In this document: in pieces, positions 1 to 64,000 of the stretch
Position numbering within the stretch: the stretch's first letter is position 1
Layout: the number at the start of each line of letters is the position of its first letter
NCBI GenBank assembly: GCA_018821985.1
Contig: JAHJKP010000049.1
Span: 1-64,000 of the forward strand
Length of the DNA: 64,000 nt
Reading direction: 5' to 3'
Source of the DNA: Pseudomonadota bacterium
GTDB lineage: Bacteria; Desulfobacterota; Desulfobulbia; Desulfobulbales; Desulfocapsaceae
Notes under the pieces: generated by a model
Seen by the model: the letters and a program-made list of their open reading frames with translations, nothing else
Database searches by the model: none
Told to the model about the DNA's origin: nothing
Program-made: the position numbers and the translations under genes

Positions 1-70
1 AGCTCACCCTGGCATTTGCAGGATAGGCCGTCATTTCTTTTTACTTTTTACCTTTTACCTTGCAAACAGC

Positions 71-1231
71 ATGCAGAATTTCGTCTTTCATAATCCGACC
101 AAGATTCTTTTCGGCAAGGGCACCATTCCGGCCATCGGCCCTGAAACTGTGGCCTTTGGGAGCAAAGTCCTATTGGTGTATGGCGTAGGATCCATTAAAA
201 GGAATGGGATCTACCAGCAAGTAAGCGACTCCCTTCATAAATCCGGGGCCGAGATAGTTGAGCATCCGGGAGTCCAGTCCAACCCCCTGCTCAGCCATGC
301 ACGGGAAGGTATTGAGCTGGCCAAACGTCAGAAATGCCAAGTCGTCTGCGCCATCGGCGGAGGATCGGTGATTGATGAGGCCAAGGCCATCTGCGCCGGG
401 GCTGTAGTTGACCATGATGTCTGGAAATTCTTTACCGGCAAAAAGTCCGTCACCTCCCCCCTGCCCCTGACCACCGTCCTGACCCTGGCAGCATCCGCTT
501 CCGAAATGAATTCCGGCATGGTCATCACCAACGAAGAGACCAGACAGAAGTTTGGTTTCGCCAATAAAAAGCTCTATCCCAAGACCTCCATCCTCGACCC
601 GGAAGCAACCTTTACCGTCCCTGCCGACTATACCGCCTATGGGGCAGTGGATGCCATCGCCCATGTCCTCGAATTCTATTTCACCACCCAGGACCCGGCC
701 ACGCCTGTTCAGGATCGTTTCATGGAAGGACTAGTCATCAATGCCATGGAGAGCTGTAACCGGGTGCTTGCCGATCTGCACGACTATCAGGGACGTGCCG
801 ATCTCATGTGGACGTCCACCCTGGCCCTGAACGGGCTGACCGCAGCGGGCTTAGGCAAGGTGGGCTTCCCGATGCACCTGATCGAACACTCCCTCTCCGC
901 GCTCTACAATGTCCCCCATGGAGCCGGACTCTCCGCCATCATCCCCGGGTGGATGCGCCATCAGTGCCAAAGCACCCCCCAGCGTTTCGCCCAGTTTGCC
1001 GAACGGGTCTTTGATTGCAGGAGCGGTAGCAGCGAAGAACGGGCCCGAAAAGGGATCGACGCCTTGGAAGAATGGTTCCGGAAAATCGACAGTCCGATCT
1101 CTCTTGCCGCCCTGAATATCCCCAACCAAGACATCCCGCAGATTGCCGAAAATGCGGTAGCCCTGGCCAAGGTCTGGCGGATGCCGGACTATGACGGTGA
1201 ACGCATTCAGGCCATTCTGGCCGGTTGTTGA
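71..1231 (+). CDS. iron-containing alcohol dehydrogenase (YqhD/BDH type)
   Basis: Cytoplasmic group III alcohol dehydrogenase that should interconvert alcohols and aldehydes with NAD(P)H. Its 386 residues match the family length. The nucleotide-binding GGGS motif is at residues 97-100. The four metal ligands can be placed at D194, H198, H269 and H283, with the spacing seen in E. coli YqhD. The ATG at 71 lacks an obvious Shine-Dalgarno sequence, and the 70 bases before it hold no recognisable gene. The gene converges on coaBC and is not part of the glycan locus. The real substrate cannot be told from sequence; a butanol dehydrogenase or a general aldehyde reductase are both possible. Confidence 0.93.
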   Translation: MQNFVFHNPTKILFGKGTIPAIGPETVAFGSKVLLVYGVGSIKRNGIYQQVSDSLHKSGAEIVEHPGVQSNPLLSHAREGIELAKRQKCQVVCAIGGGSVIDEAKAICAGAVVDHDVWKFFTGKKSVTSPLPLTTVLTLAASASEMNSGMVITNEETRQKFGFANKKLYPKTSILDPEATFTVPADYTAYGAVDAIAHVLEFYFTTQDPATPVQDRFMEGLVINAMESCNRVLADLHDYQGRADLMWTSTLALNGLTAAGLGKVGFPMHLIEHSLSALYNVPHGAGLSAIIPGWMRHQCQSTPQRFAQFAERVFDCRSGSSEERARKGIDALEEWFRKIDSPISLAALNIPNQDIPQIAENAVALAKVWRMPDYDGERIQAILAGC

Positions 1232-1349
1232 TACGGGAAGGTAGAAGTGTAAGTCATTACGTCATGACAAATTTTTCTCGCGTAGCGGCGCATAGAAGGG
1301 ATTGTTCTGGTTCTCTCTCAGCGCCTCTGCGTCTTCGGCGCAATATCAG

Positions 1350-2567
1350 CTATTCCTTATTCCTCTTCTCCAGCATACGCACGACGTGATCCCAGATTAG
1401 GTCTGCCGTCTGCTCCTTGCTGACCAAAGGTAGAGGGCTGATGCCATCTTGATCAAGCAGGGTCACCTGATTGGTATCCGCCGCAAATCCGGTGTCTGCG
1501 GAGCCAATATCATTAATGGCGATCAGATCAAGATTTTTCTTCTTGAGTTTTTTCTCTCCCTCCGCCACATGGTTATGACTCTCGGCGGCAAAACCGACGA
1601 GCAGAAAGCCAGCCTTCTTCTTCAGTTTTCCCAGTTCTTTTAAGATATCCGAGGTCTGTTCCAGGGGCAGCTGCAGATCGGCCTGCTCTTTTTTTACCTT
1701 CTCGGCAAAGGGCGTAGCTGGTCTAAAATCACTCACTGCTGCTGCCTTGACAATCACGGATGCCTGATGACAATGGGCAAGTACCGCCTCATGCATCTCA
1801 CGAGCCGTCTCCACCCGCACGCAGCGCACATCTGGCGGGCAGGCAAGCGCTGTAGGCCCAGCAATCATGGTCACCTTCGCCCCTCGCCTCCTGGCTGTCC
1901 GGGCCAGACTGTATCCCATCTTCCCTGACGAACGGTTGCTGAGAAATCTGGCCGGATCCAGGGGTTCACGGGTAGGACCGGCGGTAATCAATATTTTCTC
2001 GCCTGCCAGATCTGGCACGGCCAGGATCTGGAGCATCACCTCCCGCGCCAGATCCCATTCCGGCAGACGTCCTGGCCCTTCTTCCCGGCAGGCCATACGG
2101 CCACTCTCGGGAACAAGAACCTGATAGCCATATTCTTTTAGTTTTTCGATATTTTCCTGCACGGCAGGATGACTGTACATCTGGCTGTTCATGGCCGGAC
2201 AGACAAGCACCTGTGCCCTGGTGGCAAGCACCGTGCAGGCCAGCAGATCATCAGCCATGCCATGCGCCAGACGGGAAATGGTATGGGCCGTAGCCGGGGC
2301 AATAACAAGAAGATCTGCCTCCCGTGCCAACTGGATATGGGGGATGCTCTCTGCGTCTTCCTGCGCAAACAAGCTGGTGTGCACCCGCTCACCGGAAAGA
2401 GCGGCAAAGGTAAGAGGAGCCACAAAACGGCAGGCAGAATCAGTCATGATCACTGCCACCCGCGCCTCTTCCTTGGTAAGAGAACTCACCCAACCGGCAA
2501 CCTTAAAGGCGGCAATACTGCCGGTCACTCCCACAACAATCCGTTTTCCCGCAAATGTTGTATGCAT
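1350..2567 (-). CDS. coaBC: bifunctional phosphopantothenoylcysteine decarboxylase / phosphopantothenate-cysteine ligase
   Basis: Two consecutive steps of coenzyme A synthesis in the cytoplasm: CoaB joins cysteine to 4'-phosphopantothenate and the FMN-dependent CoaC half decarboxylates the product. The 405-residue length is typical of the fusion. The N-terminal flavoprotein half has GVTGSIAAFK near residue 13, the PAMN substrate motif, and the active-site cysteine in MACREEG. The C-terminal CoaB half starts at ITAGPTREPLD and carries the conserved lysine in VKAAAVSDF. The ATG at 2567 lies 110 bases downstream of the Bax-inhibitor gene, beyond a terminator, so it is probably transcribed on its own. 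Confidence 0.96.
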   Translation of the reverse strand: MHTTFAGKRIVVGVTGSIAAFKVAGWVSSLTKEEARVAVIMTDSACRFVAPLTFAALSGERVHTSLFAQEDAESIPHIQLAREADLLVIAPATAHTISRLAHGMADDLLACTVLATRAQVLVCPAMNSQMYSHPAVQENIEKLKEYGYQVLVPESGRMACREEGPGRLPEWDLAREVMLQILAVPDLAGEKILITAGPTREPLDPARFLSNRSSGKMGYSLARTARRRGAKVTMIAGPTALACPPDVRCVRVETAREMHEAVLAHCHQASVIVKAAAVSDFRPATPFAEKVKKEQADLQLPLEQTSDILKELGKLKKKAGFLLVGFAAESHNHVAEGEKKLKKKNLDLIAINDIGSADTGFAADTNQVTLLDQDGISPLPLVSKEQTADLIWDHVVRMLEKRNKE

Positions 2568-2611
2568 AAAAAGATTTTACCTTTTAGATATTTATCAATA
2601 ATCCTGAAATA

Positions 2612-2650
2612 AAAAAGGCACGCCCCGCGCCGTGCAGAACATGCCTTTTT
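2612..2650 (-). terminator. intrinsic terminator of the Bax-inhibitor-1 gene
   Basis: Nine-base arms (2612-2620 and 2642-2650) enclose a GC-rich inner hairpin (GCAC/GTGC). On the minus strand the stem runs into six Ts. It lies 27 bases past the stop of the gene ending at 2677 and before the coaBC start. The A/T tails on both sides could let it act in either direction. Confidence 0.75.
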
Positions 2651-2676
2651 CATAATAATAACGACAATAATTCCTT

Positions 2677-3384
2677 CTAGTCCCGGCTGCCCCCAAAGAA
2701 TCTGAGCAACATGAGAAACAGGTTGATAAAATCAAGATAAAGGGCCAAGGCACCCATGATCGAACCTTTCCTGACCATCTCCTCACCCTGACTCATAATC
2801 CCCTGCTCGCCCATGTTTTTGATCCTCTGTACATCATAGGCCGTAAGTCCGGTAAAGATCAAGACGCCTGCCATGGAAATCACCCAGGACATGGCAGAAC
2901 TGTGCATAAACATGTTGACCAGCGAGGCAATGATAATGCCGATCAGACCCATGAAGAGAAAAGAGCCCAGACCGGAGAGATCACGCTTAGTCACCAGTCC
3001 GTAAACAGCCATGGCGCCAAACATCCCGGCCGTAATAAAAAAGGTCCCGGCAATAGATGATCGGGTATAAGCCAGAAAAATGGTGGACAAGGTCAAACCA
3101 TTCAGCGCAGCGTAACCGAGAAAAAGCCCGGTAGCCGTAGAGGCCTGAATTTTGTCCACCCGCGCCGAAAGATAAAAGACCATACCCAACTCAGCCAGGA
3201 TGAGGATCATGAACAGGGGGCTGGACACAATCTGCATGGCGATTCCGGATTCAGCGGCAAGATAGGCAACAACACCGGTAAGCCCAAGCCCAATGGCCAT
3301 CCAGTTAAAGACCTTGGCAAGGAAGATGGTGGATGCCTCCTGCCGGGCCTGGGCCAAGGTAATCTGATTTGTATTTCCGTACAT
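2677..3384 (-). CDS. Bax inhibitor-1 / YccA family membrane protein
   Basis: Inner-membrane protein of the BI-1/YccA/YbhL family with about seven predicted membrane segments and short loops, ending in the family's usual hydrophobic C-terminus followed by GGSRD. The E. coli relative YccA modulates the FtsH protease; other bacterial members behave as calcium leak channels. I chose the ATG at 3384 (MYGNTNQ) because GGAG lies 7 bases upstream; an ATG six codons earlier (3402) has no ribosome site. It is divergent from the CooC-like gene and ends in a clear terminator, so it is probably monocistronic. Its specific role here is not known. Confidence 0.92.
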   Translation of the reverse strand: MYGNTNQITLAQARQEASTIFLAKVFNWMAIGLGLTGVVAYLAAESGIAMQIVSSPLFMILILAELGMVFYLSARVDKIQASTATGLFLGYAALNGLTLSTIFLAYTRSSIAGTFFITAGMFGAMAVYGLVTKRDLSGLGSFLFMGLIGIIIASLVNMFMHSSAMSWVISMAGVLIFTGLTAYDVQRIKNMGEQGIMSQGEEMVRKGSIMGALALYLDFINLFLMLLRFFGGSRD

Positions 3385-3490
3385 GTCAATTCTCCTTTTC
3401 ATGGTTTACGTCTGACAGTAAATAGGATACATAAGTAGATTGTATCTTAATCATTTTGTTTCAGCATGCAAGAAAAAGAGGATGAGAAGG

Positions 3491-4243
3491 ATGAAGATTG
3501 CAATCAGCGGCAAAGGAGGCGTGGGCAAGACCACCATTATGGCTCTTCTGGCCAATGAGTTTAAAAAGGCTGGCAAAGATGTTCTGATCATTGACGCCGA
3601 TCCCAGTCCGCATATGGCAGAAACCCTGGGAGTCAAGAACATTGAAAAGATCAAGCCCATTGCCGAGATGACCAAGCTCCTGGTGGAACGCTCCGGCAAG
3701 GTGGAAGGGTCCCCTTTTTACAACATGAACCCCCAGGTAAACGACCTGCTCCACGACTTCATGATCAGTCATGAAGGGATTAAGCTCATGGTGCTTGGCG
3801 CCATCCAGACAGGTGACAAGGGCTGTGCCTGTCCGGAAAACAATGTGCTGCGCCGGATGTTGACCAAGCTCCTGCTCTCACCGGAACAGGTTGTCCTGCT
3901 CGACATGGAGGCAGGTGTTGAACATCTTGGCCGCGGCACCATTGCCGGCATTGACCAGCTGTTAATTGTAGTCATCCCCTCCCGCTCTTCCATCCGCACT
4001 GCCCTCAAGATCAAGAAACTGGCGGAAGATGTGAAAATTCCCAGGATTGCATTTGTCGGCAATCTGATCAAGGATGCGAGCGATCGTGCATTTCTAAGCG
4101 AAGGGCTGGGCAGCACACCCATTGCCTTCTTTACCGACTCCCAGGCAATCAGAGAGGCTGAACGGGCTGAAACTCCCCTGACCCACATTCCCGTTCCGGT
4201 AGAGGATGCATCACATCTCTTAATGGAGGCCTTGAGCAGATAA
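3491..4243 (+). CDS. cooC: CooC-like nickel-insertion ATPase (MinD/ParA fold)
   Basis: Deviant Walker A P-loop ATPase of the SIMIBI class: GKGGVGKTT right after the N-terminus, then DADPSPHMAETLG and a switch region with DMEAGVEHLGRG. The CAC motif in GDKGCACPEN matches the CxC nickel-binding pair of CooC, which loads nickel into carbon monoxide dehydrogenase. I start at ATG 3491, with GAGG 9 bases upstream; ATG 3482 and a start at 3440 are possible but add a lysine-rich tail unlike the family. No CODH subunit gene lies in the window, so its client must be elsewhere. The gene converges on the wcaJ-like gene with no clear terminator between. Confidence 0.85.
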   Translation: MKIAISGKGGVGKTTIMALLANEFKKAGKDVLIIDADPSPHMAETLGVKNIEKIKPIAEMTKLLVERSGKVEGSPFYNMNPQVNDLLHDFMISHEGIKLMVLGAIQTGDKGCACPENNVLRRMLTKLLLSPEQVVLLDMEAGVEHLGRGTIAGIDQLLIVVIPSRSSIRTALKIKKLAEDVKIPRIAFVGNLIKDASDRAFLSEGLGSTPIAFFTDSQAIREAERAETPLTHIPVPVEDASHLLMEALSR

Positions 4244-4336
4244 TCCTCCGGTCTGAAAGCTTGCCCGTAAAGAGGCCCCTCTTGCAAGTGCAACGGGATT
4301 TCGTCCACAGGATTTACTTACACTCAAGCTCTTAAC

Positions 4337-5752
4337 TTAATACGCCCCCTTGCCTCGCCACATACAACGCACAGTCTTGGCAATGATCTTCAGATCGGTC
4401 CACAGGGAATAGTTGAGGATGTACCAGTCGTCCAACTCGACCCGTTCGTTATAATCTTCAGCATCAGAGCGGCTCCCTACCTGCCAGGGACCGGTAACAC
4501 CGGGTTTCATGGAACAATAACGGCCAGCGCTTTCCTTATAAAAATCGCTCAATTCTCTGGCCACGATCGGGCGCGCTCCCACCACACTCATCTCTCCCTT
4601 CAGGACATTCAGGAACTGAGGCAGCTCATCAAGACTGGTTTTCCGCAGAAAACGTCCGATCCGGGTCACCCGGGGATCATTCTTGAGCTTGAAGGTGCGC
4701 TGCCACTCTTCACGCAAGGCATCATCTCCAGCCAAGAGTTCCTGCAATTTCCCCTCAGCCCCATCGCACATGGTCCGGAATTTCAGGCAGTCAAACTCTT
4801 TGCCGGCAGCGGCAATCCTTCTATGAAGGTAAAAAATCGGCCCTCTGCTCTCCAGTTTAATCAACAGGGCAATTATGAGGGTCAAAGGCAGAGTGAAAAA
4901 CAGGGCCAGGCTGGCAAAAACGAGATCAAAGCCACGCTTCCATTCGGTGTTCGGATTAAAATTAAGAACCATCAGATTGCCAAGGGATTGAATCTCGGCA
5001 TGATGCAGACCAAAAATGTAGAGATCAGGAACCAGATAGATACGTGCCCCTAACGATCTACATCTTCGCAGAATCGTAAAGATCTTTTTCTCAGCCCGCA
5101 TGGGCAGGGCAATATAGACATAATCGATATCATTATCGTTCAGATACTCCTCTACCATTGAGATATTACCCAATACAGGTTTTCCCATAACCTGCATGAC
5201 GTCATTTTCTTTGATCTTGTCATCAAAAAAGCCAATGACCTCAATCCCTGCCCAGGGAATAGCCTCAACTTCCCTGGCCAGCCTCATCCCAAGATCGCCA
5301 GCCCCGACGATTACAGCATGCCGGACATTTTTGCCTTGTGATCGGTAATATCGAAGGATCTTTCTGGCAATCACATGCAGGACAAAGAGCAAAAAGGGGG
5401 TCGTCAGCGACCAAAATAAAAAAACAGCCCGCGAATAGGCCTGGGATATTTTAAAAATAAAGAAATAGAACAACAACACGCCAATAACTGTGCCCCATGC
5501 CTTGACAATAACCAGAAACTCCTGATAAAACTTCCACCCTCGCCATGAACGATACAGCTGAAAGGAATGAAAACTGATCAGACACAAGAAGAGAGTAATC
5601 AATAGAAAACGGGTATAATAAAAAGTCCAAGGCACCCGGTACCAGACAAGCAGAAGCCAGAAATAGCCACCAACCACAATGATATCAAGTAAATGCAGGA
5701 CCTTAACCATCACAGAGCTTTGCTCGCGCAGATTTGCAGATAATATATTCAT
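4337..5752 (-). CDS. undecaprenyl-phosphate sugar-1-phosphate transferase (WcaJ-like)
   Basis: Polyprenyl-phosphate hexose-1-phosphate transferase that would start repeat-unit assembly by loading a sugar phosphate, often glucose or galactose, on undecaprenyl phosphate at the inner membrane. 471 residues. The N-terminal membrane segments fall within 17-130. A Rossmann-like domain has GAGDLG at 150-155. A membrane hairpin follows at about 276-296. The catalytic domain has KFRTM (324-328), KTSLDELPQ (371-379, with the catalytic DE dyad) and GARP (392-395). It is the last gene of the leftmost minus-strand glycan block, 180 bases after the preceding gene. A second, short PglC-like initiator at 55016-55624 implies that two glycans are made. 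Confidence 0.93.
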   Translation of the reverse strand: MNILSANLREQSSVMVKVLHLLDIIVVGGYFWLLLVWYRVPWTFYYTRFLLITLFLCLISFHSFQLYRSWRGWKFYQEFLVIVKAWGTVIGVLLFYFFIFKISQAYSRAVFLFWSLTTPFLLFVLHVIARKILRYYRSQGKNVRHAVIVGAGDLGMRLAREVEAIPWAGIEVIGFFDDKIKENDVMQVMGKPVLGNISMVEEYLNDNDIDYVYIALPMRAEKKIFTILRRCRSLGARIYLVPDLYIFGLHHAEIQSLGNLMVLNFNPNTEWKRGFDLVFASLALFFTLPLTLIIALLIKLESRGPIFYLHRRIAAAGKEFDCLKFRTMCDGAEGKLQELLAGDDALREEWQRTFKLKNDPRVTRIGRFLRKTSLDELPQFLNVLKGEMSVVGARPIVARELSDFYKESAGRYCSMKPGVTGPWQVGSRSDAEDYNERVELDDWYILNYSLWTDLKIIAKTVRCMWRGKGAY

Positions 5753-5932
5753 GCTCGCTTACAGCTAAACAAATGTTCCATATCAGTACCGGATAATTTA
5801 CTCACGGAAGGGATAATTGGTACTTGTAATGTATGGCCAAGTTGATCAAACGCATCAAGCATCTTGGTTGGATACAATCTCGACAAATTTCATTCCAACC
5901 TACCATCATGATATGATGGTAACTCAAACATG

Positions 5933-6847
5933 TTATATCTTAAAATCTTTTTTCAAAACCCTGGCCAGCAAAACAGCTTTAGTACATTGAAAAATAAAAA
6001 ACAAAAACCAATTCCATGAGATCCTGGTAAACAAACGACTTAACAATACATCTCCCAACGAGAGAAAACCATCGGGGAAATGTTTAAGAAAAGAGGCAAG
6101 CCCTGCAGCTCCCGTACGGCCTATCTTTAGAGGGTGCAGGGAAAGAAAAAGAGCATAATTCTGTACCGAGTCACGCATTTTAGAAAAGACCTGCTGCTTG
6201 CTCATCACTCCCATATGGGAACAAGTGTTGTCAATGTGCGATATGGTAAACGATTCTCCCAATCGAATTCCCCACTCAATATCTTCGAATCCGTATCCGG
6301 TAAATCGTGGATCGAATTGGACAGACTCCATTATATCACGACGCACCATGATGTTTGAGGTAAAAAGATACCGCCAGGGAATGCTTTTCCTGACAGATGA
6401 TGGCAGGGCCTCTGTCTTACCACTTTTATAAAGATAAAAAGAATATTCGGGATCCTTCTGTTTATTCTGACAATAACTGATTCCACCACAGACAATCTCG
6501 CTGCCCTGCCCCCCCTGTTCCAGATACGTTTGTATAAAATCATCCCGATCAGGAAGCATATCGGCATCCAAAAAGAGGACATATACTCCTTTTGCCTGCT
6601 GAAGAAGCGCATTACGGATCTCCGCCCGCCCCTTATTTACACTGGACTCCTCGTACCTGACAAGAGAGAGTTGGTCTGCCGCTGTTCTATTGGTAAATCT
6701 CTCAGTGGAGCCGTCATCCATGACAATTATCTCAACCCGCTGCCCTTCCGACAGATGCAGACATTGAGAGGAAAGGCTGGTAAGCAGTGGCCCAACATCC
6801 CAATTATAGACAGGAATTAAAACAGAAAGAAAAAAAGGAGAATCCAT
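5933..6847 (-). CDS. family 2 glycosyltransferase
   Basis: GT-A fold inverting glycosyltransferase facing the cytoplasm. Visible motifs are VLIPVYNW at the N-terminus, MDDGST near 43-48, the metal-binding DAD at 94-96, and GFEDIEWG at 186-193, which supplies the usual acidic catalytic ED pair. The C-terminal 40 residues are hydrophobic and basic, suggesting membrane association. It lies 8 bases from the next GT2 gene upstream, so the two are co-transcribed. The donor sugar and linkage cannot be told. Confidence 0.88.
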   Translation of the reverse strand: MDSPFFLSVLIPVYNWDVGPLLTSLSSQCLHLSEGQRVEIIVMDDGSTERFTNRTAADQLSLVRYEESSVNKGRAEIRNALLQQAKGVYVLFLDADMLPDRDDFIQTYLEQGGQGSEIVCGGISYCQNKQKDPEYSFYLYKSGKTEALPSSVRKSIPWRYLFTSNIMVRRDIMESVQFDPRFTGYGFEDIEWGIRLGESFTISHIDNTCSHMGVMSKQQVFSKMRDSVQNYALFLSLHPLKIGRTGAAGLASFLKHFPDGFLSLGDVLLSRLFTRISWNWFLFFIFQCTKAVLLARVLKKDFKI

Positions 6848-6855
6848 CGTTACAT

Positions 6856-7746
6856 TTAAGATTTAGTTTTTTTTACCAGGGCCAATTTGCTCCTGTATAA
6901 ACGAATGAGATGGTTCCATTCGAATTTTTCCAGTAAAATACGTATCTGCCGTTTAACCATGAGAAAATAATAATAGCTCTTCGTGGTAAAAAAAGACTTC
7001 TCCAAGAGCTCCGTTCTTGCTTTATGGGTTTCCTGAAGTGCACTTTTCCAATGTGCCTCGGAGACACCGTCATGCTGCATATTGGCAAGAACCAACTCAA
7101 TGGCCAGAAACTTGACCCCTTGCCTTTTAAAACGCAGCAACAACTCATAATCCATGGCAAATTTGTAATCAGTGGCAAAAAGACCGCAATGGTGATAAAT
7201 GCTGGCGCGGACAAAACAGCTGGGGTGAGTAACGGTCATCTCGCGTTCAAGCAAAGCTGGGACAGAATGACAGAGATATTCTCGTTTCAGACCTTTCCAA
7301 AACTGTATGCCCCCGCAGATAACCCCGACCTCCGGTTCTGCCAGGAAGTTTTCAACCACGCGCTTCACAGTGTCTACCTCGTACCAGTCTCCAGCATTAA
7401 CCAGCCCTATTATCTCTCCACGGGCGGCCCTGATACCTTTATTGAAGGCATCGCTGATCCCCTTGTCCGGCTCACTTTGCCAATAAGCAATTTTTGCATC
7501 ATATTCACGAATGATGGAGACGGTACCATCACGTGATCCGCCATCAATGACAATGTACTCTATAGGGTCATAGCTTTGCCGCAAGACACTGTCAATGGTT
7601 TGCCGAATAGACGACTCTCCATTGAACACAATGGTAATAATGGAAACCAGAGGATGCCCGGGCCCACCTTGCACCTCTATTCCCCGGCTACGCATGCCTC
7701 CGGCTCTCTCTTCCTGTTGATCCTGTAAAGAATAATCTGTTTCCAT
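6856..7746 (-). CDS. family 2 glycosyltransferase (WcaA/WcaE-like)
   Basis: GT-A glycosyltransferase with the pattern VSIITIVFNG, IDGGSRDGT (about 67-75) and SEPDKGISDAFNKG. This type is common in colanic-acid-like clusters. The metal-binding position reads NAGDW (about 117-121), a variation typical of this subgroup. The first 30 residues are charged and not conserved, so the internal ATG at residue 18 (MRSRGIE) may be the true start. Six bases separate it from the GT4 gene transcribed before it. Substrate unknown. Confidence 0.87.
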   Translation of the reverse strand: METDYSLQDQQEERAGGMRSRGIEVQGGPGHPLVSIITIVFNGESSIRQTIDSVLRQSYDPIEYIVIDGGSRDGTVSIIREYDAKIAYWQSEPDKGISDAFNKGIRAARGEIIGLVNAGDWYEVDTVKRVVENFLAEPEVGVICGGIQFWKGLKREYLCHSVPALLEREMTVTHPSCFVRASIYHHCGLFATDYKFAMDYELLLRFKRQGVKFLAIELVLANMQHDGVSEAHWKSALQETHKARTELLEKSFFTTKSYYYFLMVKRQIRILLEKFEWNHLIRLYRSKLALVKKTKS

Positions 7747-7752
7747 AAAATC

Positions 7753-8847
7753 CTATACCTTGCCCTGATACAACTCTGCGGTCTGAGATACACAGTTATC
7801 CCAGGAAAACATTTTCTCCCGTTCATATCCACGCATTCGTAATAAAGTTACAGTCTCTTTTGATTGCACTGTCGACTCCATAACCAGGCGCATCTCTTCT
7901 TCATCGCATGGATCAAAAAATACTGCGGCATCTCCGGCTATTTCAGGCATTGAACTGGTATTGCTGCAGGCAATGGGACAACCGCAACGCATTGCCTCCA
8001 GAAGCGGCAGACCAAAACCTTCATACAAAGATGGATAGACAAACAGAGCCGCATGTGAGTAGAGAGAGGCCAGTAAGGTATCATCTGCAGACAGATGTTT
8101 TATCCGTTCACTCACACATAAACCATCAAAAAATGAAAGCTCCTCAGATGTAAATCCACCTCCACCAACACAGATGAGATCAAATTCAGACCGTAACATC
8201 ATCGAATGACTGAAGGCCACGAGAAGCCTCTGAAAATTTTTCACCCCCCCTCTCAATCCCACATAGAGGAGATAAGGCCTGTGACAGTTCTCCACATCCT
8301 TGCTCTCCTCAGGTCTCTCCATTGACGAGGCAAGGGGAATAACAGTGATTTTCTCAGGAGAGACACCGAGGTATTCAATGAGATCATCACGGGTATTATT
8401 AGAGATTGCAATCAGATGATCGGCGCGAGCAATTGCCTTGGCCTTGAGTTCCGGGATATTAAGATCAGGTCCTTTAAACTGCGAGGGAAAACGTTCATGA
8501 ATCATATCATAAACAGAAAGGATACGAGGGACAGCAACGGACAGGGCAGTGGCAGAATAATAGGTCTCATGCAAGATATCTGGACAGTAACCCTTGAGAA
8601 TTGCACGACTGGCAATACGATTTATGGCTGGAAGGATACGATGCATCCCAGGAAAGGAAGGGATCTTCCTGCCAATTTTATGAACCGAACTGCAATCAAG
8701 ATATTCATTTATGTGAACAGGGGCCAGGACTGTTGTTTCGATCAGCGGTGAGTAGAGGGGAAGCCTGCTGGCAAGTTCGACAAAATACCTGGAAATCCCC
8801 CCCATTTTCTGCAGGGAAAAGATCTGATAGTCGTAAAATATATGCAT
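7753..8847 (-). CDS. family 4 glycosyltransferase
   Basis: GT-B retaining glycosyltransferase of 364 residues. The N-terminal acceptor domain begins MHIFYDYQIF with the GGISRYF loop. The C-terminal donor domain has LLYVGLRG near 194-200 and the EGFGLPLLE signature at 276-284, whose two glutamates bind the nucleotide sugar. SNTSSMPEIAGDAA follows, typical of mannosyl- or rhamnosyl-type GT4 enzymes. It sits in a four-glycosyltransferase run between the UDP-glucuronate decarboxylase and wcaJ-like genes. Cytoplasmic face of the inner membrane; donor unknown. Confidence 0.9.
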   Translation of the reverse strand: MHIFYDYQIFSLQKMGGISRYFVELASRLPLYSPLIETTVLAPVHINEYLDCSSVHKIGRKIPSFPGMHRILPAINRIASRAILKGYCPDILHETYYSATALSVAVPRILSVYDMIHERFPSQFKGPDLNIPELKAKAIARADHLIAISNNTRDDLIEYLGVSPEKITVIPLASSMERPEESKDVENCHRPYLLYVGLRGGVKNFQRLLVAFSHSMMLRSEFDLICVGGGGFTSEELSFFDGLCVSERIKHLSADDTLLASLYSHAALFVYPSLYEGFGLPLLEAMRCGCPIACSNTSSMPEIAGDAAVFFDPCDEEEMRLVMESTVQSKETVTLLRMRGYEREKMFSWDNCVSQTAELYQGKV

Positions 8848-8864
8848 AAAATCAGGTTCTCGGC

Positions 8865-10100
8865 TTAACGACCATCCCAGGCTCTTTGGTATCCGGCGGC
8901 TGTTTGCTCAGCACAACGACGCCAAGAAAAATGACCTGCTCTGGCCAACCCCTTACGAACATAATCATTCCTAAGTTCCCTGTTCTCAAGCAAAGTCAGC
9001 ATAGCCTGGCAAATTGGCTCTCTTCGCTGTGGGTCCAGAAGAATCCCTGCATCTCCCACAACTTCAGGCAAGGAACTGGTATTAGAGGCAATAACCGGCA
9101 GCCCGCATTGCATCGCTTCCAATGGTGGAAGCCCGAAACCTTCGTAAAGAGAGAGATAGAGAAAGGCCTCGGCGCCGCTGTACAATGCACTGAGATAATG
9201 ATCAGGGACAAAACCGGTGAAAATCACCCTGTTGCGTAACAGGGGATCATCATTGATCTCTTTAAGAATCTCTTTTACTTTCCAACCCTGGGTACCAACG
9301 AGGACAAAGGAAAGATCATCACAGCCCGGCTCTTTCAGGATCTCCCGAAAACAACTCATGGACGTTTTGAGGTTTTTTCTCTTTTCCACTGTGGCCAAGG
9401 TAAGGAAATACCGCCCTTCAGGAATACGAAATTTCTTTTTCACTTCTGCAATCAGCGCATTGTCACGCACCGGATAATAAAGCTCCGGTGACGCAGCCAG
9501 GGGGGTAACAAAGACTCTCTCCGGATCCATCTGAAAATAGGTGCAAATATCGTTTTTTGTACACTCCGAGATGGCAAAGAGAAAATCATGCTGGGGGGAA
9601 AAAGACTCGACGATCGGCCGAAATTCATCCACAAAACCATCGGCAAAATATTCTGGATGGATGAGAGGAATGATATCGTAAATAGTCAGCATGCGGACAG
9701 GATTCATCCGGGAGTGAAAACAAGGCAGAGAAGAATAATGGGAATGAAACAGATCCGCCTGTTCTCCGATCCTCCGGGATAAAGACATCCTATATAGTTT
9801 TGAGAGGATCTTGGCCGATATTTTCTCCTGCCTTGCCTCGCGATTACATCCGGCAATGGAGATCAGCGTCTGCTCAAATCGGTTTTTCGGAAATGATTTA
9901 GCGGCAAAATTTTTCTCGGCAAAATAGTGTTCAGTAAGCTGATTCACCTGCAGAGAAGAGAGAGAAGAAAAATAAAGATCCAGGTCATCTCGGGCCAACA
10001 ACTCCAGCGCCAGACTACTGATAACCCTGTATATACCGGTTCTGGCCGTCTCAAAAAGCTGAGCCAGACCGATAACTCCCACATCTATGACTATTTTCAT
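8865..10100 (-). CDS. family 4 glycosyltransferase
   Basis: 411-residue GT-B glycosyltransferase related to its downstream neighbour. Both share a TYDIIPLIHP/SVYDMIHERF-type element and an EGFGLPPLE motif, here at residues 320-328, followed by SNTSSLPEVVGDAG. The similarity suggests an old duplication giving two enzymes that add successive residues. The N-terminus starts directly in the first beta strand (MKIVIDVGVIG). It is 17 bases upstream of the next gene and follows the UDP-xylose synthase gene by 91 bases. Donor unknown; a pentose or deoxyhexose is plausible from the neighbours. Confidence 0.9.
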   Translation of the reverse strand: MKIVIDVGVIGLAQLFETARTGIYRVISSLALELLARDDLDLYFSSLSSLQVNQLTEHYFAEKNFAAKSFPKNRFEQTLISIAGCNREARQEKISAKILSKLYRMSLSRRIGEQADLFHSHYSSLPCFHSRMNPVRMLTIYDIIPLIHPEYFADGFVDEFRPIVESFSPQHDFLFAISECTKNDICTYFQMDPERVFVTPLAASPELYYPVRDNALIAEVKKKFRIPEGRYFLTLATVEKRKNLKTSMSCFREILKEPGCDDLSFVLVGTQGWKVKEILKEINDDPLLRNRVIFTGFVPDHYLSALYSGAEAFLYLSLYEGFGLPPLEAMQCGLPVIASNTSSLPEVVGDAGILLDPQRREPICQAMLTLLENRELRNDYVRKGLARAGHFSWRRCAEQTAAGYQRAWDGR

Positions 10101-10191
10101 GGAACAGATTGCTGCAGTTGACGCAGTTTTATGGTTGAGCCGGAATAATCAGGCTTGCGTCTGCATGTATTCAGTATTCAGTTATGCCGGA

Positions 10192-11166
10192 CTATGATGT
10201 TTTAAGCAATTCATCAAAATAAGGAATTGTTTTTCTTAATCCTTCTTCCAGTTGGATATTCGGTTCCCAACCCAGCTTTTCTCTGGCTAGGCTAATATCA
10301 GGCTGACGCTGGATAGGATCATCACTAGGCAGAGGTTTATAATCCAGCTTTGACGATGATCCGGTAAGATCAATAATTTTTTCCGCCAGTTCCTTGATGG
10401 TAAACTCTCCAGGATTACCGGTATTGACCGGTCCGGTGAAGCCATCAGGGCTGCCCATCAGACGAACAAAGACCTCAATAAGATCATCAACATAACAAAA
10501 AGAACGAGACTGGAGTCCATCACCATAAATAGTAATGGGAAGCCCCTGAAGCGCCTGCATAATAAAGTTAGAGACAACCCTTCCATCATTTGGATGCATT
10601 TTAGGCCCGTAGGTGTTGAAGATACGAGCTACCTTAATACGCAGGTTATGCTGGCGACGGTAATCAAAAAAAAGGGTTTCAGCACAACGTTTCCCTTCGT
10701 CATAACAGGATCGAAAACCGATAGGGTTGACATTCCCCCAGTAATCCTCAGTTTGTGGATGAATCTTCGGGTCACCGTAGACTTCACTGGTTGAGGCCTG
10801 AAAAATCTTTGCGTTCACCCTCTTGGCAAGCCCAAGCATATTAATCGCGCCATGCACACTGGTCTTTGTGGTCTGTACCGGATCGTGCTGATAATGAATC
10901 GGGGAGGCAGGACAGGCCAGATTATAGATTTCATCCACCTCAACATAAAGCGGAAAAGTCACATCATGACGCATTACTTCAAAATGTGGATTTTCCAGCA
11001 TATGAAGAATATTATCCTTACTACCGGTAAAAAAATTATCCACACAAAGAACATCATGCCCATCATTTAACAGTCTCTCACATAGATGGGAACCAAGAAA
11101 TCCAGCCCCACCCGTCACCAATACCTGTTTTCGCATTTGTGATTTCATAGTTGTCCAGTAATGCAT
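10192..11166 (-). CDS. uxs: UDP-glucuronate decarboxylase (UDP-xylose synthase)
   Basis: Extended SDR enzyme that oxidises and decarboxylates UDP-glucuronate to UDP-xylose using tightly bound NAD. The cofactor loop GGAGFLG is at 19-25, the STSE active-site segment at 125-128, and the catalytic Tyr-Lys pair at Y155 and K159. The run [12 protein letters not shown] is diagnostic for this subfamily. It is the first gene of the minus-strand block ending with the wcaJ-like gene, and its upstream region is the divergent gap to 11511. Internal starts at 11148 and 11136 ([10 protein letters not shown]) are equally plausible because none has a clear ribosome site. It suggests xylose in the glycan. Confidence 0.93.
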
Positions 11167-11336
11167 GAAAAAGAAAAGTGGTTAATGGTTAGAATCCACA
11201 ATAACCGATCAGACAACAGAAGAGATGCCAGACAAGAAAGAGTTGGACACCTTGCTTGTGGCCAAGAGACTTCTTCGGCGCCCCTCTATCAGCCGACATA
11301 TACATAAAAAATCTGCTGAGACAGTAAATCATACTG

Positions 11337-11354
11337 GTAAAATTTACATTTTAC
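11337..11354. other. palindrome in the divergent intergenic region
   Basis: Seven-base inverted arms (GTAAAAT/ATTTTAC) around TTAC, inside the AT-rich 344-base gap (11167-11510) between the divergent uxs and GT2 genes. It could be an operator or a short RNA hairpin; nothing else recognisable was seen in the gap except the candidate promoter at 11441-11469. Confidence 0.3.
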
Positions 11355-11440
11355 TAATATATGATACTAAACTTCTAATTAATCCGTTAAATTAAAAAAT
11401 TGCAAGGATGAATCGCACAATACTCCGATCTTATAAACAA

Positions 11441-11469
11441 TTACAAATTCTAGGCAGAAGATCTATTTT
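11441..11469 (+). promoter_or_regulatory. candidate sigma-70 promoter for the 11511 operon
   Basis: TTACAA, a 17-base spacer and TATTTT. It would start RNA near 11476 and leave a leader of about 35 bases before the GTG at 11511, which is preceded by AAGGTG. Spacing is ideal but both boxes deviate from consensus. Confidence 0.35.
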
Positions 11470-11510
11470 AAACGCCTACCTAGTAAAATAATAACTAACA
11501 AGGTGCCCCT

Positions 11511-12272
11511 GTGAAACTAAGCATTGTCGTACCGGTTTATAATGAAGAAAAAACAATTAATTCGATTTTAGATCTCATTGAGGAAGCATTAGAAGGATTG
11601 GTTTCAATAAGTTCATATGAGTTGGTTATTATTGATGATCATTCTACCGACAACTCCAAAAAGGTACTGGAGGAAAAGGTTAAACAGAAAAAAAATTACA
11701 CATTACTTTCCCATGAGGTGAATTCCGGAAAAGGTGCCGCCATCCGCACAGGAATAGCAAAAACAACAGGTGATATCGTCCTCATTCAAGATGCCGACCT
11801 TGAATACGACCCCAATGATTACGCCATTCTTTTGCGCCCCTTTGCAGAAAGGAAGGCTGATGTGGTTTATGGCTCCCGTTTTAAAGGAGAGGTCTCCAGA
11901 GTCCTCTCCTTTTGGCATTATATGGGAAATCGATTTTTGACATTCCTCTCCAATATGTTTACCAATCTCAAACTTACCGATATGGAGACCTGTTACAAAG
12001 CGTTCCGCGGAGATATTATTCGTCACATGATTCTCACATCCAATCGATTTGGCATCGAGCCGGAAATGACAGCCAAACTTTCCAAGATAAAAGGAATTCA
12101 AATCTATGAAGTCCCTATTTCCTATTTTGGCCGGACCTATGAAGAGGGTAAGAAAATCAACTGGAAAGATGGATTTTCAGCCATCTGGAGTATCCTTAAG
12201 TTCAATAAATTTACAAGCTATAAAGACTCGTTCCGAGACGACTTTGATTTCAATCAATTCGATAGAAAATAA
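11511..12272 (+). CDS. polyprenol-phosphate sugar synthase-like family 2 glycosyltransferase
   Basis: 253-residue GT2 enzyme of the dolichol-phosphate mannosyltransferase-like group without C-terminal membrane helices. [13 protein letters not shown] opens the GT-A fold, IDDHSTDNS is near 41-49, and the metal-binding DAD at 94-96 lies in [22 protein letters not shown] near residue 160 is typical of the family. It starts with GTG after AAGGTG. The next gene, 45 bases on, encodes a GT-C protein of the kind that uses polyprenol-phosphate sugars, so the pair likely makes and then spends a lipid-linked monosaccharide. It is one of only two plus-strand genes in the glycan locus. Confidence 0.88.
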
Positions 12273-12317
12273 TGCCCTGGTACAGAAACTTTCGTTCTCT
12301 CATTAAGGGTGCTCAAG

Positions 12318-14681
12318 ATGAAAGATAGAATTTACTCCTCAAGTACAAGGTGCCAGGCTCTTTCATTAGACAGAAAAAGAATATTTTTCATCTTAGGGGT
12401 GCTTGTTGTCCTATTGTCCTTGTATTTGCGTATGTCCGGTCTTTTCCGAGGCTTAGGCGAACCAGGATACATCTTTCACCCTGACGAACCCAAACAAGTT
12501 ATAGCCTTACTTAACTTCCTCCATGGAAATTATGTCTATTACTACGGGAGTCTCTTTTATGACGGTTACCCATATGGGCTTAATCATCTTGATGAATACC
12601 TGCTGCGCCCCTTGCTCTTTTTCTTCGGAGCCGAGACTCCAAACCATTACTCACTTTACTATTATGCCCGCCTTCTTCGTGTGGCATACGCAATGGTCAC
12701 CATGGCCATTGCCTACAAACTGGTTTACAGCTTAGTTAAGAACAAAAATTCCGCCTTACTGGCAATGTTCCTATTGGCCATAGCACCGCTTTCCATCACA
12801 GTTAGTCATTTTGCAACCGGAGATATTGGCGTTGATCTTTTTACAGCCATCTGCTTTCTCTTTCTTCTATTCTATATAGACAAAAAGCAGAAACAAACAT
12901 GGCTATTTGCCAGTGGAGTTGCCGTTGGTGCAGCATTCTCAGCAAAATACAACGGTCTTCTTGTTGGCATGGTTCCAGCAATGGTGCTTTTTTTTGAATT
13001 TCTCCAAGAGAAAAACATTCGACTTTTTACAAAGAGATGTTGTCTATTGATTTCAGGTTCAATAACTGGAGTACTTATTTTCACCCCTAACTTGCTATTA
13101 GATTTCAATACTGCACTATCTAATATGGCAGCAAATTTCCAATTTATTAAAAATTATAATGTCCCTGCCGAGATTCTTGCTAAATCACCGGTAGAACGAG
13201 CAATACTGGGTCTCAAGAACAACAGCTTCTATATTATATCTTCCCTTGGCTGCATTGCCTGCCTCGCCTGGATGACAGGATTGTTTATTGCAGGAAAACA
13301 ATATCTATTATGCCTTCATTCCCAAAAGAAACCTGCCTGTTCCCAAAACATCCTAATCCTTTCCATAGCTCTCTTCCCCCTGTTCTCTCTCTTTATTGCC
13401 TTAAGCGGGAAATATGTTGTCCAACCATTCCATTTTTCCTATTTACAATTACCGATTATCGTTGTGACTTGCTCCCTGCTCTCTCTTCTTTACGCCTCAC
13501 AATCCATCTTATTAAGAGGAAGCAGCCTACTTCTTGTCATATTGATTATCTTTGAATTTGGCCGCATCAGCTGGAAGGAAAACTTCTTTTGGAGACTTGA
13601 AGACAACTTGTCTTATGAACAAAATTTTCCTGCATCAATTTATTCAGCTGAGGCCTTAAAAACGGAGCACAGTGAGAACATTCGTTCCTTATATCTGGAA
13701 CCAACAGGGACATCCGTTTTTAAAAACCTAAGACATCATGTCAAAGGACCAGATTCACATTTGTGGAACAGTATCCAGGTCGCTCCTCTGCCGCAGATTC
13801 CAAACACGATAGGAAAAGACTGGATCTTTCTCAATGGGCCGAGCTTTCCCCGCAATGAAAGAATGCTCTTTATCCACGGGCAAGCACGTGGGACGACTTT
13901 AAAAAGATACCTTGTTCTCCCCGCGGGGAGAACAATCCCAACCTTGGGGCTTCGTAGCGGATCCTATGCCACAGAAGTATTTATAAACTTTGGGGCGGCC
14001 ACCACTAAAGTCAAATTAGAGGCACATCAACAAAAAACAGTATTTCTGGAACCAAAAACATGGAAAGTCAGTGCAGGTGAAACAACAAACGAAGAAGTAG
14101 AGATCATTCCCCTGAAGATATCTGTCCCCCACAATGACATATGGATATCTATCCTTACAACCCAAAAAGAGAAAGAACTCTTTACTCTCTTTGGAGGTGG
14201 ACAGGATGCCTCCCCATCTGTTCCGGAAAAGATACCTGAGGAACTCAAAGAACAATATTGGAGAGCTCTAAGCCATATACAGTATATGGAAGCCTCCCCT
14301 TCAAGGAAAATCCAGGCCGGAGAGAACAGAATTCCCCTATGGGAGATTGTCCTGCCCGCAGGTAGTTACAAGCTCACAGGTGAAGTTGAAGGACTTGTCG
14401 ACGAATCTGTTATTAGCATCGAGTTAGAAGATGCCAGGGGTGACTTATATCGTCAACAAATGCAGTCGTTTCAAATCAAGAAAGGACTGCAAAGAATAGA
14501 ATATAATTTCACTAAGCCCTTTGTGCCCTATCAGGGCCGCCTGCTTATAAGTGGAATAAACGGTGACTGCATCGTGCAGAAATTCAATCTTGTCCCCGAT
14601 TACCAAAAGATATCCGCCGATTTTGAGGTATGGAGAGACAGGGGTGTAAAGCCGGAATGGGTATCACGATTTGGGAAATAA
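12318..14681 (+). CDS. GT-C fold membrane glycosyltransferase (ArnT/PMT-like) with periplasmic C-terminal domains
   Basis: Large protein of 787 residues. The N-terminal half has about ten hydrophobic segments, and FHPDEPKQ near residue 55 places an acidic DE pair in the first periplasmic loop, as in GT39/ArnT enzymes. Such enzymes move a sugar from a polyprenol-phosphate donor to a glycan or protein outside the inner membrane. From about residue 420 the chain is soluble and rich in beta strands, ending in a segment that resembles a carbohydrate-binding beta sandwich. I start at ATG 12318 with AAGGG 8 bases upstream; GTG 12309 would overlap that site. It ends only 13 bases from the convergent gene at 14695. 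Acceptor unknown. Confidence 0.75.
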   Translation: MKDRIYSSSTRCQALSLDRKRIFFILGVLVVLLSLYLRMSGLFRGLGEPGYIFHPDEPKQVIALLNFLHGNYVYYYGSLFYDGYPYGLNHLDEYLLRPLLFFFGAETPNHYSLYYYARLLRVAYAMVTMAIAYKLVYSLVKNKNSALLAMFLLAIAPLSITVSHFATGDIGVDLFTAICFLFLLFYIDKKQKQTWLFASGVAVGAAFSAKYNGLLVGMVPAMVLFFEFLQEKNIRLFTKRCCLLISGSITGVLIFTPNLLLDFNTALSNMAANFQFIKNYNVPAEILAKSPVERAILGLKNNSFYIISSLGCIACLAWMTGLFIAGKQYLLCLHSQKKPACSQNILILSIALFPLFSLFIALSGKYVVQPFHFSYLQLPIIVVTCSLLSLLYASQSILLRGSSLLLVILIIFEFGRISWKENFFWRLEDNLSYEQNFPASIYSAEALKTEHSENIRSLYLEPTGTSVFKNLRHHVKGPDSHLWNSIQVAPLPQIPNTIGKDWIFLNGPSFPRNERMLFIHGQARGTTLKRYLVLPAGRTIPTLGLRSGSYATEVFINFGAATTKVKLEAHQQKTVFLEPKTWKVSAGETTNEEVEIIPLKISVPHNDIWISILTTQKEKELFTLFGGGQDASPSVPEKIPEELKEQYWRALSHIQYMEASPSRKIQAGENRIPLWEIVLPAGSYKLTGEVEGLVDESVISIELEDARGDLYRQQMQSFQIKKGLQRIEYNFTKPFVPYQGRLLISGINGDCIVQKFNLVPDYQKISADFEVWRDRGVKPEWVSRFGK

Positions 14682-14694
14682 TTTCACAGAATCT

Positions 14695-17478
14695 TCATTG
14701 TATTTCAATACGGTTAATATCTATCCCAAGTTTTCTTGAGTCCTTACTGGAGGGAACAAATGTTGTCGATTCTATTGCAAGACTCTTCAAACGGGTAAGG
14801 GTATCAGGGATAGAAAAAATATATACATTCTGTTCTGTTTTCTTAAACGGCAGGAGAATCTTATTATTAGCAGTAAGCGTCAGCTTCAGACTGGACATCT
14901 CTTTATCGGGACGCCATCCATGAGTATAAAGAACTAACTCTTGGTCCTTACCACGCTGAATCGTGTAGCCAAGGTCATAAAACCTTGCATCTCCGTTTGT
15001 CCAGGAATCACGGTAAACCCCCCTTGTCTTTGTAAAATCCGCTCTCCAGACCGGCAATCCTACATTATTAAACCAGGGAGCAAGCAGGCTCATATCTTTT
15101 GTTTGAAGTGGAAAATGACCATTCCACAGGAGGGCTGAAGGATTTATCAGATCAAGCCGAATTTCTGCTTCGGCAAGTGCAAAAAGAGAATAGTTATGCA
15201 CATCAAATCTTTTAGAGATCACAGATTGCCCATATTGTTTAATCAACACTTTCTCACATTCATCAGCAACAGCTGTATCGCATATTAAAGCCTGTCCTCG
15301 TGACGGTCGTACAAAATAGCGTAACGGATTATTTTTATATTTCGTGCTATGCCTTGCAAGAGCAATCTCCTTCTTACTCCCCCCTTTGAACACCTCACGC
15401 AATCTGGCACTCAACCAGCGATCAGCCAGAACGAAATCAAGATTCTGGTCAACAATTAATTGTGTTAACTGGGCAATGTCATCTGGAGCATCCTGTCTCA
15501 AGGAGCCATCCGTCTGAAAGATAAATAACTCGGTTATTGGAGAAGAACTCTTTTCCAGAAAAAGAACCCTCACATACCGGGCGTAAACGGGAGAAAACAA
15601 GGATTCCACTTTTCCCCATGGTCCACCAATATATATGCCAGGACCTGCGTGAAAGCCATTACCTGTTTCAGGCAAGGAACTATAAATTTTATCATAACGG
15701 ATACCATCCCGTGAGACATGGACCTCATAGCGTCCAGGCCCCTTCCACATATTGGCGGCAGGATCCTGGTAGATGAACATCCAGAGTGCACACAATTTTC
15801 TTACTTTCCCTGTATCAAATGACAGGGTCATGTCGGCAATTGTATTAAGATCGGTGCCGATGTCCTGACTACGGTCCTGAAGCAACTCACCAGCCATATC
15901 ATTTTTTGCATTGTCAGAAGAAACAAGCTGTATCTCTTCACTTGGAATCGCCTGCATAGCAACCTGCGGCCTTGAATGCAGATTACTGAAAAGAAAATAT
16001 TCATGAATCTGTTCGACTGTAAAGCCTACTCCCAACTCCTTCAGTGTATTTTTTAAAGAAATTTTAGAATTTACGGTAGAAAGATACCCCCTGTTCAAAT
16101 CCGTTTCAGAAAACTGGGCATTAGGTTGATAGCGTTCTGTATCTGCATGGGTAAAGGCAATCATATTTTGTGAATACATGCTGAATTTCTGCCCCTTGAG
16201 CCCAAAATAAGAATCGCCATAAGTAACCACGCTTTTCAAATTATGTGCCCTGGCAGCACTCACTATATCACGCGCTAATTGCTGTTCAGATCGTGCATTA
16301 TCAGTGTTTCCTGCGATAAAGAGAACCGTTCCGACTATCTGATAGCCTAACCAAATACAAAACAGTACTGAAGCGGTTATCTTCAATACACGTTTTGTCT
16401 GGCCAGCTATAGCCAATGACCAAAGCATACAGAGAAGCATGCACAAGAAATTGATGGCATACCGGGGGGCTTTGATGGTTGCCATATGATGCTGGACGTA
16501 CATCATCAGGAAAAGCAGACAATACGAAGATGGAATAAGATAGTTTATCTTCTGTAACTGCCGATTTTTTTTACCTGTTAGAGAATAAAGAGCTAAAAGG
16601 AGAGCCATGCAAAGAAGACTGAGACTGCCGTACACTACCAGATATCTGACAATCGGGATTTCAATGGTCTGGATGAAATTCCAGACCAGCAGATCGAAGA
16701 TATTAGTGCCAAACAAATTGGAAAGTGCCTTAATAACACCAGTCCAGGATATCTGAACACTCTCTGATACGCCTCCCAGAAAAGAGCCGGTTTCAAAATA
16801 AAATGGTACAAATCCAGTAAGGCCGACAATCGCAGCTCCCATCAGTGACAAGACGATGTCAACGCGAAATCGTTCTCTGAGTGCAAATATCCCCAATATA
16901 CAGGCAGCAATAGCAATATAAGGAAAGCTAAGAGGATGAACCCAGATACCTACTCCCATGAGGATACCAATACAGGCAGCATGCAACGCTAGAGATGTTT
17001 TTTGAACATTCTCCTGCAGCACTCTCAAGGAAAGCCAGAGCATGGCGGTTCCAACACACAATATTACCGAGTAGCCCCCATAGGTTGCAATGGAATACCA
17101 AAACACATAATATCCGGGAAAGGCGGCACACGCAGCAGCAATAAGTCCAGCTGTTCTGTTATGAATACGTGAGAAAAGAAGATAGGAAAAGACGATCCAG
17201 GCAAGGGTAAAAGTTATAGGCGACAAACTCACTACGAATTCAGAAAAACCGAAGAGACAGATAAACATTGCCGCCAGATACGCTTCTAAGGCACCGAAAT
17301 ACGGCTGACCATAAAAAAACAGCGGCCTGTCACCATGGACAATATTGACACTCATCAAGCCAACTGTACCAGTGTCAAAGGTAGAGGTATAACTAAACCA
17401 CGACCCGGCAAGTAGCAATAGAGCGGCTAACACAATAATCGATCCCAAAAAAAATCGGTCCAATAAATTGGCTTTCAT
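14695..17478 (-). CDS. GT-C-like membrane protein with discoidin-like periplasmic domain
   Basis: 927-residue inner-membrane protein. About ten to twelve membrane helices fill residues 10-400; the first periplasmic loop carries a TFDTGTVGLMSVNI segment in the position of the GT-C acidic motif. Around 560-680 there is a discoidin (F5/8 type C)-like domain: DMTLSFDTGKVRKL, RYEVHVSRDG and ARYVRVLFLE are its typical strands. The last 80 residues form a beta module with the ending DSRKLGIDINRIEI, shared with the protein at 47886-49982. It probably binds and transfers sugar on a surface glycan, but neither activity is proven by sequence. Start ATG 17478 lacks a clear ribosome site. Confidence 0.7.
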   Translation of the reverse strand: MKANLLDRFFLGSIIVLAALLLLAGSWFSYTSTFDTGTVGLMSVNIVHGDRPLFFYGQPYFGALEAYLAAMFICLFGFSEFVVSLSPITFTLAWIVFSYLLFSRIHNRTAGLIAAACAAFPGYYVFWYSIATYGGYSVILCVGTAMLWLSLRVLQENVQKTSLALHAACIGILMGVGIWVHPLSFPYIAIAACILGIFALRERFRVDIVLSLMGAAIVGLTGFVPFYFETGSFLGGVSESVQISWTGVIKALSNLFGTNIFDLLVWNFIQTIEIPIVRYLVVYGSLSLLCMALLLALYSLTGKKNRQLQKINYLIPSSYCLLFLMMYVQHHMATIKAPRYAINFLCMLLCMLWSLAIAGQTKRVLKITASVLFCIWLGYQIVGTVLFIAGNTDNARSEQQLARDIVSAARAHNLKSVVTYGDSYFGLKGQKFSMYSQNMIAFTHADTERYQPNAQFSETDLNRGYLSTVNSKISLKNTLKELGVGFTVEQIHEYFLFSNLHSRPQVAMQAIPSEEIQLVSSDNAKNDMAGELLQDRSQDIGTDLNTIADMTLSFDTGKVRKLCALWMFIYQDPAANMWKGPGRYEVHVSRDGIRYDKIYSSLPETGNGFHAGPGIYIGGPWGKVESLFSPVYARYVRVLFLEKSSSPITELFIFQTDGSLRQDAPDDIAQLTQLIVDQNLDFVLADRWLSARLREVFKGGSKKEIALARHSTKYKNNPLRYFVRPSRGQALICDTAVADECEKVLIKQYGQSVISKRFDVHNYSLFALAEAEIRLDLINPSALLWNGHFPLQTKDMSLLAPWFNNVGLPVWRADFTKTRGVYRDSWTNGDARFYDLGYTIQRGKDQELVLYTHGWRPDKEMSSLKLTLTANNKILLPFKKTEQNVYIFSIPDTLTRLKSLAIESTTFVPSSKDSRKLGIDINRIEIQ

Positions 17479-17549
17479 AAGATCAGATTATTGTTTTATA
17501 GGATACGTAGACAGAACCTTTAAGTTTAAACAGTTCCAGCTTAAGATGG

Positions 17550-18257
17550 CTATGGAGTGCGGAGAAGAAGCATCAACCATGGCAAAGTACGGGCGGTGGG
17601 TTTGGGTATGCTTGTATACCAGGTAGTAGCGATGGCATTGAATCCTTTCGCATTAGGATGAAGATGATCCCCATAACATCCCTCGGGATGTGTGTACCAA
17701 TACCAATAAGGTTTAAGAGCATTATACTGATCGACAAGGATAACACCTTTTGCAGATGCTAAACTACGAATAAGCTCATTTGTTTGCTCAATTTCTTTCC
17801 AGGTATGATCGTCATCCGGGGTTATTGTAGCCAAAACAGGCTCTATTCCTTTGGCTCGAACCTTGTCTATCATAACCCCAAGATTAAAACTAATAACACT
17901 TGGATCATTATGAAAGAATAAATCGTTCGTACCTTCGAGTAACAAAACATAATCGACTTTCGGGTTACACGAACTATTTAAAACTGTATCTAATCTGTTC
18001 ACCCCATCGGGGGTCGTCTCTCCACCTTTACCGAAATTTTTTACCGTTGAATCTCGGCCCTCAGCTTTATATAACGCCTCAAGATAAACAGGATAATTAT
18101 AATCTCCATCATCCCAGCCATCACATCCATTGAGTGACACCCCACACCCCTCTGTAAGACTATCTCCAAAAGCAATGAGAGTTTGACAAAACCCAACACC
18201 AGAGTACAGAAGCACGTTCAAACAAATGGATAGAAAACAAATAATTAATGTTCTCAT
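17550..18257 (-). CDS. secreted SGNH/GDSL hydrolase
   Basis: 235-residue esterase-like protein with a signal peptide (hydrophobic residues 3-24, probably cut after GFCQ). Block I reads IAFGDSLTEG with the nucleophilic serine. GGETT is near the glycine position of block II. LLEGTNDLFF gives the block III asparagine. GDHLHPNAKG holds the catalytic Asp-His pair. These are all the SGNH catalytic residues, so it should be an active hydrolase, most plausibly removing O-acyl groups from periplasmic polysaccharide. It lies between the GT-C gene and a secreted propeller-like gene and would be co-transcribed with both. The exact substrate cannot be told. Confidence 0.88.
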   Translation of the reverse strand: MRTLIICFLSICLNVLLYSGVGFCQTLIAFGDSLTEGCGVSLNGCDGWDDGDYNYPVYLEALYKAEGRDSTVKNFGKGGETTPDGVNRLDTVLNSSCNPKVDYVLLLEGTNDLFFHNDPSVISFNLGVMIDKVRAKGIEPVLATITPDDDHTWKEIEQTNELIRSLASAKGVILVDQYNALKPYWYWYTHPEGCYGDHLHPNAKGFNAIATTWYTSIPKPTARTLPWLMLLLRTP

Positions 18258-18292
18258 ATTAATTATAATATATCAGGGGACATAGCCAATAT

Positions 18293-19198
18293 CTATAAAA
18301 GAGACAAAGGGATGGATCCAGCCCCATCATTTCCTTTAATAAAAAAAGTCGCTTTACGAGGATCTTCAACAAAATCAGGAATAGACAATGTTTTCTTATT
18401 TTCCTGCATCAATTTCTTCCGAATATTTTTTCCAGACTCATTTTGGACTGTTTGCCACTGCTTTCCAGTCCATATCTGCGACACAACCATATACTTTCCG
18501 TCAAGATACGTTTGCCAGGACAAATTAACATGTCCTGACTCATCAAGGGTCAGTGCAGGCTGAATATCAGGCACTTTATTTTCTTTATGCGCTTTCAAAG
18601 GCAAATCCCACTCCTGTCCATTCCATCTGGACCAAAAAATATCTGGATACATATCATCAATAGCTGTCCAGGCAATCCAAGGCGTATCGTCACGATCGAC
18701 TACAACGGTAACAGCTTTATTGTTGTCCATCCCTGTATTGATCTGCCTTGGTGGTGTCCATTTGGAAGCACTGTAAACAGAAAATTGCATAAAACTTCCA
18801 CTGTTGTCCTGACGTGACCAGACAACCCATACCTTTCCATCAGTTCCGGAACTGCTTGCAGGCTGAAAAACCAAATCAGTACTATGACTGAGTTGAACAG
18901 GAGTGGTCCATTTGTTCTTTTTAAAACTGCTGTAATATATCTGTTCCCCTTGACCATAATTCTTCGCGGACCAAACAAGTTCTGTATCCTGCTCCTGCTT
19001 GATGTTCTCTTCTATTTGAGCATGCAGCACCTGACTCAACAATAGGTTGAGCATGAGACACGTGAAGATGATGGAACAAAAACGCAACGAACCATGTCGG
19101 CTGTATATTTTTGGAAAACTACTTAGGAGAATATTAACCCCAGAGTATCTCATAACATACCTAAAACCACAAAAGACTTTCCTAAATTTTTTCTGCAT
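18293..19198 (-). CDS. secreted propeller-like protein of unknown function
   Basis: 301 residues with a long basic N-terminus and a hydrophobic export signal near 40-60, ending LSQVLHAQ. The mature part contains at least four strand repeats of the form VWVVWSRQDN, PWIAWTAIDD and VNLSWQTYLDG, each about 50 residues apart. This resembles the blades of sialidase/BNR-type beta propellers, although the Asp-box itself (SxDxGxTW) is absent and no sialidase catalytic arginine triad is seen. Carbohydrate binding on the outer face is plausible. A shorter start at residue 16 (MRYSGVN, 19153) is possible. It precedes the SGNH esterase gene by 35 bases. Confidence 0.6.
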   Translation of the reverse strand: MQKKFRKVFCGFRYVMRYSGVNILLSSFPKIYSRHGSLRFCSIIFTCLMLNLLLSQVLHAQIEENIKQEQDTELVWSAKNYGQGEQIYYSSFKKNKWTTPVQLSHSTDLVFQPASSSGTDGKVWVVWSRQDNSGSFMQFSVYSASKWTPPRQINTGMDNNKAVTVVVDRDDTPWIAWTAIDDMYPDIFWSRWNGQEWDLPLKAHKENKVPDIQPALTLDESGHVNLSWQTYLDGKYMVVSQIWTGKQWQTVQNESGKNIRKKLMQENKKTLSIPDFVEDPRKATFFIKGNDGAGSIPLSLL

Positions 19199-19234
19199 AT
19201 TTTTTTCAAAACCTTTAATCGTCGATCATCACAT

Positions 19235-20179
19235 TCAGTCTCTTCCTACTATTTTACGAATATAATAGGTGGGCTTGTCCTGCGACTCATGATACGTTCT
19301 TGCCAACATTTCAGCAACCAAGCCAATAGTCACAAACTGTACCCCGACAAAAATCAACAACACAGCAAGAAGCAACAAGGGCCGATCAGAGAGAGGAACT
19401 CCATAGAGCTGACGCTGAGCTGTTAAGACAATCGCCAGCAGCCCGCCAAGAGAACCTGAAACAAACCCGAATGTACCAAACACATGGATAGGCCTGGTCG
19501 CATAATTCAATAAAAATTTAACCGTAATCAAATCAAGAATCACACGTAATGTTCGAGAGATTCCATATTTAGATGTACCAAATCGCCTTGACCGATGATT
19601 GACCTTCACCTCTGCAATGGTAACACCCATTGCACTGGCAATTGCAGGAATAAAGCGATGCATTTCACCATATAATTTAATGGTTTTAATGACATCGCGC
19701 CTGAAAGCCTTTAAGGTACAGCCATAATCGTGCAAATGTACGCCAGTTGCAAAGGAGATAATCCGGTTGGCAATTTTTGAAGGAAGTTTTCGACTGAAAA
19801 ACGGATCCTGCCGATTGTATCTCCAGCCAGTTACCATATCAGCACCTTCATTGATTTTGGCAAGCAGCATGGGAATATCTACCGGATCATTTTGTAGATC
19901 AGCATCCATGGCAATAATAATATCACCATTTGCCATATCAAATCCTGCGCTCATTGCTGCAGTCTGTCCAAAATTTTTCCGTAGTGCAATCAAACAAATA
20001 CGAGAATCACCCTGTTGTAGCTTTTCCAGGATCTCCAGACTGCAGTCGCTACTGCCATCATCTACAAAAAGTAGTTCATACTCTAATCCGGTTTTTTGCA
20101 GTGTTTGCGTAAGCTCATCATAGAGAATAGGTATATTTTTCTCTTCATTCAACAGGGGAATAACAACAGAAACGTCCAA
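19235..20179 (-). CDS. GtrB/ArnC-like polyprenol-phosphate glycosyltransferase
   Basis: 314-residue GT2 enzyme with a GT-A domain (VSVVIPLLNEEKN, VDDGSSD near 39-45, DAD at 92-94) followed by two C-terminal membrane helices around 230-255 and 265-292. This is the architecture of GtrB, ArnC and related enzymes that load a sugar on polyprenyl phosphate at the cytoplasmic face. It starts with TTG, preceded by AGGAAGG. The GT-C proteins encoded on both sides of this region are natural users of its product. It lies 36 bases upstream of the propeller-like gene. Confidence 0.9.
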   Translation of the reverse strand: MDVSVVIPLLNEEKNIPILYDELTQTLQKTGLEYELLFVDDGSSDCSLEILEKLQQGDSRICLIALRKNFGQTAAMSAGFDMANGDIIIAMDADLQNDPVDIPMLLAKINEGADMVTGWRYNRQDPFFSRKLPSKIANRIISFATGVHLHDYGCTLKAFRRDVIKTIKLYGEMHRFIPAIASAMGVTIAEVKVNHRSRRFGTSKYGISRTLRVILDLITVKFLLNYATRPIHVFGTFGFVSGSLGGLLAIVLTAQRQLYGVPLSDRPLLLLAVLLIFVGVQFVTIGLVAEMLARTYHESQDKPTYYIRKIVGRD

Positions 20180-20306
20180 TTTTCCTTCCTCTAACTGTTT
20201 ATCTTTAAATTTAATAATGAAAACACGTATAGGATGATAAGTTTCAGGTTATTACCATGAAGAACTCAATGGTTGCAACATCTAGATTCAGATGCAAACT
20301 GCTCTT

Positions 20307-21311
20307 TCATTCTGTTAGCTGATAAAGATAGAAATATGTCGGAGATACACCAAATTTTTGCACAACAGGATCTTCATACTTTGGGGATTTGCAGTACAAT
20401 TTATAACCATATTTTTCAACCAAAACGGAGAATTCAACTCCATTATTGAGGGCAAGCTTTTCCCCTCCATGGCCTGCGGCATTGGGAACAATAAAGAGAT
20501 TCTTTACCTTATTTGCAGAAAGAAGCGCAAGCCACCAATCAATAGCCTCAAGACTGCATTCTGAAAAACTGTGTATATTCACCGCAAGATCAATCTGCTG
20601 CTCCTGCAAACGCTCAGCAATATTATCAAGAGGAATAACTGACACCTTGTCTTCTATATGACGAAACTTAATGTGATACTCTGACAAAAAAGTGGACTCT
20701 GGCACTGCATCAGTACATAGGTATGTCATCAAATTGGAAAAGGAGCTTGCAGCGCGATACGCTAAACGACCATAACCAGCGCCGATATCAAGAATCTTCA
20801 AGTTAGGAATTTGAGAAAGGTCAAGATGCTTTTCAAGAAAATTCAGCTCGATTATTGAATCCAACAGATCCCTGCTAATGACCTGGGAATCTACAGTATA
20901 AGTATATACACCAAAGAGCCCATCTTCATTGTTTTTCTGTAAAAGTCCAAGCCCATCAATGGCTTTCACATAATAGGCGGTTAGACAATAGTTAATCTCA
21001 TCACAATTTGGATCTTTTGTCTGCCAGACATAGCAGTTATCACCTCGAAAAGACAGCAAGTCATAGGATTGGACATATTCATCTGTCCAAACAATAGGAA
21101 TGCATGCCTTGAGCTGAAACTGCGAATAGCGCTGGCGCAGTTCCTCTAAACGCGGATTGTCTATAGTCAGATACTCTGCGCCTTCTTCAGGCAAACACAG
21201 TTCGTATTTTTTGTCCGTCTCACCTGTTTGCCAGTCATAAAGTATTGACTCCCTCACAATTCGAAGACCAAATATTGACAACAGGCTATTTACTATTCGG
21301 GTAAAAAACAT
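20307..21311 (-). CDS. putative sugar O-methyltransferase
   Basis: SAM-dependent methyltransferase of 334 residues. The SAM-binding motif I is LKILDIGAGYGRLAYR in the middle of the chain. The N-terminal half and the C-terminal GGEKLALNNG/YFYLYQ segments match the putative sugar O-methyltransferase group found in surface-glycan clusters. I use ATG 21311. The longer open frame from GTG 21395 would read through the hairpin and T-run at 21356-21385, which is the terminator of the preceding unit, so the extension is very unlikely. It would methylate a hydroxyl of the nascent glycan in the cytoplasm. Confidence 0.78.
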   Translation of the reverse strand: MFFTRIVNSLLSIFGLRIVRESILYDWQTGETDKKYELCLPEEGAEYLTIDNPRLEELRQRYSQFQLKACIPIVWTDEYVQSYDLLSFRGDNCYVWQTKDPNCDEINYCLTAYYVKAIDGLGLLQKNNEDGLFGVYTYTVDSQVISRDLLDSIIELNFLEKHLDLSQIPNLKILDIGAGYGRLAYRAASSFSNLMTYLCTDAVPESTFLSEYHIKFRHIEDKVSVIPLDNIAERLQEQQIDLAVNIHSFSECSLEAIDWWLALLSANKVKNLFIVPNAAGHGGEKLALNNGVEFSVLVEKYGYKLYCKSPKYEDPVVQKFGVSPTYFYLYQLTE

Positions 21312-21355
21312 AATATATTTCTGCTGAATTATTTCCTTACCATCAAAAAAACAAA

Positions 21356-21385
21356 GCAACCTTGTCTTAACAAAGACAAGGTTGC
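21356..21385 (-). terminator. strong intrinsic terminator of the two-gene secreted unit
   Basis: Perfect 13-base arms (21356-21368 and 21373-21385) with a four-base loop. On the minus strand the stem is followed by a T-rich run, TTTGTTTTTTT. It lies 45 bases past the stop at 21430 and inside the spurious 5' extension of the methyltransferase frame. Confidence 0.88.
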
Positions 21386-21429
21386 TCGAAAACACATTCC
21401 ATTTCTAACAGATACTTAACGATTAACAA

Positions 21430-22020
21430 TCAATTCATCACTGCCGAGCCCCAACAACCCGTAGTTCCTGAAGGATATTCTTCAAAAAGTAGATTACTTC
21501 TGTTGCGACCATTACACTCACCCGCTTTTCGATCGCATAAAGAGTGCACCATACTGCCCATCCAGCAATTAGGCATTCCTTCCTCCAGGCCCTTACCTTT
21601 TGAAGTCGGAATAAGATAATCCCAGGATTGAAGCTTAAAAGTTTTTCCACCATCTGTTGACCAGACAGCACAGATCATTGAATTAATACCATTAGAGAAT
21701 CGCGGATAGGGAGTTGGATAAGGATAAGTAAACCACTCCATCATATGCGGGTAAAAATCAACTTTGTTCATATAAACTTCCTGCAATACTGGATTTACAA
21801 TATCAGCAGCAGTTTTAGGAGCGACAGGAGGTTGAGGCCATGCCCCTCCCCATTGTGTTATATCTACACTTCCGGCAGGAAATTCAGTAACATGAACAAC
21901 AGTTAACGAAGTGGAAGCCGTCAAAGTTCCAGCCATAGAAGCCTCAACGACACCAGATGTCAACAATAACACAGCACTTAATACTGTAAGATATTTCTTT
22001 ATTTTCTTTATAGTTATCAA
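21430..22020 (-). CDS. small secreted protein of unknown function
   Basis: 196 residues with a clean signal peptide: lysine-rich N-region (ITIKKIKKY), hydrophobic core LTVLSAVLLLTSGVV and a likely cut after EASMA. I choose TTG 22020 because GGAG lies 7 bases upstream; the earlier ATG at 22062 would place that ribosome site inside the gene. The mature protein is rich in W, P and Y, with YPYPTPYPRF near the middle, and has five cysteines, all in the C-terminal half (CAVWS, NCWMG, LCDRKAGEC, TGCWGS), which could form disulfides. A STDGGKTF segment resembles an Asp-box. I recognise no family. It follows the Ig-like gene by 95 bases and ends before a strong terminator. Confidence 0.72.
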   Translation of the reverse strand: MITIKKIKKYLTVLSAVLLLTSGVVEASMAGTLTASTSLTVVHVTEFPAGSVDITQWGGAWPQPPVAPKTAADIVNPVLQEVYMNKVDFYPHMMEWFTYPYPTPYPRFSNGINSMICAVWSTDGGKTFKLQSWDYLIPTSKGKGLEEGMPNCWMGSMVHSLCDRKAGECNGRNRSNLLFEEYPSGTTGCWGSAVMN

Positions 22021-22115
22021 AACAAAACTCCTTTTTACTGACTGACATTTTACGTTTGCCACGTATCGTTCCTCAAAGAGTCATGAAAGCCCTATGCCCT
22101 TTAAAGCTCTACAGG

Positions 22116-22511
22116 TTACTTAACTATAGGTTTTAATAACAACATGTTAACACCTGGATTAAGATTACCACCGCTTTTTGGATACGAACAGCTTATCTTA
22201 ACCTGACCAGATGTCTTACCAGCAGCCACGGTTGCCAGACCACTTTCGTCAATAGTAACAATGCCCTCATCGCTGCTGTCCCAACTAACCAGTTCGGTAA
22301 TATTTGTTGTAAGTCCTGCTGCATCGACTCCAAATGCGACAAACTGCTGCTTCATTACTGTTGTAAAGACCCCAACGTGTTCAGGATACAATTTAACACT
22401 CACAAACTCACCGGCTAAACAACTTCCCGATATCGAGAGGAACATAACAAGCAGGACAAAAACAGCAGCTATATTCTTTTTGTACCATTGGGCAATCTGC
22501 TTCTTTTTCAA
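22116..22511 (-). CDS. secreted single Ig-like (BIG2) domain protein
   Basis: 131 residues. The signal peptide has a lysine-rich start, hydrophobic core AAVFVLLVMFLSISG and a likely cut after CLA. The rest is one bacterial Ig-like group 2 domain: VSWDSSDEGIVTIDESGLATV followed by KTSGQVKISCSYP. Such domains usually occur in tandem in adhesins; a free single domain is unusual. It starts with TTG 5 bases after GGAGGAG, a very strong ribosome site. A near-consensus promoter lies about 190 bases upstream. It is probably exported and works with the next gene product, perhaps as a matrix or glycan-binding subunit; this is inference. Confidence 0.78.
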   Translation of the reverse strand: MKKKQIAQWYKKNIAAVFVLLVMFLSISGSCLAGEFVSVKLYPEHVGVFTTVMKQQFVAFGVDAAGLTTNITELVSWDSSDEGIVTIDESGLATVAAGKTSGQVKISCSYPKSGGNLNPGVNMLLLKPIVK

Positions 22512-22700
22512 AATAACTCCTCCTATTCACAATCACATATATAAATGAACTCATCACTGGCAGCTTTACCTGCAATATTGGTTACCAATAGACAGGGCAA
22601 CCCGAGCTACACAGCTACAAGCAAGCATGAGCATCACACTGAAGACGAGAGCAATCACATAAATACAGAAGATCTACGGAGCCACACGACTTTATTCAAA

Positions 22701-22729
22701 ATAATACTCTACTAACATGTTTTTGTCAA
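22701..22729 (-). promoter_or_regulatory. near-consensus sigma-70 promoter
   Basis: On the minus strand TTGACA (22729-22724), a 17-base spacer and TATTAT (22706-22701): a perfect -35 box and a one-mismatch -10 box. It would start RNA near 22694 and give a leader of about 180 bases to the TTG at 22511. The leader holds a small inverted repeat (TATTGG/CCAATA, 22576-22590) but no riboswitch I can recognise. It is the best promoter seen in the window. Confidence 0.75.
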
Positions 22730-22739
22730 ACACATTCAG

Positions 22740-22767
22740 TAAGATGACTCTTAACGTCGTCATCTTA
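22740..22767. other. hairpin next to the promoter
   Basis: Nine-base arms (TAAGATGAC/GTCATCTTA) around a ten-base loop, directly upstream of the promoter's -35 box and 61 bases past the stop of the flippase gene. It lacks a good T-run on the minus strand, so it may be a weak terminator for the long block before it or an operator. The remainder of the 316-base gap 22512-22827 holds only the promoter and leader. Confidence 0.4.
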
Positions 22768-22827
22768 GAAAAAATTGAAAACATATAACGAGGTATCATC
22801 TCTATGCCGCTTCCCACGCCTCTCTTT

Positions 22828-24087
22828 CTACTTTTTCACATAAAGTACATTTTTTTGCAGGGAGACATAATGCAGAATTGTGAGACTTATAAAACTTAAT
22901 GTTGAGGCTATAGCAGAACCCATCACGCCGAATTTAGGGATCAACAGATAATTACATACTAGGTTCAGCAAGGCAGAGATCCAGCAATTGCGGTTATCGA
23001 ACCTAATATTCCCAGTGGCCCCCAGTATAACCCCTGCCACATAGCCCACCGGTTTCACCAATGACGAGGCAAGAAACAAGTAGATTAGTAAAATAGAATC
23101 GTCATATTTCCCTTTGTAGATCAAATGAATTACGGTAGGGGCCGCAACTGCAATGATTGACACAATGGGAATAATCCCGATATACATATCTTTCACAGAC
23201 TGACGAAAAACCTTCCTGATCCTGCTCGTATCATTATCACCTGACAAAACAGAAACTTGAGGTAAACAAACACGGAGCACTGAATCAAAAACGACATTCA
23301 CCGCTTCATTGACAAACAAGGCCATACCATACACGCCGACCTCTCTAGGGGAGCAGAAATACCCTAACATCAGGACATCTACCTTAAGAATAACTAGAGA
23401 ACTTATTCCACTCAGAACGGTGAATTTTGAGTAATGAACAATCTTCCATAATAATTCTTTATCTATCCGGGGAGTAATCTTAATAAACCGGTGAAATACA
23501 AGCACTCCAGCAAGTGCTGCCCCCCCTGTGGCTAAAGAAAAAACAGTGACCAGCTTTTCCGTGGAGAAACTCCCTCCAACACAATAAGCACCAGCAAGAA
23601 ATACAATAAAGACAAGAGAACTCAGCAACTCATAAAAAAACAGAAGCCTCATTTTTATCTGAGAGATAAGAACTTGCCCCACATACATATAAGCGGTCAG
23701 GGTAAAAAGCATAAAGGGCAAAAAGAGCAACAACCTCTTTCTCTCAACCCCGGAGTACTCGACAATGAAGTCAGAACAGACAAAAATCACAAAAGAGACA
23801 ATCAAAACATAGAGAATTTTCAAGAGAATCACCTGAAAATTGACCAGTTCGGCCTTATTTTCTCCATCTGTTGCAAATTTGATAAATGGCAGGTTGAGAG
23901 AATTCTCAGAGAAAAGGCGAGAAAAAAAATAAATCGACAAAAAGATATTAAAGATACCAAACTCATACTTTGACAGTAATAAGCTGGCTATAAAGACAAG
24001 GAGGAATCTACTGAAGGCCCGACATACTGTTGCACCCAATGAAAAAAAATTATTCTCATTTTTCTGCAATATCGACGAAATAGACAT
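22828..24087 (-). CDS. polysaccharide flippase (Wzx/MATE-like)
   Basis: About 420 residues with twelve to fourteen hydrophobic helices and few charged loops, the pattern of MOP-superfamily flippases that move lipid-linked repeat units across the inner membrane. FGIFNIFLSIYFFSRLF near the N-terminus and GVYGMALFVNEAVN and GVMGSAIASTLSF in the C-terminal half are typical family positions. I start at ATG 24087 (MSISSIL); a GTG nine bases earlier is possible. It is the last gene of the long minus-strand block. Which of the two initiating transferases supplies its substrate cannot be told. Confidence 0.88.
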   Translation of the reverse strand: MSISSILQKNENNFFSLGATVCRAFSRFLLVFIASLLLSKYEFGIFNIFLSIYFFSRLFSENSLNLPFIKFATDGENKAELVNFQVILLKILYVLIVSFVIFVCSDFIVEYSGVERKRLLLFLPFMLFTLTAYMYVGQVLISQIKMRLLFFYELLSSLVFIVFLAGAYCVGGSFSTEKLVTVFSLATGGAALAGVLVFHRFIKITPRIDKELLWKIVHYSKFTVLSGISSLVILKVDVLMLGYFCSPREVGVYGMALFVNEAVNVVFDSVLRVCLPQVSVLSGDNDTSRIRKVFRQSVKDMYIGIIPIVSIIAVAAPTVIHLIYKGKYDDSILLIYLFLASSLVKPVGYVAGVILGATGNIRFDNRNCWISALLNLVCNYLLIPKFGVMGSAIASTLSFISLTILHYVSLQKNVLYVKK

Positions 24088-24122
24088 ATACACCACTTCA
24101 CAGGGCAGAGAGGACGCAAAAC

Positions 24123-25019
24123 TTATTTTGTAGCACTTAGAAATCCTTTCACCAATCCCAGAATGGCCTTCACATTCCCTCGCCTTAGCTCCCTGACTAT
24201 CGTTTTCACACTGAGAAATGGCAGGAAAAGATTAAAACAGAACCATTGGAACGCTGTGGAATGACGCTTGAAAAACATTCTCATATTTTTGCCTTTCATC
24301 CGGGTATAATCAGCTGTATAGCCGGAAAAACCTGTTTTTGAACCTAAATGGTAAACAACAGCATCCGGAACAAACAAAAACGGGGCCATGCCTGGATTGG
24401 CACGTAAAACCATATCTATATCTTCATAGCCATAAGGATCGAAGGAAACGTCAAATCGGCCAGCTCTTTCAAGGGCCTTACGGTGCATTAAAACAGTGGT
24501 TGTTGGCACACAGTTCGGGAAGCGTTCATTCTTGTATTGTCCTGCATCGACTTCTCCATGACCTCGTGTCTGCGTTGATCCTGTGTAAAAATTAAGCTTT
24601 GGGCCTCCGGCACTATCTATAATGTTATCAGTTCCCATTTGATATAAAAGAGGCGAAGCAATCTCAACAGAAGGATCTTCACAAGATTCCAGACCATCTA
24701 CCAGCTTGCCCAAAAAATCAGGCATGACAACAATATCATTGTCCATGAAGAGGATATATGTAAAATCGAAATGTTTCAGGGCATATTCTATCGCTGTATT
24801 GCGTCCACCAGCGGCACCAATATTTTCCTCATTACGCAACACAAGAACATGAGGAAATTTGTCGATCACTTCATCCTGAACCCCATCTTCAGAGCCATTA
24901 TCCACAAGAATAATTTGTTTATGTTCATACTGACATTTGAGAAGGCTGTTTAAACAATCAAAGGTAAGTTTTTTCTGATTACAGGTAAGGATAACAACGG
25001 CAACAAGAGGAAAGGTCAT
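24123..25019 (-). CDS. family 2 glycosyltransferase (WbbL-like)
   Basis: 298-residue GT-A enzyme resembling rhamnosyltransferases such as WbbL: VAVVILTCNQKKLT, ILVDNGSEDG near 37-46, and ENIGAAGGRNTAI, with DND at 93-95 as the metal site and GYEDIDMVLR as the catalytic acidic segment. The ATG follows immediately after the stop codon of the upstream GT4 gene (TAAATG), so translation is coupled. It probably adds rhamnose or another deoxyhexose, in keeping with the GDP-deoxyhexose genes in the same block; that is inference. Confidence 0.9.
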   Translation of the reverse strand: MTFPLVAVVILTCNQKKLTFDCLNSLLKCQYEHKQIILVDNGSEDGVQDEVIDKFPHVLVLRNEENIGAAGGRNTAIEYALKHFDFTYILFMDNDIVVMPDFLGKLVDGLESCEDPSVEIASPLLYQMGTDNIIDSAGGPKLNFYTGSTQTRGHGEVDAGQYKNERFPNCVPTTTVLMHRKALERAGRFDVSFDPYGYEDIDMVLRANPGMAPFLFVPDAVVYHLGSKTGFSGYTADYTRMKGKNMRMFFKRHSTAFQWFCFNLFLPFLSVKTIVRELRRGNVKAILGLVKGFLSATK

Positions 25020-26150
25020 TTAGTTCTCATTCACCAGATTTTTAAATATTTCCAGAGTCTCAGCTGCACATTTTTCCCAACTGAAGATCTTTGAACGCTC
25101 AAAGCCTTTCTCACACATCTCCTGCTGCAGATCTTCATCGTCCAACACCTTTTTTATGGCATCTGCAATGGCTTGACTATCAAGAGGATCAACGGCAAGC
25201 GATACTCCGTGGGTAAGTTCCGCAAGGCCTGTTCCATTGGAGGTTATAATGGGGCAGCCGCAGGCCATGGCCTCCGTGGTCGGTATGGGAAACGCCTCAA
25301 TGATGGTTGGATAGAGATAAAGTTTTGCCAGGCTGTAAAATGCCGGGAGATCAGCCTGCGGAACAAGACCAGGAAAAATTAGGTCATCTTGGATACCAAG
25401 GGATTTCAGGTCATGGTCTTCTCCGTAGTGATCACAATCACGCCCGACCACGACAAATTTTTCCTTCCCGCCCATCTTTTTATACAGGGAATAGGCCTCA
25501 GCCATTCCCTTGAAATTCTTGCGGGTATTTCTGGTGCCAGGGTCGTAACGAATGACCGTGAGAATAAAATCGTCAGGCAGATGATATTTTGCGCGTACTG
25601 CTTCCAACACCTGTTGGTCGGAAATAGGTTTAAAGATCTTATTTGGGCCGAAATATATTGTCTTAATCTTCTTTTTGCACCAGGGAAAGGCTTTCACAAA
25701 ACCATCAGTTGAATAGTCTGAGACAGAGCTTATATAGTCAGCCTTTCGAAAATAGAGGGGCATAACCCTTTTGATATAGAAATTATCTATGGTGGTGTAC
25801 ACCTCATCATAAGGTGGCACAAACCAGTCAGCACCGTGGACCACCATCACTGTCTTACAACGCGTAAAGAGAGGTACAGTAAATTTCGGATTAAAAATCA
25901 GATCGATCTTTTCGCGCCGTGCCGCCCTAGGTATTGTGACCTGATCCCATATGGCCTTGTTTTTACCAGGCAGTAATAGTTCGCGGCAATTGGCAAACTT
26001 ACTGTAACGTCCAAGGTGCTTTTCACTTTTATAAAAGAGGACATACTCATTATCATGGTCCAGCTTTAACAACTCCTCCACGATATTTCTGGCATATACC
26101 CCAATTCCTCCTGCCTCGTCAGCTGATCGCATCATAATAGCTATGCGCAT
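25020..26150 (-). CDS. family 4 glycosyltransferase
   Basis: 376-residue GT-B enzyme. The acceptor side has AGGIGVYARNIVEELL near the N-terminus. The donor side has LTVIRYDPGTRNTRKNFKG and PTIIEAFPIPTTEAMACG, in which the two glutamates occupy the E-x7-E positions with a slightly divergent spacer. ITSNGTGLAEL follows. Its start overlaps the acyltransferase gene by 10 bases, and its stop touches the next GT2 gene, so the three are translated as a set. Donor unknown. Confidence 0.9.
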   Translation of the reverse strand: MRIAIMMRSADEAGGIGVYARNIVEELLKLDHDNEYVLFYKSEKHLGRYSKFANCRELLLPGKNKAIWDQVTIPRAARREKIDLIFNPKFTVPLFTRCKTVMVVHGADWFVPPYDEVYTTIDNFYIKRVMPLYFRKADYISSVSDYSTDGFVKAFPWCKKKIKTIYFGPNKIFKPISDQQVLEAVRAKYHLPDDFILTVIRYDPGTRNTRKNFKGMAEAYSLYKKMGGKEKFVVVGRDCDHYGEDHDLKSLGIQDDLIFPGLVPQADLPAFYSLAKLYLYPTIIEAFPIPTTEAMACGCPIITSNGTGLAELTHGVSLAVDPLDSQAIADAIKKVLDDEDLQQEMCEKGFERSKIFSWEKCAAETLEIFKNLVNEN

Positions 26151-26905
26151 TGTTCTACTCCTTCTCCCCTTGTGCCGGTGACCACCGCCGGAATTCCTTT
26201 TGCTATTGAATTTGGGGGAATAGATCTAGTCAAAACTGCTGCAGCTGCCACAATGGATCCAGCGCCCACCTGCACCCCACCCAGAACCGTAACATGGGCA
26301 CCAAGCCAGACATTATTCTCAATTTTTACCCCACCGTCATTCTTAATTCCTTGCAGACGAATCGGAATATCAAGACGATCGATATTATAATTCCCCCCGC
26401 CAATCACAAAACTCATCTGACCAATAATCACATCTGCACCGATGAAAACCGGGCAGTGGTTGGTTGATTGAATGATCGTTCCGGCATTGATCCCGGTTGA
26501 GTCACCAATGGTAATGGAACCGTTTTTGCAAGAGAGTATCACATTATTGGAAAGGATGACATCATTGCCCAGCACAATAACCCTGTCTGTATCATCGTGC
26601 CTTCCGTCGAGGATACAGCCCTCACTGATCACTACGGAATCACCTATATGTATCCGTCTTGGATGGCGAAGCACAATCCCTTTTGCAAAGGCAGTCTTCC
26701 TGCCGCAGGAGCCAAAAAGCCTTGGCCAGAAAATCTGGCGCAGAAGCATACCAAGCGCACCCGGCACAACACCAATCCAGGCACACCACTCATAATAGAA
26801 CAAAAAAATCAGTGAACGGTTACCAATAATAACGTCCTGATACTTAGTAAGCGCCGATCCCTTGCCGGTAATGGCCTTATGCGTTTTTTTCAGGTCATCA
26901 TTCAT
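26141..26905 (-). CDS. hexapeptide-repeat acyltransferase
   Basis: 254-residue left-handed beta-helix acyltransferase. After a 70-residue non-repeat N-terminus with a hydrophobic patch (FLFYYEWCAWIGVV), the chain shows many hexapeptide turns such as IHIGDSVVISEG, ITIGDSTGINAG, VFIGADVIIGQ and VKIENNVWLGAHV. The single histidine near STNHCPV fits the catalytic base of acetyltransferases of this class. It would acetylate a sugar hydroxyl or amine in the cytoplasm. Its end overlaps the following GT4 gene, suggesting coupled action on the same residue. Confidence 0.88.
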   Translation of the reverse strand: MNDDLKKTHKAITGKGSALTKYQDVIIGNRSLIFLFYYEWCAWIGVVPGALGMLLRQIFWPRLFGSCGRKTAFAKGIVLRHPRRIHIGDSVVISEGCILDGRHDDTDRVIVLGNDVILSNNVILSCKNGSITIGDSTGINAGTIIQSTNHCPVFIGADVIIGQMSFVIGGGNYNIDRLDIPIRLQGIKNDGGVKIENNVWLGAHVTVLGGVQVGAGSIVAAAAVLTRSIPPNSIAKGIPAVVTGTRGEGVEQCA

Positions 26906-26938
26906 GATTTGTGATTTTACAGCCCCTTGTCATTATCC

Positions 26939-27922
26939 CTACAGATATCCTTCTGCTCTATACCAGTCGCCTGTTCTCTTCAGTCCCTCATCAAGACCTA
27001 TCCGGGGTTGATAGCCGAGATCTTTCTTGGCCTTACTGATATCAAAGGCCCTATTCTGTCGATACCAGTCAACACGCCTGGGAAAAATCGGCGGTGGAAT
27101 CTTAAACGGTTTACAAATCTTTTCAAAAAAATGGCCGGCAATGATTAACGGCCAGATGGGATAATGGGGAATCTTCACCTCTACCCCCAAGGCCTTTGCC
27201 GTGCGACGCACTAAATCCTCAATTTCCACATACTCTTCATCGGCAATCAGGTATGCCTCTCCATTTCCTTTTTCCGGATCCATGGCCAGTACATGCGCAT
27301 CAATCAGGCTGTCAATATACAGAGGATGATAATAGGTCTTGCCACTGCCGAACATGGGAAACATCCCATTATTCACCCGTTTGAAAATCATAAAAAAACG
27401 TTCAGGATCTCCAGGACCGTAGATGGCGGCGGGACGAAGAATAGTTGCCTTCAAACCTTTTTTTACATAGTCAAGTACGATTGGCTCGGCCATATATTTG
27501 GTCTGCTGGTAATAATCGGCTGCATTGATAGGTGCTGTCTCATTGGCTGGAGGATTTTCCACATTGCCATGCACACCGCAGGTGCTGCAGTAGATAAATT
27601 TTTTCACTTTATTCTTAAACGCAGACTCCAGGACAATCCGCGTACCACCCACATTGACTTCGTCGTAGTACGAATTGGGAACATCCATCTCCCGAAAAGC
27701 CGCGGCCAGATGCTGGACGACATCAATTCCCTGCATGCACTCTTCAACTACCTTGGCATCGGTTACCGTACCAATGACAACTTTTGCCCCCCACTGACGG
27801 AGCTCATCCGTCTTCAGCCCTTCCTGATAATCAAGAGCAACCACCTCATGTCCATCATCCAAAAGTCTCCGAACTAGGGCCTTTCCAGTAAAACCGGTTC
27901 CCCCTGTCACCAGAACTTTCAT
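26939..27922 (-). CDS. NAD-dependent sugar epimerase/dehydratase family protein
   Basis: 327-residue extended SDR protein. The cofactor loop GGTGFTG is near residue 7, and the catalytic YxxxK reads YQQTK around residue 146, with CSTCGVHG before it as the serine/threonine segment. The overall pattern (RPAAIYGPGDPERF, then VDWYRQNRAFDISKAKKDLGYQP) resembles 3-beta-HSD-like and sugar-nucleotide 4-epimerase-like members. The exact product cannot be told; an NDP-hexose epimerase is most likely from context between AsnB and an acyltransferase. Confidence 0.82.
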   Translation of the reverse strand: MKVLVTGGTGFTGKALVRRLLDDGHEVVALDYQEGLKTDELRQWGAKVVIGTVTDAKVVEECMQGIDVVQHLAAAFREMDVPNSYYDEVNVGGTRIVLESAFKNKVKKFIYCSTCGVHGNVENPPANETAPINAADYYQQTKYMAEPIVLDYVKKGLKATILRPAAIYGPGDPERFFMIFKRVNNGMFPMFGSGKTYYHPLYIDSLIDAHVLAMDPEKGNGEAYLIADEEYVEIEDLVRRTAKALGVEVKIPHYPIWPLIIAGHFFEKICKPFKIPPPIFPRRVDWYRQNRAFDISKAKKDLGYQPRIGLDEGLKRTGDWYRAEGYL

Positions 27923-27949
27923 ATTTTCTACTCCTCTCTATCTTTCTTA

Positions 27950-29812
27950 TTAAAAAAAACGATTATGCCAGATTGCCACATTAATCAAAGCCCAGAGGAC
28001 ATGGTTATGATTATGGACCATGTCGCAATGTTCTTTAATCAGATGATTCACGTAGTCGAGATGCATATTTTCTCGAATAATTGCGGAATCATTGAGCAAT
28101 GCAATCATATAAGATTTCATCTCCCCGCGCAGGAGATGCTTGACCGGTAAGCTGTAGCCCTGTTTCCCACGATGCACAATATTATCGGGCAGCAACCCCT
28201 GCAGAGCTGAACGAAAAATATGCTTTGTTTCAAAGCCCTTCAGCTTCCAGTCACCGGGTAAGGATGCCAAAAATTCAACCAGCACATGGTCAAGTAAGGG
28301 CACCCTGACCTCAAGGGAACTGGCCATGCTCATCTTGTCTACCTTCATCAGCACACTGTCGGTCATCATATACCGCATATCCAGATATATTTCTCTGTTA
28401 ATTCTGTCATGCGCATTGCAACGTTCTGAATATTCACGAACGATTCTAAATGGATCAAAAGCAGCATGGCTCTTGAAATGCTCATTAAAGAGACGGTTGT
28501 TCTGCTCTTCACTGGAAAAATATTGCCAGCGGAGATGATGCCCCTCAGGGGGAAGATTTGCGCCCTCGACAAAACGCTTTAGCATGTTGACAGCACCTTT
28601 TTTCTGCGGCTGATCAGGAAGAGACGCAATCACTCTGCCAATGATCTGCTTACGCACGGGAGCTGGAATAATCCTGAAAAAAAGATTAAGTTTACTGGCC
28701 TTGAATCGATCGTAGCCCGCAAAGCTCTCATCCGCCCCCTCCCCGCTCAGACAAACCGTTACATGCTCTCTTGCCTGTTTACAGAGGAGATACAAGGGAA
28801 CAGTGGACAGATCAGTCATCGGTTCATCAAGATGCCAGAGAGCCTTTTCCACATAGTCAGGTTTAATATCATCAAGCATCAATACCTGATGCTCTGTATC
28901 AAAATACCGGGCTACCTGAGCGGCATAATCCAATTCACTGAAACTTTTATCATGATAGCCGATGGTAAAGGTCTTGAGAGGGCCGGATATATGGCGGCGC
29001 ATCATGGCAACGATTGCACTGGAATCAAGACCTCCGGAGAGAAAAACACCAAGGGGGACATCGCTGACAAGATGGCTTTTTACCGCAAAATCCAACAGAC
29101 CACGCAATTTTTCCACACTTTCATCGTAGGAAAGCGCTGGATCTTGTGACGCAAAATCGAGATCCCAATAGCGTTTGACCTGCACCTGGCCCTGGCGACA
29201 GAGTAGATAGTGCCCGGCAGGAAGTTTATAGATATCTTGGAACATGGTTGCGGGCGCCGGGACAAACTCAAACCCAATGTAATCATATAAGGCCTGATGA
29301 CACAGTTTCCTCTCTATGGTTTGGTCTTCAAGAATCGCTTTTATTTCCGAGGCAAAGACCAACTTATCGTCTTTGTGGTAATAGTAGAGTGGCTTTATTC
29401 CTATGCGATCTCTGGCCAGAAAAAGCGTTTTGTCTTTGAGATCATAGAGGGCAAAAGCAAACATGCCACGGAGCTTGTCAAGAACCCCCATTCCATACTC
29501 TTCATAGGCATGGATAATAACCTCGGAATCCGCATGGCTGCTAAAGGTATGTCCTTTCTGGATGAGGGTATCTCGTAATTCCTGGAAGTTATATATTTCT
29601 CCATTGAAGACAAGGCAGAGGCTGCCATCCTCGTTAAACATGGGTTGCCTGCCATTTTCACTGAGATCGATAATACTCAGGCGCCTGTGCCCCAGGGAGA
29701 CATCGTCACAACAATAAAGTCCGTCCTGATCTGGTCCGCGATGAGCCATCTGGCTGTTCATCCGCCGAATCAACGCCTCGTCGTTCCAATTAAAACCGCA
29801 AATTCCACACAT
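27950..29812 (-). CDS. asnB: glutamine-dependent asparagine synthase-like amidotransferase
   Basis: 620 residues, the usual length of the glycan-cluster AsnB group. Cys2 after the start methionine (MCGICGF) is the class II glutaminase nucleophile, with RHRLS-like GHRRLSIIDLS and FNGEIYN further on. The synthetase domain has the pyrophosphate-binding SGGLDS at 259-264. In surface-glycan loci such enzymes are thought to amidate a uronic acid or other carboxylate, by analogy with their chemistry; free asparagine synthesis is the alternative. It is followed by the epimerase-like gene 27 bases on. Confidence 0.9.
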   Translation of the reverse strand: MCGICGFNWNDEALIRRMNSQMAHRGPDQDGLYCCDDVSLGHRRLSIIDLSENGRQPMFNEDGSLCLVFNGEIYNFQELRDTLIQKGHTFSSHADSEVIIHAYEEYGMGVLDKLRGMFAFALYDLKDKTLFLARDRIGIKPLYYYHKDDKLVFASEIKAILEDQTIERKLCHQALYDYIGFEFVPAPATMFQDIYKLPAGHYLLCRQGQVQVKRYWDLDFASQDPALSYDESVEKLRGLLDFAVKSHLVSDVPLGVFLSGGLDSSAIVAMMRRHISGPLKTFTIGYHDKSFSELDYAAQVARYFDTEHQVLMLDDIKPDYVEKALWHLDEPMTDLSTVPLYLLCKQAREHVTVCLSGEGADESFAGYDRFKASKLNLFFRIIPAPVRKQIIGRVIASLPDQPQKKGAVNMLKRFVEGANLPPEGHHLRWQYFSSEEQNNRLFNEHFKSHAAFDPFRIVREYSERCNAHDRINREIYLDMRYMMTDSVLMKVDKMSMASSLEVRVPLLDHVLVEFLASLPGDWKLKGFETKHIFRSALQGLLPDNIVHRGKQGYSLPVKHLLRGEMKSYMIALLNDSAIIRENMHLDYVNHLIKEHCDMVHNHNHVLWALINVAIWHNRFF

Positions 29813-29853
29813 TTAAGAGATTCCTCTGGTATCACACTTAGACAAAATATTAA

Positions 29854-31005
29854 TCAACCTTGCAACTTTTCGTAAAAGGTCGCCAATTTCCTCTGGAAGG
29901 CCGGCAGTGAATACTCCTCCTGAACCCGTCGCCTTGCCTGATATCCAATTTTTTCCCGCAAGACCTTATTTTCTGCAAGGGCTACAATCCCGTCAGCCAT
30001 ATTTGCAGGTGTGGGACGAACGAGACAGGCGATTTCCTCATCCAAAACCTGGGTATGGGTCGGCAGGTTTGTGGCTACAACAGGTCGCCCGGAATCAAGA
30101 TACGAATAAATCTTCATTGGAGTATTGTTCCCCTGGATTCTCGGAGAGACAAGGATATCTGCCTGGCCAAGGTAATAGCCAAGCATATTCACCGGACGCT
30201 GGCCACAAAAAAAGACGTTTGTTGCAATGCCAAGTTTTATTGATCGTTGTTTATACAATTGGATATCTTTTTTATTACCGCCAATCAAAACAAGCCGCAA
30301 ATCCTTTTTCCTGAGCACTGCCTCTTTAAATCCATCAAGCAACAAGTCAATACCCTGATATTTCTCAAAATTCCCCACATACATTAACAGGATGCCTTGG
30401 ATCCCCAGCTCTTCCCGCAAGTCTTCCTCTCCCTCATTTCCACTCTCCAACAGGGTAATATCTTCAATCCTGGCAGTGAGCTTGTCGGGTGCATATTTCT
30501 TGACCATTTCTTCAAGGGAGCGGCAAACAGCAAGAACACCTTTACTGTTAACGATCGCCGCCTTTTCCAGCCACTGCATTGTCCTGCGCACCAGTCCCAA
30601 AGATGGAAATTTATCTATCAGTTGTAGTGACATACATGAGTCCATGTCATAAACATAGGGGATTTTGAAAATCTTTTTTATCACCATTGCCATAAAGACC
30701 GACTCTTCCACAGCATGAACTATCTGAAATTCATGTTTCCGGACCAGTTGAACACATTTAAGAAACAAAAAGAAATCACAAATGAGTTTTTTCACCGATA
30801 ATCCTGGTTTTATATTGGATATTCCGGGAAGAGAGATGTGCCTGTGAATGGTGACATGGGGAATAACAATCTCCTCTCCTTCAGCAAAGACAAGCAGGTG
30901 AACATCATGCCCCTGCTCGCCCAGGGTCTGAACCAGGACTTTTACCGCGATGGGGGTACCTCTGTCCTGGTAAAAGGGCTGGGGAGCTAAAAGAAGAATA
31001 TTCAA
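29854..31005 (-). CDS. family 4 glycosyltransferase
   Basis: GT-B enzyme. I start at TTG 31005, giving MNILLLAPQPFYQDRGTPIA, the usual N-terminus of this group. The open frame back to 31071 runs into the end of the methyltransferase gene and has no family match. The donor domain reads LLMYVGNFEKYQGIDLLLDG, SPRIQGNNTPMKIYSYLDSG and VATNLPTHTQVL, the pattern of GT4 members where a lysine and tyrosine replace part of E-x7-E. It is 19 bases from the methyltransferase stop. Donor unknown. Confidence 0.87.
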   Translation of the reverse strand: MNILLLAPQPFYQDRGTPIAVKVLVQTLGEQGHDVHLLVFAEGEEIVIPHVTIHRHISLPGISNIKPGLSVKKLICDFFLFLKCVQLVRKHEFQIVHAVEESVFMAMVIKKIFKIPYVYDMDSCMSLQLIDKFPSLGLVRRTMQWLEKAAIVNSKGVLAVCRSLEEMVKKYAPDKLTARIEDITLLESGNEGEEDLREELGIQGILLMYVGNFEKYQGIDLLLDGFKEAVLRKKDLRLVLIGGNKKDIQLYKQRSIKLGIATNVFFCGQRPVNMLGYYLGQADILVSPRIQGNNTPMKIYSYLDSGRPVVATNLPTHTQVLDEEIACLVRPTPANMADGIVALAENKVLREKIGYQARRRVQEEYSLPAFQRKLATFYEKLQG

Positions 31006-31024
31006 AACAATCGCCGCCCGCTCA

Positions 31025-31777
31025 CTAGAGATCTTGTTTGATATTACTACGAAGAATAATGGGAGATCCAAGCAAAGCTGTCAAACCGGTTAATCGAGAA
31101 ACGGTTTCCAGAGACCGAGAGATTGCAGGATTCTTTAATTTTCGATGAATAACCATAGGTACAAAAAATTCGGGTCTGAACACAGGAGTCGTAAAATGAT
31201 TTAACGCCAGCTCAGCAGTTATTTCCTTTCTGGAAAAAAGTGTATAGGTTCTGGTATTTCCCTCCATATTTTTTTTCAGATCAAATAAAATATCATAGAG
31301 GATATTTGCGCTTCTTTTATCCGGATAATCAAAAATAACCGCCTTGCCCGCAACACGGCACATTTCTTTCATCAATCTTTGCCATTGATTTACATGAGGA
31401 AACAAACGAAATGCCATCACAACATCAAACTGATTATCCTCAAAGGGCAGGTTCAAAGAATCACATGTAATATAGGAGAATCGTCCCTTCTCACAATACT
31501 TGTCCAATCGTGCCCTGCAGATATCAGCACTCCCTGTCACCGTTACATCGTAGCCTTTATTTACCAACGGCAGGGTAAGTTGCGCGTGCCCCCCCCCCAC
31601 ATCCAACACAGAGGCACGGGGCAAATCACGCAATAATTCCAGCGTCAGACGGGCCTGAACATCTAAAAAATATTTACCGACAGGACCAGCAAAACGGGAT
31701 GCATAATCGTCTGAAGCTGTCTCAATATCAGCGGTTTCTGTTACATGTTCCAGCAATTGTTTGGTGCTCTTTATCAA
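31025..31777 (-). CDS. class I SAM-dependent methyltransferase
   Basis: 250 residues. Motif I is SVLDVGGGHAQL at about 57-67, followed by the acidic strand VTGSADICR and DSLNLPFEDNQFDVVMAF as motifs II and III. The methyl acceptor is probably a sugar of the glycan, or a lipid carrier; a ubiquinone-type acceptor is less likely here. Codons 60-63 contain an uninterrupted run of ten Gs (31589-31598), so slippage would truncate the protein after about 65 residues. It lies between the GlpD-like gene and a GT4 gene with short gaps. Confidence 0.88.
   Translation of the reverse strand: MIKSTKQLLEHVTETADIETASDDYASRFAGPVGKYFLDVQARLTLELLRDLPRASVLDVGGGHAQLTLPLVNKGYDVTVTGSADICRARLDKYCEKGRFSYITCDSLNLPFEDNQFDVVMAFRLFPHVNQWQRLMKEMCRVAGKAVIFDYPDKRSANILYDILFDLKKNMEGNTRTYTLFSRKEITAELALNHFTTPVFRPEFFVPMVIHRKLKNPAISRSLETVSRLTGLTALLGSPIILRSNIKQDL
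31589..31598 (-). repeat. G10 mononucleotide run inside a methyltransferase gene
   Basis: Ten consecutive Cs on the plus strand, read as G10 in the gene, cover the glycine codons of SAM motif I. Runs of this length are prone to slippage and are known phase-variation switches in other bacteria. Confidence 0.9.
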
Positions 31778-31801
31778 AAGAATGAATCTTAACTATCGAG
31801 T

Positions 31802-33436
31802 TCAGGCCTCTTTGCAAGTTAATGGAGAGTAACGATGCAGGACTTCTTCTCTTTCCTCTTCTTTTCTTGCCTCATCCCAACCAAGGATCTTCCCCATAAA
31901 ATCAGAAAGCTTGACAAGGAGCTTCCGTTCTGGACAATCGGCGGTTCCCAGCCCTGTTCGACGAAAGACAATATCTGACAATTTACAAACCATTTCTTCG
32001 CTAATCAGATAGTTCACTTCAGCCTTCAGTAATTGCGCATCCTTGTCAATCCATATGTCATCATCTTGTTCAGCGCGCAGGAACTGAAGGATTTGCAATG
32101 CCCTCTGTCCATATTTTTTTTCCAACATTCCTCGCAATGCAGATTCATTCGCACTCCATTGCCCAGCATAAGAAGAAGATTCGTTTTGTTTTTCTTTGCT
32201 CAACACAGGTGGGCATTGTTTTTTCAGAAAACAGACAATCTCATGGGCGATATAAGGAGCAGTAGTATACTTTACTCCTTTGACGGAAAGTACCCTGTTG
32301 AAATTACTCTCCTTGTGTTCAAAAAAGGTCGAATTTTTCTCCAATTGGATATTACTATCTTCCAATTTACCACGCATGGGTAACAAGCCGGCATGAAAAA
32401 AAGAAATATCTTCATATTTCAGCTGGGCTGGAGGGTAGATAGCATTAATTTCATCCACCATATTCTGAATCATTTCACGTTTGACCTGAAGACAATCGGG
32501 GTTCACGCTACTCTCCTCATACTCAGTCCCGATCATCGTATAGCCACGCCACGGCACAAAAAAATAAAGCCGCTTCCCCCGTTTTATAAGTGCATCCTTA
32601 TCTTCATATTTGCTTTGTCCTTCAAGGGCCACGGCATAGTCTGCAAATATTTTCTTTCTTGACACTACATTCAAAGCCAGAGCCCATTTTTGTTTTTTGA
32701 CGCTTTCTTGGGGGACATGAAGAAAGTCTTCAAACCATGGGCCTGATGCGTTCACAATAAACCTGGTTTTTAAAAGGTGTTTCTGCTGGCTGAGCTTATC
32801 GAGTACAGTCACATGATAAAGGTCATCGGCTCCTTTTTCAACTCCTGTTGCTTCCACATAATTAGCAGCCTTGGCGCCATGGTTAACGCTTTGCAAAACA
32901 TACTCCAAAACCACTCTTTCCGTATTCACCGCCAACACATCATACCAGACGGAGGCTGCCTGCAGATCTTCTGTCTCAAGATCAGGTATCACTTCCAGAC
33001 ATTTCTTTTTTGATACAATATGTCCTTTGGGTATATGAAGTCCAGCGGGCAGATCATGATTGCGATCCCATCCTATAAAATCATTGAGAAAAAGCGCCGC
33101 CTGCATGACCTTTTTTCCACGCAATCCTTTACCGTAAAGGGGCATCATACAAGGAAGAGGTTCCACAAGGTGAGAAGCAAGATGCATCATCTCTCTCCTG
33201 GCCGTAATGGAGTGTCGCATTCTTGTGATGTTGAGATGTTGAAGGTATCTAAGCCCACCGTGCAAAATCTTCAAGCTATTAGCTGAAGTAGCGCCACAGA
33301 AATCATTTTTATCTATAATTACAGCATGATACCCTGCCATTGCAACATGATAAGCAATCGTGGCACCATGAATCCCCCCCCCGACAACCAGAATATCCAG
33401 GACATCAGAGCTAAGTTTTTTTATGTCACGTGTCAT
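31802..33436 (-). CDS. GlpD-like FAD-dependent glycerol-3-phosphate oxidoreductase
   Basis: 544 residues, close to aerobic glycerol-3-phosphate dehydrogenase. The FAD-binding motif is DILVVGGGIHGATIAYHVA at 14-32. SLKILHGGLRYLQ, NASGPW and the C-terminal DAO-C-like region (CKLSDIVFRRTGLG) are family marks. It would oxidise glycerol 3-phosphate or a related polyol phosphate to the keto form at the inner membrane. Finding it inside a glycan block is unusual; it may act on a glycerol or polyol substituent. Codons 18-21 carry a G9 run. The HxH hydrolase-like gene lies 22 bases upstream and the methyltransferase gene 24 bases downstream. Confidence 0.87.
   Translation of the reverse strand: MTRDIKKLSSDVLDILVVGGGIHGATIAYHVAMAGYHAVIIDKNDFCGATSANSLKILHGGLRYLQHLNITRMRHSITARREMMHLASHLVEPLPCMMPLYGKGLRGKKVMQAALFLNDFIGWDRNHDLPAGLHIPKGHIVSKKKCLEVIPDLETEDLQAASVWYDVLAVNTERVVLEYVLQSVNHGAKAANYVEATGVEKGADDLYHVTVLDKLSQQKHLLKTRFIVNASGPWFEDFLHVPQESVKKQKWALALNVVSRKKIFADYAVALEGQSKYEDKDALIKRGKRLYFFVPWRGYTMIGTEYEESSVNPDCLQVKREMIQNMVDEINAIYPPAQLKYEDISFFHAGLLPMRGKLEDSNIQLEKNSTFFEHKESNFNRVLSVKGVKYTTAPYIAHEIVCFLKKQCPPVLSKEKQNESSSYAGQWSANESALRGMLEKKYGQRALQILQFLRAEQDDDIWIDKDAQLLKAEVNYLISEEMVCKLSDIVFRRTGLGTADCPERKLLVKLSDFMGKILGWDEARKEEEREEVLHRYSPLTCKEA
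33374..33382 (-). repeat. G9 mononucleotide run inside the GlpD-like gene
   Basis: Nine consecutive Cs on the plus strand fall in the codons for the triple glycine of the FAD-binding motif, residues 19-21. A one-base slip would end the protein early. Confidence 0.9.
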
Positions 33437-33458
33437 TATGGTTTGCTCTCGATACCAT

Positions 33459-34274
33459 TCAGGAGATACGGCGCAGCCGAAACTGATTTAAGAAGAACAG
33501 TCGATTCTCCTGTAAACAACCAAAAGGGGAAATTGTCACGTTTGGGGATAGCAAAGCGTTTTTAAGACATTTAGTCGGAGAATCACCATGAAGACTATTC
33601 TCCTGCAAGGAAAAACCAAAACTCCCAACACGTAAGGCTTCACTAGGGAACGGAAGCGGATCACTGCCGGGCAAGACAACAACACCTGTTTTTTCAGCCA
33701 AGTTAAAGAGATTGGGAGTTGGCCAGAAGCAAGGACGGCCACCATTGTCCCCTAAAAACAGATTACCCTTTTCGTGATTCACCAAAAATTCCTTAATAAT
33801 TTTCCCTCGTTTTCCAAACCATTTTCCCACTCCCCAGGGCAGTACAGGAATACCACCCAATTCTTTGACCCTGTCAACAGTCTCATGTAACGACAAACCA
33901 TTCGGGAGACCTTGCCTCACAAAAAGAGCAAGGACTTCTATGTTCTCCATGGTTACCACTTGATGACCGGCAACAACATGAATCTCTTCCTCTGGAAAAT
34001 CATTACGAAAGAGAGTAAGAGATTCCACTTCTCCCCTGTCAACTGCGGACCAATTTTCTGTTATTTGACACTGTCGGTTTACATCCAATGTTAGCGACAA
34101 GGTCTGGAACCAACTCTCCGTTTTTCCTTCTGTCAGGAGGAGCACATACGATAAAGGGTTTTGGGCGGTCCTATGTTGCTCTGCGACCTCCTGAAAATTT
34201 TTCAGGGCCGAGTCAAGGAGCAGATCAAGATCAAAACAATCATATACATGGACGTGGGAATCTACAAATATCAT
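33459..34274 (-). CDS. HxH metal-dependent hydrolase-like protein (PHP/amidohydrolase type)
   Basis: 271 residues. The N-terminus MIFVDSHVHVYD has the HxH metal motif of PHP and amidohydrolase folds. AGHQVVTMEN near residue 112 and VVLPGSDPLPF near 220 offer further histidine and aspartate ligands in family-like places. WGVGKWFGKRGK in the centre is unusual for known members. It could be a phosphoesterase or amide hydrolase. The pairing with the GlpD-like oxidase, 22 bases away, suggests a shared small-molecule substrate. I do not recognise a precise family, and the catalytic set is incomplete by eye. Confidence 0.55.
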   Translation of the reverse strand: MIFVDSHVHVYDCFDLDLLLDSALKNFQEVAEQHRTAQNPLSYVLLLTEGKTESWFQTLSLTLDVNRQCQITENWSAVDRGEVESLTLFRNDFPEEEIHVVAGHQVVTMENIEVLALFVRQGLPNGLSLHETVDRVKELGGIPVLPWGVGKWFGKRGKIIKEFLVNHEKGNLFLGDNGGRPCFWPTPNLFNLAEKTGVVVLPGSDPLPFPSEALRVGSFGFSLQENSLHGDSPTKCLKNALLSPNVTISPFGCLQENRLFFLNQFRLRRIS

Positions 34275-34289
34275 TATATTCTCAAGTAG

Positions 34290-35312
34290 TTACATCAAAC
34301 ACTTTATTTTATCCCGGCCAGGTTCAAAGAAATAGGGGAAATCCATCTTCAAAGCTATTTTGTAGAATATGATAGGGGCAAACAACCCTGCACCGAGGCC
34401 AATCATCATATGAACCAGTGGATTCTGTATATGAAAGAAATTCAAGAGGACTACTCTTGCACCCACTCCAGCTAGCATATGAACCAGATAAATTTGCAGG
34501 GAGTAGATTCCAAGACTTTGTATAACTTGACAGTACTTTTTCCTGGCAAGAAACTGAGCAAGTCCAAGACAAAAGGTTATACCAAGAACAGCGAGGAATA
34601 AGAAATAAAATGGATGCAGGCCATTTGTTAAGCGAGTGGGCTCAATGCGTTTTTCAAAAATATAGTATCCAGTCCCCAGTAAAACAGGAAGAAGAACAAC
34701 AGTAGCCCATGGTGACAAGGAATATCTTTCCAAACCTCCAAGATATTTTTTTATTAATACAGCGAATACAAAAAAAATAAATCCGGTCGAGAATCCATGC
34801 AAGGCCAATATCTCTGTATTGATGGGAAAACAAAACAATAGACAAGCACTGACCATCATCGCTGTTAAGGCAAATTCACCAAACTTGCGCAATAGTGCAT
34901 AGACAACATACATCCAAAGAAGGGCATACAAGTACCAGAACTGCGCCAAGGGAAGATAAGGGATTGTCCAGATATCGGATACAGTGACGCCTCTCAGTGA
35001 GTGTTCTGAAAACAATAACTCGCTACCTGCCTGAACAAAAGACCAAATCAGGTAAGGATAGACAAGAAATTTGATTTTACCGAGGACAAACTCTCTGGTA
35101 CCTCGTTTATTGTAACTCTCTTCAACCAGCAATCCCGCAAGAAAAAAGAAAAAGGGCATGTGAAAGCTATATACAATACTGTCAGACAGAAGAAAGAAAT
35201 GCTCCTGAATTTGAAGGCCGGCATGATAACCGCTACTTAAGAGATGGGCATAAACAACCAGAATAATCCCGAGCCCTTTACCATAATCCACCCAGTCTGT
35301 TCTTTGTGCCAT
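34290..35312 (-). CDS. acyltransferase family 3 membrane protein (OatA/NolL-like)
   Basis: 340-residue inner-membrane O-acyltransferase with about ten helices. The start RTDWVDYGKGLGIILVVYAHLL has the conserved arginine-aspartate and catalytic-region histidine of the family, and HMPFFFFLAGLL is the second signature. Members transfer acetyl or succinyl groups to polysaccharide from the cytoplasm to the periplasmic face. It lies 15 bases upstream of the hydrolase-like gene and 41 bases downstream of the 1028-residue membrane protein gene. The acylated residue is not known. Confidence 0.9.
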   Translation of the reverse strand: MAQRTDWVDYGKGLGIILVVYAHLLSSGYHAGLQIQEHFFLLSDSIVYSFHMPFFFFLAGLLVEESYNKRGTREFVLGKIKFLVYPYLIWSFVQAGSELLFSEHSLRGVTVSDIWTIPYLPLAQFWYLYALLWMYVVYALLRKFGEFALTAMMVSACLLFCFPINTEILALHGFSTGFIFFVFAVLIKKYLGGLERYSLSPWATVVLLPVLLGTGYYIFEKRIEPTRLTNGLHPFYFLFLAVLGITFCLGLAQFLARKKYCQVIQSLGIYSLQIYLVHMLAGVGARVVLLNFFHIQNPLVHMMIGLGAGLFAPIIFYKIALKMDFPYFFEPGRDKIKCLM

Positions 35313-35353
35313 GGCAATAGGATTTTTTTTAGAGGTATGGAGATGTTATTGTC

Positions 35354-38300
35354 TCAACGCCTTACAATTTCAATTCCATCAACTTGCAGGCTTGCCTTGC
35401 CGGTAAATTCCACGTGAAAACTGAGTTCTTCATCACGCATTAATGCAAACTCAACCTCAACTCCTGTAAAAGAGTTTTCGTTGAGTTCTTTAACCGTAAC
35501 ATTATGCCGAGAGAGAGCAGTCGCATCCGGTTCGTTAGTCACCGATAATGCTGCAGCAACATCTGTTTTATTTAAATTTCCCGCATTTTTCGTTCGCAGA
35601 TAAAAACGCGCTCGATACTGTCCTTTGCTGTAAATTCTATTGGGGCCATAGACTAATTCTCCATTCTTACTTTTCCCGGCTATGGCCTCAACAACCATTC
35701 CAGAAGAAGCATCTTTTTCATACACCAACTGCCCGGTGTCACCAACCATCTTTTCCGCTTCCATAAAGTCAAGAGGTGCATCGTTACCTGCTTTGTAAAC
35801 GGCTACTTGTTCAACACGAACACCGCCCTTTCCATAATAAAAAACGCGAAACTCCAGCTTAGCTTTCTTGGCAAGAGAAAAATCGAGATATACCTTTTGG
35901 TAAAGCTTATTCCCCTTTTCCCCTTTTAATTCTCTCTGAGAAAGAACAACCTGATCTCCGTTTTCTGCAACACTGGCTACCTCTAACCTGGCAATATCCT
36001 CTTCAGTACTCGCATCCGTATTGATGGTAAAATAGCAACGATACTCCCCTGGTGAATAGACATCATATGGACCATAAACCAAAAATCCCGGCTTATGTTT
36101 CCCCTCAATTGCCTCAAAGACCTGCTTGCCAATTTCTTTATCCTCTGCGACCTCTCCTGTTTGCTGATGTAGACGACTGTTCACACCATAAAAATAGGGC
36201 ATATCATACCAATCATTCTGCTTTTTATCAGCTTCAACAGGAACATTCTCTTTGACCTTAAAAAGATAAATATCCTTATTTCGCCAATCAGAGCTCTTAA
36301 AATGCATAAAATTTTCCATATCCACAAATTCCAGATAGGGCGATTGCATCAAGCGTCGAACGGTCGTTATCGGTCCATAAGCTGCTACCTTTTTAGGAAA
36401 AACATTTTCATGATCATGCACGGTAACATACTTGACCTTTAGTTTGCGTAGCATCTCATACTGCTGACGAGTTAGCATCCCTGTATTTATACTGCTCAAA
36501 GGAGTAACAACAGTTTCTATATATTCATTCAAGACAAGTGGGCTATATCCGTTCACTCGCTTGACTCTGTCAATCATAATATAATGTTGATACAGTGATG
36601 ATTGGTGTGAATCTCCTGGCCAGAGAGGTATTTCCAGCAACAGGCCATCGCCTATATTTTCTTTTACATGAGTATAGATATCCTGTCCCTTGTCAAGCAA
36701 GGTTATCCCCATTGGCTTGAACACATTATAATCTTTGAGTTGCATACCCATCGCAATCACCACAAGCGAAATCACTAAGGCATGGACCGTAGATTTTGTA
36801 CAGCGGCGCTGAATGCTCTTCACTGAAAAGGCTACCGCAATAGCCGCAGCGAATAAGACCATCGTCATTATACGATCAGAGACTCTCGGATAATTAAAGA
36901 AGGGGAAATAGTGATAAAAGAATATATAGAGAGATGATTTCCCGAAAGCTACGCCAAGAGCCAGCACATAGCAACAAAATGCCACAACTAGATAAAAAAG
37001 GCGGATCAGCTGTGCTTCGTCATCTATTTTATCATTTTTTTTAGAAGAAACAGCATACCAAAAAACCATCAGGAACAGATAACTGATCAAAACAGTCGGA
37101 ACTATTCCCAGGTAGACATTGCTTGTTGACTTGAAAAGATCAGACAGATGAGAAGAAAATAATTCCACATCTCGCAATGTCCTCCCTCCACCCACTATAG
37201 TAGAAGAAACTTTATTTACCTTACTCGATATAATCCAGACGACAATCAGCCCCATGGAAAAGATCAACGGGACAATCGGCAACACCCTATTTTTTTTGAC
37301 AAAGATTCCATTTGTGAAGATGTGCAACATGGAAAACAAATAGTGTCTGAGCAAAATGAGTCTTACCAATACAACCGACACCAAAAGAGTGGTAACAACT
37401 ATTGTAGTATCAACAGGTCGGTAAAGATATGTCACTCCGGACAAGAAAATGAGAGAATAGAGAGGTAATGATGATCCGGCCTCCACAGCCAAACCTTGAC
37501 GAAAGCTTAAGGGAGAGAAACGCTGATAGACAGAAGCCATACAGACAGAAATGAGTATAGGAATGAAAGGATAAATTCCGACGATCCACCAAAAAAATGG
37601 CGTAAGAAACTTATCATTATCACGACAAGCAAAAAGTATCTGAGTATAACATATTGCTGCTATAGCAGATCCCCATAGAATCAATAAAGAACGCGAAGTT
37701 GACCATGAAGAAACATAGTTGAGAGCGCCCTTGGAGAGAGAATTTTTTTCATCACTTAGGACAGGAAATTGTGCAACAATACGAAGAGGTATAAACAGTC
37801 CCAATAATACACAAATATAATAAATGAGATGTGGCTCGAGCATTGCCAGACAGATTAAACCAAAACTGGCGACAACACCGTAGCTGATTTTTCGTAACTG
37901 AATCCCTTTTTCTAAGAAAAAAAGAATAAATGGATATAAAAAAAACAGGAAGCCATATCCATGCCCGGATGACACGCCATGAATACGACTGGGGGCAAAA
38001 GTAAAGATTATGGCAGCAAGCAGTGCCCCGATCCTGCTGCCGCTATACAACCGGGCAAGGAGATACATAAAGACGCCAGCCAGTACATATGAACTGAGAA
38101 TAGTGCAGTTATAGGCTGCTATATCTCCCAGGGGGCTAAACAACATGTACAGGAAAGCCAGAGGAATTGTATTGAGCCCTGAAGTATCATGGGCCATAAG
38201 CATATTAAATTCATAGGGGTTTGTATCAAAAGGAACAGCCCCAATGAAGTTTTCTTTCACAAGCCAGAACCAATACAACAGTTGCAGCATGTCTCCCGTT

Positions 38301-38440
38301 CTATTCCAGCCTAAAGGTCCTCCATAAGGTGCATAGGGAATGGCTTGGTCAAAATATTGGATCAATGGATAGGTAGAAATGATCGCTAAAACGAGCATTG
38401 CCATCGCCACCAAACAATTCTCTAATGATTTTTTAAACAT
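35354..38440 (-). CDS. large GT-C-like membrane protein with duplicated C-terminal beta domain
   Basis: 1028 residues. The N-terminal half has roughly twelve to fourteen helices and an early periplasmic loop with NRTGDMLQLLYWFW, like the acidic loop of YfhO/GT-C proteins. After a soluble link (about 590-740) two tandem beta domains occur, at about 770-880 and 910-1028. They share the patterns FEAIEGKHKPGFLVYGP / VEAIAGKSKNGELVYGP and SPGEYRCYF / SKGQYRARF, a clear internal duplication. It probably adds a sugar or other group to glycan in the periplasm, with the beta domains binding carbohydrate. Its start overlaps the tandem-GT4 gene by 8 bases. Confidence 0.7.
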   Translation of the reverse strand: MFKKSLENCLVAMAMLVLAIISTYPLIQYFDQAIPYAPYGGPLGWNRTGDMLQLLYWFWLVKENFIGAVPFDTNPYEFNMLMAHDTSGLNTIPLAFLYMLFSPLGDIAAYNCTILSSYVLAGVFMYLLARLYSGSRIGALLAAIIFTFAPSRIHGVSSGHGYGFLFFLYPFILFFLEKGIQLRKISYGVVASFGLICLAMLEPHLIYYICVLLGLFIPLRIVAQFPVLSDEKNSLSKGALNYVSSWSTSRSLLILWGSAIAAICYTQILFACRDNDKFLTPFFWWIVGIYPFIPILISVCMASVYQRFSPLSFRQGLAVEAGSSLPLYSLIFLSGVTYLYRPVDTTIVVTTLLVSVVLVRLILLRHYLFSMLHIFTNGIFVKKNRVLPIVPLIFSMGLIVVWIISSKVNKVSSTIVGGGRTLRDVELFSSHLSDLFKSTSNVYLGIVPTVLISYLFLMVFWYAVSSKKNDKIDDEAQLIRLFYLVVAFCCYVLALGVAFGKSSLYIFFYHYFPFFNYPRVSDRIMTMVLFAAAIAVAFSVKSIQRRCTKSTVHALVISLVVIAMGMQLKDYNVFKPMGITLLDKGQDIYTHVKENIGDGLLLEIPLWPGDSHQSSLYQHYIMIDRVKRVNGYSPLVLNEYIETVVTPLSSINTGMLTRQQYEMLRKLKVKYVTVHDHENVFPKKVAAYGPITTVRRLMQSPYLEFVDMENFMHFKSSDWRNKDIYLFKVKENVPVEADKKQNDWYDMPYFYGVNSRLHQQTGEVAEDKEIGKQVFEAIEGKHKPGFLVYGPYDVYSPGEYRCYFTINTDASTEEDIARLEVASVAENGDQVVLSQRELKGEKGNKLYQKVYLDFSLAKKAKLEFRVFYYGKGGVRVEQVAVYKAGNDAPLDFMEAEKMVGDTGQLVYEKDASSGMVVEAIAGKSKNGELVYGPNRIYSKGQYRARFYLRTKNAGNLNKTDVAAALSVTNEPDATALSRHNVTVKELNENSFTGVEVEFALMRDEELSFHVEFTGKASLQVDGIEIVRR

Positions 38441-40760
38441 TCATCCCTCGAATGAATTCATCCAATTTCAGGCGAATAACTTCAGGTAAAAATACTTTTC
38501 TTCGTTGTTTTTGCCCGGAGAGTATTTTGCCTCGCACGTCAGGGTCATGCATAAGAAGTCTCGCCGCAGCTGCCAGTTCCTTAAGATTCTGTTTATCGGT
38601 AAAAAGAAGCCCTCCCTCCCCCAGTGTTTCAGGAATTGCGGAACTTTTATACGCGAAAACAGGTAGATCAAACCACATGGCTTCAATCAACGGTACGCCA
38701 AAACCTTCATGTTCACTCATGGACCAAAACAGATCTGCACATCGGTAACATGCGTGCAGAGTATTATCTGTAACCTTCCCGGCAAAAAAGACGTCACCCT
38801 CAATCCCAAGTATCCTGACCTGTTCCTTCAGCGACTGGTAATAGCTTTCCTGTTCGATAAAACCGCCCACCAGTATCAGCCTGCAATTGCCGTACATGGC
38901 AAGATACTCGGCAAAGGCATCAATCAAATCATGCTGACACTTATTAGCTACCAGTCGGCCAACAAAAAGTATATTATCCCTGCCATCCTGCAGCCTTGTC
39001 ATCATATTGGCATCAACCGGAATATTCCATTTTTCAGGGGCAATACAGATAGGCAATACAGATGGAGAAGCAAAACCACTTTCTTCCAGATCACGACAGT
39101 TAAAACGGGAATCTCCGGCACTGACAGGAAAGTATGGAGCTAATCTGTTTAAATCCTTGAGTCCCTGTTCCAGTTTTAACGCCAGTTCCGGGTCTGCATC
39201 GCGGACCAACTCTGGGGGGGTAATATTATGATAGATGAGACTTTTGGGCCCTGGGTGGTTAATAACAAAATCGGTAAGACCGGCTCCAATGGAATGATGA
39301 TAGATAAGCCCGACATCCGCCTTTATCCCTTTTCCATCCTTGAACAGGCGCGCTTCATGGGTCATTGAGGGATCGATATGCTCTGTAAAGATCTCCGATT
39401 TATAGCCTTTTTGCTTCAGCAGATCACGAATAATCATGGTCTGATTACTGATCGCATCACCATGGGCAAAGCCCGGAACCAACTGATGAATTGTCCACGG
39501 ACTTGTCCTGTGTTGTGTTTTTTCTTTTAATATTTGTGCTGATCTCAAACCCAGTACGCTCTCGTAGCGATCAATTACCGCATCCCATTCCGCATACTGG
39601 CGAGCATATTCTCTGCCTTTTTCCCCCAGTCCAAGCAATTCACTCTCTTCCATAGAGCTGATCCTATGGAAGAGATGCGCCCAGTCTTCACGACTTACTG
39701 CTAACCACCCGCTGCCTGCCGCATCCACGGCCATGGCAGTTGCAAGACACTCACCATGGACAGCCACAGGTCTATTGTAAAACCAGGCCTCCATAATCAC
39801 ACGTGAATAACTTTCATTTCTACTTGGCTGGAACAATGCTGTACAGCGGGATAGCAAGGCTTCCTTATCCGGTTCTGAAACAAGCCCGAGATCATATACC
39901 CCCGGCACTGAAGCGCCAAACTGCTCTTCGCCGGGCCCAGCAATTATCAGCTTTAATCTACTCTCCGGATGATTCTTGCGATATTCCTGATATGCTTCGA
40001 CAAGTAGTGCCGTATTTTTGGTTTTATCGCGCCGCCCCAGGCACAACACATATTTTTCTTCCGCCAGATCAAGTCCTGCCACTTGCCTTGGTAATTCTTG
40101 CTGCGTCAGGTCAAAACTTTCCACCCCAACGCCGACAACCTCTCCCTTCCTGTCGATACCCGGCCCGAATAAATTGTGGGCCAAACGCTCCTCCCCCAGT
40201 GAATTATAGAGGATACCACGACACCCTCGCATAATATTTTCAACTTCGGGCAGATAAGCATAGACCTCATCATGGAGGCATGGCTGCAAGAAAGATTTAT
40301 CTGCAACGTGAGGAAGGCCATTCAAAACAACGCCATAAAGATAGGGCAGGAAAACAAAGGCGTGATATCTTTTCTTATTCCATTTCAGATAACGTTCGAG
40401 GGCCAGAGAATTGATATTTTCGGCAACAAACAGCTCACCTGTCCCAAAGGTAAAGGGATTGATACCGGCTCTTAAATTTTCAGGAGGAATTGCTAATGCA
40501 TAACTATTGGCTTGATTAAAGAGGTCTCCATTCCGTTTATCAACCTTGAACCTACGCACAAGAAGCCCATCAAGCATCTCAGCGCCTGATGGTAAATGAT
40601 TGGAGGACCAGTCTTCAAGAAAGGAAGAGCAGCAGGTAGTCAAGACTTCAATCTTATGCCCGCGTTTTGCCAGACGATTGGAGACCTGCCAGGCAAGCTG
40701 TTCGGCCCCGCCTTTTAAATTCTGACCAAACCAGGGAATAACAAAGGCAACAGGATTCAT
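38433..40760 (-). CDS. bifunctional protein with two tandem family 4 glycosyltransferase domains
   Basis: 775 residues, twice a normal GT4. The first unit (about 1-405) begins VAFVIPWFGQNLKGGAEQLA, has YVLCLGRRDKTKN and QPSRNESYSRVIMEAW as its donor site. The second (about 420-775) begins IHQLVPGFAHGDAISNQT, has ILFVGRLVANKCQHDLIDAF and EHEGFGVPLIEAMW with intact E-x7-E. It could add two successive residues or make a repeating disaccharide. Stop and start overlaps with both neighbours (4 bases with the methyltransferase gene, 8 bases with the membrane protein gene) show a tightly coupled operon. The pair sits next to Wzm/Wzt, so an ABC-exported polymer is its likely product. Confidence 0.9.
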   Translation of the reverse strand: MNPVAFVIPWFGQNLKGGAEQLAWQVSNRLAKRGHKIEVLTTCCSSFLEDWSSNHLPSGAEMLDGLLVRRFKVDKRNGDLFNQANSYALAIPPENLRAGINPFTFGTGELFVAENINSLALERYLKWNKKRYHAFVFLPYLYGVVLNGLPHVADKSFLQPCLHDEVYAYLPEVENIMRGCRGILYNSLGEERLAHNLFGPGIDRKGEVVGVGVESFDLTQQELPRQVAGLDLAEEKYVLCLGRRDKTKNTALLVEAYQEYRKNHPESRLKLIIAGPGEEQFGASVPGVYDLGLVSEPDKEALLSRCTALFQPSRNESYSRVIMEAWFYNRPVAVHGECLATAMAVDAAGSGWLAVSREDWAHLFHRISSMEESELLGLGEKGREYARQYAEWDAVIDRYESVLGLRSAQILKEKTQHRTSPWTIHQLVPGFAHGDAISNQTMIIRDLLKQKGYKSEIFTEHIDPSMTHEARLFKDGKGIKADVGLIYHHSIGAGLTDFVINHPGPKSLIYHNITPPELVRDADPELALKLEQGLKDLNRLAPYFPVSAGDSRFNCRDLEESGFASPSVLPICIAPEKWNIPVDANMMTRLQDGRDNILFVGRLVANKCQHDLIDAFAEYLAMYGNCRLILVGGFIEQESYYQSLKEQVRILGIEGDVFFAGKVTDNTLHACYRCADLFWSMSEHEGFGVPLIEAMWFDLPVFAYKSSAIPETLGEGGLLFTDKQNLKELAAAARLLMHDPDVRGKILSGQKQRRKVFLPEVIRLKLDEFIRGMNV

Positions 40761-41995
40761 GCCTTATATCCAACTACCGTGTAATCCCTAGCACAGGAGA
40801 GAATCTCGTTCAGGCGTGCAGCAAGCTGTGGTGCCTCTGTCTCAGGAAGACGTTGTTCTCCTTCATGGGGATGCAGGAAAAGGAGTTCGACCTTACAGAA
40901 CCCTCGATATTCCATAAGGAATTGGTGCGTTTCAGGGTAGAGAGGTCGGAGATGGGTCGGGTCGGCCCAAAAATTACAGGCGCCCACAAGTAAATTCCTA
41001 GGATTGGGCGTTTCAAAAAGTGCCACACCACCAGGCTTCAAAACTCGCACACTTTCATCAAACAGGGCAATTCTGTCATCAAAGCTGAGATGTTCAATAA
41101 GATGAAATGATGTGATAGCCCCCAGACTGTTTTCAGGGAGAGAACGTAGGTGACTGAGGGCATCATTCTCTATTACCTTAAGACCTTTTTCACGACACTC
41201 CTGCACCAGCACATGATTTAAGTCCAGGCCACTTGCCAGTAAGTCCTCATCTTGCATGATTCCAAGCCACTCGCCACGGCCACAACCGATATCGAGGATT
41301 TCACGTCCTGGAGCTCCTGCTCCGGCCTCACGCATAAGGGGGACATATTGCAACAATCGATCTCGGATTTCTTCTCGGGTCCCACGGAATTGATTTTCAA
41401 AGGCAAGATAAAGGGGATCAAGGATATCCAGGCCAGTCAGATGAGGTGAAGGAGCCTCCTGACTGCCGTCCTTGGCCGTCACCTCCCGGCGCAGTTCTTC
41501 CAGGAGAATGGAGACCCTTCTTTCCTGGGTGATAAGTCCTGTTTTCAGGTAATCGATAAGAGCTGATTTCTTTTTCAACTGTTCATCAATTTGTCTCACC
41601 TGTCTTTCCACAAGAGCCGTGTTGCGATTCATGTCCCGGACACCATCAAGGGTTATGCGAAGGCTCTGCAGGATAGCGCTGTTGAAATTTCTCTGTGGAA
41701 TCGTAATCACCCGTCCGAGAAAGACAGTTACCTTCCCCAGAAATCGGGCAATTTTTCGCATAATGCCACGGTAATGGAGCATGGAGGTGACCTCAGCTCC
41801 GGCGTTGACATTCTGCTCGGCAACATTCAACGTTGATCCCAGTTGCCCCCAGGAGTATGGGTCATTGATCGCAAGTTCCTCAGAAGCAACTCTGTTCCTT
41901 CCCCCTGCAATACTCTTCTGCTGCAGGCGCAACTCCAATCCAATTTTATCAAGCAACTGAGCCATATCGATGTCTGGATTTCTGCTTTCTAACAT
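40757..41995 (-). CDS. SAM methyltransferase with long N-terminal helical region, possible chain terminator
   Basis: 412 residues. The C-terminal domain has SAM motif I LDIGCGRGEW at 234-243, then ASGLDLNHVLVQ and LIEHLSFDDR with ETPNPRNLL, as in glycan methyltransferases of ABC-exported O-antigens. Residues 1-200 are helical and polar, with a coiled-coil-like stretch about 110-175 (RQVRQIDEQLKKK), which may measure chain length or hold the protein to the membrane. In ABC-dependent systems a methyl cap stops chain growth and is read by Wzt. The position beside wzt and the tandem GT4 fits this role, but there is no WbdD-type kinase domain. Confidence 0.8.
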   Translation of the reverse strand: MLESRNPDIDMAQLLDKIGLELRLQQKSIAGGRNRVASEELAINDPYSWGQLGSTLNVAEQNVNAGAEVTSMLHYRGIMRKIARFLGKVTVFLGRVITIPQRNFNSAILQSLRITLDGVRDMNRNTALVERQVRQIDEQLKKKSALIDYLKTGLITQERRVSILLEELRREVTAKDGSQEAPSPHLTGLDILDPLYLAFENQFRGTREEIRDRLLQYVPLMREAGAGAPGREILDIGCGRGEWLGIMQDEDLLASGLDLNHVLVQECREKGLKVIENDALSHLRSLPENSLGAITSFHLIEHLSFDDRIALFDESVRVLKPGGVALFETPNPRNLLVGACNFWADPTHLRPLYPETHQFLMEYRGFCKVELLFLHPHEGEQRLPETEAPQLAARLNEILSCARDYTVVGYKA

Positions 41996-42060
41996 GAACC
42001 GATCCTCTCAGACTTTTGCAAAATATCTGCTGATATCATTCGTATCATCTCAAATTATTA

Positions 42061-43317
42061 TTACTCATGTACACCGACATTGTCCCGGCGTGTCATGCTT
42101 ACCGCAACTTCGACAGGCAGGGCGACCACTCCGACAAAAGGGGGCTCGTCTCCAGCTATGACCTGTAGGGCAAGGCAGCGGTCCCACCAGTCGCAATTTC
42201 CTTCCAGGTGAGATTCACCAGCATGAATGGCAACACAAACGGAATAATTTCCAGGGCCTATATTCAAGGGAAGGGTAAAAGCTACATCAAGGCTGTCACC
42301 ACCATTCACTTTCATATCACCGTGACCAAGGTGTGTTGTATTGGTTCCGTACACATCATTACCCATTCTATCACGCAGAAGAATTCCCACCGTAGGGCTA
42401 TTCATATCCTCATAAAAATCTACCGCACAACGCAGTACCACTTTCTCTCCAACCAAAAAAGATCGTACCGACCGGCCATCAATTTTTGTAATATCCACCT
42501 GCATGATCCTGGCAGTCCCGTTTCCCGAACGGGTTGAGATGCGCCCATCCACCCCCTCCACCTGCCGAATATCCTCGTCGAGTTTTTTTCGTGCTATTAC
42601 TGAGTTATAGTAATCAAGTACGGTATCAGGAGCGCCATCTTTGACAATGGCTCCACCATCCAGGAGAATTGCCCGATTACATAAGGATTTCACTGCCCCG
42701 GGATCGTGAGAGACAAAGAGGAGAGTGGTGCCTTGGTCACGATACTCACGAATACGACTGATACATTTATGCTGGAAATAGGCGTCACCCACGGATAACG
42801 CCTCATCAACTATCAGAATCTCAGGACGCCTGACGGTAGCGGCACTGAAGGCCAAACGCACCTGCATACCTGTAGAGTAGACCCTGACAGGTTGATCCAT
42901 ATAGTCACCGAGCTCTGAAAATTCCCTGATTTCTTCAAGGAGAGCATGAGCCTCTTCACTGCTATAGCCCATCATCTGGCAGGTCATCAGGGCATTAACG
43001 CGCCCGGAAAAGTCCTGATGAAATCCCATCCCCAGCTCAAGCAAGGCAGAAACACGGCCATGAATCTCGATCGTCCCCTCACTGGGTACCGATGTTCTGG
43101 TTAATAATTTCAATAATGTTGATTTGCCGGCACCGTTGACTCCGATCACGCCTAGTGACTCACCCGCATTCAGTTCAAAACTGAGATTACGTAGAATCCA
43201 GGAATCCTGATGTCCCTGATACCTCCCGAGACTGAGCCATTCACCAAGACGGGTCCAGCGACTCGGGTACCGTTTATACTTCTTACCCAGATTATTGACA
43301 ATGATACAAGCACTCAC
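42061..43317 (-). CDS. wzt: O-antigen/polysaccharide ABC transporter ATP-binding protein with C-terminal Wzt domain
   Basis: 418 residues. The nucleotide-binding domain has Walker A GVNGAGKST at 59-67, the signature YSTGMQVRLAF at 147-157 and Walker B ILIVDE at 167-172. The extra C-terminal part from about 255 is a Wzt-C beta sandwich that recognises the cap of a finished chain: RSFLVGEKVVLRCAVDF, GNDVYGTNT and FTLPLNIGPGNYSVCVAIH are its typical segments. With Wzm it exports lipid-linked polysaccharide across the inner membrane. It overlaps wzm by 4 bases (ATGA). Confidence 0.96.
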   Translation of the reverse strand: MSACIIVNNLGKKYKRYPSRWTRLGEWLSLGRYQGHQDSWILRNLSFELNAGESLGVIGVNGAGKSTLLKLLTRTSVPSEGTIEIHGRVSALLELGMGFHQDFSGRVNALMTCQMMGYSSEEAHALLEEIREFSELGDYMDQPVRVYSTGMQVRLAFSAATVRRPEILIVDEALSVGDAYFQHKCISRIREYRDQGTTLLFVSHDPGAVKSLCNRAILLDGGAIVKDGAPDTVLDYYNSVIARKKLDEDIRQVEGVDGRISTRSGNGTARIMQVDITKIDGRSVRSFLVGEKVVLRCAVDFYEDMNSPTVGILLRDRMGNDVYGTNTTHLGHGDMKVNGGDSLDVAFTLPLNIGPGNYSVCVAIHAGESHLEGNCDWWDRCLALQVIAGDEPPFVGVVALPVEVAVSMTRRDNVGVHE

Positions 43318-44117
43318 AGCTCATCCACCATCTCATCCGCCAGTCGATGAAACACAAAAAAACCGCCAATCAGTGCAATAAGTGCTCCCATAAAATGCCA
43401 CTTGAAATTCATATAATCAGGCCATATGCCATGCAGTATGATATTTTGATAGGCTTGGAGAAAGGAGGTCATCGGATTGAAGGACAAAAGACCTTGAGCT
43501 TTTTCCGGCACCATGGTCAGTGTATAGACAATGGGAGTAAACCAAAACCAGAACTGTATAATCACGTTAACAAATTGGCCGATATCCCGGAAAAAGACAT
43601 TCATACTGCCAAGCATCACCCCCAGGCCCACCACAAACATCTGCTGCATAATGAGTAGAGGAACATATCCCAAGACAACCCAACCCGGGAACCGACCTGT
43701 CAGCAACAAAAAGCTAAGAAAAAGGGTGAAGATTATCAGGAAGTTGATAGTGGCCGAACAGAGAGCGATAACAGGGAGTGTTATCCTGGGGAAACTGACT
43801 TTTTTCAGCAGTGCGGCTTGTTCAACAAAGATATTGGGGAAACGGTTGAGAAGTTCCACGAAAAAAAGCCAGGGCAGTAGACCGGCACAGACAAAGAGCC
43901 CATACCCCATTGAATCGTCAATGCCCGGCAATTTTGCCCGCATCACCCGGGAAAAGATCACCGTATAGATGAAAATCATGGTCAGAGGATTCAGAACAGA
44001 CCAGATGCTACCAAGAAGCGAGCCCATATAGCGGCTGCGGAATTCTCTGGCAACCATACTGAGCACAAACCCTCTGTAATGGTACAGGGCGATAAGACGA
44101 CCTTTGAAATCACCCAT
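43314..44117 (-). CDS. wzm: polysaccharide ABC transporter permease
   Basis: 267-residue ABC-2 type permease with about six helices: VAREFRSRYMGSLLGSIWSVLNPLTMIFIYTVIF at the N-terminus is the family signature, and FVNVIIQFWFWFTPIVYTLTMVP marks the C-terminal core. It forms the channel for the lipid-linked glycan exported by Wzt, to which its gene is coupled. It starts 65 bases after the GDP-mannose dehydratase-like gene. Confidence 0.96.
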   Translation of the reverse strand: MGDFKGRLIALYHYRGFVLSMVAREFRSRYMGSLLGSIWSVLNPLTMIFIYTVIFSRVMRAKLPGIDDSMGYGLFVCAGLLPWLFFVELLNRFPNIFVEQAALLKKVSFPRITLPVIALCSATINFLIIFTLFLSFLLLTGRFPGWVVLGYVPLLIMQQMFVVGLGVMLGSMNVFFRDIGQFVNVIIQFWFWFTPIVYTLTMVPEKAQGLLSFNPMTSFLQAYQNIILHGIWPDYMNFKWHFMGALIALIGGFFVFHRLADEMVDEL

Positions 44118-44182
44118 GGTATCAGGACAAAGACCGGATGTCGTAGTTTAAGAGAATGGCACCCCGACAGACATGACCCATA

Positions 44183-45151
44183 TTAATTTTCCATATCCTT
44201 CATGCACGCTTCGACCATCATCGCCGCCACTTCTTTCATTCCATATTTAGCCTTCCAGCCCAACGCTCTTGCCGCCTTACCCGGATCGGCAAGGGATATC
44301 TTGATATCGGTTGGACGCAACAAATCCGGATTCAACTCGACATGCTCCTGCCAATTGAGCCCCAGAGAGGAGAAAACGGTTTCCACCATCTCTTCCAAAC
44401 TATAGGTTTTTCCCGTGGCCACGATATAGTCATCGGCCTCATCCTGCTGAAGCATCAGCCACATGGCTTCGACATACTCCGGTGCCCATCCCCAGTCACG
44501 CATAACCGTAATATTGCCAAGCTTCATCTTCTGCTGCAAACCAGCCTTAATCTGACACGCCTCGCGGACAATTTTCTGGGTAACAAATCGCTCCGGACGA
44601 AGGGGCGATTCATGATTGAACAACAGACCGGAACAGGCAAAAAGGCCATATGCCTCACGATAGTTGGCTACCTGCCAGAAGGCTGCTGCTTTTGCCACCG
44701 CATAGGGGCTACGGGGACGGAACGGGGTCTCTTCATCCGCACGTTCACCATCAGTATTACCAAAGCATTCACTTGAGCAGGCATTGTAAAACCGTACAGG
44801 CATATCCTGGATACGTATTGCTTCCAACAGATTCAACGTTCCTATACCGATACTCTCAAAGGTCTCCACGGGCTGACTGAATGACAGGCCAACAGAACTC
44901 TGTCCCGCCAGATTATAGATTTCATCCGGCTCCACCTTTTTCAGCACCTGCAGCACACTGCGAAAATCATTGGAGGAAACAGATTCGGTTTGAACCTCCC
45001 CCTTTATTCCAAGACGTTCCAGATTGGCAAAGGACGACATCTGGGCATCACGAGATGACCCAACGACACGATACCCTTTGTTCAGAAGCAATTTGGATAA
45101 ATAAGCTCCATCCTGACCAGAGACCCCTAAGATAAGAGCAGTTTTACTCAT
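44183..45151 (-). CDS. GDP-mannose 4,6-dehydratase-like SDR (second copy)
   Basis: 322 residues from ATG 45151 ([10 protein letters not shown]); the open frame runs back to 45217 inside gmd, but that extension does not match the family. The cofactor loop is [10 protein letters not shown], followed by SSRDAQ. Active-site segments are ACSSECFG and [11 protein letters not shown], and [18 protein letters not shown] is diagnostic of GDP-mannose dehydratases. It is shorter than its upstream neighbour gmd, which it overlaps by 8 bases. Either both make GDP-4-keto-6-deoxymannose, or this copy has become a reductase for GDP-D-rhamnose, as the related RMD enzymes have. Sequence reading alone cannot decide. 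Confidence 0.85.
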
Positions 45152-46280
45152 AATAGGAGTTGATTCTAAATCCTTCATTCCGACAAAGTTCGTCCCGACG
45201 CGCCTCTTCCATGTCATGGTGTATCATCTCGGAAACCAACTCCTTAAAACTAATCTTTGGTACCCATCCCAATTTCTCCTTGGCCTTTGTAGCATCCCCC
45301 AACAAAGTTTCCACCTCTGTCGGACGAAAATAGCGAGGATCAACCCGGACAATGACATCACCCGGTTTTACATGAACGCTTGCATCAAACGCGCTTGTTT
45401 CAAGATGTTCCACCTGATCAACAATACCCAGTTCCTCTAGCCCAGTTCCCTGCCACTTTAAACTTATACCCAATTCACTGGCGGCCGCCCCGACAAAATC
45501 TCGAACTGAGTATTGCTTGCCCGTGGCAATGACAAAATCTTCAGGTAGCTCCTGCTGGAGCATCAACCATTGCATTTCAACATAGTCTTTTGCATGCCCC
45601 CAGTCACGTTTGGCGTCAAGATTTCCAAGATGGACACATTTTTTCAGACCAAGGACGATCCGACTTAAGGCACGGGTGATTTTTCTGGTGACAAATGTCT
45701 CTCCACGAACCGGAGATTCATGGTTAAAGAGGATTCCATTACAGGCGTAAAACCCATAGGCCTCACGATAATTCACTGTAATCCAATAGGCATAGAGCTT
45801 CGCCACGGCATAAGGGGAACGGGGATAGAAAGGAGTTTTCTCGGTTTGAGGAGTTTCCTGAACTTTTCCAAACAACTCGGAGGTAGATGCCTGGTAGTAC
45901 CTTGTTTTTTCTGCAAGCCCAATGGTCCTAATCGCCTCCAGAATCCTCAAGGCTCCAAGTGCATCAGAATTGGCCGTGTACTCCGGCTCTTCAAAAGAGA
46001 CCGCAACATGAGACTGAGCAGCCAGATTATAGACCTCATCAGGCTGAACCTTTTGGAGTATATGGATCAAGCTGCTCGAATCCGTCATATCTCCATGGTG
46101 CAAAAAAAACTGTCGATGTTCTTCATGTGGCCCCTGATACAGGTGATCAATTCTATCGGTATTGAAGAGAGAGGTACGACGTTTCATACCATGTACTTCA
46201 TATCCTTTGTTCAATAAAAATTCGGCAAGATAGGCACCATCCTGACCGGTCACACCGGTAATAAGAGCTTTTTTCATCAT
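45144..46280 (-). CDS. gmd: GDP-mannose 4,6-dehydratase
   Basis: Converts GDP-D-mannose to GDP-4-keto-6-deoxy-D-mannose, the branch point to GDP-L-fucose, GDP-D-rhamnose and related donors. 378 residues, a full-length Gmd. The NADP loop is [10 protein letters not shown], followed by [16 protein letters not shown]. Catalytic residues lie in [13 protein letters not shown] and [10 protein letters not shown], and [20 protein letters not shown] completes the signature. AAAGGA lies 8 bases before ATG 46280. Fcl is encoded 210 bases upstream in the same direction. Confidence 0.97.
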
Positions 46281-46418
46281 GTTACATCCTTTTCCAGAAA
46301 GCGAGCAAGAAGGCTCACAAATTGATGTTGAGAATAAAAATAGAATAAGACTCTGGCAAAAATCTTAAGACAATCAACACAGCAGACACTCCTTACTTCA
46401 TCCGGAATACCTGCTGGT

Positions 46419-46437
46419 GGACTTTTGCAAGAGGCTC
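46419..46437. repeat. possible insertion-sequence end remnant
   Basis: The segment GGACTTTTGCAAGAGGCTC lies in the 209-base gap before gmd. Its core GACTTTTGCAA recurs at 42011-42021 in the gap before the methyltransferase gene. From memory it resembles terminal inverted repeats of IS5/IS1031-type elements, and it is next to TAA. No transposase is present. The rest of the gap holds only the gmd ribosome site. Confidence 0.25.
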
Positions 46438-46489
46438 TAATGTATAAGCACAAATTGAACAATATAATCAAAACAACAAAAAAGTCTAC

Positions 46490-47464
46490 CTACGCCTCAA
46501 CCATTTCGGACAGATAATTAATATACGTATCTTGAATACCACCTGATAAAGAGATCACTGGCTGCCATCCCAAGGCGTTTATCCGGCTTACATCAAGTAG
46601 TTTCCGAGGGGTGCCATCCGGTTTTGTCACATCCCAGCTGATCTTACCGGTAAAACCGACAATTCCAGCTATCATGTCAGCAAGCTCATGAATTGTGATA
46701 TCCTTACCATATCCAATATTTATCAGAGGTGATCCTGCCAAAGGTAGCGAAGAGAATAAGAGCTCTCTTTCTAATGAAAGTAAAAAAACAACTGCATCAG
46801 CAAGATCAGCACAGTGCAAAAATTCCCTGCGTGCTGTGCCGGTACCCCAAAGGACAACTTCTTTTTGACCTCTAATCTTTGCATCGTGCATCTTACGAAT
46901 CAGGGCCGGTAACACATGAGAATTCTGTAAGCCATAATAATCTCCAGTTCCATACAAATTAGTCGGCATAACTGCAAAATAGCTGGTTCCATACTGACGA
47001 TTATACGCTTCACACATCTTGATACCGGCAATCTTGGCAATTGCATACGGTTCATTTGTTGGCTCAAGAGGCCCGCCAAGAAGACACTCCTCCTTCATAG
47101 GCTGCGGCGCAAATTTAGGGTAAATACAGGAACTACCGAGAAATAACAGGTTTTGCACCCCTGCCTGCCACGCTTCATGAATAACATTGTTCTGGATTAC
47201 CAGATTTTGATAAATAAAATCCGCGGGAAACGTAGCATTTGCCAGGATACCTCCCACCTTGGCAGCTGCCAGTATGACACAATCGATTTGTTCCTGCTGA
47301 AAGAAAAAACGGACAGCCTTCTGATCCAGAAGATCCAACTCGGCATGAGAATGAGTCACTATATTCTCATAGCCCTGTTGTTTCAACCGGTTCATGATGG
47401 CAGAACCCACCATGCCAGTATGACCAGCAACATATATTCTTGAATCAGGCAGGATAAACGACAT
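46490..47464 (-). CDS. fcl: GDP-L-fucose synthase
   Basis: 324-residue SDR with epimerase and reductase activity that turns GDP-4-keto-6-deoxymannose into GDP-L-fucose. The NADP loop is GHTGMVGSAI near residue 14. LGSSCIYPKFAPQPMKE is the Fcl hallmark, with the catalytic YAIAK following in EPTNEPYAIAKIAG. Length and motifs are standard. It lies upstream of gmd in the same direction. The 420-base gap before it suggests a promoter of its own, although none is clear. Confidence 0.96.
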   Translation of the reverse strand: MSFILPDSRIYVAGHTGMVGSAIMNRLKQQGYENIVTHSHAELDLLDQKAVRFFFQQEQIDCVILAAAKVGGILANATFPADFIYQNLVIQNNVIHEAWQAGVQNLLFLGSSCIYPKFAPQPMKEECLLGGPLEPTNEPYAIAKIAGIKMCEAYNRQYGTSYFAVMPTNLYGTGDYYGLQNSHVLPALIRKMHDAKIRGQKEVVLWGTGTARREFLHCADLADAVVFLLSLERELLFSSLPLAGSPLINIGYGKDITIHELADMIAGIVGFTGKISWDVTKPDGTPRKLLDVSRINALGWQPVISLSGGIQDTYINYLSEMVEA

Positions 47465-47885
47465 AGTGTTTTTCTTGATTCCTTCTTTTACATACCGTTA
47501 CGAAATAACCATTACATTTGTGGATATTTTATTACGGCACCTTATGCCGTTCACGGTATTTCAATGCTACTATAATTTTTACGCAACGGCTTACTACCAC
47601 TTCAGCTCACTGACAGATCCTTTCCGCATGACATTCATTGTTACAGGCGGATAATATAACCGCAAAACATAACAAAGGAAATCAAACTTTACTACTCCAA
47701 AACCGTATTCCACTTCCTTCATCTTCCCACCGATCCACAGCAATCAGCCTTCACCACCCACTCTTCTCTATGACAGATTCGCCCTGACCCTTTATCAAAA
47801 TGGTGCCAGGGATTTGGACATTTGGAAGAATAGTACAATTCTCTTGTTGAACAACAGTGGTTGTCATTTTAACTTTCTCTTTAAA
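47465..47885. other. 420-base intergenic region without a recognisable gene
   Basis: Lies between the ligase/polymerase-family gene stop and the fcl start, both on the minus strand. It holds a small hairpin (ACGGCA/TGCCGT, 47534-47550) and a hairpin overlapping the stop of the upstream gene (AACTTTCT/AGAAAGTT, 47871-47895). Neither has a T-run. No tRNA, riboswitch or convincing promoter was seen. Confidence 0.6.
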
Positions 47886-49982
47886 TCAGAAAGTTACGTC
47901 ATCAATACTGAGCGCAACGCCAAGTATCCGAGAATCACTATTAAGACCGATTTTCTTGGGACAAAATACCTTGGACACTTCCAAATTAACTTTAATTTTC
48001 CGTTTATTCATTGCAGAGACATCATAGCTGAGAGTTCTTGTTCCTCCCTCCACAAAATGAACCCTATCGACAATTGAATTATTCAATGACACTGTCAAGG
48101 TAAGGCCATCAGGCTTTTGGCTGTTGAACGGTTGTGCGACAACCTTTAAATTGATCTTTTTTGAATTTTCTGGAAGATAATATTCTGCCTTTCCTGCCAT
48201 CCACCGCATGGGTGTCCCTTCCCAATCTTCATTAGAATACAATCCATACTCAGCTGGAATCGTCCAGGGTTTATCGGTGATAACATTAAAACAAAAACCA
48301 AGCAGATAAAGTGAAAAAACAAAACACCCAACCTTTCCATATATTGTCTTAACAAGCCTATTATTCTCAGGCATTTCCTGGGAAAGAAACTGCCCCTTGG
48401 AGATTATTGCAACCATAGACCAAAACAAAAACTGCTGACTGGGAAGAAGAAGCGGGTGTCCAGTCAACATGGTGACCAAGTAGGCGCCAAGTCCGTAGAG
48501 GAATGGTTTTACGGAAATTTCTGACGCCAAGCCACCTGCTCTTCCGGCAGGAGTTAACTTAGGGAGGTAGAGAGAGGCAAGAATAGAAATAAATAAAAAT
48601 ATACCAGGAATCCCTAACTCTGAAGATAACTGCAGATAATAGTTATGTGCATTCTCCACATACCCCTTCCCCAGGGATCTGTTCTCGTAAGAGACATTAT
48701 TCCTGTAAAAATTTCCCACCCCTACTCCAGTGAGCGGGAAATCCTTTACCATCGCCACTGAACGCCCCCATAGCTCGTACCGTATAAGGAGATTTCGATC
48801 TTTATTAATATCTTTAATATTTAAAAATGTCCCCAATCTGCGAAAGGAAGGTTTGCCTGATTGTATCAATTTCGGAGCAAACAGACTACCGACAATAAAT
48901 GTAAAGGCCAGAACAAGACAAAGAGAGATGATTACTTTTTTATTTTTTGTTTTAGTAATAAAAAGCAAAAAGAGGAAAAGACATCCTGCAAGCCAAGTCA
49001 TCCTGGAAAATGAATAGACACACAAGAGAATAAAAACAACTACAAGCAAACTATTTACAAGTTTTTTATAAGGCAAAAAATGACAGAAAAATCCTACCAG
49101 CCTTGAGATAGAGACTTGCGAGAATGACGCACACCTCCTCTTGCAAGTCTCAATGGCAATATTTTGATTTTCTTCACACTCATTTAGATATTTTTTACGA
49201 TGAAATAAGAGATAACTAAAAATGACCAATAATAGGACTACATAGCTACCATACGAATGAGTATCGTTAAAAGGAAAATACAGTCTAATATAATCCTCAC
49301 CTCTTGTTCGTAAAGAAATGAACTGAAATATGGAAAATATTGCAATGATGCTTGCTTGTACATAAATGGTTTTTGTAAAAGCAAGCCAAGACAAACTGTC
49401 TTTCAATTCCACCTCAAGCATCCTGAAAAGAAAGAGTCCTTTCAATAAAATAATTGCGGCCCTAATTTGCCACAAAATATCTTTCTGACTGACGAAAGGA
49501 AAATAAGAAAACCAGTCAAGCCATGATCGGGAAGGTAGTGGAAATTCGGCAATCCGGACTAAACTCAGGAACAAGTTTAACAAAATAATGGCAATTAAGA
49601 GATCAACATAAAATCCACTCGAGGTTAAGGGTTGAATCTTCTTTTGCTTCAGTAAATATTTAGGATACCAGGCAAGATAGACCCCAGTAAAAGCCAGGGA
49701 AATATCGCCAAACCCTTTGACCATAAAAAGGCCATTAATAAGTGGAACAACAGCTATAAAGAGCCATAACCCCCAGGATGAATTGAAAAAAGTGATAAGA
49801 AAAAAAACAATCACTACAGGAAGAGCTGTTAATCGGTCAGGCGAATGAGAGAATATTGAACAAAGTTCAACTAGAAGGAATACATAAAATGAAGCAAAGA
49901 GAACCCTTGAGAATATTTCAAAATTTTTATTGAACAAAGCCATATTTGTATCCAGTAATGTCCGATTAGGGAGTTGTGACAT
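47886..49982 (-). CDS. O-antigen ligase/polymerase family membrane protein with C-terminal beta module
   Basis: 698 residues. About twelve helices, and the large periplasmic loop signature VENAHNYYLQLSSELGIPG near residue 460, mark the Wzy/WaaL (O-antigen ligase) superfamily. It would polymerise repeat units or ligate a finished chain in the periplasm. Unlike typical members it has a soluble C-terminal beta module of about 100 residues that ends SDSRILGVALSIDDVTF, almost the same ending as the protein at 14695-17478. A stretch of polar residues near 270-290 breaks the helix pattern. Polymerase or ligase cannot be decided by sequence. Confidence 0.82.
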   Translation of the reverse strand: MSQLPNRTLLDTNMALFNKNFEIFSRVLFASFYVFLLVELCSIFSHSPDRLTALPVVIVFFLITFFNSSWGLWLFIAVVPLINGLFMVKGFGDISLAFTGVYLAWYPKYLLKQKKIQPLTSSGFYVDLLIAIILLNLFLSLVRIAEFPLPSRSWLDWFSYFPFVSQKDILWQIRAAIILLKGLFLFRMLEVELKDSLSWLAFTKTIYVQASIIAIFSIFQFISLRTRGEDYIRLYFPFNDTHSYGSYVVLLLVIFSYLLFHRKKYLNECEENQNIAIETCKRRCASFSQVSISRLVGFFCHFLPYKKLVNSLLVVVFILLCVYSFSRMTWLAGCLFLFLLFITKTKNKKVIISLCLVLAFTFIVGSLFAPKLIQSGKPSFRRLGTFLNIKDINKDRNLLIRYELWGRSVAMVKDFPLTGVGVGNFYRNNVSYENRSLGKGYVENAHNYYLQLSSELGIPGIFLFISILASLYLPKLTPAGRAGGLASEISVKPFLYGLGAYLVTMLTGHPLLLPSQQFLFWSMVAIISKGQFLSQEMPENNRLVKTIYGKVGCFVFSLYLLGFCFNVITDKPWTIPAEYGLYSNEDWEGTPMRWMAGKAEYYLPENSKKINLKVVAQPFNSQKPDGLTLTVSLNNSIVDRVHFVEGGTRTLSYDVSAMNKRKIKVNLEVSKVFCPKKIGLNSDSRILGVALSIDDVTF

Positions 49983-50124
49983 ATATTTTTTTCAACCTCA
50001 ACCGCCGGCGATTTTGTATGCCTTACAGCACCCTTCTTCAAGGGCCTACTTATTGACCCAACATATTGAAACGAAAAAGACTATTATACCTCTACGGCAA
50101 AAACGGCAAGAGGAACTTTCTTTG

Positions 50125-51126
50125 TTACAAGAGATGAAGAGATGCAGAAGCATCTCTGTGTCTGGCCCACCAGGACCTGTGCATACTTAAGAAGGGAATC
50201 AACCATTGCGGCAATAACTGGAAATTTCTGCCTAATTTATAGCCAAGGAACTTGACTACTACCCTCCAGAAAAAATTGGGCAACAATGCTCTTTTTTTCA
50301 CATCAAAGAGATAAGACACTCCAGATCTGACATACTGGCGACCTATTCCCTCAGCGTGGCCATAAGTCGCCAGCAACCATTTTTCGGTGACATGCAGCAC
50401 TCCAATGTCAAATGAGCGCCGGAATTCCTGAACACAGCTATAATTATGAGAATGAAAGACCATCGCGTCAGCCACATAGGCGACTTTATATCCTTGCATC
50501 AACAAACGGCCAACCGCACAGGTATCCTCACCAAAGATCAAGCCGCTCTTAAAATAATCAATTTCGGCAAGAGCAGTCTTGCGATATGCTGCAAAGGAGT
50601 TTGAGACAAAGACGGTTCGAAACCCAAGCTGCTGTCGATCAGCAAAACTGCGGACAACCGCTTGCGCCGGATAATTAAAAGAACGCAGATGCGCAGCAAG
50701 GACAGTGGCATCACGATTTGGCAGTTGCCGGCCATAAGTGACAGCAATCATCTCATCTAACAGCAAGGGCTGGATAAGTTTTTCCAGCGCATCAGTTGAA
50801 ACAGGAACAGCATCCTGGGTCAAAAAAATCAAAATATCGCCCCGTGCCATTCTGCTGATCATAGTTCGGGTTCCCCCGTGATCAAATTCCTTCTGAGGAA
50901 TAACCACTACTTCCGCGCCAAACTCTTTGGCAATCGTAACCGTTTGATCTCTGGAAGAAGAATCCACAACCAATAACTCATGAAACAGAACCGTCTGCCG
51001 GGACAACACGCTCAGTAATTCTCGCATTAAAGTTGCGCCGTTCCAAGTGGGAAGTATGACCGACAGCAAGGGCCGATTCTGAGAAGTGCAAGAAGTTGAC
51101 ATGGAATGTATTGATAGAGAAAACAA
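50125..51126 (-). CDS. family 2 glycosyltransferase (rhamnosyltransferase-like)
   Basis: 333-residue GT-A enzyme. LLSVILPTWNG and VVDSSSRDQTVTIA open the fold. FLTQDAVP near 101-108 is the acidic metal site, in the form seen in rhamnosyltransferases of this group. FGEDTCAVGRLLMQG carries the catalytic acid. ATG 51102 (residue 9) is an alternative start; neither has a good ribosome site. It lies downstream of the hairpin at 51198-51227 and may therefore have its own weak promoter. The GDP-deoxyhexose genes nearby fit a rhamnose or fucose donor. Confidence 0.88.
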   Translation of the reverse strand: MFSLSIHSMSTSCTSQNRPLLSVILPTWNGATLMRELLSVLSRQTVLFHELLVVDSSSRDQTVTIAKEFGAEVVVIPQKEFDHGGTRTMISRMARGDILIFLTQDAVPVSTDALEKLIQPLLLDEMIAVTYGRQLPNRDATVLAAHLRSFNYPAQAVVRSFADRQQLGFRTVFVSNSFAAYRKTALAEIDYFKSGLIFGEDTCAVGRLLMQGYKVAYVADAMVFHSHNYSCVQEFRRSFDIGVLHVTEKWLLATYGHAEGIGRQYVRSGVSYLFDVKKRALLPNFFWRVVVKFLGYKLGRNFQLLPQWLIPFLSMHRSWWARHRDASASLHLL

Positions 51127-51197
51127 ATATAGAGTAGAGATGGTAAGGAGCCTGTCTCAAGAAACAAAAGCTGTTATGGAAAAAAACATTGTAGACT

Positions 51198-51227
51198 AAA
51201 CCTTATCCTCTGACCAGAGGATAAGGT
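51198..51227 (-). terminator. strong hairpin at the end of the bacillosamine-type module
   Basis: Perfect 13-base arms (51198-51210 and 51215-51227) with loop GACC, in the 153-base gap after the dehydratase gene. On the minus strand a T-rich run (ATGTTTTTT) begins about 10 bases past the stem, so termination is likely but not textbook. Confidence 0.6.
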
Positions 51228-51279
51228 TCCTACCTAGAATAACTTACAAATTTATCTTTAATAATGTCAAAATACTATC

Positions 51280-53178
51280 TCACTTGTTTGCCGGATCGCT
51301 TACGTGAGAGATCGGGAGTGCTGAAAATTCAGGAACGATACTTTGAAGTTGCTTTAACAAATCAGGTACATTTCGAGATACAGCGGCGTCATCTAAACGC
51401 ACCAAGGCTTGATTCAACCACTGCCAGTCCACTGCCCTGCTGCGAGCTAATAAAAGTTTATCATGGGTTGTCGGCTGTAAACCCTCACTCTCATGCAAGA
51501 GTTCTTCATACAATTTTTCCCCCGGTCGAAGCCCGGTATATTGTATGGCAATATCTTTTTCAGGCTTCAAACCTGCAAGTCGGATCATTTGTTCAGCAAG
51601 GTGACGGATGAGTACGGGTTCTCCCATATCGAGCACAAAAATTTCCCCCCCCTCTCCCATCGCTCCGGCTTGAAGAATAAGACTGACCGATTCGGGTATT
51701 GTCATGAAGTAACGAGTAATATCGGGATGAGTTACCGTCACTGGTCCTCCTTTTTCTATCTGTCGCTGAAAAAGGGGGACAACAGAACCGGCAGAGCCCA
51801 ACACATTACCAAAGCGTGTTGTGATATATTTGGTTTTAGATCTACTATTTAAATTTTGGCAATAAATTTCAGCAATTCTTTTGGTCGTCCCCATGACATT
51901 TGCCGGATTTACTGCTTTATCTGTTGATATAAAGACAAAACGGTCAACACCATATGCGTCTGCAGCATCTGCCACAATGCAACTCCCTCGCACATTATTG
52001 GCAACTCCCTCTGCGGGATTAAGTTCAACCATAGGAACATGTTTGTAGGCAGCAGCATGAAAGACGACGTCGGGTCTAAATTTTTTAAAAACCCAATCAA
52101 CACGCTCCTTATTCTTAACATCGCCAAGGACTGAAACTAATTCAAGATCAGGAAAATCTGAGCGTAATTCATTATCAATAGCGTATAGATTAAATTCACC
52201 CTGGTCAAAAATCACAAGACGCACAGGATTCATGCCGGCTACTTGACGACACAATTCGGAACCAATAGATCCACCACCGCCTGTTACAAGAATGGTCTTT
52301 CTTTTCAGATATGCAGCAATTGCCTCTATATCAAGCTTCACAGGATCGCGCCCCAGCAAGTCTTCCAGGGTTACCGGTCGCAACTGCCCATAGCTGACCT
52401 GATCGCCAACCAACTCCTGCAGTGAGGGCAAAACCTTAAAGGGGATACCTGCAGGATCACACTGTTCTGTAATGCGCTGCATTGTATCTCTATTTGCAGA
52501 CGGCATAGCTATCAGAATTTCCTGAACATCAAGTTCCGATATGATCTCCGCAATTTCACTAATGTTACCTAAAACCCTAACACCATGAATTTCACGACCA
52601 TGCTTTGTTGTATCATCATCTACAAAAGCAACCGGCAATATCTCCGATTGGCGTCGCAAATCCCGTACCAGGAGTTCACCTGCCTGGCCGGCACCAACAA
52701 TAACAACCCGCTTTCCCTCAGCAAGACACACAGGCATACGATATTGTTCCCTGTACCATCGATAAAACATACGCGGCACACTGAGACCAATTGTAAGCAA
52801 TAATGGGTACAAAACCAAAATTGACCGCGGTGTCCCGGCAAGACGATTGGTCAGAAAAAGGACAACAGCAATAAGAAGTGTTCCAAGAAAAACAGCTTTC
52901 AGGATTCTGACGAGATCGGGAATAGAAGCAAAACGCCATAATCCTCGATACAAGCCGAAAAACCGATAACAAATCCCCTGTACAACTATGCCAACTATCA
53001 TGAGGATCAGCAGCGAATGCCTATGCCCAGCAGGAATCCCTTCAAGATTAAAACGTAACAAATATGCCAGGACAAAGACCACTGGAACCCACAGCAAATC
53101 ATGAAGGAAAGCCGACCATTTATTAAACAACAAACATTTAAAAGTATTTTTCATCATATCGGCACTCGACTGTCTCAT
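51280..53178 (-). CDS. UDP-sugar 4,6-dehydratase, PglF/WbpM type membrane protein
   Basis: 632 residues: four N-terminal helices (about 25-45, 57-75, 94-112, 119-135), a CoA-binding-like Rossmann domain with VGAGQAGE at 161-168, and a C-terminal SDR domain with GGGGSIGSE at 300-308. The catalytic set STDKA (418-422) with M429 and K433 in place of YxxxK is that of PglF-class inverting or retaining 4,6-dehydratases acting on UDP-GlcNAc. It supplies the 4-keto sugar for the aminotransferase gene 12 bases upstream. A G8 run occurs at 51645-51652. The start may be a few residues later (MMKNT). Confidence 0.92.
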   Translation of the reverse strand: MRQSSADMMKNTFKCLLFNKWSAFLHDLLWVPVVFVLAYLLRFNLEGIPAGHRHSLLILMIVGIVVQGICYRFFGLYRGLWRFASIPDLVRILKAVFLGTLLIAVVLFLTNRLAGTPRSILVLYPLLLTIGLSVPRMFYRWYREQYRMPVCLAEGKRVVIVGAGQAGELLVRDLRRQSEILPVAFVDDDTTKHGREIHGVRVLGNISEIAEIISELDVQEILIAMPSANRDTMQRITEQCDPAGIPFKVLPSLQELVGDQVSYGQLRPVTLEDLLGRDPVKLDIEAIAAYLKRKTILVTGGGGSIGSELCRQVAGMNPVRLVIFDQGEFNLYAIDNELRSDFPDLELVSVLGDVKNKERVDWVFKKFRPDVVFHAAAYKHVPMVELNPAEGVANNVRGSCIVADAADAYGVDRFVFISTDKAVNPANVMGTTKRIAEIYCQNLNSRSKTKYITTRFGNVLGSAGSVVPLFQRQIEKGGPVTVTHPDITRYFMTIPESVSLILQAGAMGEGGEIFVLDMGEPVLIRHLAEQMIRLAGLKPEKDIAIQYTGLRPGEKLYEELLHESEGLQPTTHDKLLLARSRAVDWQWLNQALVRLDDAAVSRNVPDLLKQLQSIVPEFSALPISHVSDPANK

Positions 53179-53190
53179 AATTGGGGACCA

Positions 53191-54369
53191 CTATAAAAGG
53201 ACGGTTTCCAGCATCACACTTGCCAATGTCTGACAGGTTTGCTGGATGTCAGCTTCGGTCAGGGTGGGATGAACAAGGAACATCAGGCTGGTTTCACCAA
53301 GTTTTTTGGCAATGGGTAGACGTTCGGCAGGACGCCATCCAGTGCTGTCGAAGGCTTTTTCGAGGTAGACCTCTGAGCATGAACCGGAGTAGCAAGGGAT
53401 TCCACGTTGATTGATCTCTGCCATGATACGGTCACGATTCCAGCCTGCTTTGAGTTGGTCTGGTTCAACGAAGACATAGCATTTATAGGAGGCGTGACCA
53501 ATATAATTGGGGATGACAGGGACGCGTATCCCCTGCAACTGATTGGCAGTTTCCCAAATGGCATTTGCGTTTTGACGACGTTGAGTTGTCCATTCAGGCA
53601 TACGTTGCAGTTGGATACGTCCGATCACGGCTTGTATTTCCATCATCCGCCAGTTGGTGCCAAAAGATTCATGTAGCCAACGGAATCCGGGAGGATGTTT
53701 CCGCTCGTACACCGCCGACCAACTCTTACCATGATCCTTATAAGCCCACGCCTTCTCCCACCAATCCCGGCGGTTAGTGGTGAGCATGCCTCCCTCGCCC
53801 CCTGTCGTCATGATCTTATCCTGACAGAACGACCAGGCACCAAAGTGACCGATAGATCCGACCGGTCGGCCTTTGTAACTTGCCCCATGGGCCTGGGCGC
53901 AATCTTCGATAACGTACAAGCCATTTTCCGCTGCCAGAGCCATGATTGGATCCATGTCGCACGGCCAGCCGGCCAAGTGGACACAAATCACCGCCTTAGT
54001 GCGGGGAGTAAGCACGGCCCTAATCGATTCCGCTGTAATGTTCTGAGAATCGGCATCCACCTCGGCAAAAACCGGCGTTGCCCCAGCCGTCACCACACAG
54101 GAGACCGAGGCAATAAAAGTGCGTGGTGTCACCACCACCTCGTCACCGGGGCCGACACCCAACACCTTCAGTGCCAGGTCCAGTGCCAGCGTGCCGTTGG
54201 CCAGCGCGATAGCGTGCTCCGCGCCGCACCAGACCGCGAATTCCTTCTCGAAGTCCCGGCATTCGGTGCCGGTCCAGTAATTGACCTTGTTTGAAAGCAA
54301 AACCCGGGAAACCGCGTCAGCCTCTTCCTGGGTAAAGCTCGGCCAAGGGGAAAAGGGAGTATTCAGCAT
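53191..54369 (-). CDS. DegT/DnrJ/EryC1/StrS aminotransferase (PglE-like)
   Basis: PLP-dependent sugar aminotransferase of 392 residues. IEDCAQAHG (D156) binds the PLP ring nitrogen and K185 in FCQDKIMTTGGEGG is the Schiff-base lysine. It should add an amino group at C4 of the keto sugar made by the dehydratase beside it, giving a UDP-4-amino-sugar as in bacillosamine synthesis. It overlaps the acetyltransferase gene by 7 bases. The base composition is higher in GC than in the genes to the left. Confidence 0.93.
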   Translation of the reverse strand: MLNTPFSPWPSFTQEEADAVSRVLLSNKVNYWTGTECRDFEKEFAVWCGAEHAIALANGTLALDLALKVLGVGPGDEVVVTPRTFIASVSCVVTAGATPVFAEVDADSQNITAESIRAVLTPRTKAVICVHLAGWPCDMDPIMALAAENGLYVIEDCAQAHGASYKGRPVGSIGHFGAWSFCQDKIMTTGGEGGMLTTNRRDWWEKAWAYKDHGKSWSAVYERKHPPGFRWLHESFGTNWRMMEIQAVIGRIQLQRMPEWTTQRRQNANAIWETANQLQGIRVPVIPNYIGHASYKCYVFVEPDQLKAGWNRDRIMAEINQRGIPCYSGSCSEVYLEKAFDSTGWRPAERLPIAKKLGETSLMFLVHPTLTEADIQQTCQTLASVMLETVLL

Positions 54370-55019
54370 TTCAAGTCCAATCCGCTCTTTGTTTCAAACG
54401 GACGCGCCGGCACACCTACAACCGTCAAGCCATCAGGCACGTCCTCTACTACCACCGCCCCTGCGCCCACAGTCACACCGGCCCCAATGCGAATGCCCTG
54501 GCGGACAGCACAACCAATGCCAAGCCAACTCGACTCGCCCACCTGCACATCGCCAGCCAGATGCGCACCTGGGCAGACATGGACTCCATCACCGAGCACA
54601 CAATCGTGATCCACCGTGGCAGCGGTATTGATAATGCAGCCAAGCCCTAAGTGGGCATCAATATTAACTACCGCTCCTGCAACCACCAGCCCACCCTCTC
54701 CAATCACCGCATGGGGGCTGATCACCGAGCGTGGATGAATCACCGTTGCAATTGAGATCCCGGAGGCCTTAAGACGCCGCAACCAAGCCAACCGGGCAGC
54801 AACGTTCCCGATGGCCACAAACGCCTGGTCCCCTGCCCCTGCCTCGGCAAAAAACGCCTCACCCGTGCCCACAACCGACCATGGACCACAAGCGCTAAGT
54901 ATCGGCCATCGATCATCAAAATAGCGTATTTCATCCCAGCCAGCAACAGCCATGGCGCAATCCCCCACCACTTTTCCATGCCCGCTGGCACCGAGAATCA
55001 ACAACCGCCCACCACTCAT
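54363..55019 (-). CDS. PglD/NeuD-type sugar N-acetyltransferase
   Basis: 218 residues: an N-terminal Rossmann-like PglD domain ([17 protein letters not shown]), then a left-handed beta helix with many hexapeptide repeats. [12 protein letters not shown] holds the catalytic histidine seen in PglD. It likely acetylates the 4-amino group made by the neighbouring aminotransferase, yielding a UDP-diacetamido-trideoxyhexose. It overlaps genes on both sides (7 and 4 bases), so the pathway enzymes are produced together. Confidence 0.93.
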
Positions 55020-55624
55020 CTACTGACCACCTCTGGCTTGCTACCCCGAAATTTCTCCATAGTAACACTCCCTTCCTGACTGATCCCATCCCGTTTTAAC
55101 ACCTTGCCCGCCGTCAACCAAAGAATTTTCATATCAAGCCAGAATGAACGATTATCCACATACCACACATCAAGCTTAAACTTCTCTTCCCAAGAGAGCG
55201 TATTGCGGCCATTCACTTGCGCCCAACCAGTGATACCGGGCCGGACTTCGTGGCGGCGCGCCTGCTCGGGCGTGTAAAGAGGCAGGTACTCCATGAGGAG
55301 CGGACGCGGTCCCACCAGACTCATCTCCCCCTTTAACACATTGATCAGCTCCGGCAGTTCATCGAGGCTGGTACTACGCATAAATTTGCCGAAGGCCGTC
55401 AGTCGCTGCTCATCTGGCAGGAGGTTACCATATGCATCGCACTCGTCCGTCATGGTACGGAACTTATACATCATAAAAGGTCTGCACTGTTGGCCAGGGC
55501 GCACCTGTCTAAACAAAACTGGGCTCCCAATTTTGCGACGCACCTGCCATACCACCAATACAAGCACAGGCCATAAAATAATCAGCCCCAACGCTGCCGC
55601 CAAAATATCGAATAAACGCTTCAT
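55016..55624 (-). CDS. PglC-type phosphoglycosyltransferase
   Basis: 202-residue monotopic initiating transferase with one N-terminal re-entrant helix ([20 protein letters not shown]). The catalytic region has YKFRTM, the DE dyad in [10 protein letters not shown] and LVGPRPLL, then [14 protein letters not shown]. It moves a sugar phosphate, here most likely the diacetamido sugar made by the two preceding gene products, onto undecaprenyl phosphate. The short form lacks the N-terminal helices of the WcaJ-like protein at 4337-5752. It overlaps the GT4 gene by 4 bases. Confidence 0.94.
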
Positions 55625-56853
55625 CGAGGTTCTGCAACCAATTCATTCAACATAACCGAAAACTTTTCAGCAAGAATTCTGAAGTCGTGATTTTTCTCGA
55701 CATACGCACGTCCTGCTCGCCCCATCGCAGCCCGTTGATCAGCAGGCAAGGCAACAAGCGTAGCGATAGCTTTAGCCAGCGCAACAGAATCACCAGGATG
55801 CACCGTAATCCCTGCCCCCGCGTCTTCAACTGGATTATTAGACGCATCACAACAAAAAATAATCGGTCTCGCAGCAGCAAGAAAGTCAAAAAGCTTGTTT
55901 GAACTAATTCCAAATTTAAAAACTGGTGCATCAATCAGATTAAATACAAACCCATCTGCTTCAGCAGCCAATGCAGGTATCTCCTGCTTTGGCACTGGTG
56001 CGCCAAACTCAACATTATCCAAGCCGAGATCACGCGCCAAATCCAGCAAATATGGTTTCAATGGTCCACCGCCAATCAAGCGCAAGCGCACATGGGCCAT
56101 CGCGGGTATTTTCTTGAGTTCGGCCATCGCTTTTAAAAGACAATCCAAGCCATTAGCCTGTCCGTGCGCACCAAAATACATCAGCGTGAAGGCATCCCGC
56201 ACGAGCGGTTGGGACGGCTCGGGATAGCCTGCCAGCTCCACACCATTAGGAACCCAGACGATCTTGTCTGCTGTCACCCCCAACGGCACTATGTAGTCTG
56301 CTGCTTTGGGCAGCAAAACAACAATACGGTCAGCACGCTGATAAAGCCATTTTTCAAGCATCCGAAGCACCTTGGTCACCAATCCATCGGCACGCAATCT
56401 TCCCATATCAACCAGTGTCTGCGGCCAAAGATCGCGCACCTCAAAAACAAACGGAACCCCAAAGCGCCGGGCCAAAATTGCCCCCGACCACGCGGCAAAC
56501 GGATGAACACTGGACCCGACTATCACATCTGGTTTATCCAGGTCTCGCGTAACCGATGGCATCAAAACACGGAACGCATAAACCAGCATATTCTTCATGC
56601 GGCCACCGCTGTTTCCTTCATACTGCGGCGTCCGCACCCACAAAAAGGTCACACCGTCAAAATCGGTTATTCGCAGTCTCTCGTTATTTGCAAGGCGCTG
56701 ATGTCCGGTATTCAATTCAACACTCGCCGCGATGACCGATGTCTTCCAGCCGTGTACCAATAAATGTTTGGCCAAGCTGTAATGGCGTGTGCCGCCAGCT
56801 CCACCTGGCTCCTGGGCATAATGATTGAGTATCCAAACCTGCTTCATCTTCAT
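55621..56853 (-). CDS. family 4 glycosyltransferase (WbuB-like)
   Basis: 410 residues from ATG 56853, where the stop of the epimerase gene overlaps the start (ATGA). The longer frame to 57021 lies inside the epimerase gene and has no family match. [21 protein letters not shown] is the N-terminal mark of the WbuB group, and [18 protein letters not shown] is its donor-site loop. WbuB-type enzymes often add N-acetylfucosamine-like sugars next after the initiating residue. It is placed between the epimerase and the PglC-like gene, which fits the second sugar of the repeat unit. Confidence 0.91.
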
Positions 56854-57935
56854 AAGTTCAACATGAGATGCTTCACAATCCGTTGCGCTGCATCCCCTTC
56901 GCCGTAGGGTTTTACAGACTTGCCGCAACTGCCCAGAGCCTCGCTGATGTCTTGCCGTAAAGACGATGCATCTGTCGGCGGCGCAAGCCGGTTCCATCCT
57001 GCTTCCACCAACTCCACCCATTCGGTTTCGTCGCGCACTGTGACGCAGGGCACCTGGTAGAAGAAGGCCTCCTTCTGCACCCCGCCGGAATCAGTGGCGA
57101 TCAGGGCGGCGTATTTTTCCAGTTGCACCATGTCCAGATAGCCCACCGGCTCGATAAGCGTCATGCGTCTCGACAAGTCCTCCAGCCGACCAGCCTGCTG
57201 CAACACCGCCCGGGTCCGGGGGTGCAGCGGCCACACCACTTGCAGGCTTTCCGCTGTTACCTCCAGCGCATCTACGATGGCCGCCAGCCGCTCCGAGTGA
57301 TCGGTATTCTCTGCACGGTGAATGGTGGCGAGCAGATAGTTTTTCGGCCTCAGACCAAGGCGCTGCAATAAGCCGCCCTCTGCCGTAACTCTCGCACCAT
57401 GGTGGAGCGCCACGTCGTACATCACATCCCCAACCGGGATGATCTGTTCCGCAGTGAAGCCTTCACGAGCAAGATGTTGTGCAGCAACGTTTGTAGGCGT
57501 AAACAGCCAGCGGGAAATGCGGTCGGTCAGGATACGATTAATCTCTTCCGGCATGGCCATGTTGAAGGAGCGCAGCCCCGCCTCTACATGGGCGACCGGA
57601 ATGTGCAGCTTGGCAGCGGCCAGGGCGCCAGCCAATGTCGAATTGGTGTCGCCATACACCAGCACGGCGTCAGGTTTCTCGTCCAGCAACACGCGTTCGA
57701 CCTCCGCCAGCATGCGCCCGGTCATAGCCCCATGTGTGCCACCGTGGATGTCCAGGTGATAGGCGGGTGTAACCATACCGAGCTCGGAGAAAAACACATC
57801 GGACATATTGGCATCGAAATGCTGACCGGTATGGACGACCACTTCGGTGAGCATACCCGATTGGGCAATGGCATGGGAAACAACGCTGGCCTTGATGAAC
57901 TGGGGGCGAGCTCCGAGGACGGTAATAATTTTCAT
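56850..57935 (-). CDS. wecB: non-hydrolysing UDP-HexNAc 2-epimerase
   Basis: 361 residues. VLGARPQFIKASVV at the N-terminus, VVHTGQHFDANMSDVFF, VYGDTNSTLAGALAA and HVEAGLRSFN are hallmarks, and SGGVQKEAFFY near residue 280 is the UDP-binding loop. It inverts C2 of UDP-GlcNAc or of a derivative such as UDP-diacetamido-glucuronate (WbpI), and the sequence is at least as close to the WbpI-like group. No UDP-ManNAc dehydrogenase gene lies in the window. It is coupled to the GT4 gene by an ATGA overlap. Confidence 0.9.
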   Translation of the reverse strand: MKIITVLGARPQFIKASVVSHAIAQSGMLTEVVVHTGQHFDANMSDVFFSELGMVTPAYHLDIHGGTHGAMTGRMLAEVERVLLDEKPDAVLVYGDTNSTLAGALAAAKLHIPVAHVEAGLRSFNMAMPEEINRILTDRISRWLFTPTNVAAQHLAREGFTAEQIIPVGDVMYDVALHHGARVTAEGGLLQRLGLRPKNYLLATIHRAENTDHSERLAAIVDALEVTAESLQVVWPLHPRTRAVLQQAGRLEDLSRRMTLIEPVGYLDMVQLEKYAALIATDSGGVQKEAFFYQVPCVTVRDETEWVELVEAGWNRLAPPTDASSLRQDISEALGSCGKSVKPYGEGDAAQRIVKHLMLNL

Positions 57936-57942
57936 TTGGAAA

Positions 57943-59046
57943 TCAACCTAGTATATTCTTGTATAAATCGAGTAATTTGGCCTCTTCGACAGACCAGTTG
58001 TAACGCGCCTGAACCGCACGTTGGCCATTTTCACCCATCTGCCGGGCACGCTCCGGGTGGGACACCAAAAAATCGATGGCCTCTGCAATCGCACTCGGGT
58101 CGAGCGGGTCAACGCACATACCGCAATCGTTACCCTCGATAATCTCACACCAAAGGTGAAAATTCGAGGCAATGACCGGAATGCCTGAGGACATATATTC
58201 AAACATCTTGTTCGGCTGGGCATCTATATGGTTTGGAAGCGGATGAAAGGTTACCAAGCCGGCTAGCGACCGCCCCAATACCTCACGCACCCCGGCGCGA
58301 TCGACAAAACCCAACTCGTTAACACGCCCCCAACCCGGATACGACTTCACCTCCGCTTCCACGTCAGGCTCCGAGAAGCGCCCCGCCAGATTCAAGCGAG
58401 CCGGTGTCTGCACAAATTCGCAGGCGCGAACGAGCTCTCGAATTCCCCGAAACGCCCCGATCCCGCCCACGTAGCAGACTTCATCCCGTTTGTCCATCCA
58501 CGGCACGGCGGCATCGAGTTCGCCAATCAACGGGAAGTTGTTGATATCCACGCTGTGGGGATTGATGGCCAGGAATTTGTCACGTATGAAGGGCGTCGCC
58601 GCGATAATGCCGTCGAAGCGGGGGCAGGCATAACGCTCAAACAAGCCAAAGGCATTTGACAACATTCGCAACAACGGCGGATTCAAATAGGGCTTTCCCT
58701 GGAGCTGCTGGGGGACATCCTCATGGGAGTCAAAAATCACCTTCTTGCCCAGACGCTTCAGCTTCAAGCCAACGGGAATCAGCTCCGGGTCGTGGAAATG
58801 ATAGAGATCGGCGTTGAGCTCGATGGCCTTCTTTAAAACCCGCCGAGTAGTCTTGAAGATACGATTGAGTCGACCGGGCAGGTGGCCGACGTCAACAATC
58901 CTTACTTTGTCCTGGTACTCATCGCCCTGGCCATCGGCCACCACCAGGGTTACCTCATAGCCATGGGCGGCGAGGCTGCGGCATTGCTTGATGAAAATTC
59001 GGGTGTCATTGCGGGAGTGGACGGAGGTGAGGTGGACAACTTTCAT
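57943..59046 (-). CDS. family 4 glycosyltransferase
   Basis: 367-residue GT-B enzyme: MKVVHLTSVHSRNDTRIFIKQ at the N-terminus, HFHDPELIPVG near residue 100, and PNKMFEYMSSGIPVIAS as the donor site, the pattern of the GT4 subgroup found near WecB. The stop of the polymerase-like gene and its own start share one base (TAATG). The high GC content matches the surrounding module, while the polymerase gene upstream is AT-richer. Donor unknown. Confidence 0.9.
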   Translation of the reverse strand: MKVVHLTSVHSRNDTRIFIKQCRSLAAHGYEVTLVVADGQGDEYQDKVRIVDVGHLPGRLNRIFKTTRRVLKKAIELNADLYHFHDPELIPVGLKLKRLGKKVIFDSHEDVPQQLQGKPYLNPPLLRMLSNAFGLFERYACPRFDGIIAATPFIRDKFLAINPHSVDINNFPLIGELDAAVPWMDKRDEVCYVGGIGAFRGIRELVRACEFVQTPARLNLAGRFSEPDVEAEVKSYPGWGRVNELGFVDRAGVREVLGRSLAGLVTFHPLPNHIDAQPNKMFEYMSSGIPVIASNFHLWCEIIEGNDCGMCVDPLDPSAIAEAIDFLVSHPERARQMGENGQRAVQARYNWSVEEAKLLDLYKNILG

Positions 59047-60350
59047 TAGCTAGCCACCTTTTCTGGGCTTGGCCCTTCTGGACGTAGAATCATTAGAATA
59101 CCCATTGCAATGAGAAGACCATGAGTAAGCAACATGGTAGTTAGATCGGTTGACCTTAACATGACAAGTACCGGCAGCGTAAAAAGTGCGATCACCAGTC
59201 GTGCTCCAAGCTTCCTGCCGTACACATTCAGAAAAGAAAAAAACAAACCGATCAATACAGAATATAAATAAACGCCAAACAAACCCGCATTGGCATAGCC
59301 ACTTCCAATCCATCCTGTATTCGCCGACATTTCTTCATTGTTGAAATATTCAAGACCTATCAAGTTTACGGCGCTAAGCGATTCAGGCGGTGCAATTAAG
59401 CCAAGTGTAAGTTTTGATCCCGCCCAATAATATTTCTCATGCATGGAGAACCAGTCGAAATAAAACCAGTTGAGTAATGAGGGTACCAATATAACCCTTC
59501 TAGCAAACAAACTGCCAAACATCATGCTCTCTTTGCCATTGGTATATAACCAGAAATCAATGGAGGAAATTGCCAAAATACCCAAAATAGCTATCAATAG
59601 CAATTCCACAGCTTTGGATGACGACTGGGCCACCCAAAAAACAAATAACACAATAAAAGGATAGAACAGTGGCGCTTTATGTGCAGTCAGAGCAAACAGC
59701 AGAACCGAGCATCCGACCAAAATTGCCACCATACTCCATCTGCGCCATAAAATTGACAACACTGTGGCGAAAGGGATAATCACCTTGCCAAACAATGGAC
59801 TGAGGTATCCAAAAATTCCTGGAAGATTTTCTGCAGCATCACTCCTTATCCCATATACACGTGAAAAATCAAAATTTATAAACCGTGCACCACCAAAAAC
59901 AAAGATACTGCCAATAAATGCTAGGGACAAACCAGTTAACAGAATAAGAAGCTGTTTAGATGTCACTCTTTTTAATTTTATTCTGCGAATATCAAAAAAA
60001 ATAGTGGTTATTGCGATAATCAAAAATGCCGACACACTTGTTAGAGCGAAACTGATAGGCAAGCTTCCACCGCAATACAAGACCAAAGACGGCGTGATAA
60101 GAAGCGATAAGCCAAGATGGAGGAAGAAATATGAAGGCATTTCTGGGCGACGGATACAAGACACACATAGAACAATCAATAATAGCGAAACGGGAATGTT
60201 CCCAACTGCCAAATTGTCGGGATAACCTTGCGAAGCAAATAGAACCACGATGAAATTCTGGAATACAAAAAGCAGAAAGAAAAACAGTAGCGCATAAAGT
60301 ACATAAATACGTGCGCCAGCTAAACTTGAAACTTTGAATATTCTCATCAA
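59046..60350 (-). CDS. O-antigen polymerase-like (Wzy) membrane protein
   Basis: 434 residues with about eleven hydrophobic helices and one larger polar loop near 280-330 (the segment with YYWAGSKLTLGLIAPPESL). Length and helix pattern fit the O-antigen polymerase group. Sequence motifs in Wzy are weak, so the call rests on topology and position between glycosyltransferases and a deacetylase. Its AT-rich composition contrasts with the GC-rich neighbours, as is common for Wzy genes. It is the second polymerase candidate of the window. Confidence 0.72.
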   Translation of the reverse strand: MMRIFKVSSLAGARIYVLYALLFFFLLFVFQNFIVVLFASQGYPDNLAVGNIPVSLLLIVLCVSCIRRPEMPSYFFLHLGLSLLITPSLVLYCGGSLPISFALTSVSAFLIIAITTIFFDIRRIKLKRVTSKQLLILLTGLSLAFIGSIFVFGGARFINFDFSRVYGIRSDAAENLPGIFGYLSPLFGKVIIPFATVLSILWRRWSMVAILVGCSVLLFALTAHKAPLFYPFIVLFVFWVAQSSSKAVELLLIAILGILAISSIDFWLYTNGKESMMFGSLFARRVILVPSLLNWFYFDWFSMHEKYYWAGSKLTLGLIAPPESLSAVNLIGLEYFNNEEMSANTGWIGSGYANAGLFGVYLYSVLIGLFFSFLNVYGRKLGARLVIALFTLPVLVMLRSTDLTTMLLTHGLLIAMGILMILRPEGPSPEKVAS

Positions 60351-60364
60351 TTGAAAGATCCCAG

Positions 60365-60481
60365 TTACGACAGCTTATGCCGCAACGAAAAAATACCCGC
60401 CATATAACCCACAGCGATTGGCACCACACTTACCAATGCCCACACAATCCCACAGCCGGACGATATATCCTCTTGTGAGGC
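60365..60481 (-). pseudogene. possible tail of a lost membrane-protein gene
   Basis: A 38-codon stop-to-stop frame in the 173-base gap reads like a genuine protein end: a hydrophobic helix (IVWALVSVVPIAVGYMAGIF) followed by the basic tail SLRHKLS and a stop. There is no ATG and no ribosome site. It could be the remnant of a flippase or a polymerase neighbour; chance is also possible. Confidence 0.3.
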
Positions 60482-60523
60482 TCATCCTGGCATCCACTAT
60501 CGACGACCGCCCTCAAAATTTTC

Positions 60524-61891
60524 TCACGTGGCCACGACGGATTCATAAAGCTCTTTACGCTCCGGTGTCGTCAGCTCTGAGTTATGCCAAAGCAGGGTGA
60601 AATGCCCCCCCACATGTTTACATGCCGTTTTTAGCTGCAACAATTTTTCATGAGCCATTTCCGCGTCGGCCAGCGCCATATACTGATCAGCGAGAACTGA
60701 ACACTCCATAGCGATCAACGGGCGGATTCGCAGGCCCAACTGTTCATCGACCACGGGGTCAAAGGCCGGGTACTCGTGACAGGTGCCGCAGCGAAATCCC
60801 GGCCGATCGGCGTAACTCAAGGTGCTGTCATACGCCATGCCGGACTGCACCCAAGAGCGGAGCGTGATTGGCTGTGTCCAGCGCAGATAGTGCATCCTCC
60901 CACCAATGCCGGTCTGCTCGATACCTTCTTCCACCATGGCACACCGCAGTTTGTCGGCTTCCGCCATCAGGGATTGGGGATCAAGATACGTGTTAAAACT
61001 GGGATGCAGGCCGATCTCATGCCCACGTTTATGAATTCGGCGCATTAGATAACGTGTTGTGGGATGATCAAAGTCGTAATTACCATCTTTACCCGCATCC
61101 GTCACCCCCGTCATGAAATAGAAGGCACTAGTCAGCCCATGGCGGTCGGACAGGTCCATCAGCCAGTCAAAGGTATTGTAAGGGTCCCGTGGGTGTAAAA
61201 TATGCTTGGTGGTCACCCAGATCCAGGGTGCGCGAAGCGTATCACCCCAGTGCCTGCGTAGCAGCCCATCACCAGCCATTCGACGAAGCAGCTGTTTGGG
61301 ACGACAAAAGGCATATCGGCTGGTGTGGTCGACATCATGCGAGACTTTCATGGAGAACCGGTGCTGCTTGAGCTGGATCCCCGGCCATTGACGCTGAATG
61401 ACCTGCCCGAGAATATGCAGCCATTCGTCAACGATGGGGCGCTCCAGATAGTCATATTTGAAGGCATGGGAAGATGTGGCTGGAAAACGCCCATGCTCAT
61501 CCAGATCCGTGCGCCCAACCTCCTCTTTACGTGAGAGCATCCAATAGGTCAGGCCGAGAATGTCGTAATGGATGAAGTAGTTATCACCGACCTTATCAAC
61601 CAGAGGAAAAGCAAGTTGTGAAACTGTAGGCGCAGGTAATGGCTTACCTAAAATAGGCAACCAGTCTTCAGCGGCAGCATCCCATTCGGCGCAGGGGATA
61701 TCCGAGTGAAATTGACAAAATGCTGTTTCCAGAGAATCGAAGAAGATGGTGCCGTTAGCTTCATGGCTCGCTAACCTCAGCGTATCACTTCCCGTTCGTT
61801 GCACCACAAAAGCATGGCCAAAGCGCTCGACAAGAATCTGCTGTAGCCAGGCCAACTTTGCCTGAGTTGGCCAACCTCCTTGAATACTCAT
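60524..61891 (-). CDS. polysaccharide deacetylase-family protein with N-terminal DUF7033-like region
   Basis: 455 residues. The first 120 form the domain that precedes the catalytic part in such glycan-cluster deacetylases. The NodB-like domain has MKVSHDVDHTSRY (catalytic and metal aspartates) near 195-210 and EIGLHPSFNTYLD (metal histidine) near 300. It should remove N- or O-acetyl groups from a sugar, in the cytoplasm since no signal peptide is seen. ATG 61891 overlaps the stop of a 59-codon orphan frame (ATGA) and has GAGG 8 bases upstream. Confidence 0.85.
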   Translation of the reverse strand: MSIQGGWPTQAKLAWLQQILVERFGHAFVVQRTGSDTLRLASHEANGTIFFDSLETAFCQFHSDIPCAEWDAAAEDWLPILGKPLPAPTVSQLAFPLVDKVGDNYFIHYDILGLTYWMLSRKEEVGRTDLDEHGRFPATSSHAFKYDYLERPIVDEWLHILGQVIQRQWPGIQLKQHRFSMKVSHDVDHTSRYAFCRPKQLLRRMAGDGLLRRHWGDTLRAPWIWVTTKHILHPRDPYNTFDWLMDLSDRHGLTSAFYFMTGVTDAGKDGNYDFDHPTTRYLMRRIHKRGHEIGLHPSFNTYLDPQSLMAEADKLRCAMVEEGIEQTGIGGRMHYLRWTQPITLRSWVQSGMAYDSTLSYADRPGFRCGTCHEYPAFDPVVDEQLGLRIRPLIAMECSVLADQYMALADAEMAHEKLLQLKTACKHVGGHFTLLWHNSELTTPERKELYESVVAT

Positions 61892-62067
61892 TTGCCTGAC
61901 CTCATATCTCTGAGGAAGAAAGCCGCTTTGCCGTCGAGCGAGAGAGAGACGGCATCTGTATCGGCAGAAACGGCCGTGTATTCGAGGCCTAGATATTCAC
62001 GGAAAATGACCTCAAAGATATACGCTCGCTCGGCTGGGAAATTGTCAGGATGGCGGATGCGGATCAT
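61888..62067 (-). CDS. 59-residue orphan resembling the start of a DUF7033 deacetylase
   Basis: The small protein MIRIRHPDNFPAERAYIFEV... matches the way many deacetylase-family proteins of glycan clusters begin, and lines up loosely with residues 6-50 of the deacetylase that follows (PAERAYIFEVIF with QAKLAWLQQILV). It ends by a stop overlapping the next start. It is probably a leftover of a tandem paralogue or a recombination scar, although the codon usage and GAGG 11 bases before its start could allow expression. It starts 14 bases after the acyltransferase-like gene stop. Confidence 0.5.
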   Translation of the reverse strand: MIRIRHPDNFPAERAYIFEVIFREYLGLEYTAVSADTDAVSLSLDGKAAFFLRDMRSGK

Positions 62068-62081
62068 ATATTAAGCACCCT

Positions 62082-63200
62082 CTAACGACCCTCAAAAACA
62101 ATGGGAGTGACAAACCATTCTTCTTGAGCACAAAGAGAGTTTGTTATCCGCCGTAACATAAACTGGTCTTTATTTTTACGAACTCTATTCAAGGGAAAGG
62201 ATTCATAAATATTTTCAAATTTAAATTCAGAGAATGATTGACTGGGAAGAAAAGCATCCGAGGTACTTGAAAATTTCAAAACATTTCCGCCATGTTCATC
62301 AACCCAAACACATACCGACTCAAGTACTTTAAGAAGAAAATGTTTGGTAGGAGGACTACAAACTATGTCATCAAGCGTAAAAACACTATTTCCACAATCG
62401 CGCACGATGGCATATGCATCTCCTTCGTGATGTCCCTCACAAATCAAGGTAACATAGGTTGCATAAGGATTTTTCCAAAATCTCCACGCCAGGTCTTCAC
62501 GATCCCTTGTAGGAGTAAGAACATATTCTTTTCTGACACTGCCCCAGAAACAAGCGAAGAAAGGATGACACATAGCATCAGAGGATGATAGACAAGCGAG
62601 AGGTAAAGTTTTCAAACTGCTCCCGGTGCGAAATTTAAGTAACCTTAAAAAGCTTGTCCCAATATTGGCTAATTTTACAGCCCCAATCGCCAAATGGCTG
62701 TTACTTTTATGTGAAAATCCAGAAGCAAAAATAGAAGTAAGTGCGCCAGGATTTAACGCCCAAGCATAATGATTCCATCGTTTGTCTGCTTTATACCCCA
62801 ATGCCCTACGCAGCCGTAAAGCTGCAGATGGCCCGGTGGTTGAAAAGAGAAGATCAAATTTATTTTCATATTCACTTAAAAAGTGCCTTTCGTATTTGGG
62901 ATAAAGGATTTTAGGCCTATAGGCGGGATGCACCATTGTATTTTCGGTTTTTCCTGCAAGAAGATTTAAAGCCCCAGAGGAAAAACGAATCGGCATTATC
63001 CCGTGATGACCTATTATCTTAGCTTCTCCGGATTTTTCTTCAGCCTCGATAAGCCATATCTCGCCGGTCCCACCAGGGGCCTCATGCCATTGCCATCGAT
63101 ATTGTTCAGCTGTCCTTTGTCTTCCGGTTACCTCAAAGTATAACCTGTTAATCTCATCATCATCACCAGGTACATACTTGCGGAAACTGAACTTTGACAT
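62082..63200 (-). CDS. GNAT-fold acyltransferase-like protein
   Basis: About 372 residues from ATG 63200 (MSKFSFRKYVPGDDDEI); a TTG at 63227, directly after the acyl carrier protein stop, is an alternative start. The N-terminal GNAT pattern is visible: FRKYVPGDDDEINRLYFEV, IWLIEAEEKSGEAKIIGHHG (beta 4) and NTMVHPAYRPKILYPKYE, in place of the usual acyl-CoA loop. The remaining 200 residues look like a second GNAT-like half. Being adjacent to an acyl carrier protein and a KAS III, it probably moves an acyl group from that carrier to an amino sugar. The acceptor is unknown. Confidence 0.72.
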   Translation of the reverse strand: MSKFSFRKYVPGDDDEINRLYFEVTGRQRTAEQYRWQWHEAPGGTGEIWLIEAEEKSGEAKIIGHHGIMPIRFSSGALNLLAGKTENTMVHPAYRPKILYPKYERHFLSEYENKFDLLFSTTGPSAALRLRRALGYKADKRWNHYAWALNPGALTSIFASGFSHKSNSHLAIGAVKLANIGTSFLRLLKFRTGSSLKTLPLACLSSSDAMCHPFFACFWGSVRKEYVLTPTRDREDLAWRFWKNPYATYVTLICEGHHEGDAYAIVRDCGNSVFTLDDIVCSPPTKHFLLKVLESVCVWVDEHGGNVLKFSSTSDAFLPSQSFSEFKFENIYESFPLNRVRKNKDQFMLRRITNSLCAQEEWFVTPIVFEGR

Positions 63201-63227
63201 CTCTAAACACAGCCCTTTTGCTTTCAA

Positions 63228-63458
63228 TCATGTATTATTAATAAAATCACAAATCGCAGCGACAGAATTCAATTTTTCCACTGCCTCATCTGGAATCTCA
63301 ATACCATATTTGTCCTGAAGTCCAAGAAGAATAGTCATCATGTCAAGCGAGTCAGCACCTATATCGCGCAAATATATTTCAGGCGATAATTTATCGAAGT
63401 CAATTTGCGTATTTGCATCATGGATGATTTTTACAACTTCACTTTGCTCGGCTTTCAT
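63228..63458 (-). CDS. acyl carrier protein
   Basis: 76 residues, four-helix ACP. The serine of IGADSLDMM receives 4'-phosphopantetheine. LGLQDKYGIEIPDEAVEKLNSV is the helix III region. It is divergent from fatty-acid AcpP (the motif reads IGADSLDM) and is therefore likely a dedicated carrier for the module. Its stop touches the start of the acyltransferase-like gene. Confidence 0.93.
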   Translation of the reverse strand: MKAEQSEVVKIIHDANTQIDFDKLSPEIYLRDIGADSLDMMTILLGLQDKYGIEIPDEAVEKLNSVAAICDFINNT

Positions 63459-63471
63459 TATTTTCTCCGTT

Positions 63472-64000
63472 TCATTTTTTTATACGGGAAAGCATCATAG
63501 CACCCCATGACCATCCCACACCAAACCCTGCAATTAAAATTTTATGGATCGCTTTTTCATTAATGCTTTCCTGCAGAATTAACGGAATTGATGACGAAAC
63601 CGTATTGCCGGTCATCTCCATCCTCATCGGAACCTTGCTCTCGTCAAGTCCCATACGTCGTGACAATGTTTCAACAATATACCTGCTGCCCTGATGAATG
63701 ATAAATTGATCAACATCTTCAAGAGTAATACCGTCTGCATGGAGTAATGCGGTAATACTGGCAGGCACTTGTGTTGCAGCAAAATTAAAAACCTGGCGGC
63801 CATTCATGTGTAGACGCCCGCCCTTGTTTGCAAGGTGGTTCGCTCCCTGTCCATCAGTACCATACACACTCTTGCCTAAATGATAAATAGGGTTATCCAC
63901 TGTCAGCAAAGTTGCGGCCGCTGCATCACCAAATAGCATCACCGTGTTGCGATCTTCAGGGTCTACGATTTTGGAGTAAGGATCAGCTGTAACGAATACC
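63472..64000 (-). CDS. 3-oxoacyl-ACP synthase III (KAS III), C-terminal part, cut by the window end
   Basis: The frame stays open from 63472 to the last base, so the protein is truncated at its N-terminus. Visible: TVMLFGDAAAATLL, QFIIHQGSRYI (catalytic histidine in IIHQGS) and GNTVSSSIPLIL (catalytic asparagine in GNTVSS), all KAS III hallmarks. The active-site cysteine lies outside the window. FabH-like enzymes make the first acyl-ACP condensation; in this context it likely builds a short acyl chain on the neighbouring carrier protein. Confidence 0.9.
   Translation of the reverse strand, partial: VFVTADPYSKIVDPEDRNTVMLFGDAAAATLLTVDNPIYHLGKSVYGTDGQGANHLANKGGRLHMNGRQVFNFAATQVPASITALLHADGITLEDVDQFIIHQGSRYIVETLSRRMGLDESKVPMRMEMTGNTVSSSIPLILQESINEKAIHKILIAGFGVGWSWGAMMLSRIKK

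Follow-up and report, generated by a model that had tools for sequence, protein, structure and literature searches.

We propose that the two small genes described here encode partners of one secreted assembly – an Ig-like protein (gene A) and a protein of no recognised family (gene B, WYP) – which would work on, or in, the glycan of the surrounding gene cluster by binding or organising it, a reading to which we assign about an even chance of being correct. The two-gene unit is embedded in a cluster of surface-sugar genes from a Desulfocapsa-like sulfur bacterium, within the 64,000-nucleotide stretch of DNA that we analysed as a whole (hereafter, the window). In the proposed assembly WYP would be the head, rich in aromatic residues and bearing cysteines, through which sugar is probably contacted, and the Ig-like protein would be its partner or stalk, lengthened by InlB repeats in some genomes and fused to WYP in one; with a promoter of its own and a terminator that probably leaks, the pair would be supplied in larger amounts than the downstream enzymes, which would suit a structural (matrix) product. 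Joint action of Ig and WYP is supported by their fusion (L050), their co-occurrence and a common promoter. A position on the glycan, beyond the cell envelope, is favoured by the export signals, the adhesin-type InlB repeats, the lectin-like propeller neighbour and the cluster itself. The shared slot in the cluster, the swapped order in L030, the SGNH hydrolase nearby, the codon use of WYP and its invariant Trp and Cys residues also speak for the assembly. Against it stand a poor structural model of WYP, solo copies next to non-glycan genes, an Ig gene on its own in L077 and the patchiness of the family. On balance, we infer a physical Ig–WYP complex, an extracellular location and glycan binding by the pair.

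The unit lies on the minus strand, as do its neighbours from 14695 to 24096, between a Wzx-type flippase gene (22828–24096), its upstream neighbour, and a putative sugar O-methyltransferase gene (20307–21311; TIGR04371, above the family cut-off). A presumed 5′ leader (22512–22694, transcription presumably starting near 22694) precedes gene A (22116–22511), which encodes a 131-aa exported-type protein; gene B (21430–22020) encodes a 196-aa exported-type orphan. The sequence-only reading had described two TTG-started genes with strong ribosome sites, and both genes indeed combine a TTG start with such a site: AGGAGG at 22524–22519 for gene A and AAGGAG at 22033–22028 for gene B. Its signal peptides likewise hold, as both N-termini are Sec-like, judged by eye. 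Downstream follow a GT2 glycosyltransferase gene (19235–20179) that is kept in the cluster, a gene for an exported, predicted β-propeller protein (18293–19198), an exported SGNH/GDSL hydrolase gene (17550–18257) and a PMT_2-type membrane glycosyltransferase gene (14695–17478; 927 aa). Elsewhere in the window (42061–44117 and 47886–49982) we noted two genes resembling an ABC-type polysaccharide exporter, an assignment made from sequence only, and one for a protein of the Wzy/O-antigen ligase type; besides the Wzx flippase, more than one export route may thus be encoded.

A gene B search of genome contigs, confined to close relatives, yielded 10 loci; the MAGs concerned carry the label Desulfocapsa, Desulfobulbaceae or a broader one. 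Genomes seen in both collections were counted once, on the basis of identical matches (for example L017=L007, L018=L008, L022=L011, L024=L010 and L023=L051). Counting the window, there are nine loci at which gene A immediately precedes gene B: the window, L017, L018, L022, L023, L024, L025, L026 and L031. As far as the sequence reaches, these nine share one syntenic order: asnB, epimerase, hexapeptide acyltransferase, GT4, GT2, Wzx, Ig, WYP, methyltransferase, GT2, propeller, SGNH hydrolase and the 927-aa PMT_2-type GT-C, except that L031 lacks the GT-C and has no matching methyltransferase. L024 (5703–7259) and L031 (10970–12727) each have an extra ORF of more than 500 aa towards the flippase. 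In genome G017 (L030) the adjacent order is swapped to WYP–Ig, followed by the propeller and SGNH genes, and in G478 (L050, 9628–10539) WYP and Ig are fused into one 303-aa protein, again in such a glycan cluster. Conserved pairing near glycan clusters of other genomes, the absence of which was to count against the sequence-only reading, is therefore what we found: nine loci, a swap and a fusion. Judged by gene order, the pair is no stray insertion, since its position within a syntenic glycan cluster is unchanged across the nine loci. Both genes are under purifying selection, with dN/dS among close orthologs of 0.12–0.13 for WYP and 0.15–0.24 for Ig. A second G478 cluster (L077) carries Ig without an adjacent WYP. 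Genome G487 has two tandem Ig genes at a contig end (L095, 1–1765), the second of which continues into at least four further repeats of another kind and is cut by the contig end, and its cluster from the methyltransferase onward lies at the end of a different contig (L076); WYP may therefore lie in the assembly gap.

Gene A was described as a free single Ig-like domain, and this description stands. As a single sequence it scores below the cut-off of Pfam Big_2 (PF02368; E=0.011, 16.1 bits versus 22.8), and its ortholog profile aligns over one domain with LigA/LigB Ig domains (3e-14 to 3e-7) and with teneurin-like proteins (1e-32); against solved Big_2-type domains the family profile matches LigA 8gyr at 3e-14, 2mog/2mqg at 2.9e-8 and 9ifo at 1.1e-32. 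The likeness to LigA and LigB, the Big_2 surface adhesins of Leptospira, stops at that one domain: the Lig proteins are long tandem arrays, whereas gene A encodes one free domain paired with WYP. The Ig partners in L025, L026 and L031 run on into two or three divergent InlB B-repeats (Flg_new_2; PF18998, 4e-12 to 4e-31), as in InlB-repeat proteins, while the window's own Ig protein has none. Repeats of the InlB type are typical of surface adhesins. A lipoprotein reading of gene A was rejected: its Cys is not part of a proper lipobox and is missing from L025. The sequence-only reading also raised a pilus-like component; the Ig-like fold and export are all that speak for pilus- or fimbria-like subunits, no usher, chaperone, pilin or sortase family is found among the cluster genes scanned and neither protein has a C-terminal sorting signal, so that we consider this reading very improbable indeed. 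The C-termini (...CWGSAVMN and ...LLLKPIVK) also lack the PEP motif, membrane helix and basic tail of PEP-CTERM/exosortase cargo.

WYP, on the other hand, is an undescribed protein family. In agreement with the sequence-only reading, it has no above-threshold match in Pfam, NCBIfam, PHROG or PDB; as there is none in plasmids or viral contigs either, WYP shows no sign of being a phage or plasmid gene. The Asp-box (BNR, sialidase-like) score reaches 13.3 bits versus the 27 required, in one stretch only, and profile comparison linked WYP neither to the propeller neighbour nor to Ig. The invariant residues are W96, W120, W133, W153, C162 and C169. Two further cysteines, C152 and C189, are jointly absent in L013 and L050, where both proteins end early, and this joint loss suggests that the disulfides may be 152–189 and 162–169. 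The AlphaFold model of WYP, built from 11 sequences, reached a pLDDT of 33 and was discarded.

The WYP family is rare and patchy, being found in 10 of the 93 family genomes (3 of 18 genera), in 11 of 258 genomes in the order-level search, where the eleventh (G530) represents another family, and in only two genomes, both of the window's own genus, of a 395-genome phylum sample. The Ig ortholog is also found in 10 of the 93 family genomes, nine of which have WYP as well (Fisher p 1e-10, kinship ignored); the relatives being few and closely related, these counts are not independent. WYP also exists in solo copies: G000:C13:10830-11411 (L005), L019 and L020, as well as L015/L033, L016/L034 and L052. 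In the tree the solo copies split into two groups, one from the own genus and one from the g6 group (supports 99/97 and 98/97). Each is closer to paired copies from the same lineage (97/96 and 90/93), and solo WYP thus probably arose twice. Those of the own genus adjoin Trk-like genes (L005); in L033 and L052 solo WYP adjoins the type II secretion genes GspB and GspF, which may hint at an export route, and in L049 (G478) a SASA-type esterase gene and one for a 691-aa membrane protein. With most solo copies located beside non-glycan genes, WYP is not always dependent on the cluster or on an adjacent Ig. This raises the question of whether the pair has a role unrelated to glycan, for example as a surface sensor or enzyme, and is merely located in the cluster. 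We think this improbable: although the solo paralogues beside unrelated genes speak for such a role, the slot is kept at ortholog identities down to about 50–60%, through swap and fusion, and an enzyme is made less likely by the lack of a conserved His in WYP and by its few invariant polar residues (D134, K143, S160 and N170 among them at most).

The regulatory elements of the pair are conserved with it. The promoter element TTTGACAAA-N14-GTA (22705–22730, minus strand) comprises the −35 and the start of the −10, and the full promoter, TTGACA (22729–22724) and TATTAT (22706–22701) at a fixed 17-base spacing, tops the 36 promoter-like sites in 15000–30000, in line with the claim of a best promoter with a perfect −35. 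Given a shuffle mean of 31 for those 36 sites, and of 13.4 for the 11 terminator-like hairpins found, a consensus match alone proves little, and conservation is the real test. The element precedes the pair at all nine loci with Ig upstream of WYP, and also Ig in L077 and L095 and solo WYP in L049, twelve loci overall; it was not seen 5′ of the G017 pair, the WYP–Ig fusion or the remaining solo copies. A genome-wide search found a single occurrence in the own genome and thus no sign of a regulon under a shared element. A riboswitch in the leader was rejected, since the scanned window gave no Rfam match there and leader length varies between genera. Just 5′ of the promoter we noted an 8-bp inverted repeat, AAGATGAC...GTCATCTT (22765–22741, minus strand), without a T-tract and partly retained in L017.

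Behind the pair stands a hairpin terminator (21387–21354, minus strand) with 15 pairs, a 4-nt loop and a T-tract, which is the longest of the 11 and is kept at related loci: the strict scan is passed at eight paired loci, the hairpin is imperfect in L025, and in L031 the stem is altered yet still paired. It was not found at the solo WYP copies. Its core is unique in the genome, and a dispersed genomic repeat was accordingly rejected. Two exported-type proteins under a promoter and hairpin of their own, as first proposed, are thus borne out, with both elements conserved. The fusion, the shared occurrence among genomes, the adhesin-type repeats of some Ig partners and the two other exported proteins of the cluster strengthen the case beyond what the sequence-only reading had. 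'Insulated' expression, in contrast, is too strong a term: the hairpin ends 43 nt before the next start codon in the window, and about 30–47 nt where measured, too close for a separate promoter beyond it. The hairpin probably lowers read-through instead of insulating the unit, and such a leaky terminator would likely cause the pair to be made in excess of the downstream genes. The claim of strong expression fares less clearly: the codon use of WYP is the most ribosome-like in the window (0.655, as compared to 0.622 for Ig and a mean of 0.68 for the ribosomal-protein gene block) and gives it indirect support, but the measure tracks low GC3 here and is confounded by it. The products of genes A and B may be abundant.

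What the assembly might act on is suggested by its neighbours. The model of the exported protein at 18293–19198 is of moderate confidence (pLDDT 68 overall, mostly 70–90 in the core), and Foldseek returned ulvan lyase (PL25), sialidases, PLL, the Kordia fucose lectin and AAL with TM-scores of 0.3–0.5; there is no sequence match in PDB. The protein thus resembles lectins, sialidases and polysaccharide lyases, i.e. it is predicted to be a carbohydrate-handling β-propeller, and this likeness to PLL/AAL-type lectins and sialidase-like propellers belongs to the neighbour, not to the pair. Together with the SGNH hydrolase gene it forms a propeller–SGNH pair (window 17550–19198; L071–L075, L078 and L079) that is widespread in the family without WYP or Ig. 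In some genomes this pair adjoins genes for MBOAT O-acyltransferases or for asnB/hexapeptide acyltransferase, and it looks like a glycan O-acyl handling module. The propeller and SGNH genes constantly accompany WYP and Ig, the gene for the 927-aa GT-C usually does so too, and the G478 solo WYP lies beside the SASA-type esterase and large membrane protein. Instead of being matrix proteins, WYP and Ig could therefore be periplasmic accessories that assist in building or modifying the glycan, for instance by forming a scaffold that helps the propeller, SGNH hydrolase or PMT_2-type glycosyltransferase act on the growing chain. We judge this rather unlikely: the propeller–SGNH pair is so common without WYP/Ig that it was rejected as their obligate partner, the dedicated promoter and the terminator behind the pair suggest a dosage above accessory need, and some Ig partners carry InlB-type repeats.

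The glycosyltransferases could alternatively act on the pair itself. The mature N-terminus of WYP is Thr/Ser-rich with a conserved LTASTSLTVV.VT motif, and PMT_2 (14695–17478) and PMT/PMT_2 (12309–14681) domains are encoded in the cluster, so WYP, and perhaps Ig, may be an acceptor that the cluster GT2 and PMT_2-type transferases glycosylate into a surface glycoprotein. However, the motif is kept in solo copies outside the cluster and is equally readable as a β-strand, no close GT-C homologue accompanies the pair in G017 and G012, and GT-C enzymes of the PMT_2 class also act on lipids and polysaccharides; we regard an acceptor role as quite improbable.

For a secreted WYP–Ig assembly the closest working analogy is offered by the Vibrio cholerae rbmA-F/Bap1 system of secreted biofilm matrix proteins encoded within an exopolysaccharide locus (PMC4741415, PMC5605196), where RbmA, a tandem FnIII protein, binds the polysaccharide directly (PMC5605196). 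Both have an exported-type protein encoded in a polysaccharide locus (here with a signal peptide recognised by eye), an Ig-like-fold partner, a predicted β-propeller protein in the same cluster and a presumed role as polysaccharide organiser. Polysaccharide binding, shown for RbmA, is conjectural for the pair, and the likeness would be one of arrangement and presumed role, not of homology: neither profile returns an RbmA entry from PDB, that of gene A matching Big_2-type Ig domains and that of WYP nothing. A literature search on the gene pair or on Desulfocapsa surface proteins found nothing relevant.

Taken further, and more tentatively, WYP could be the founder of a new family, perhaps with a new fold, of glycan-binding extracellular proteins. 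With Ig it would form a head-and-stalk matrix unit that is specific to polysaccharides on the surface of some Desulfobulbales-like bacteria and that occurs in some cases as a fusion and in others on a stalk of InlB repeats; WYP would have been duplicated twice to serve at other sites of the cell. We consider this extended version doubtful. The assembly that we propose would add to the few known protein-plus-polysaccharide matrix modules a protein family complete with partner, promoter and cluster, in environmental sulfur-cycle bacteria whose surfaces have hardly been studied.
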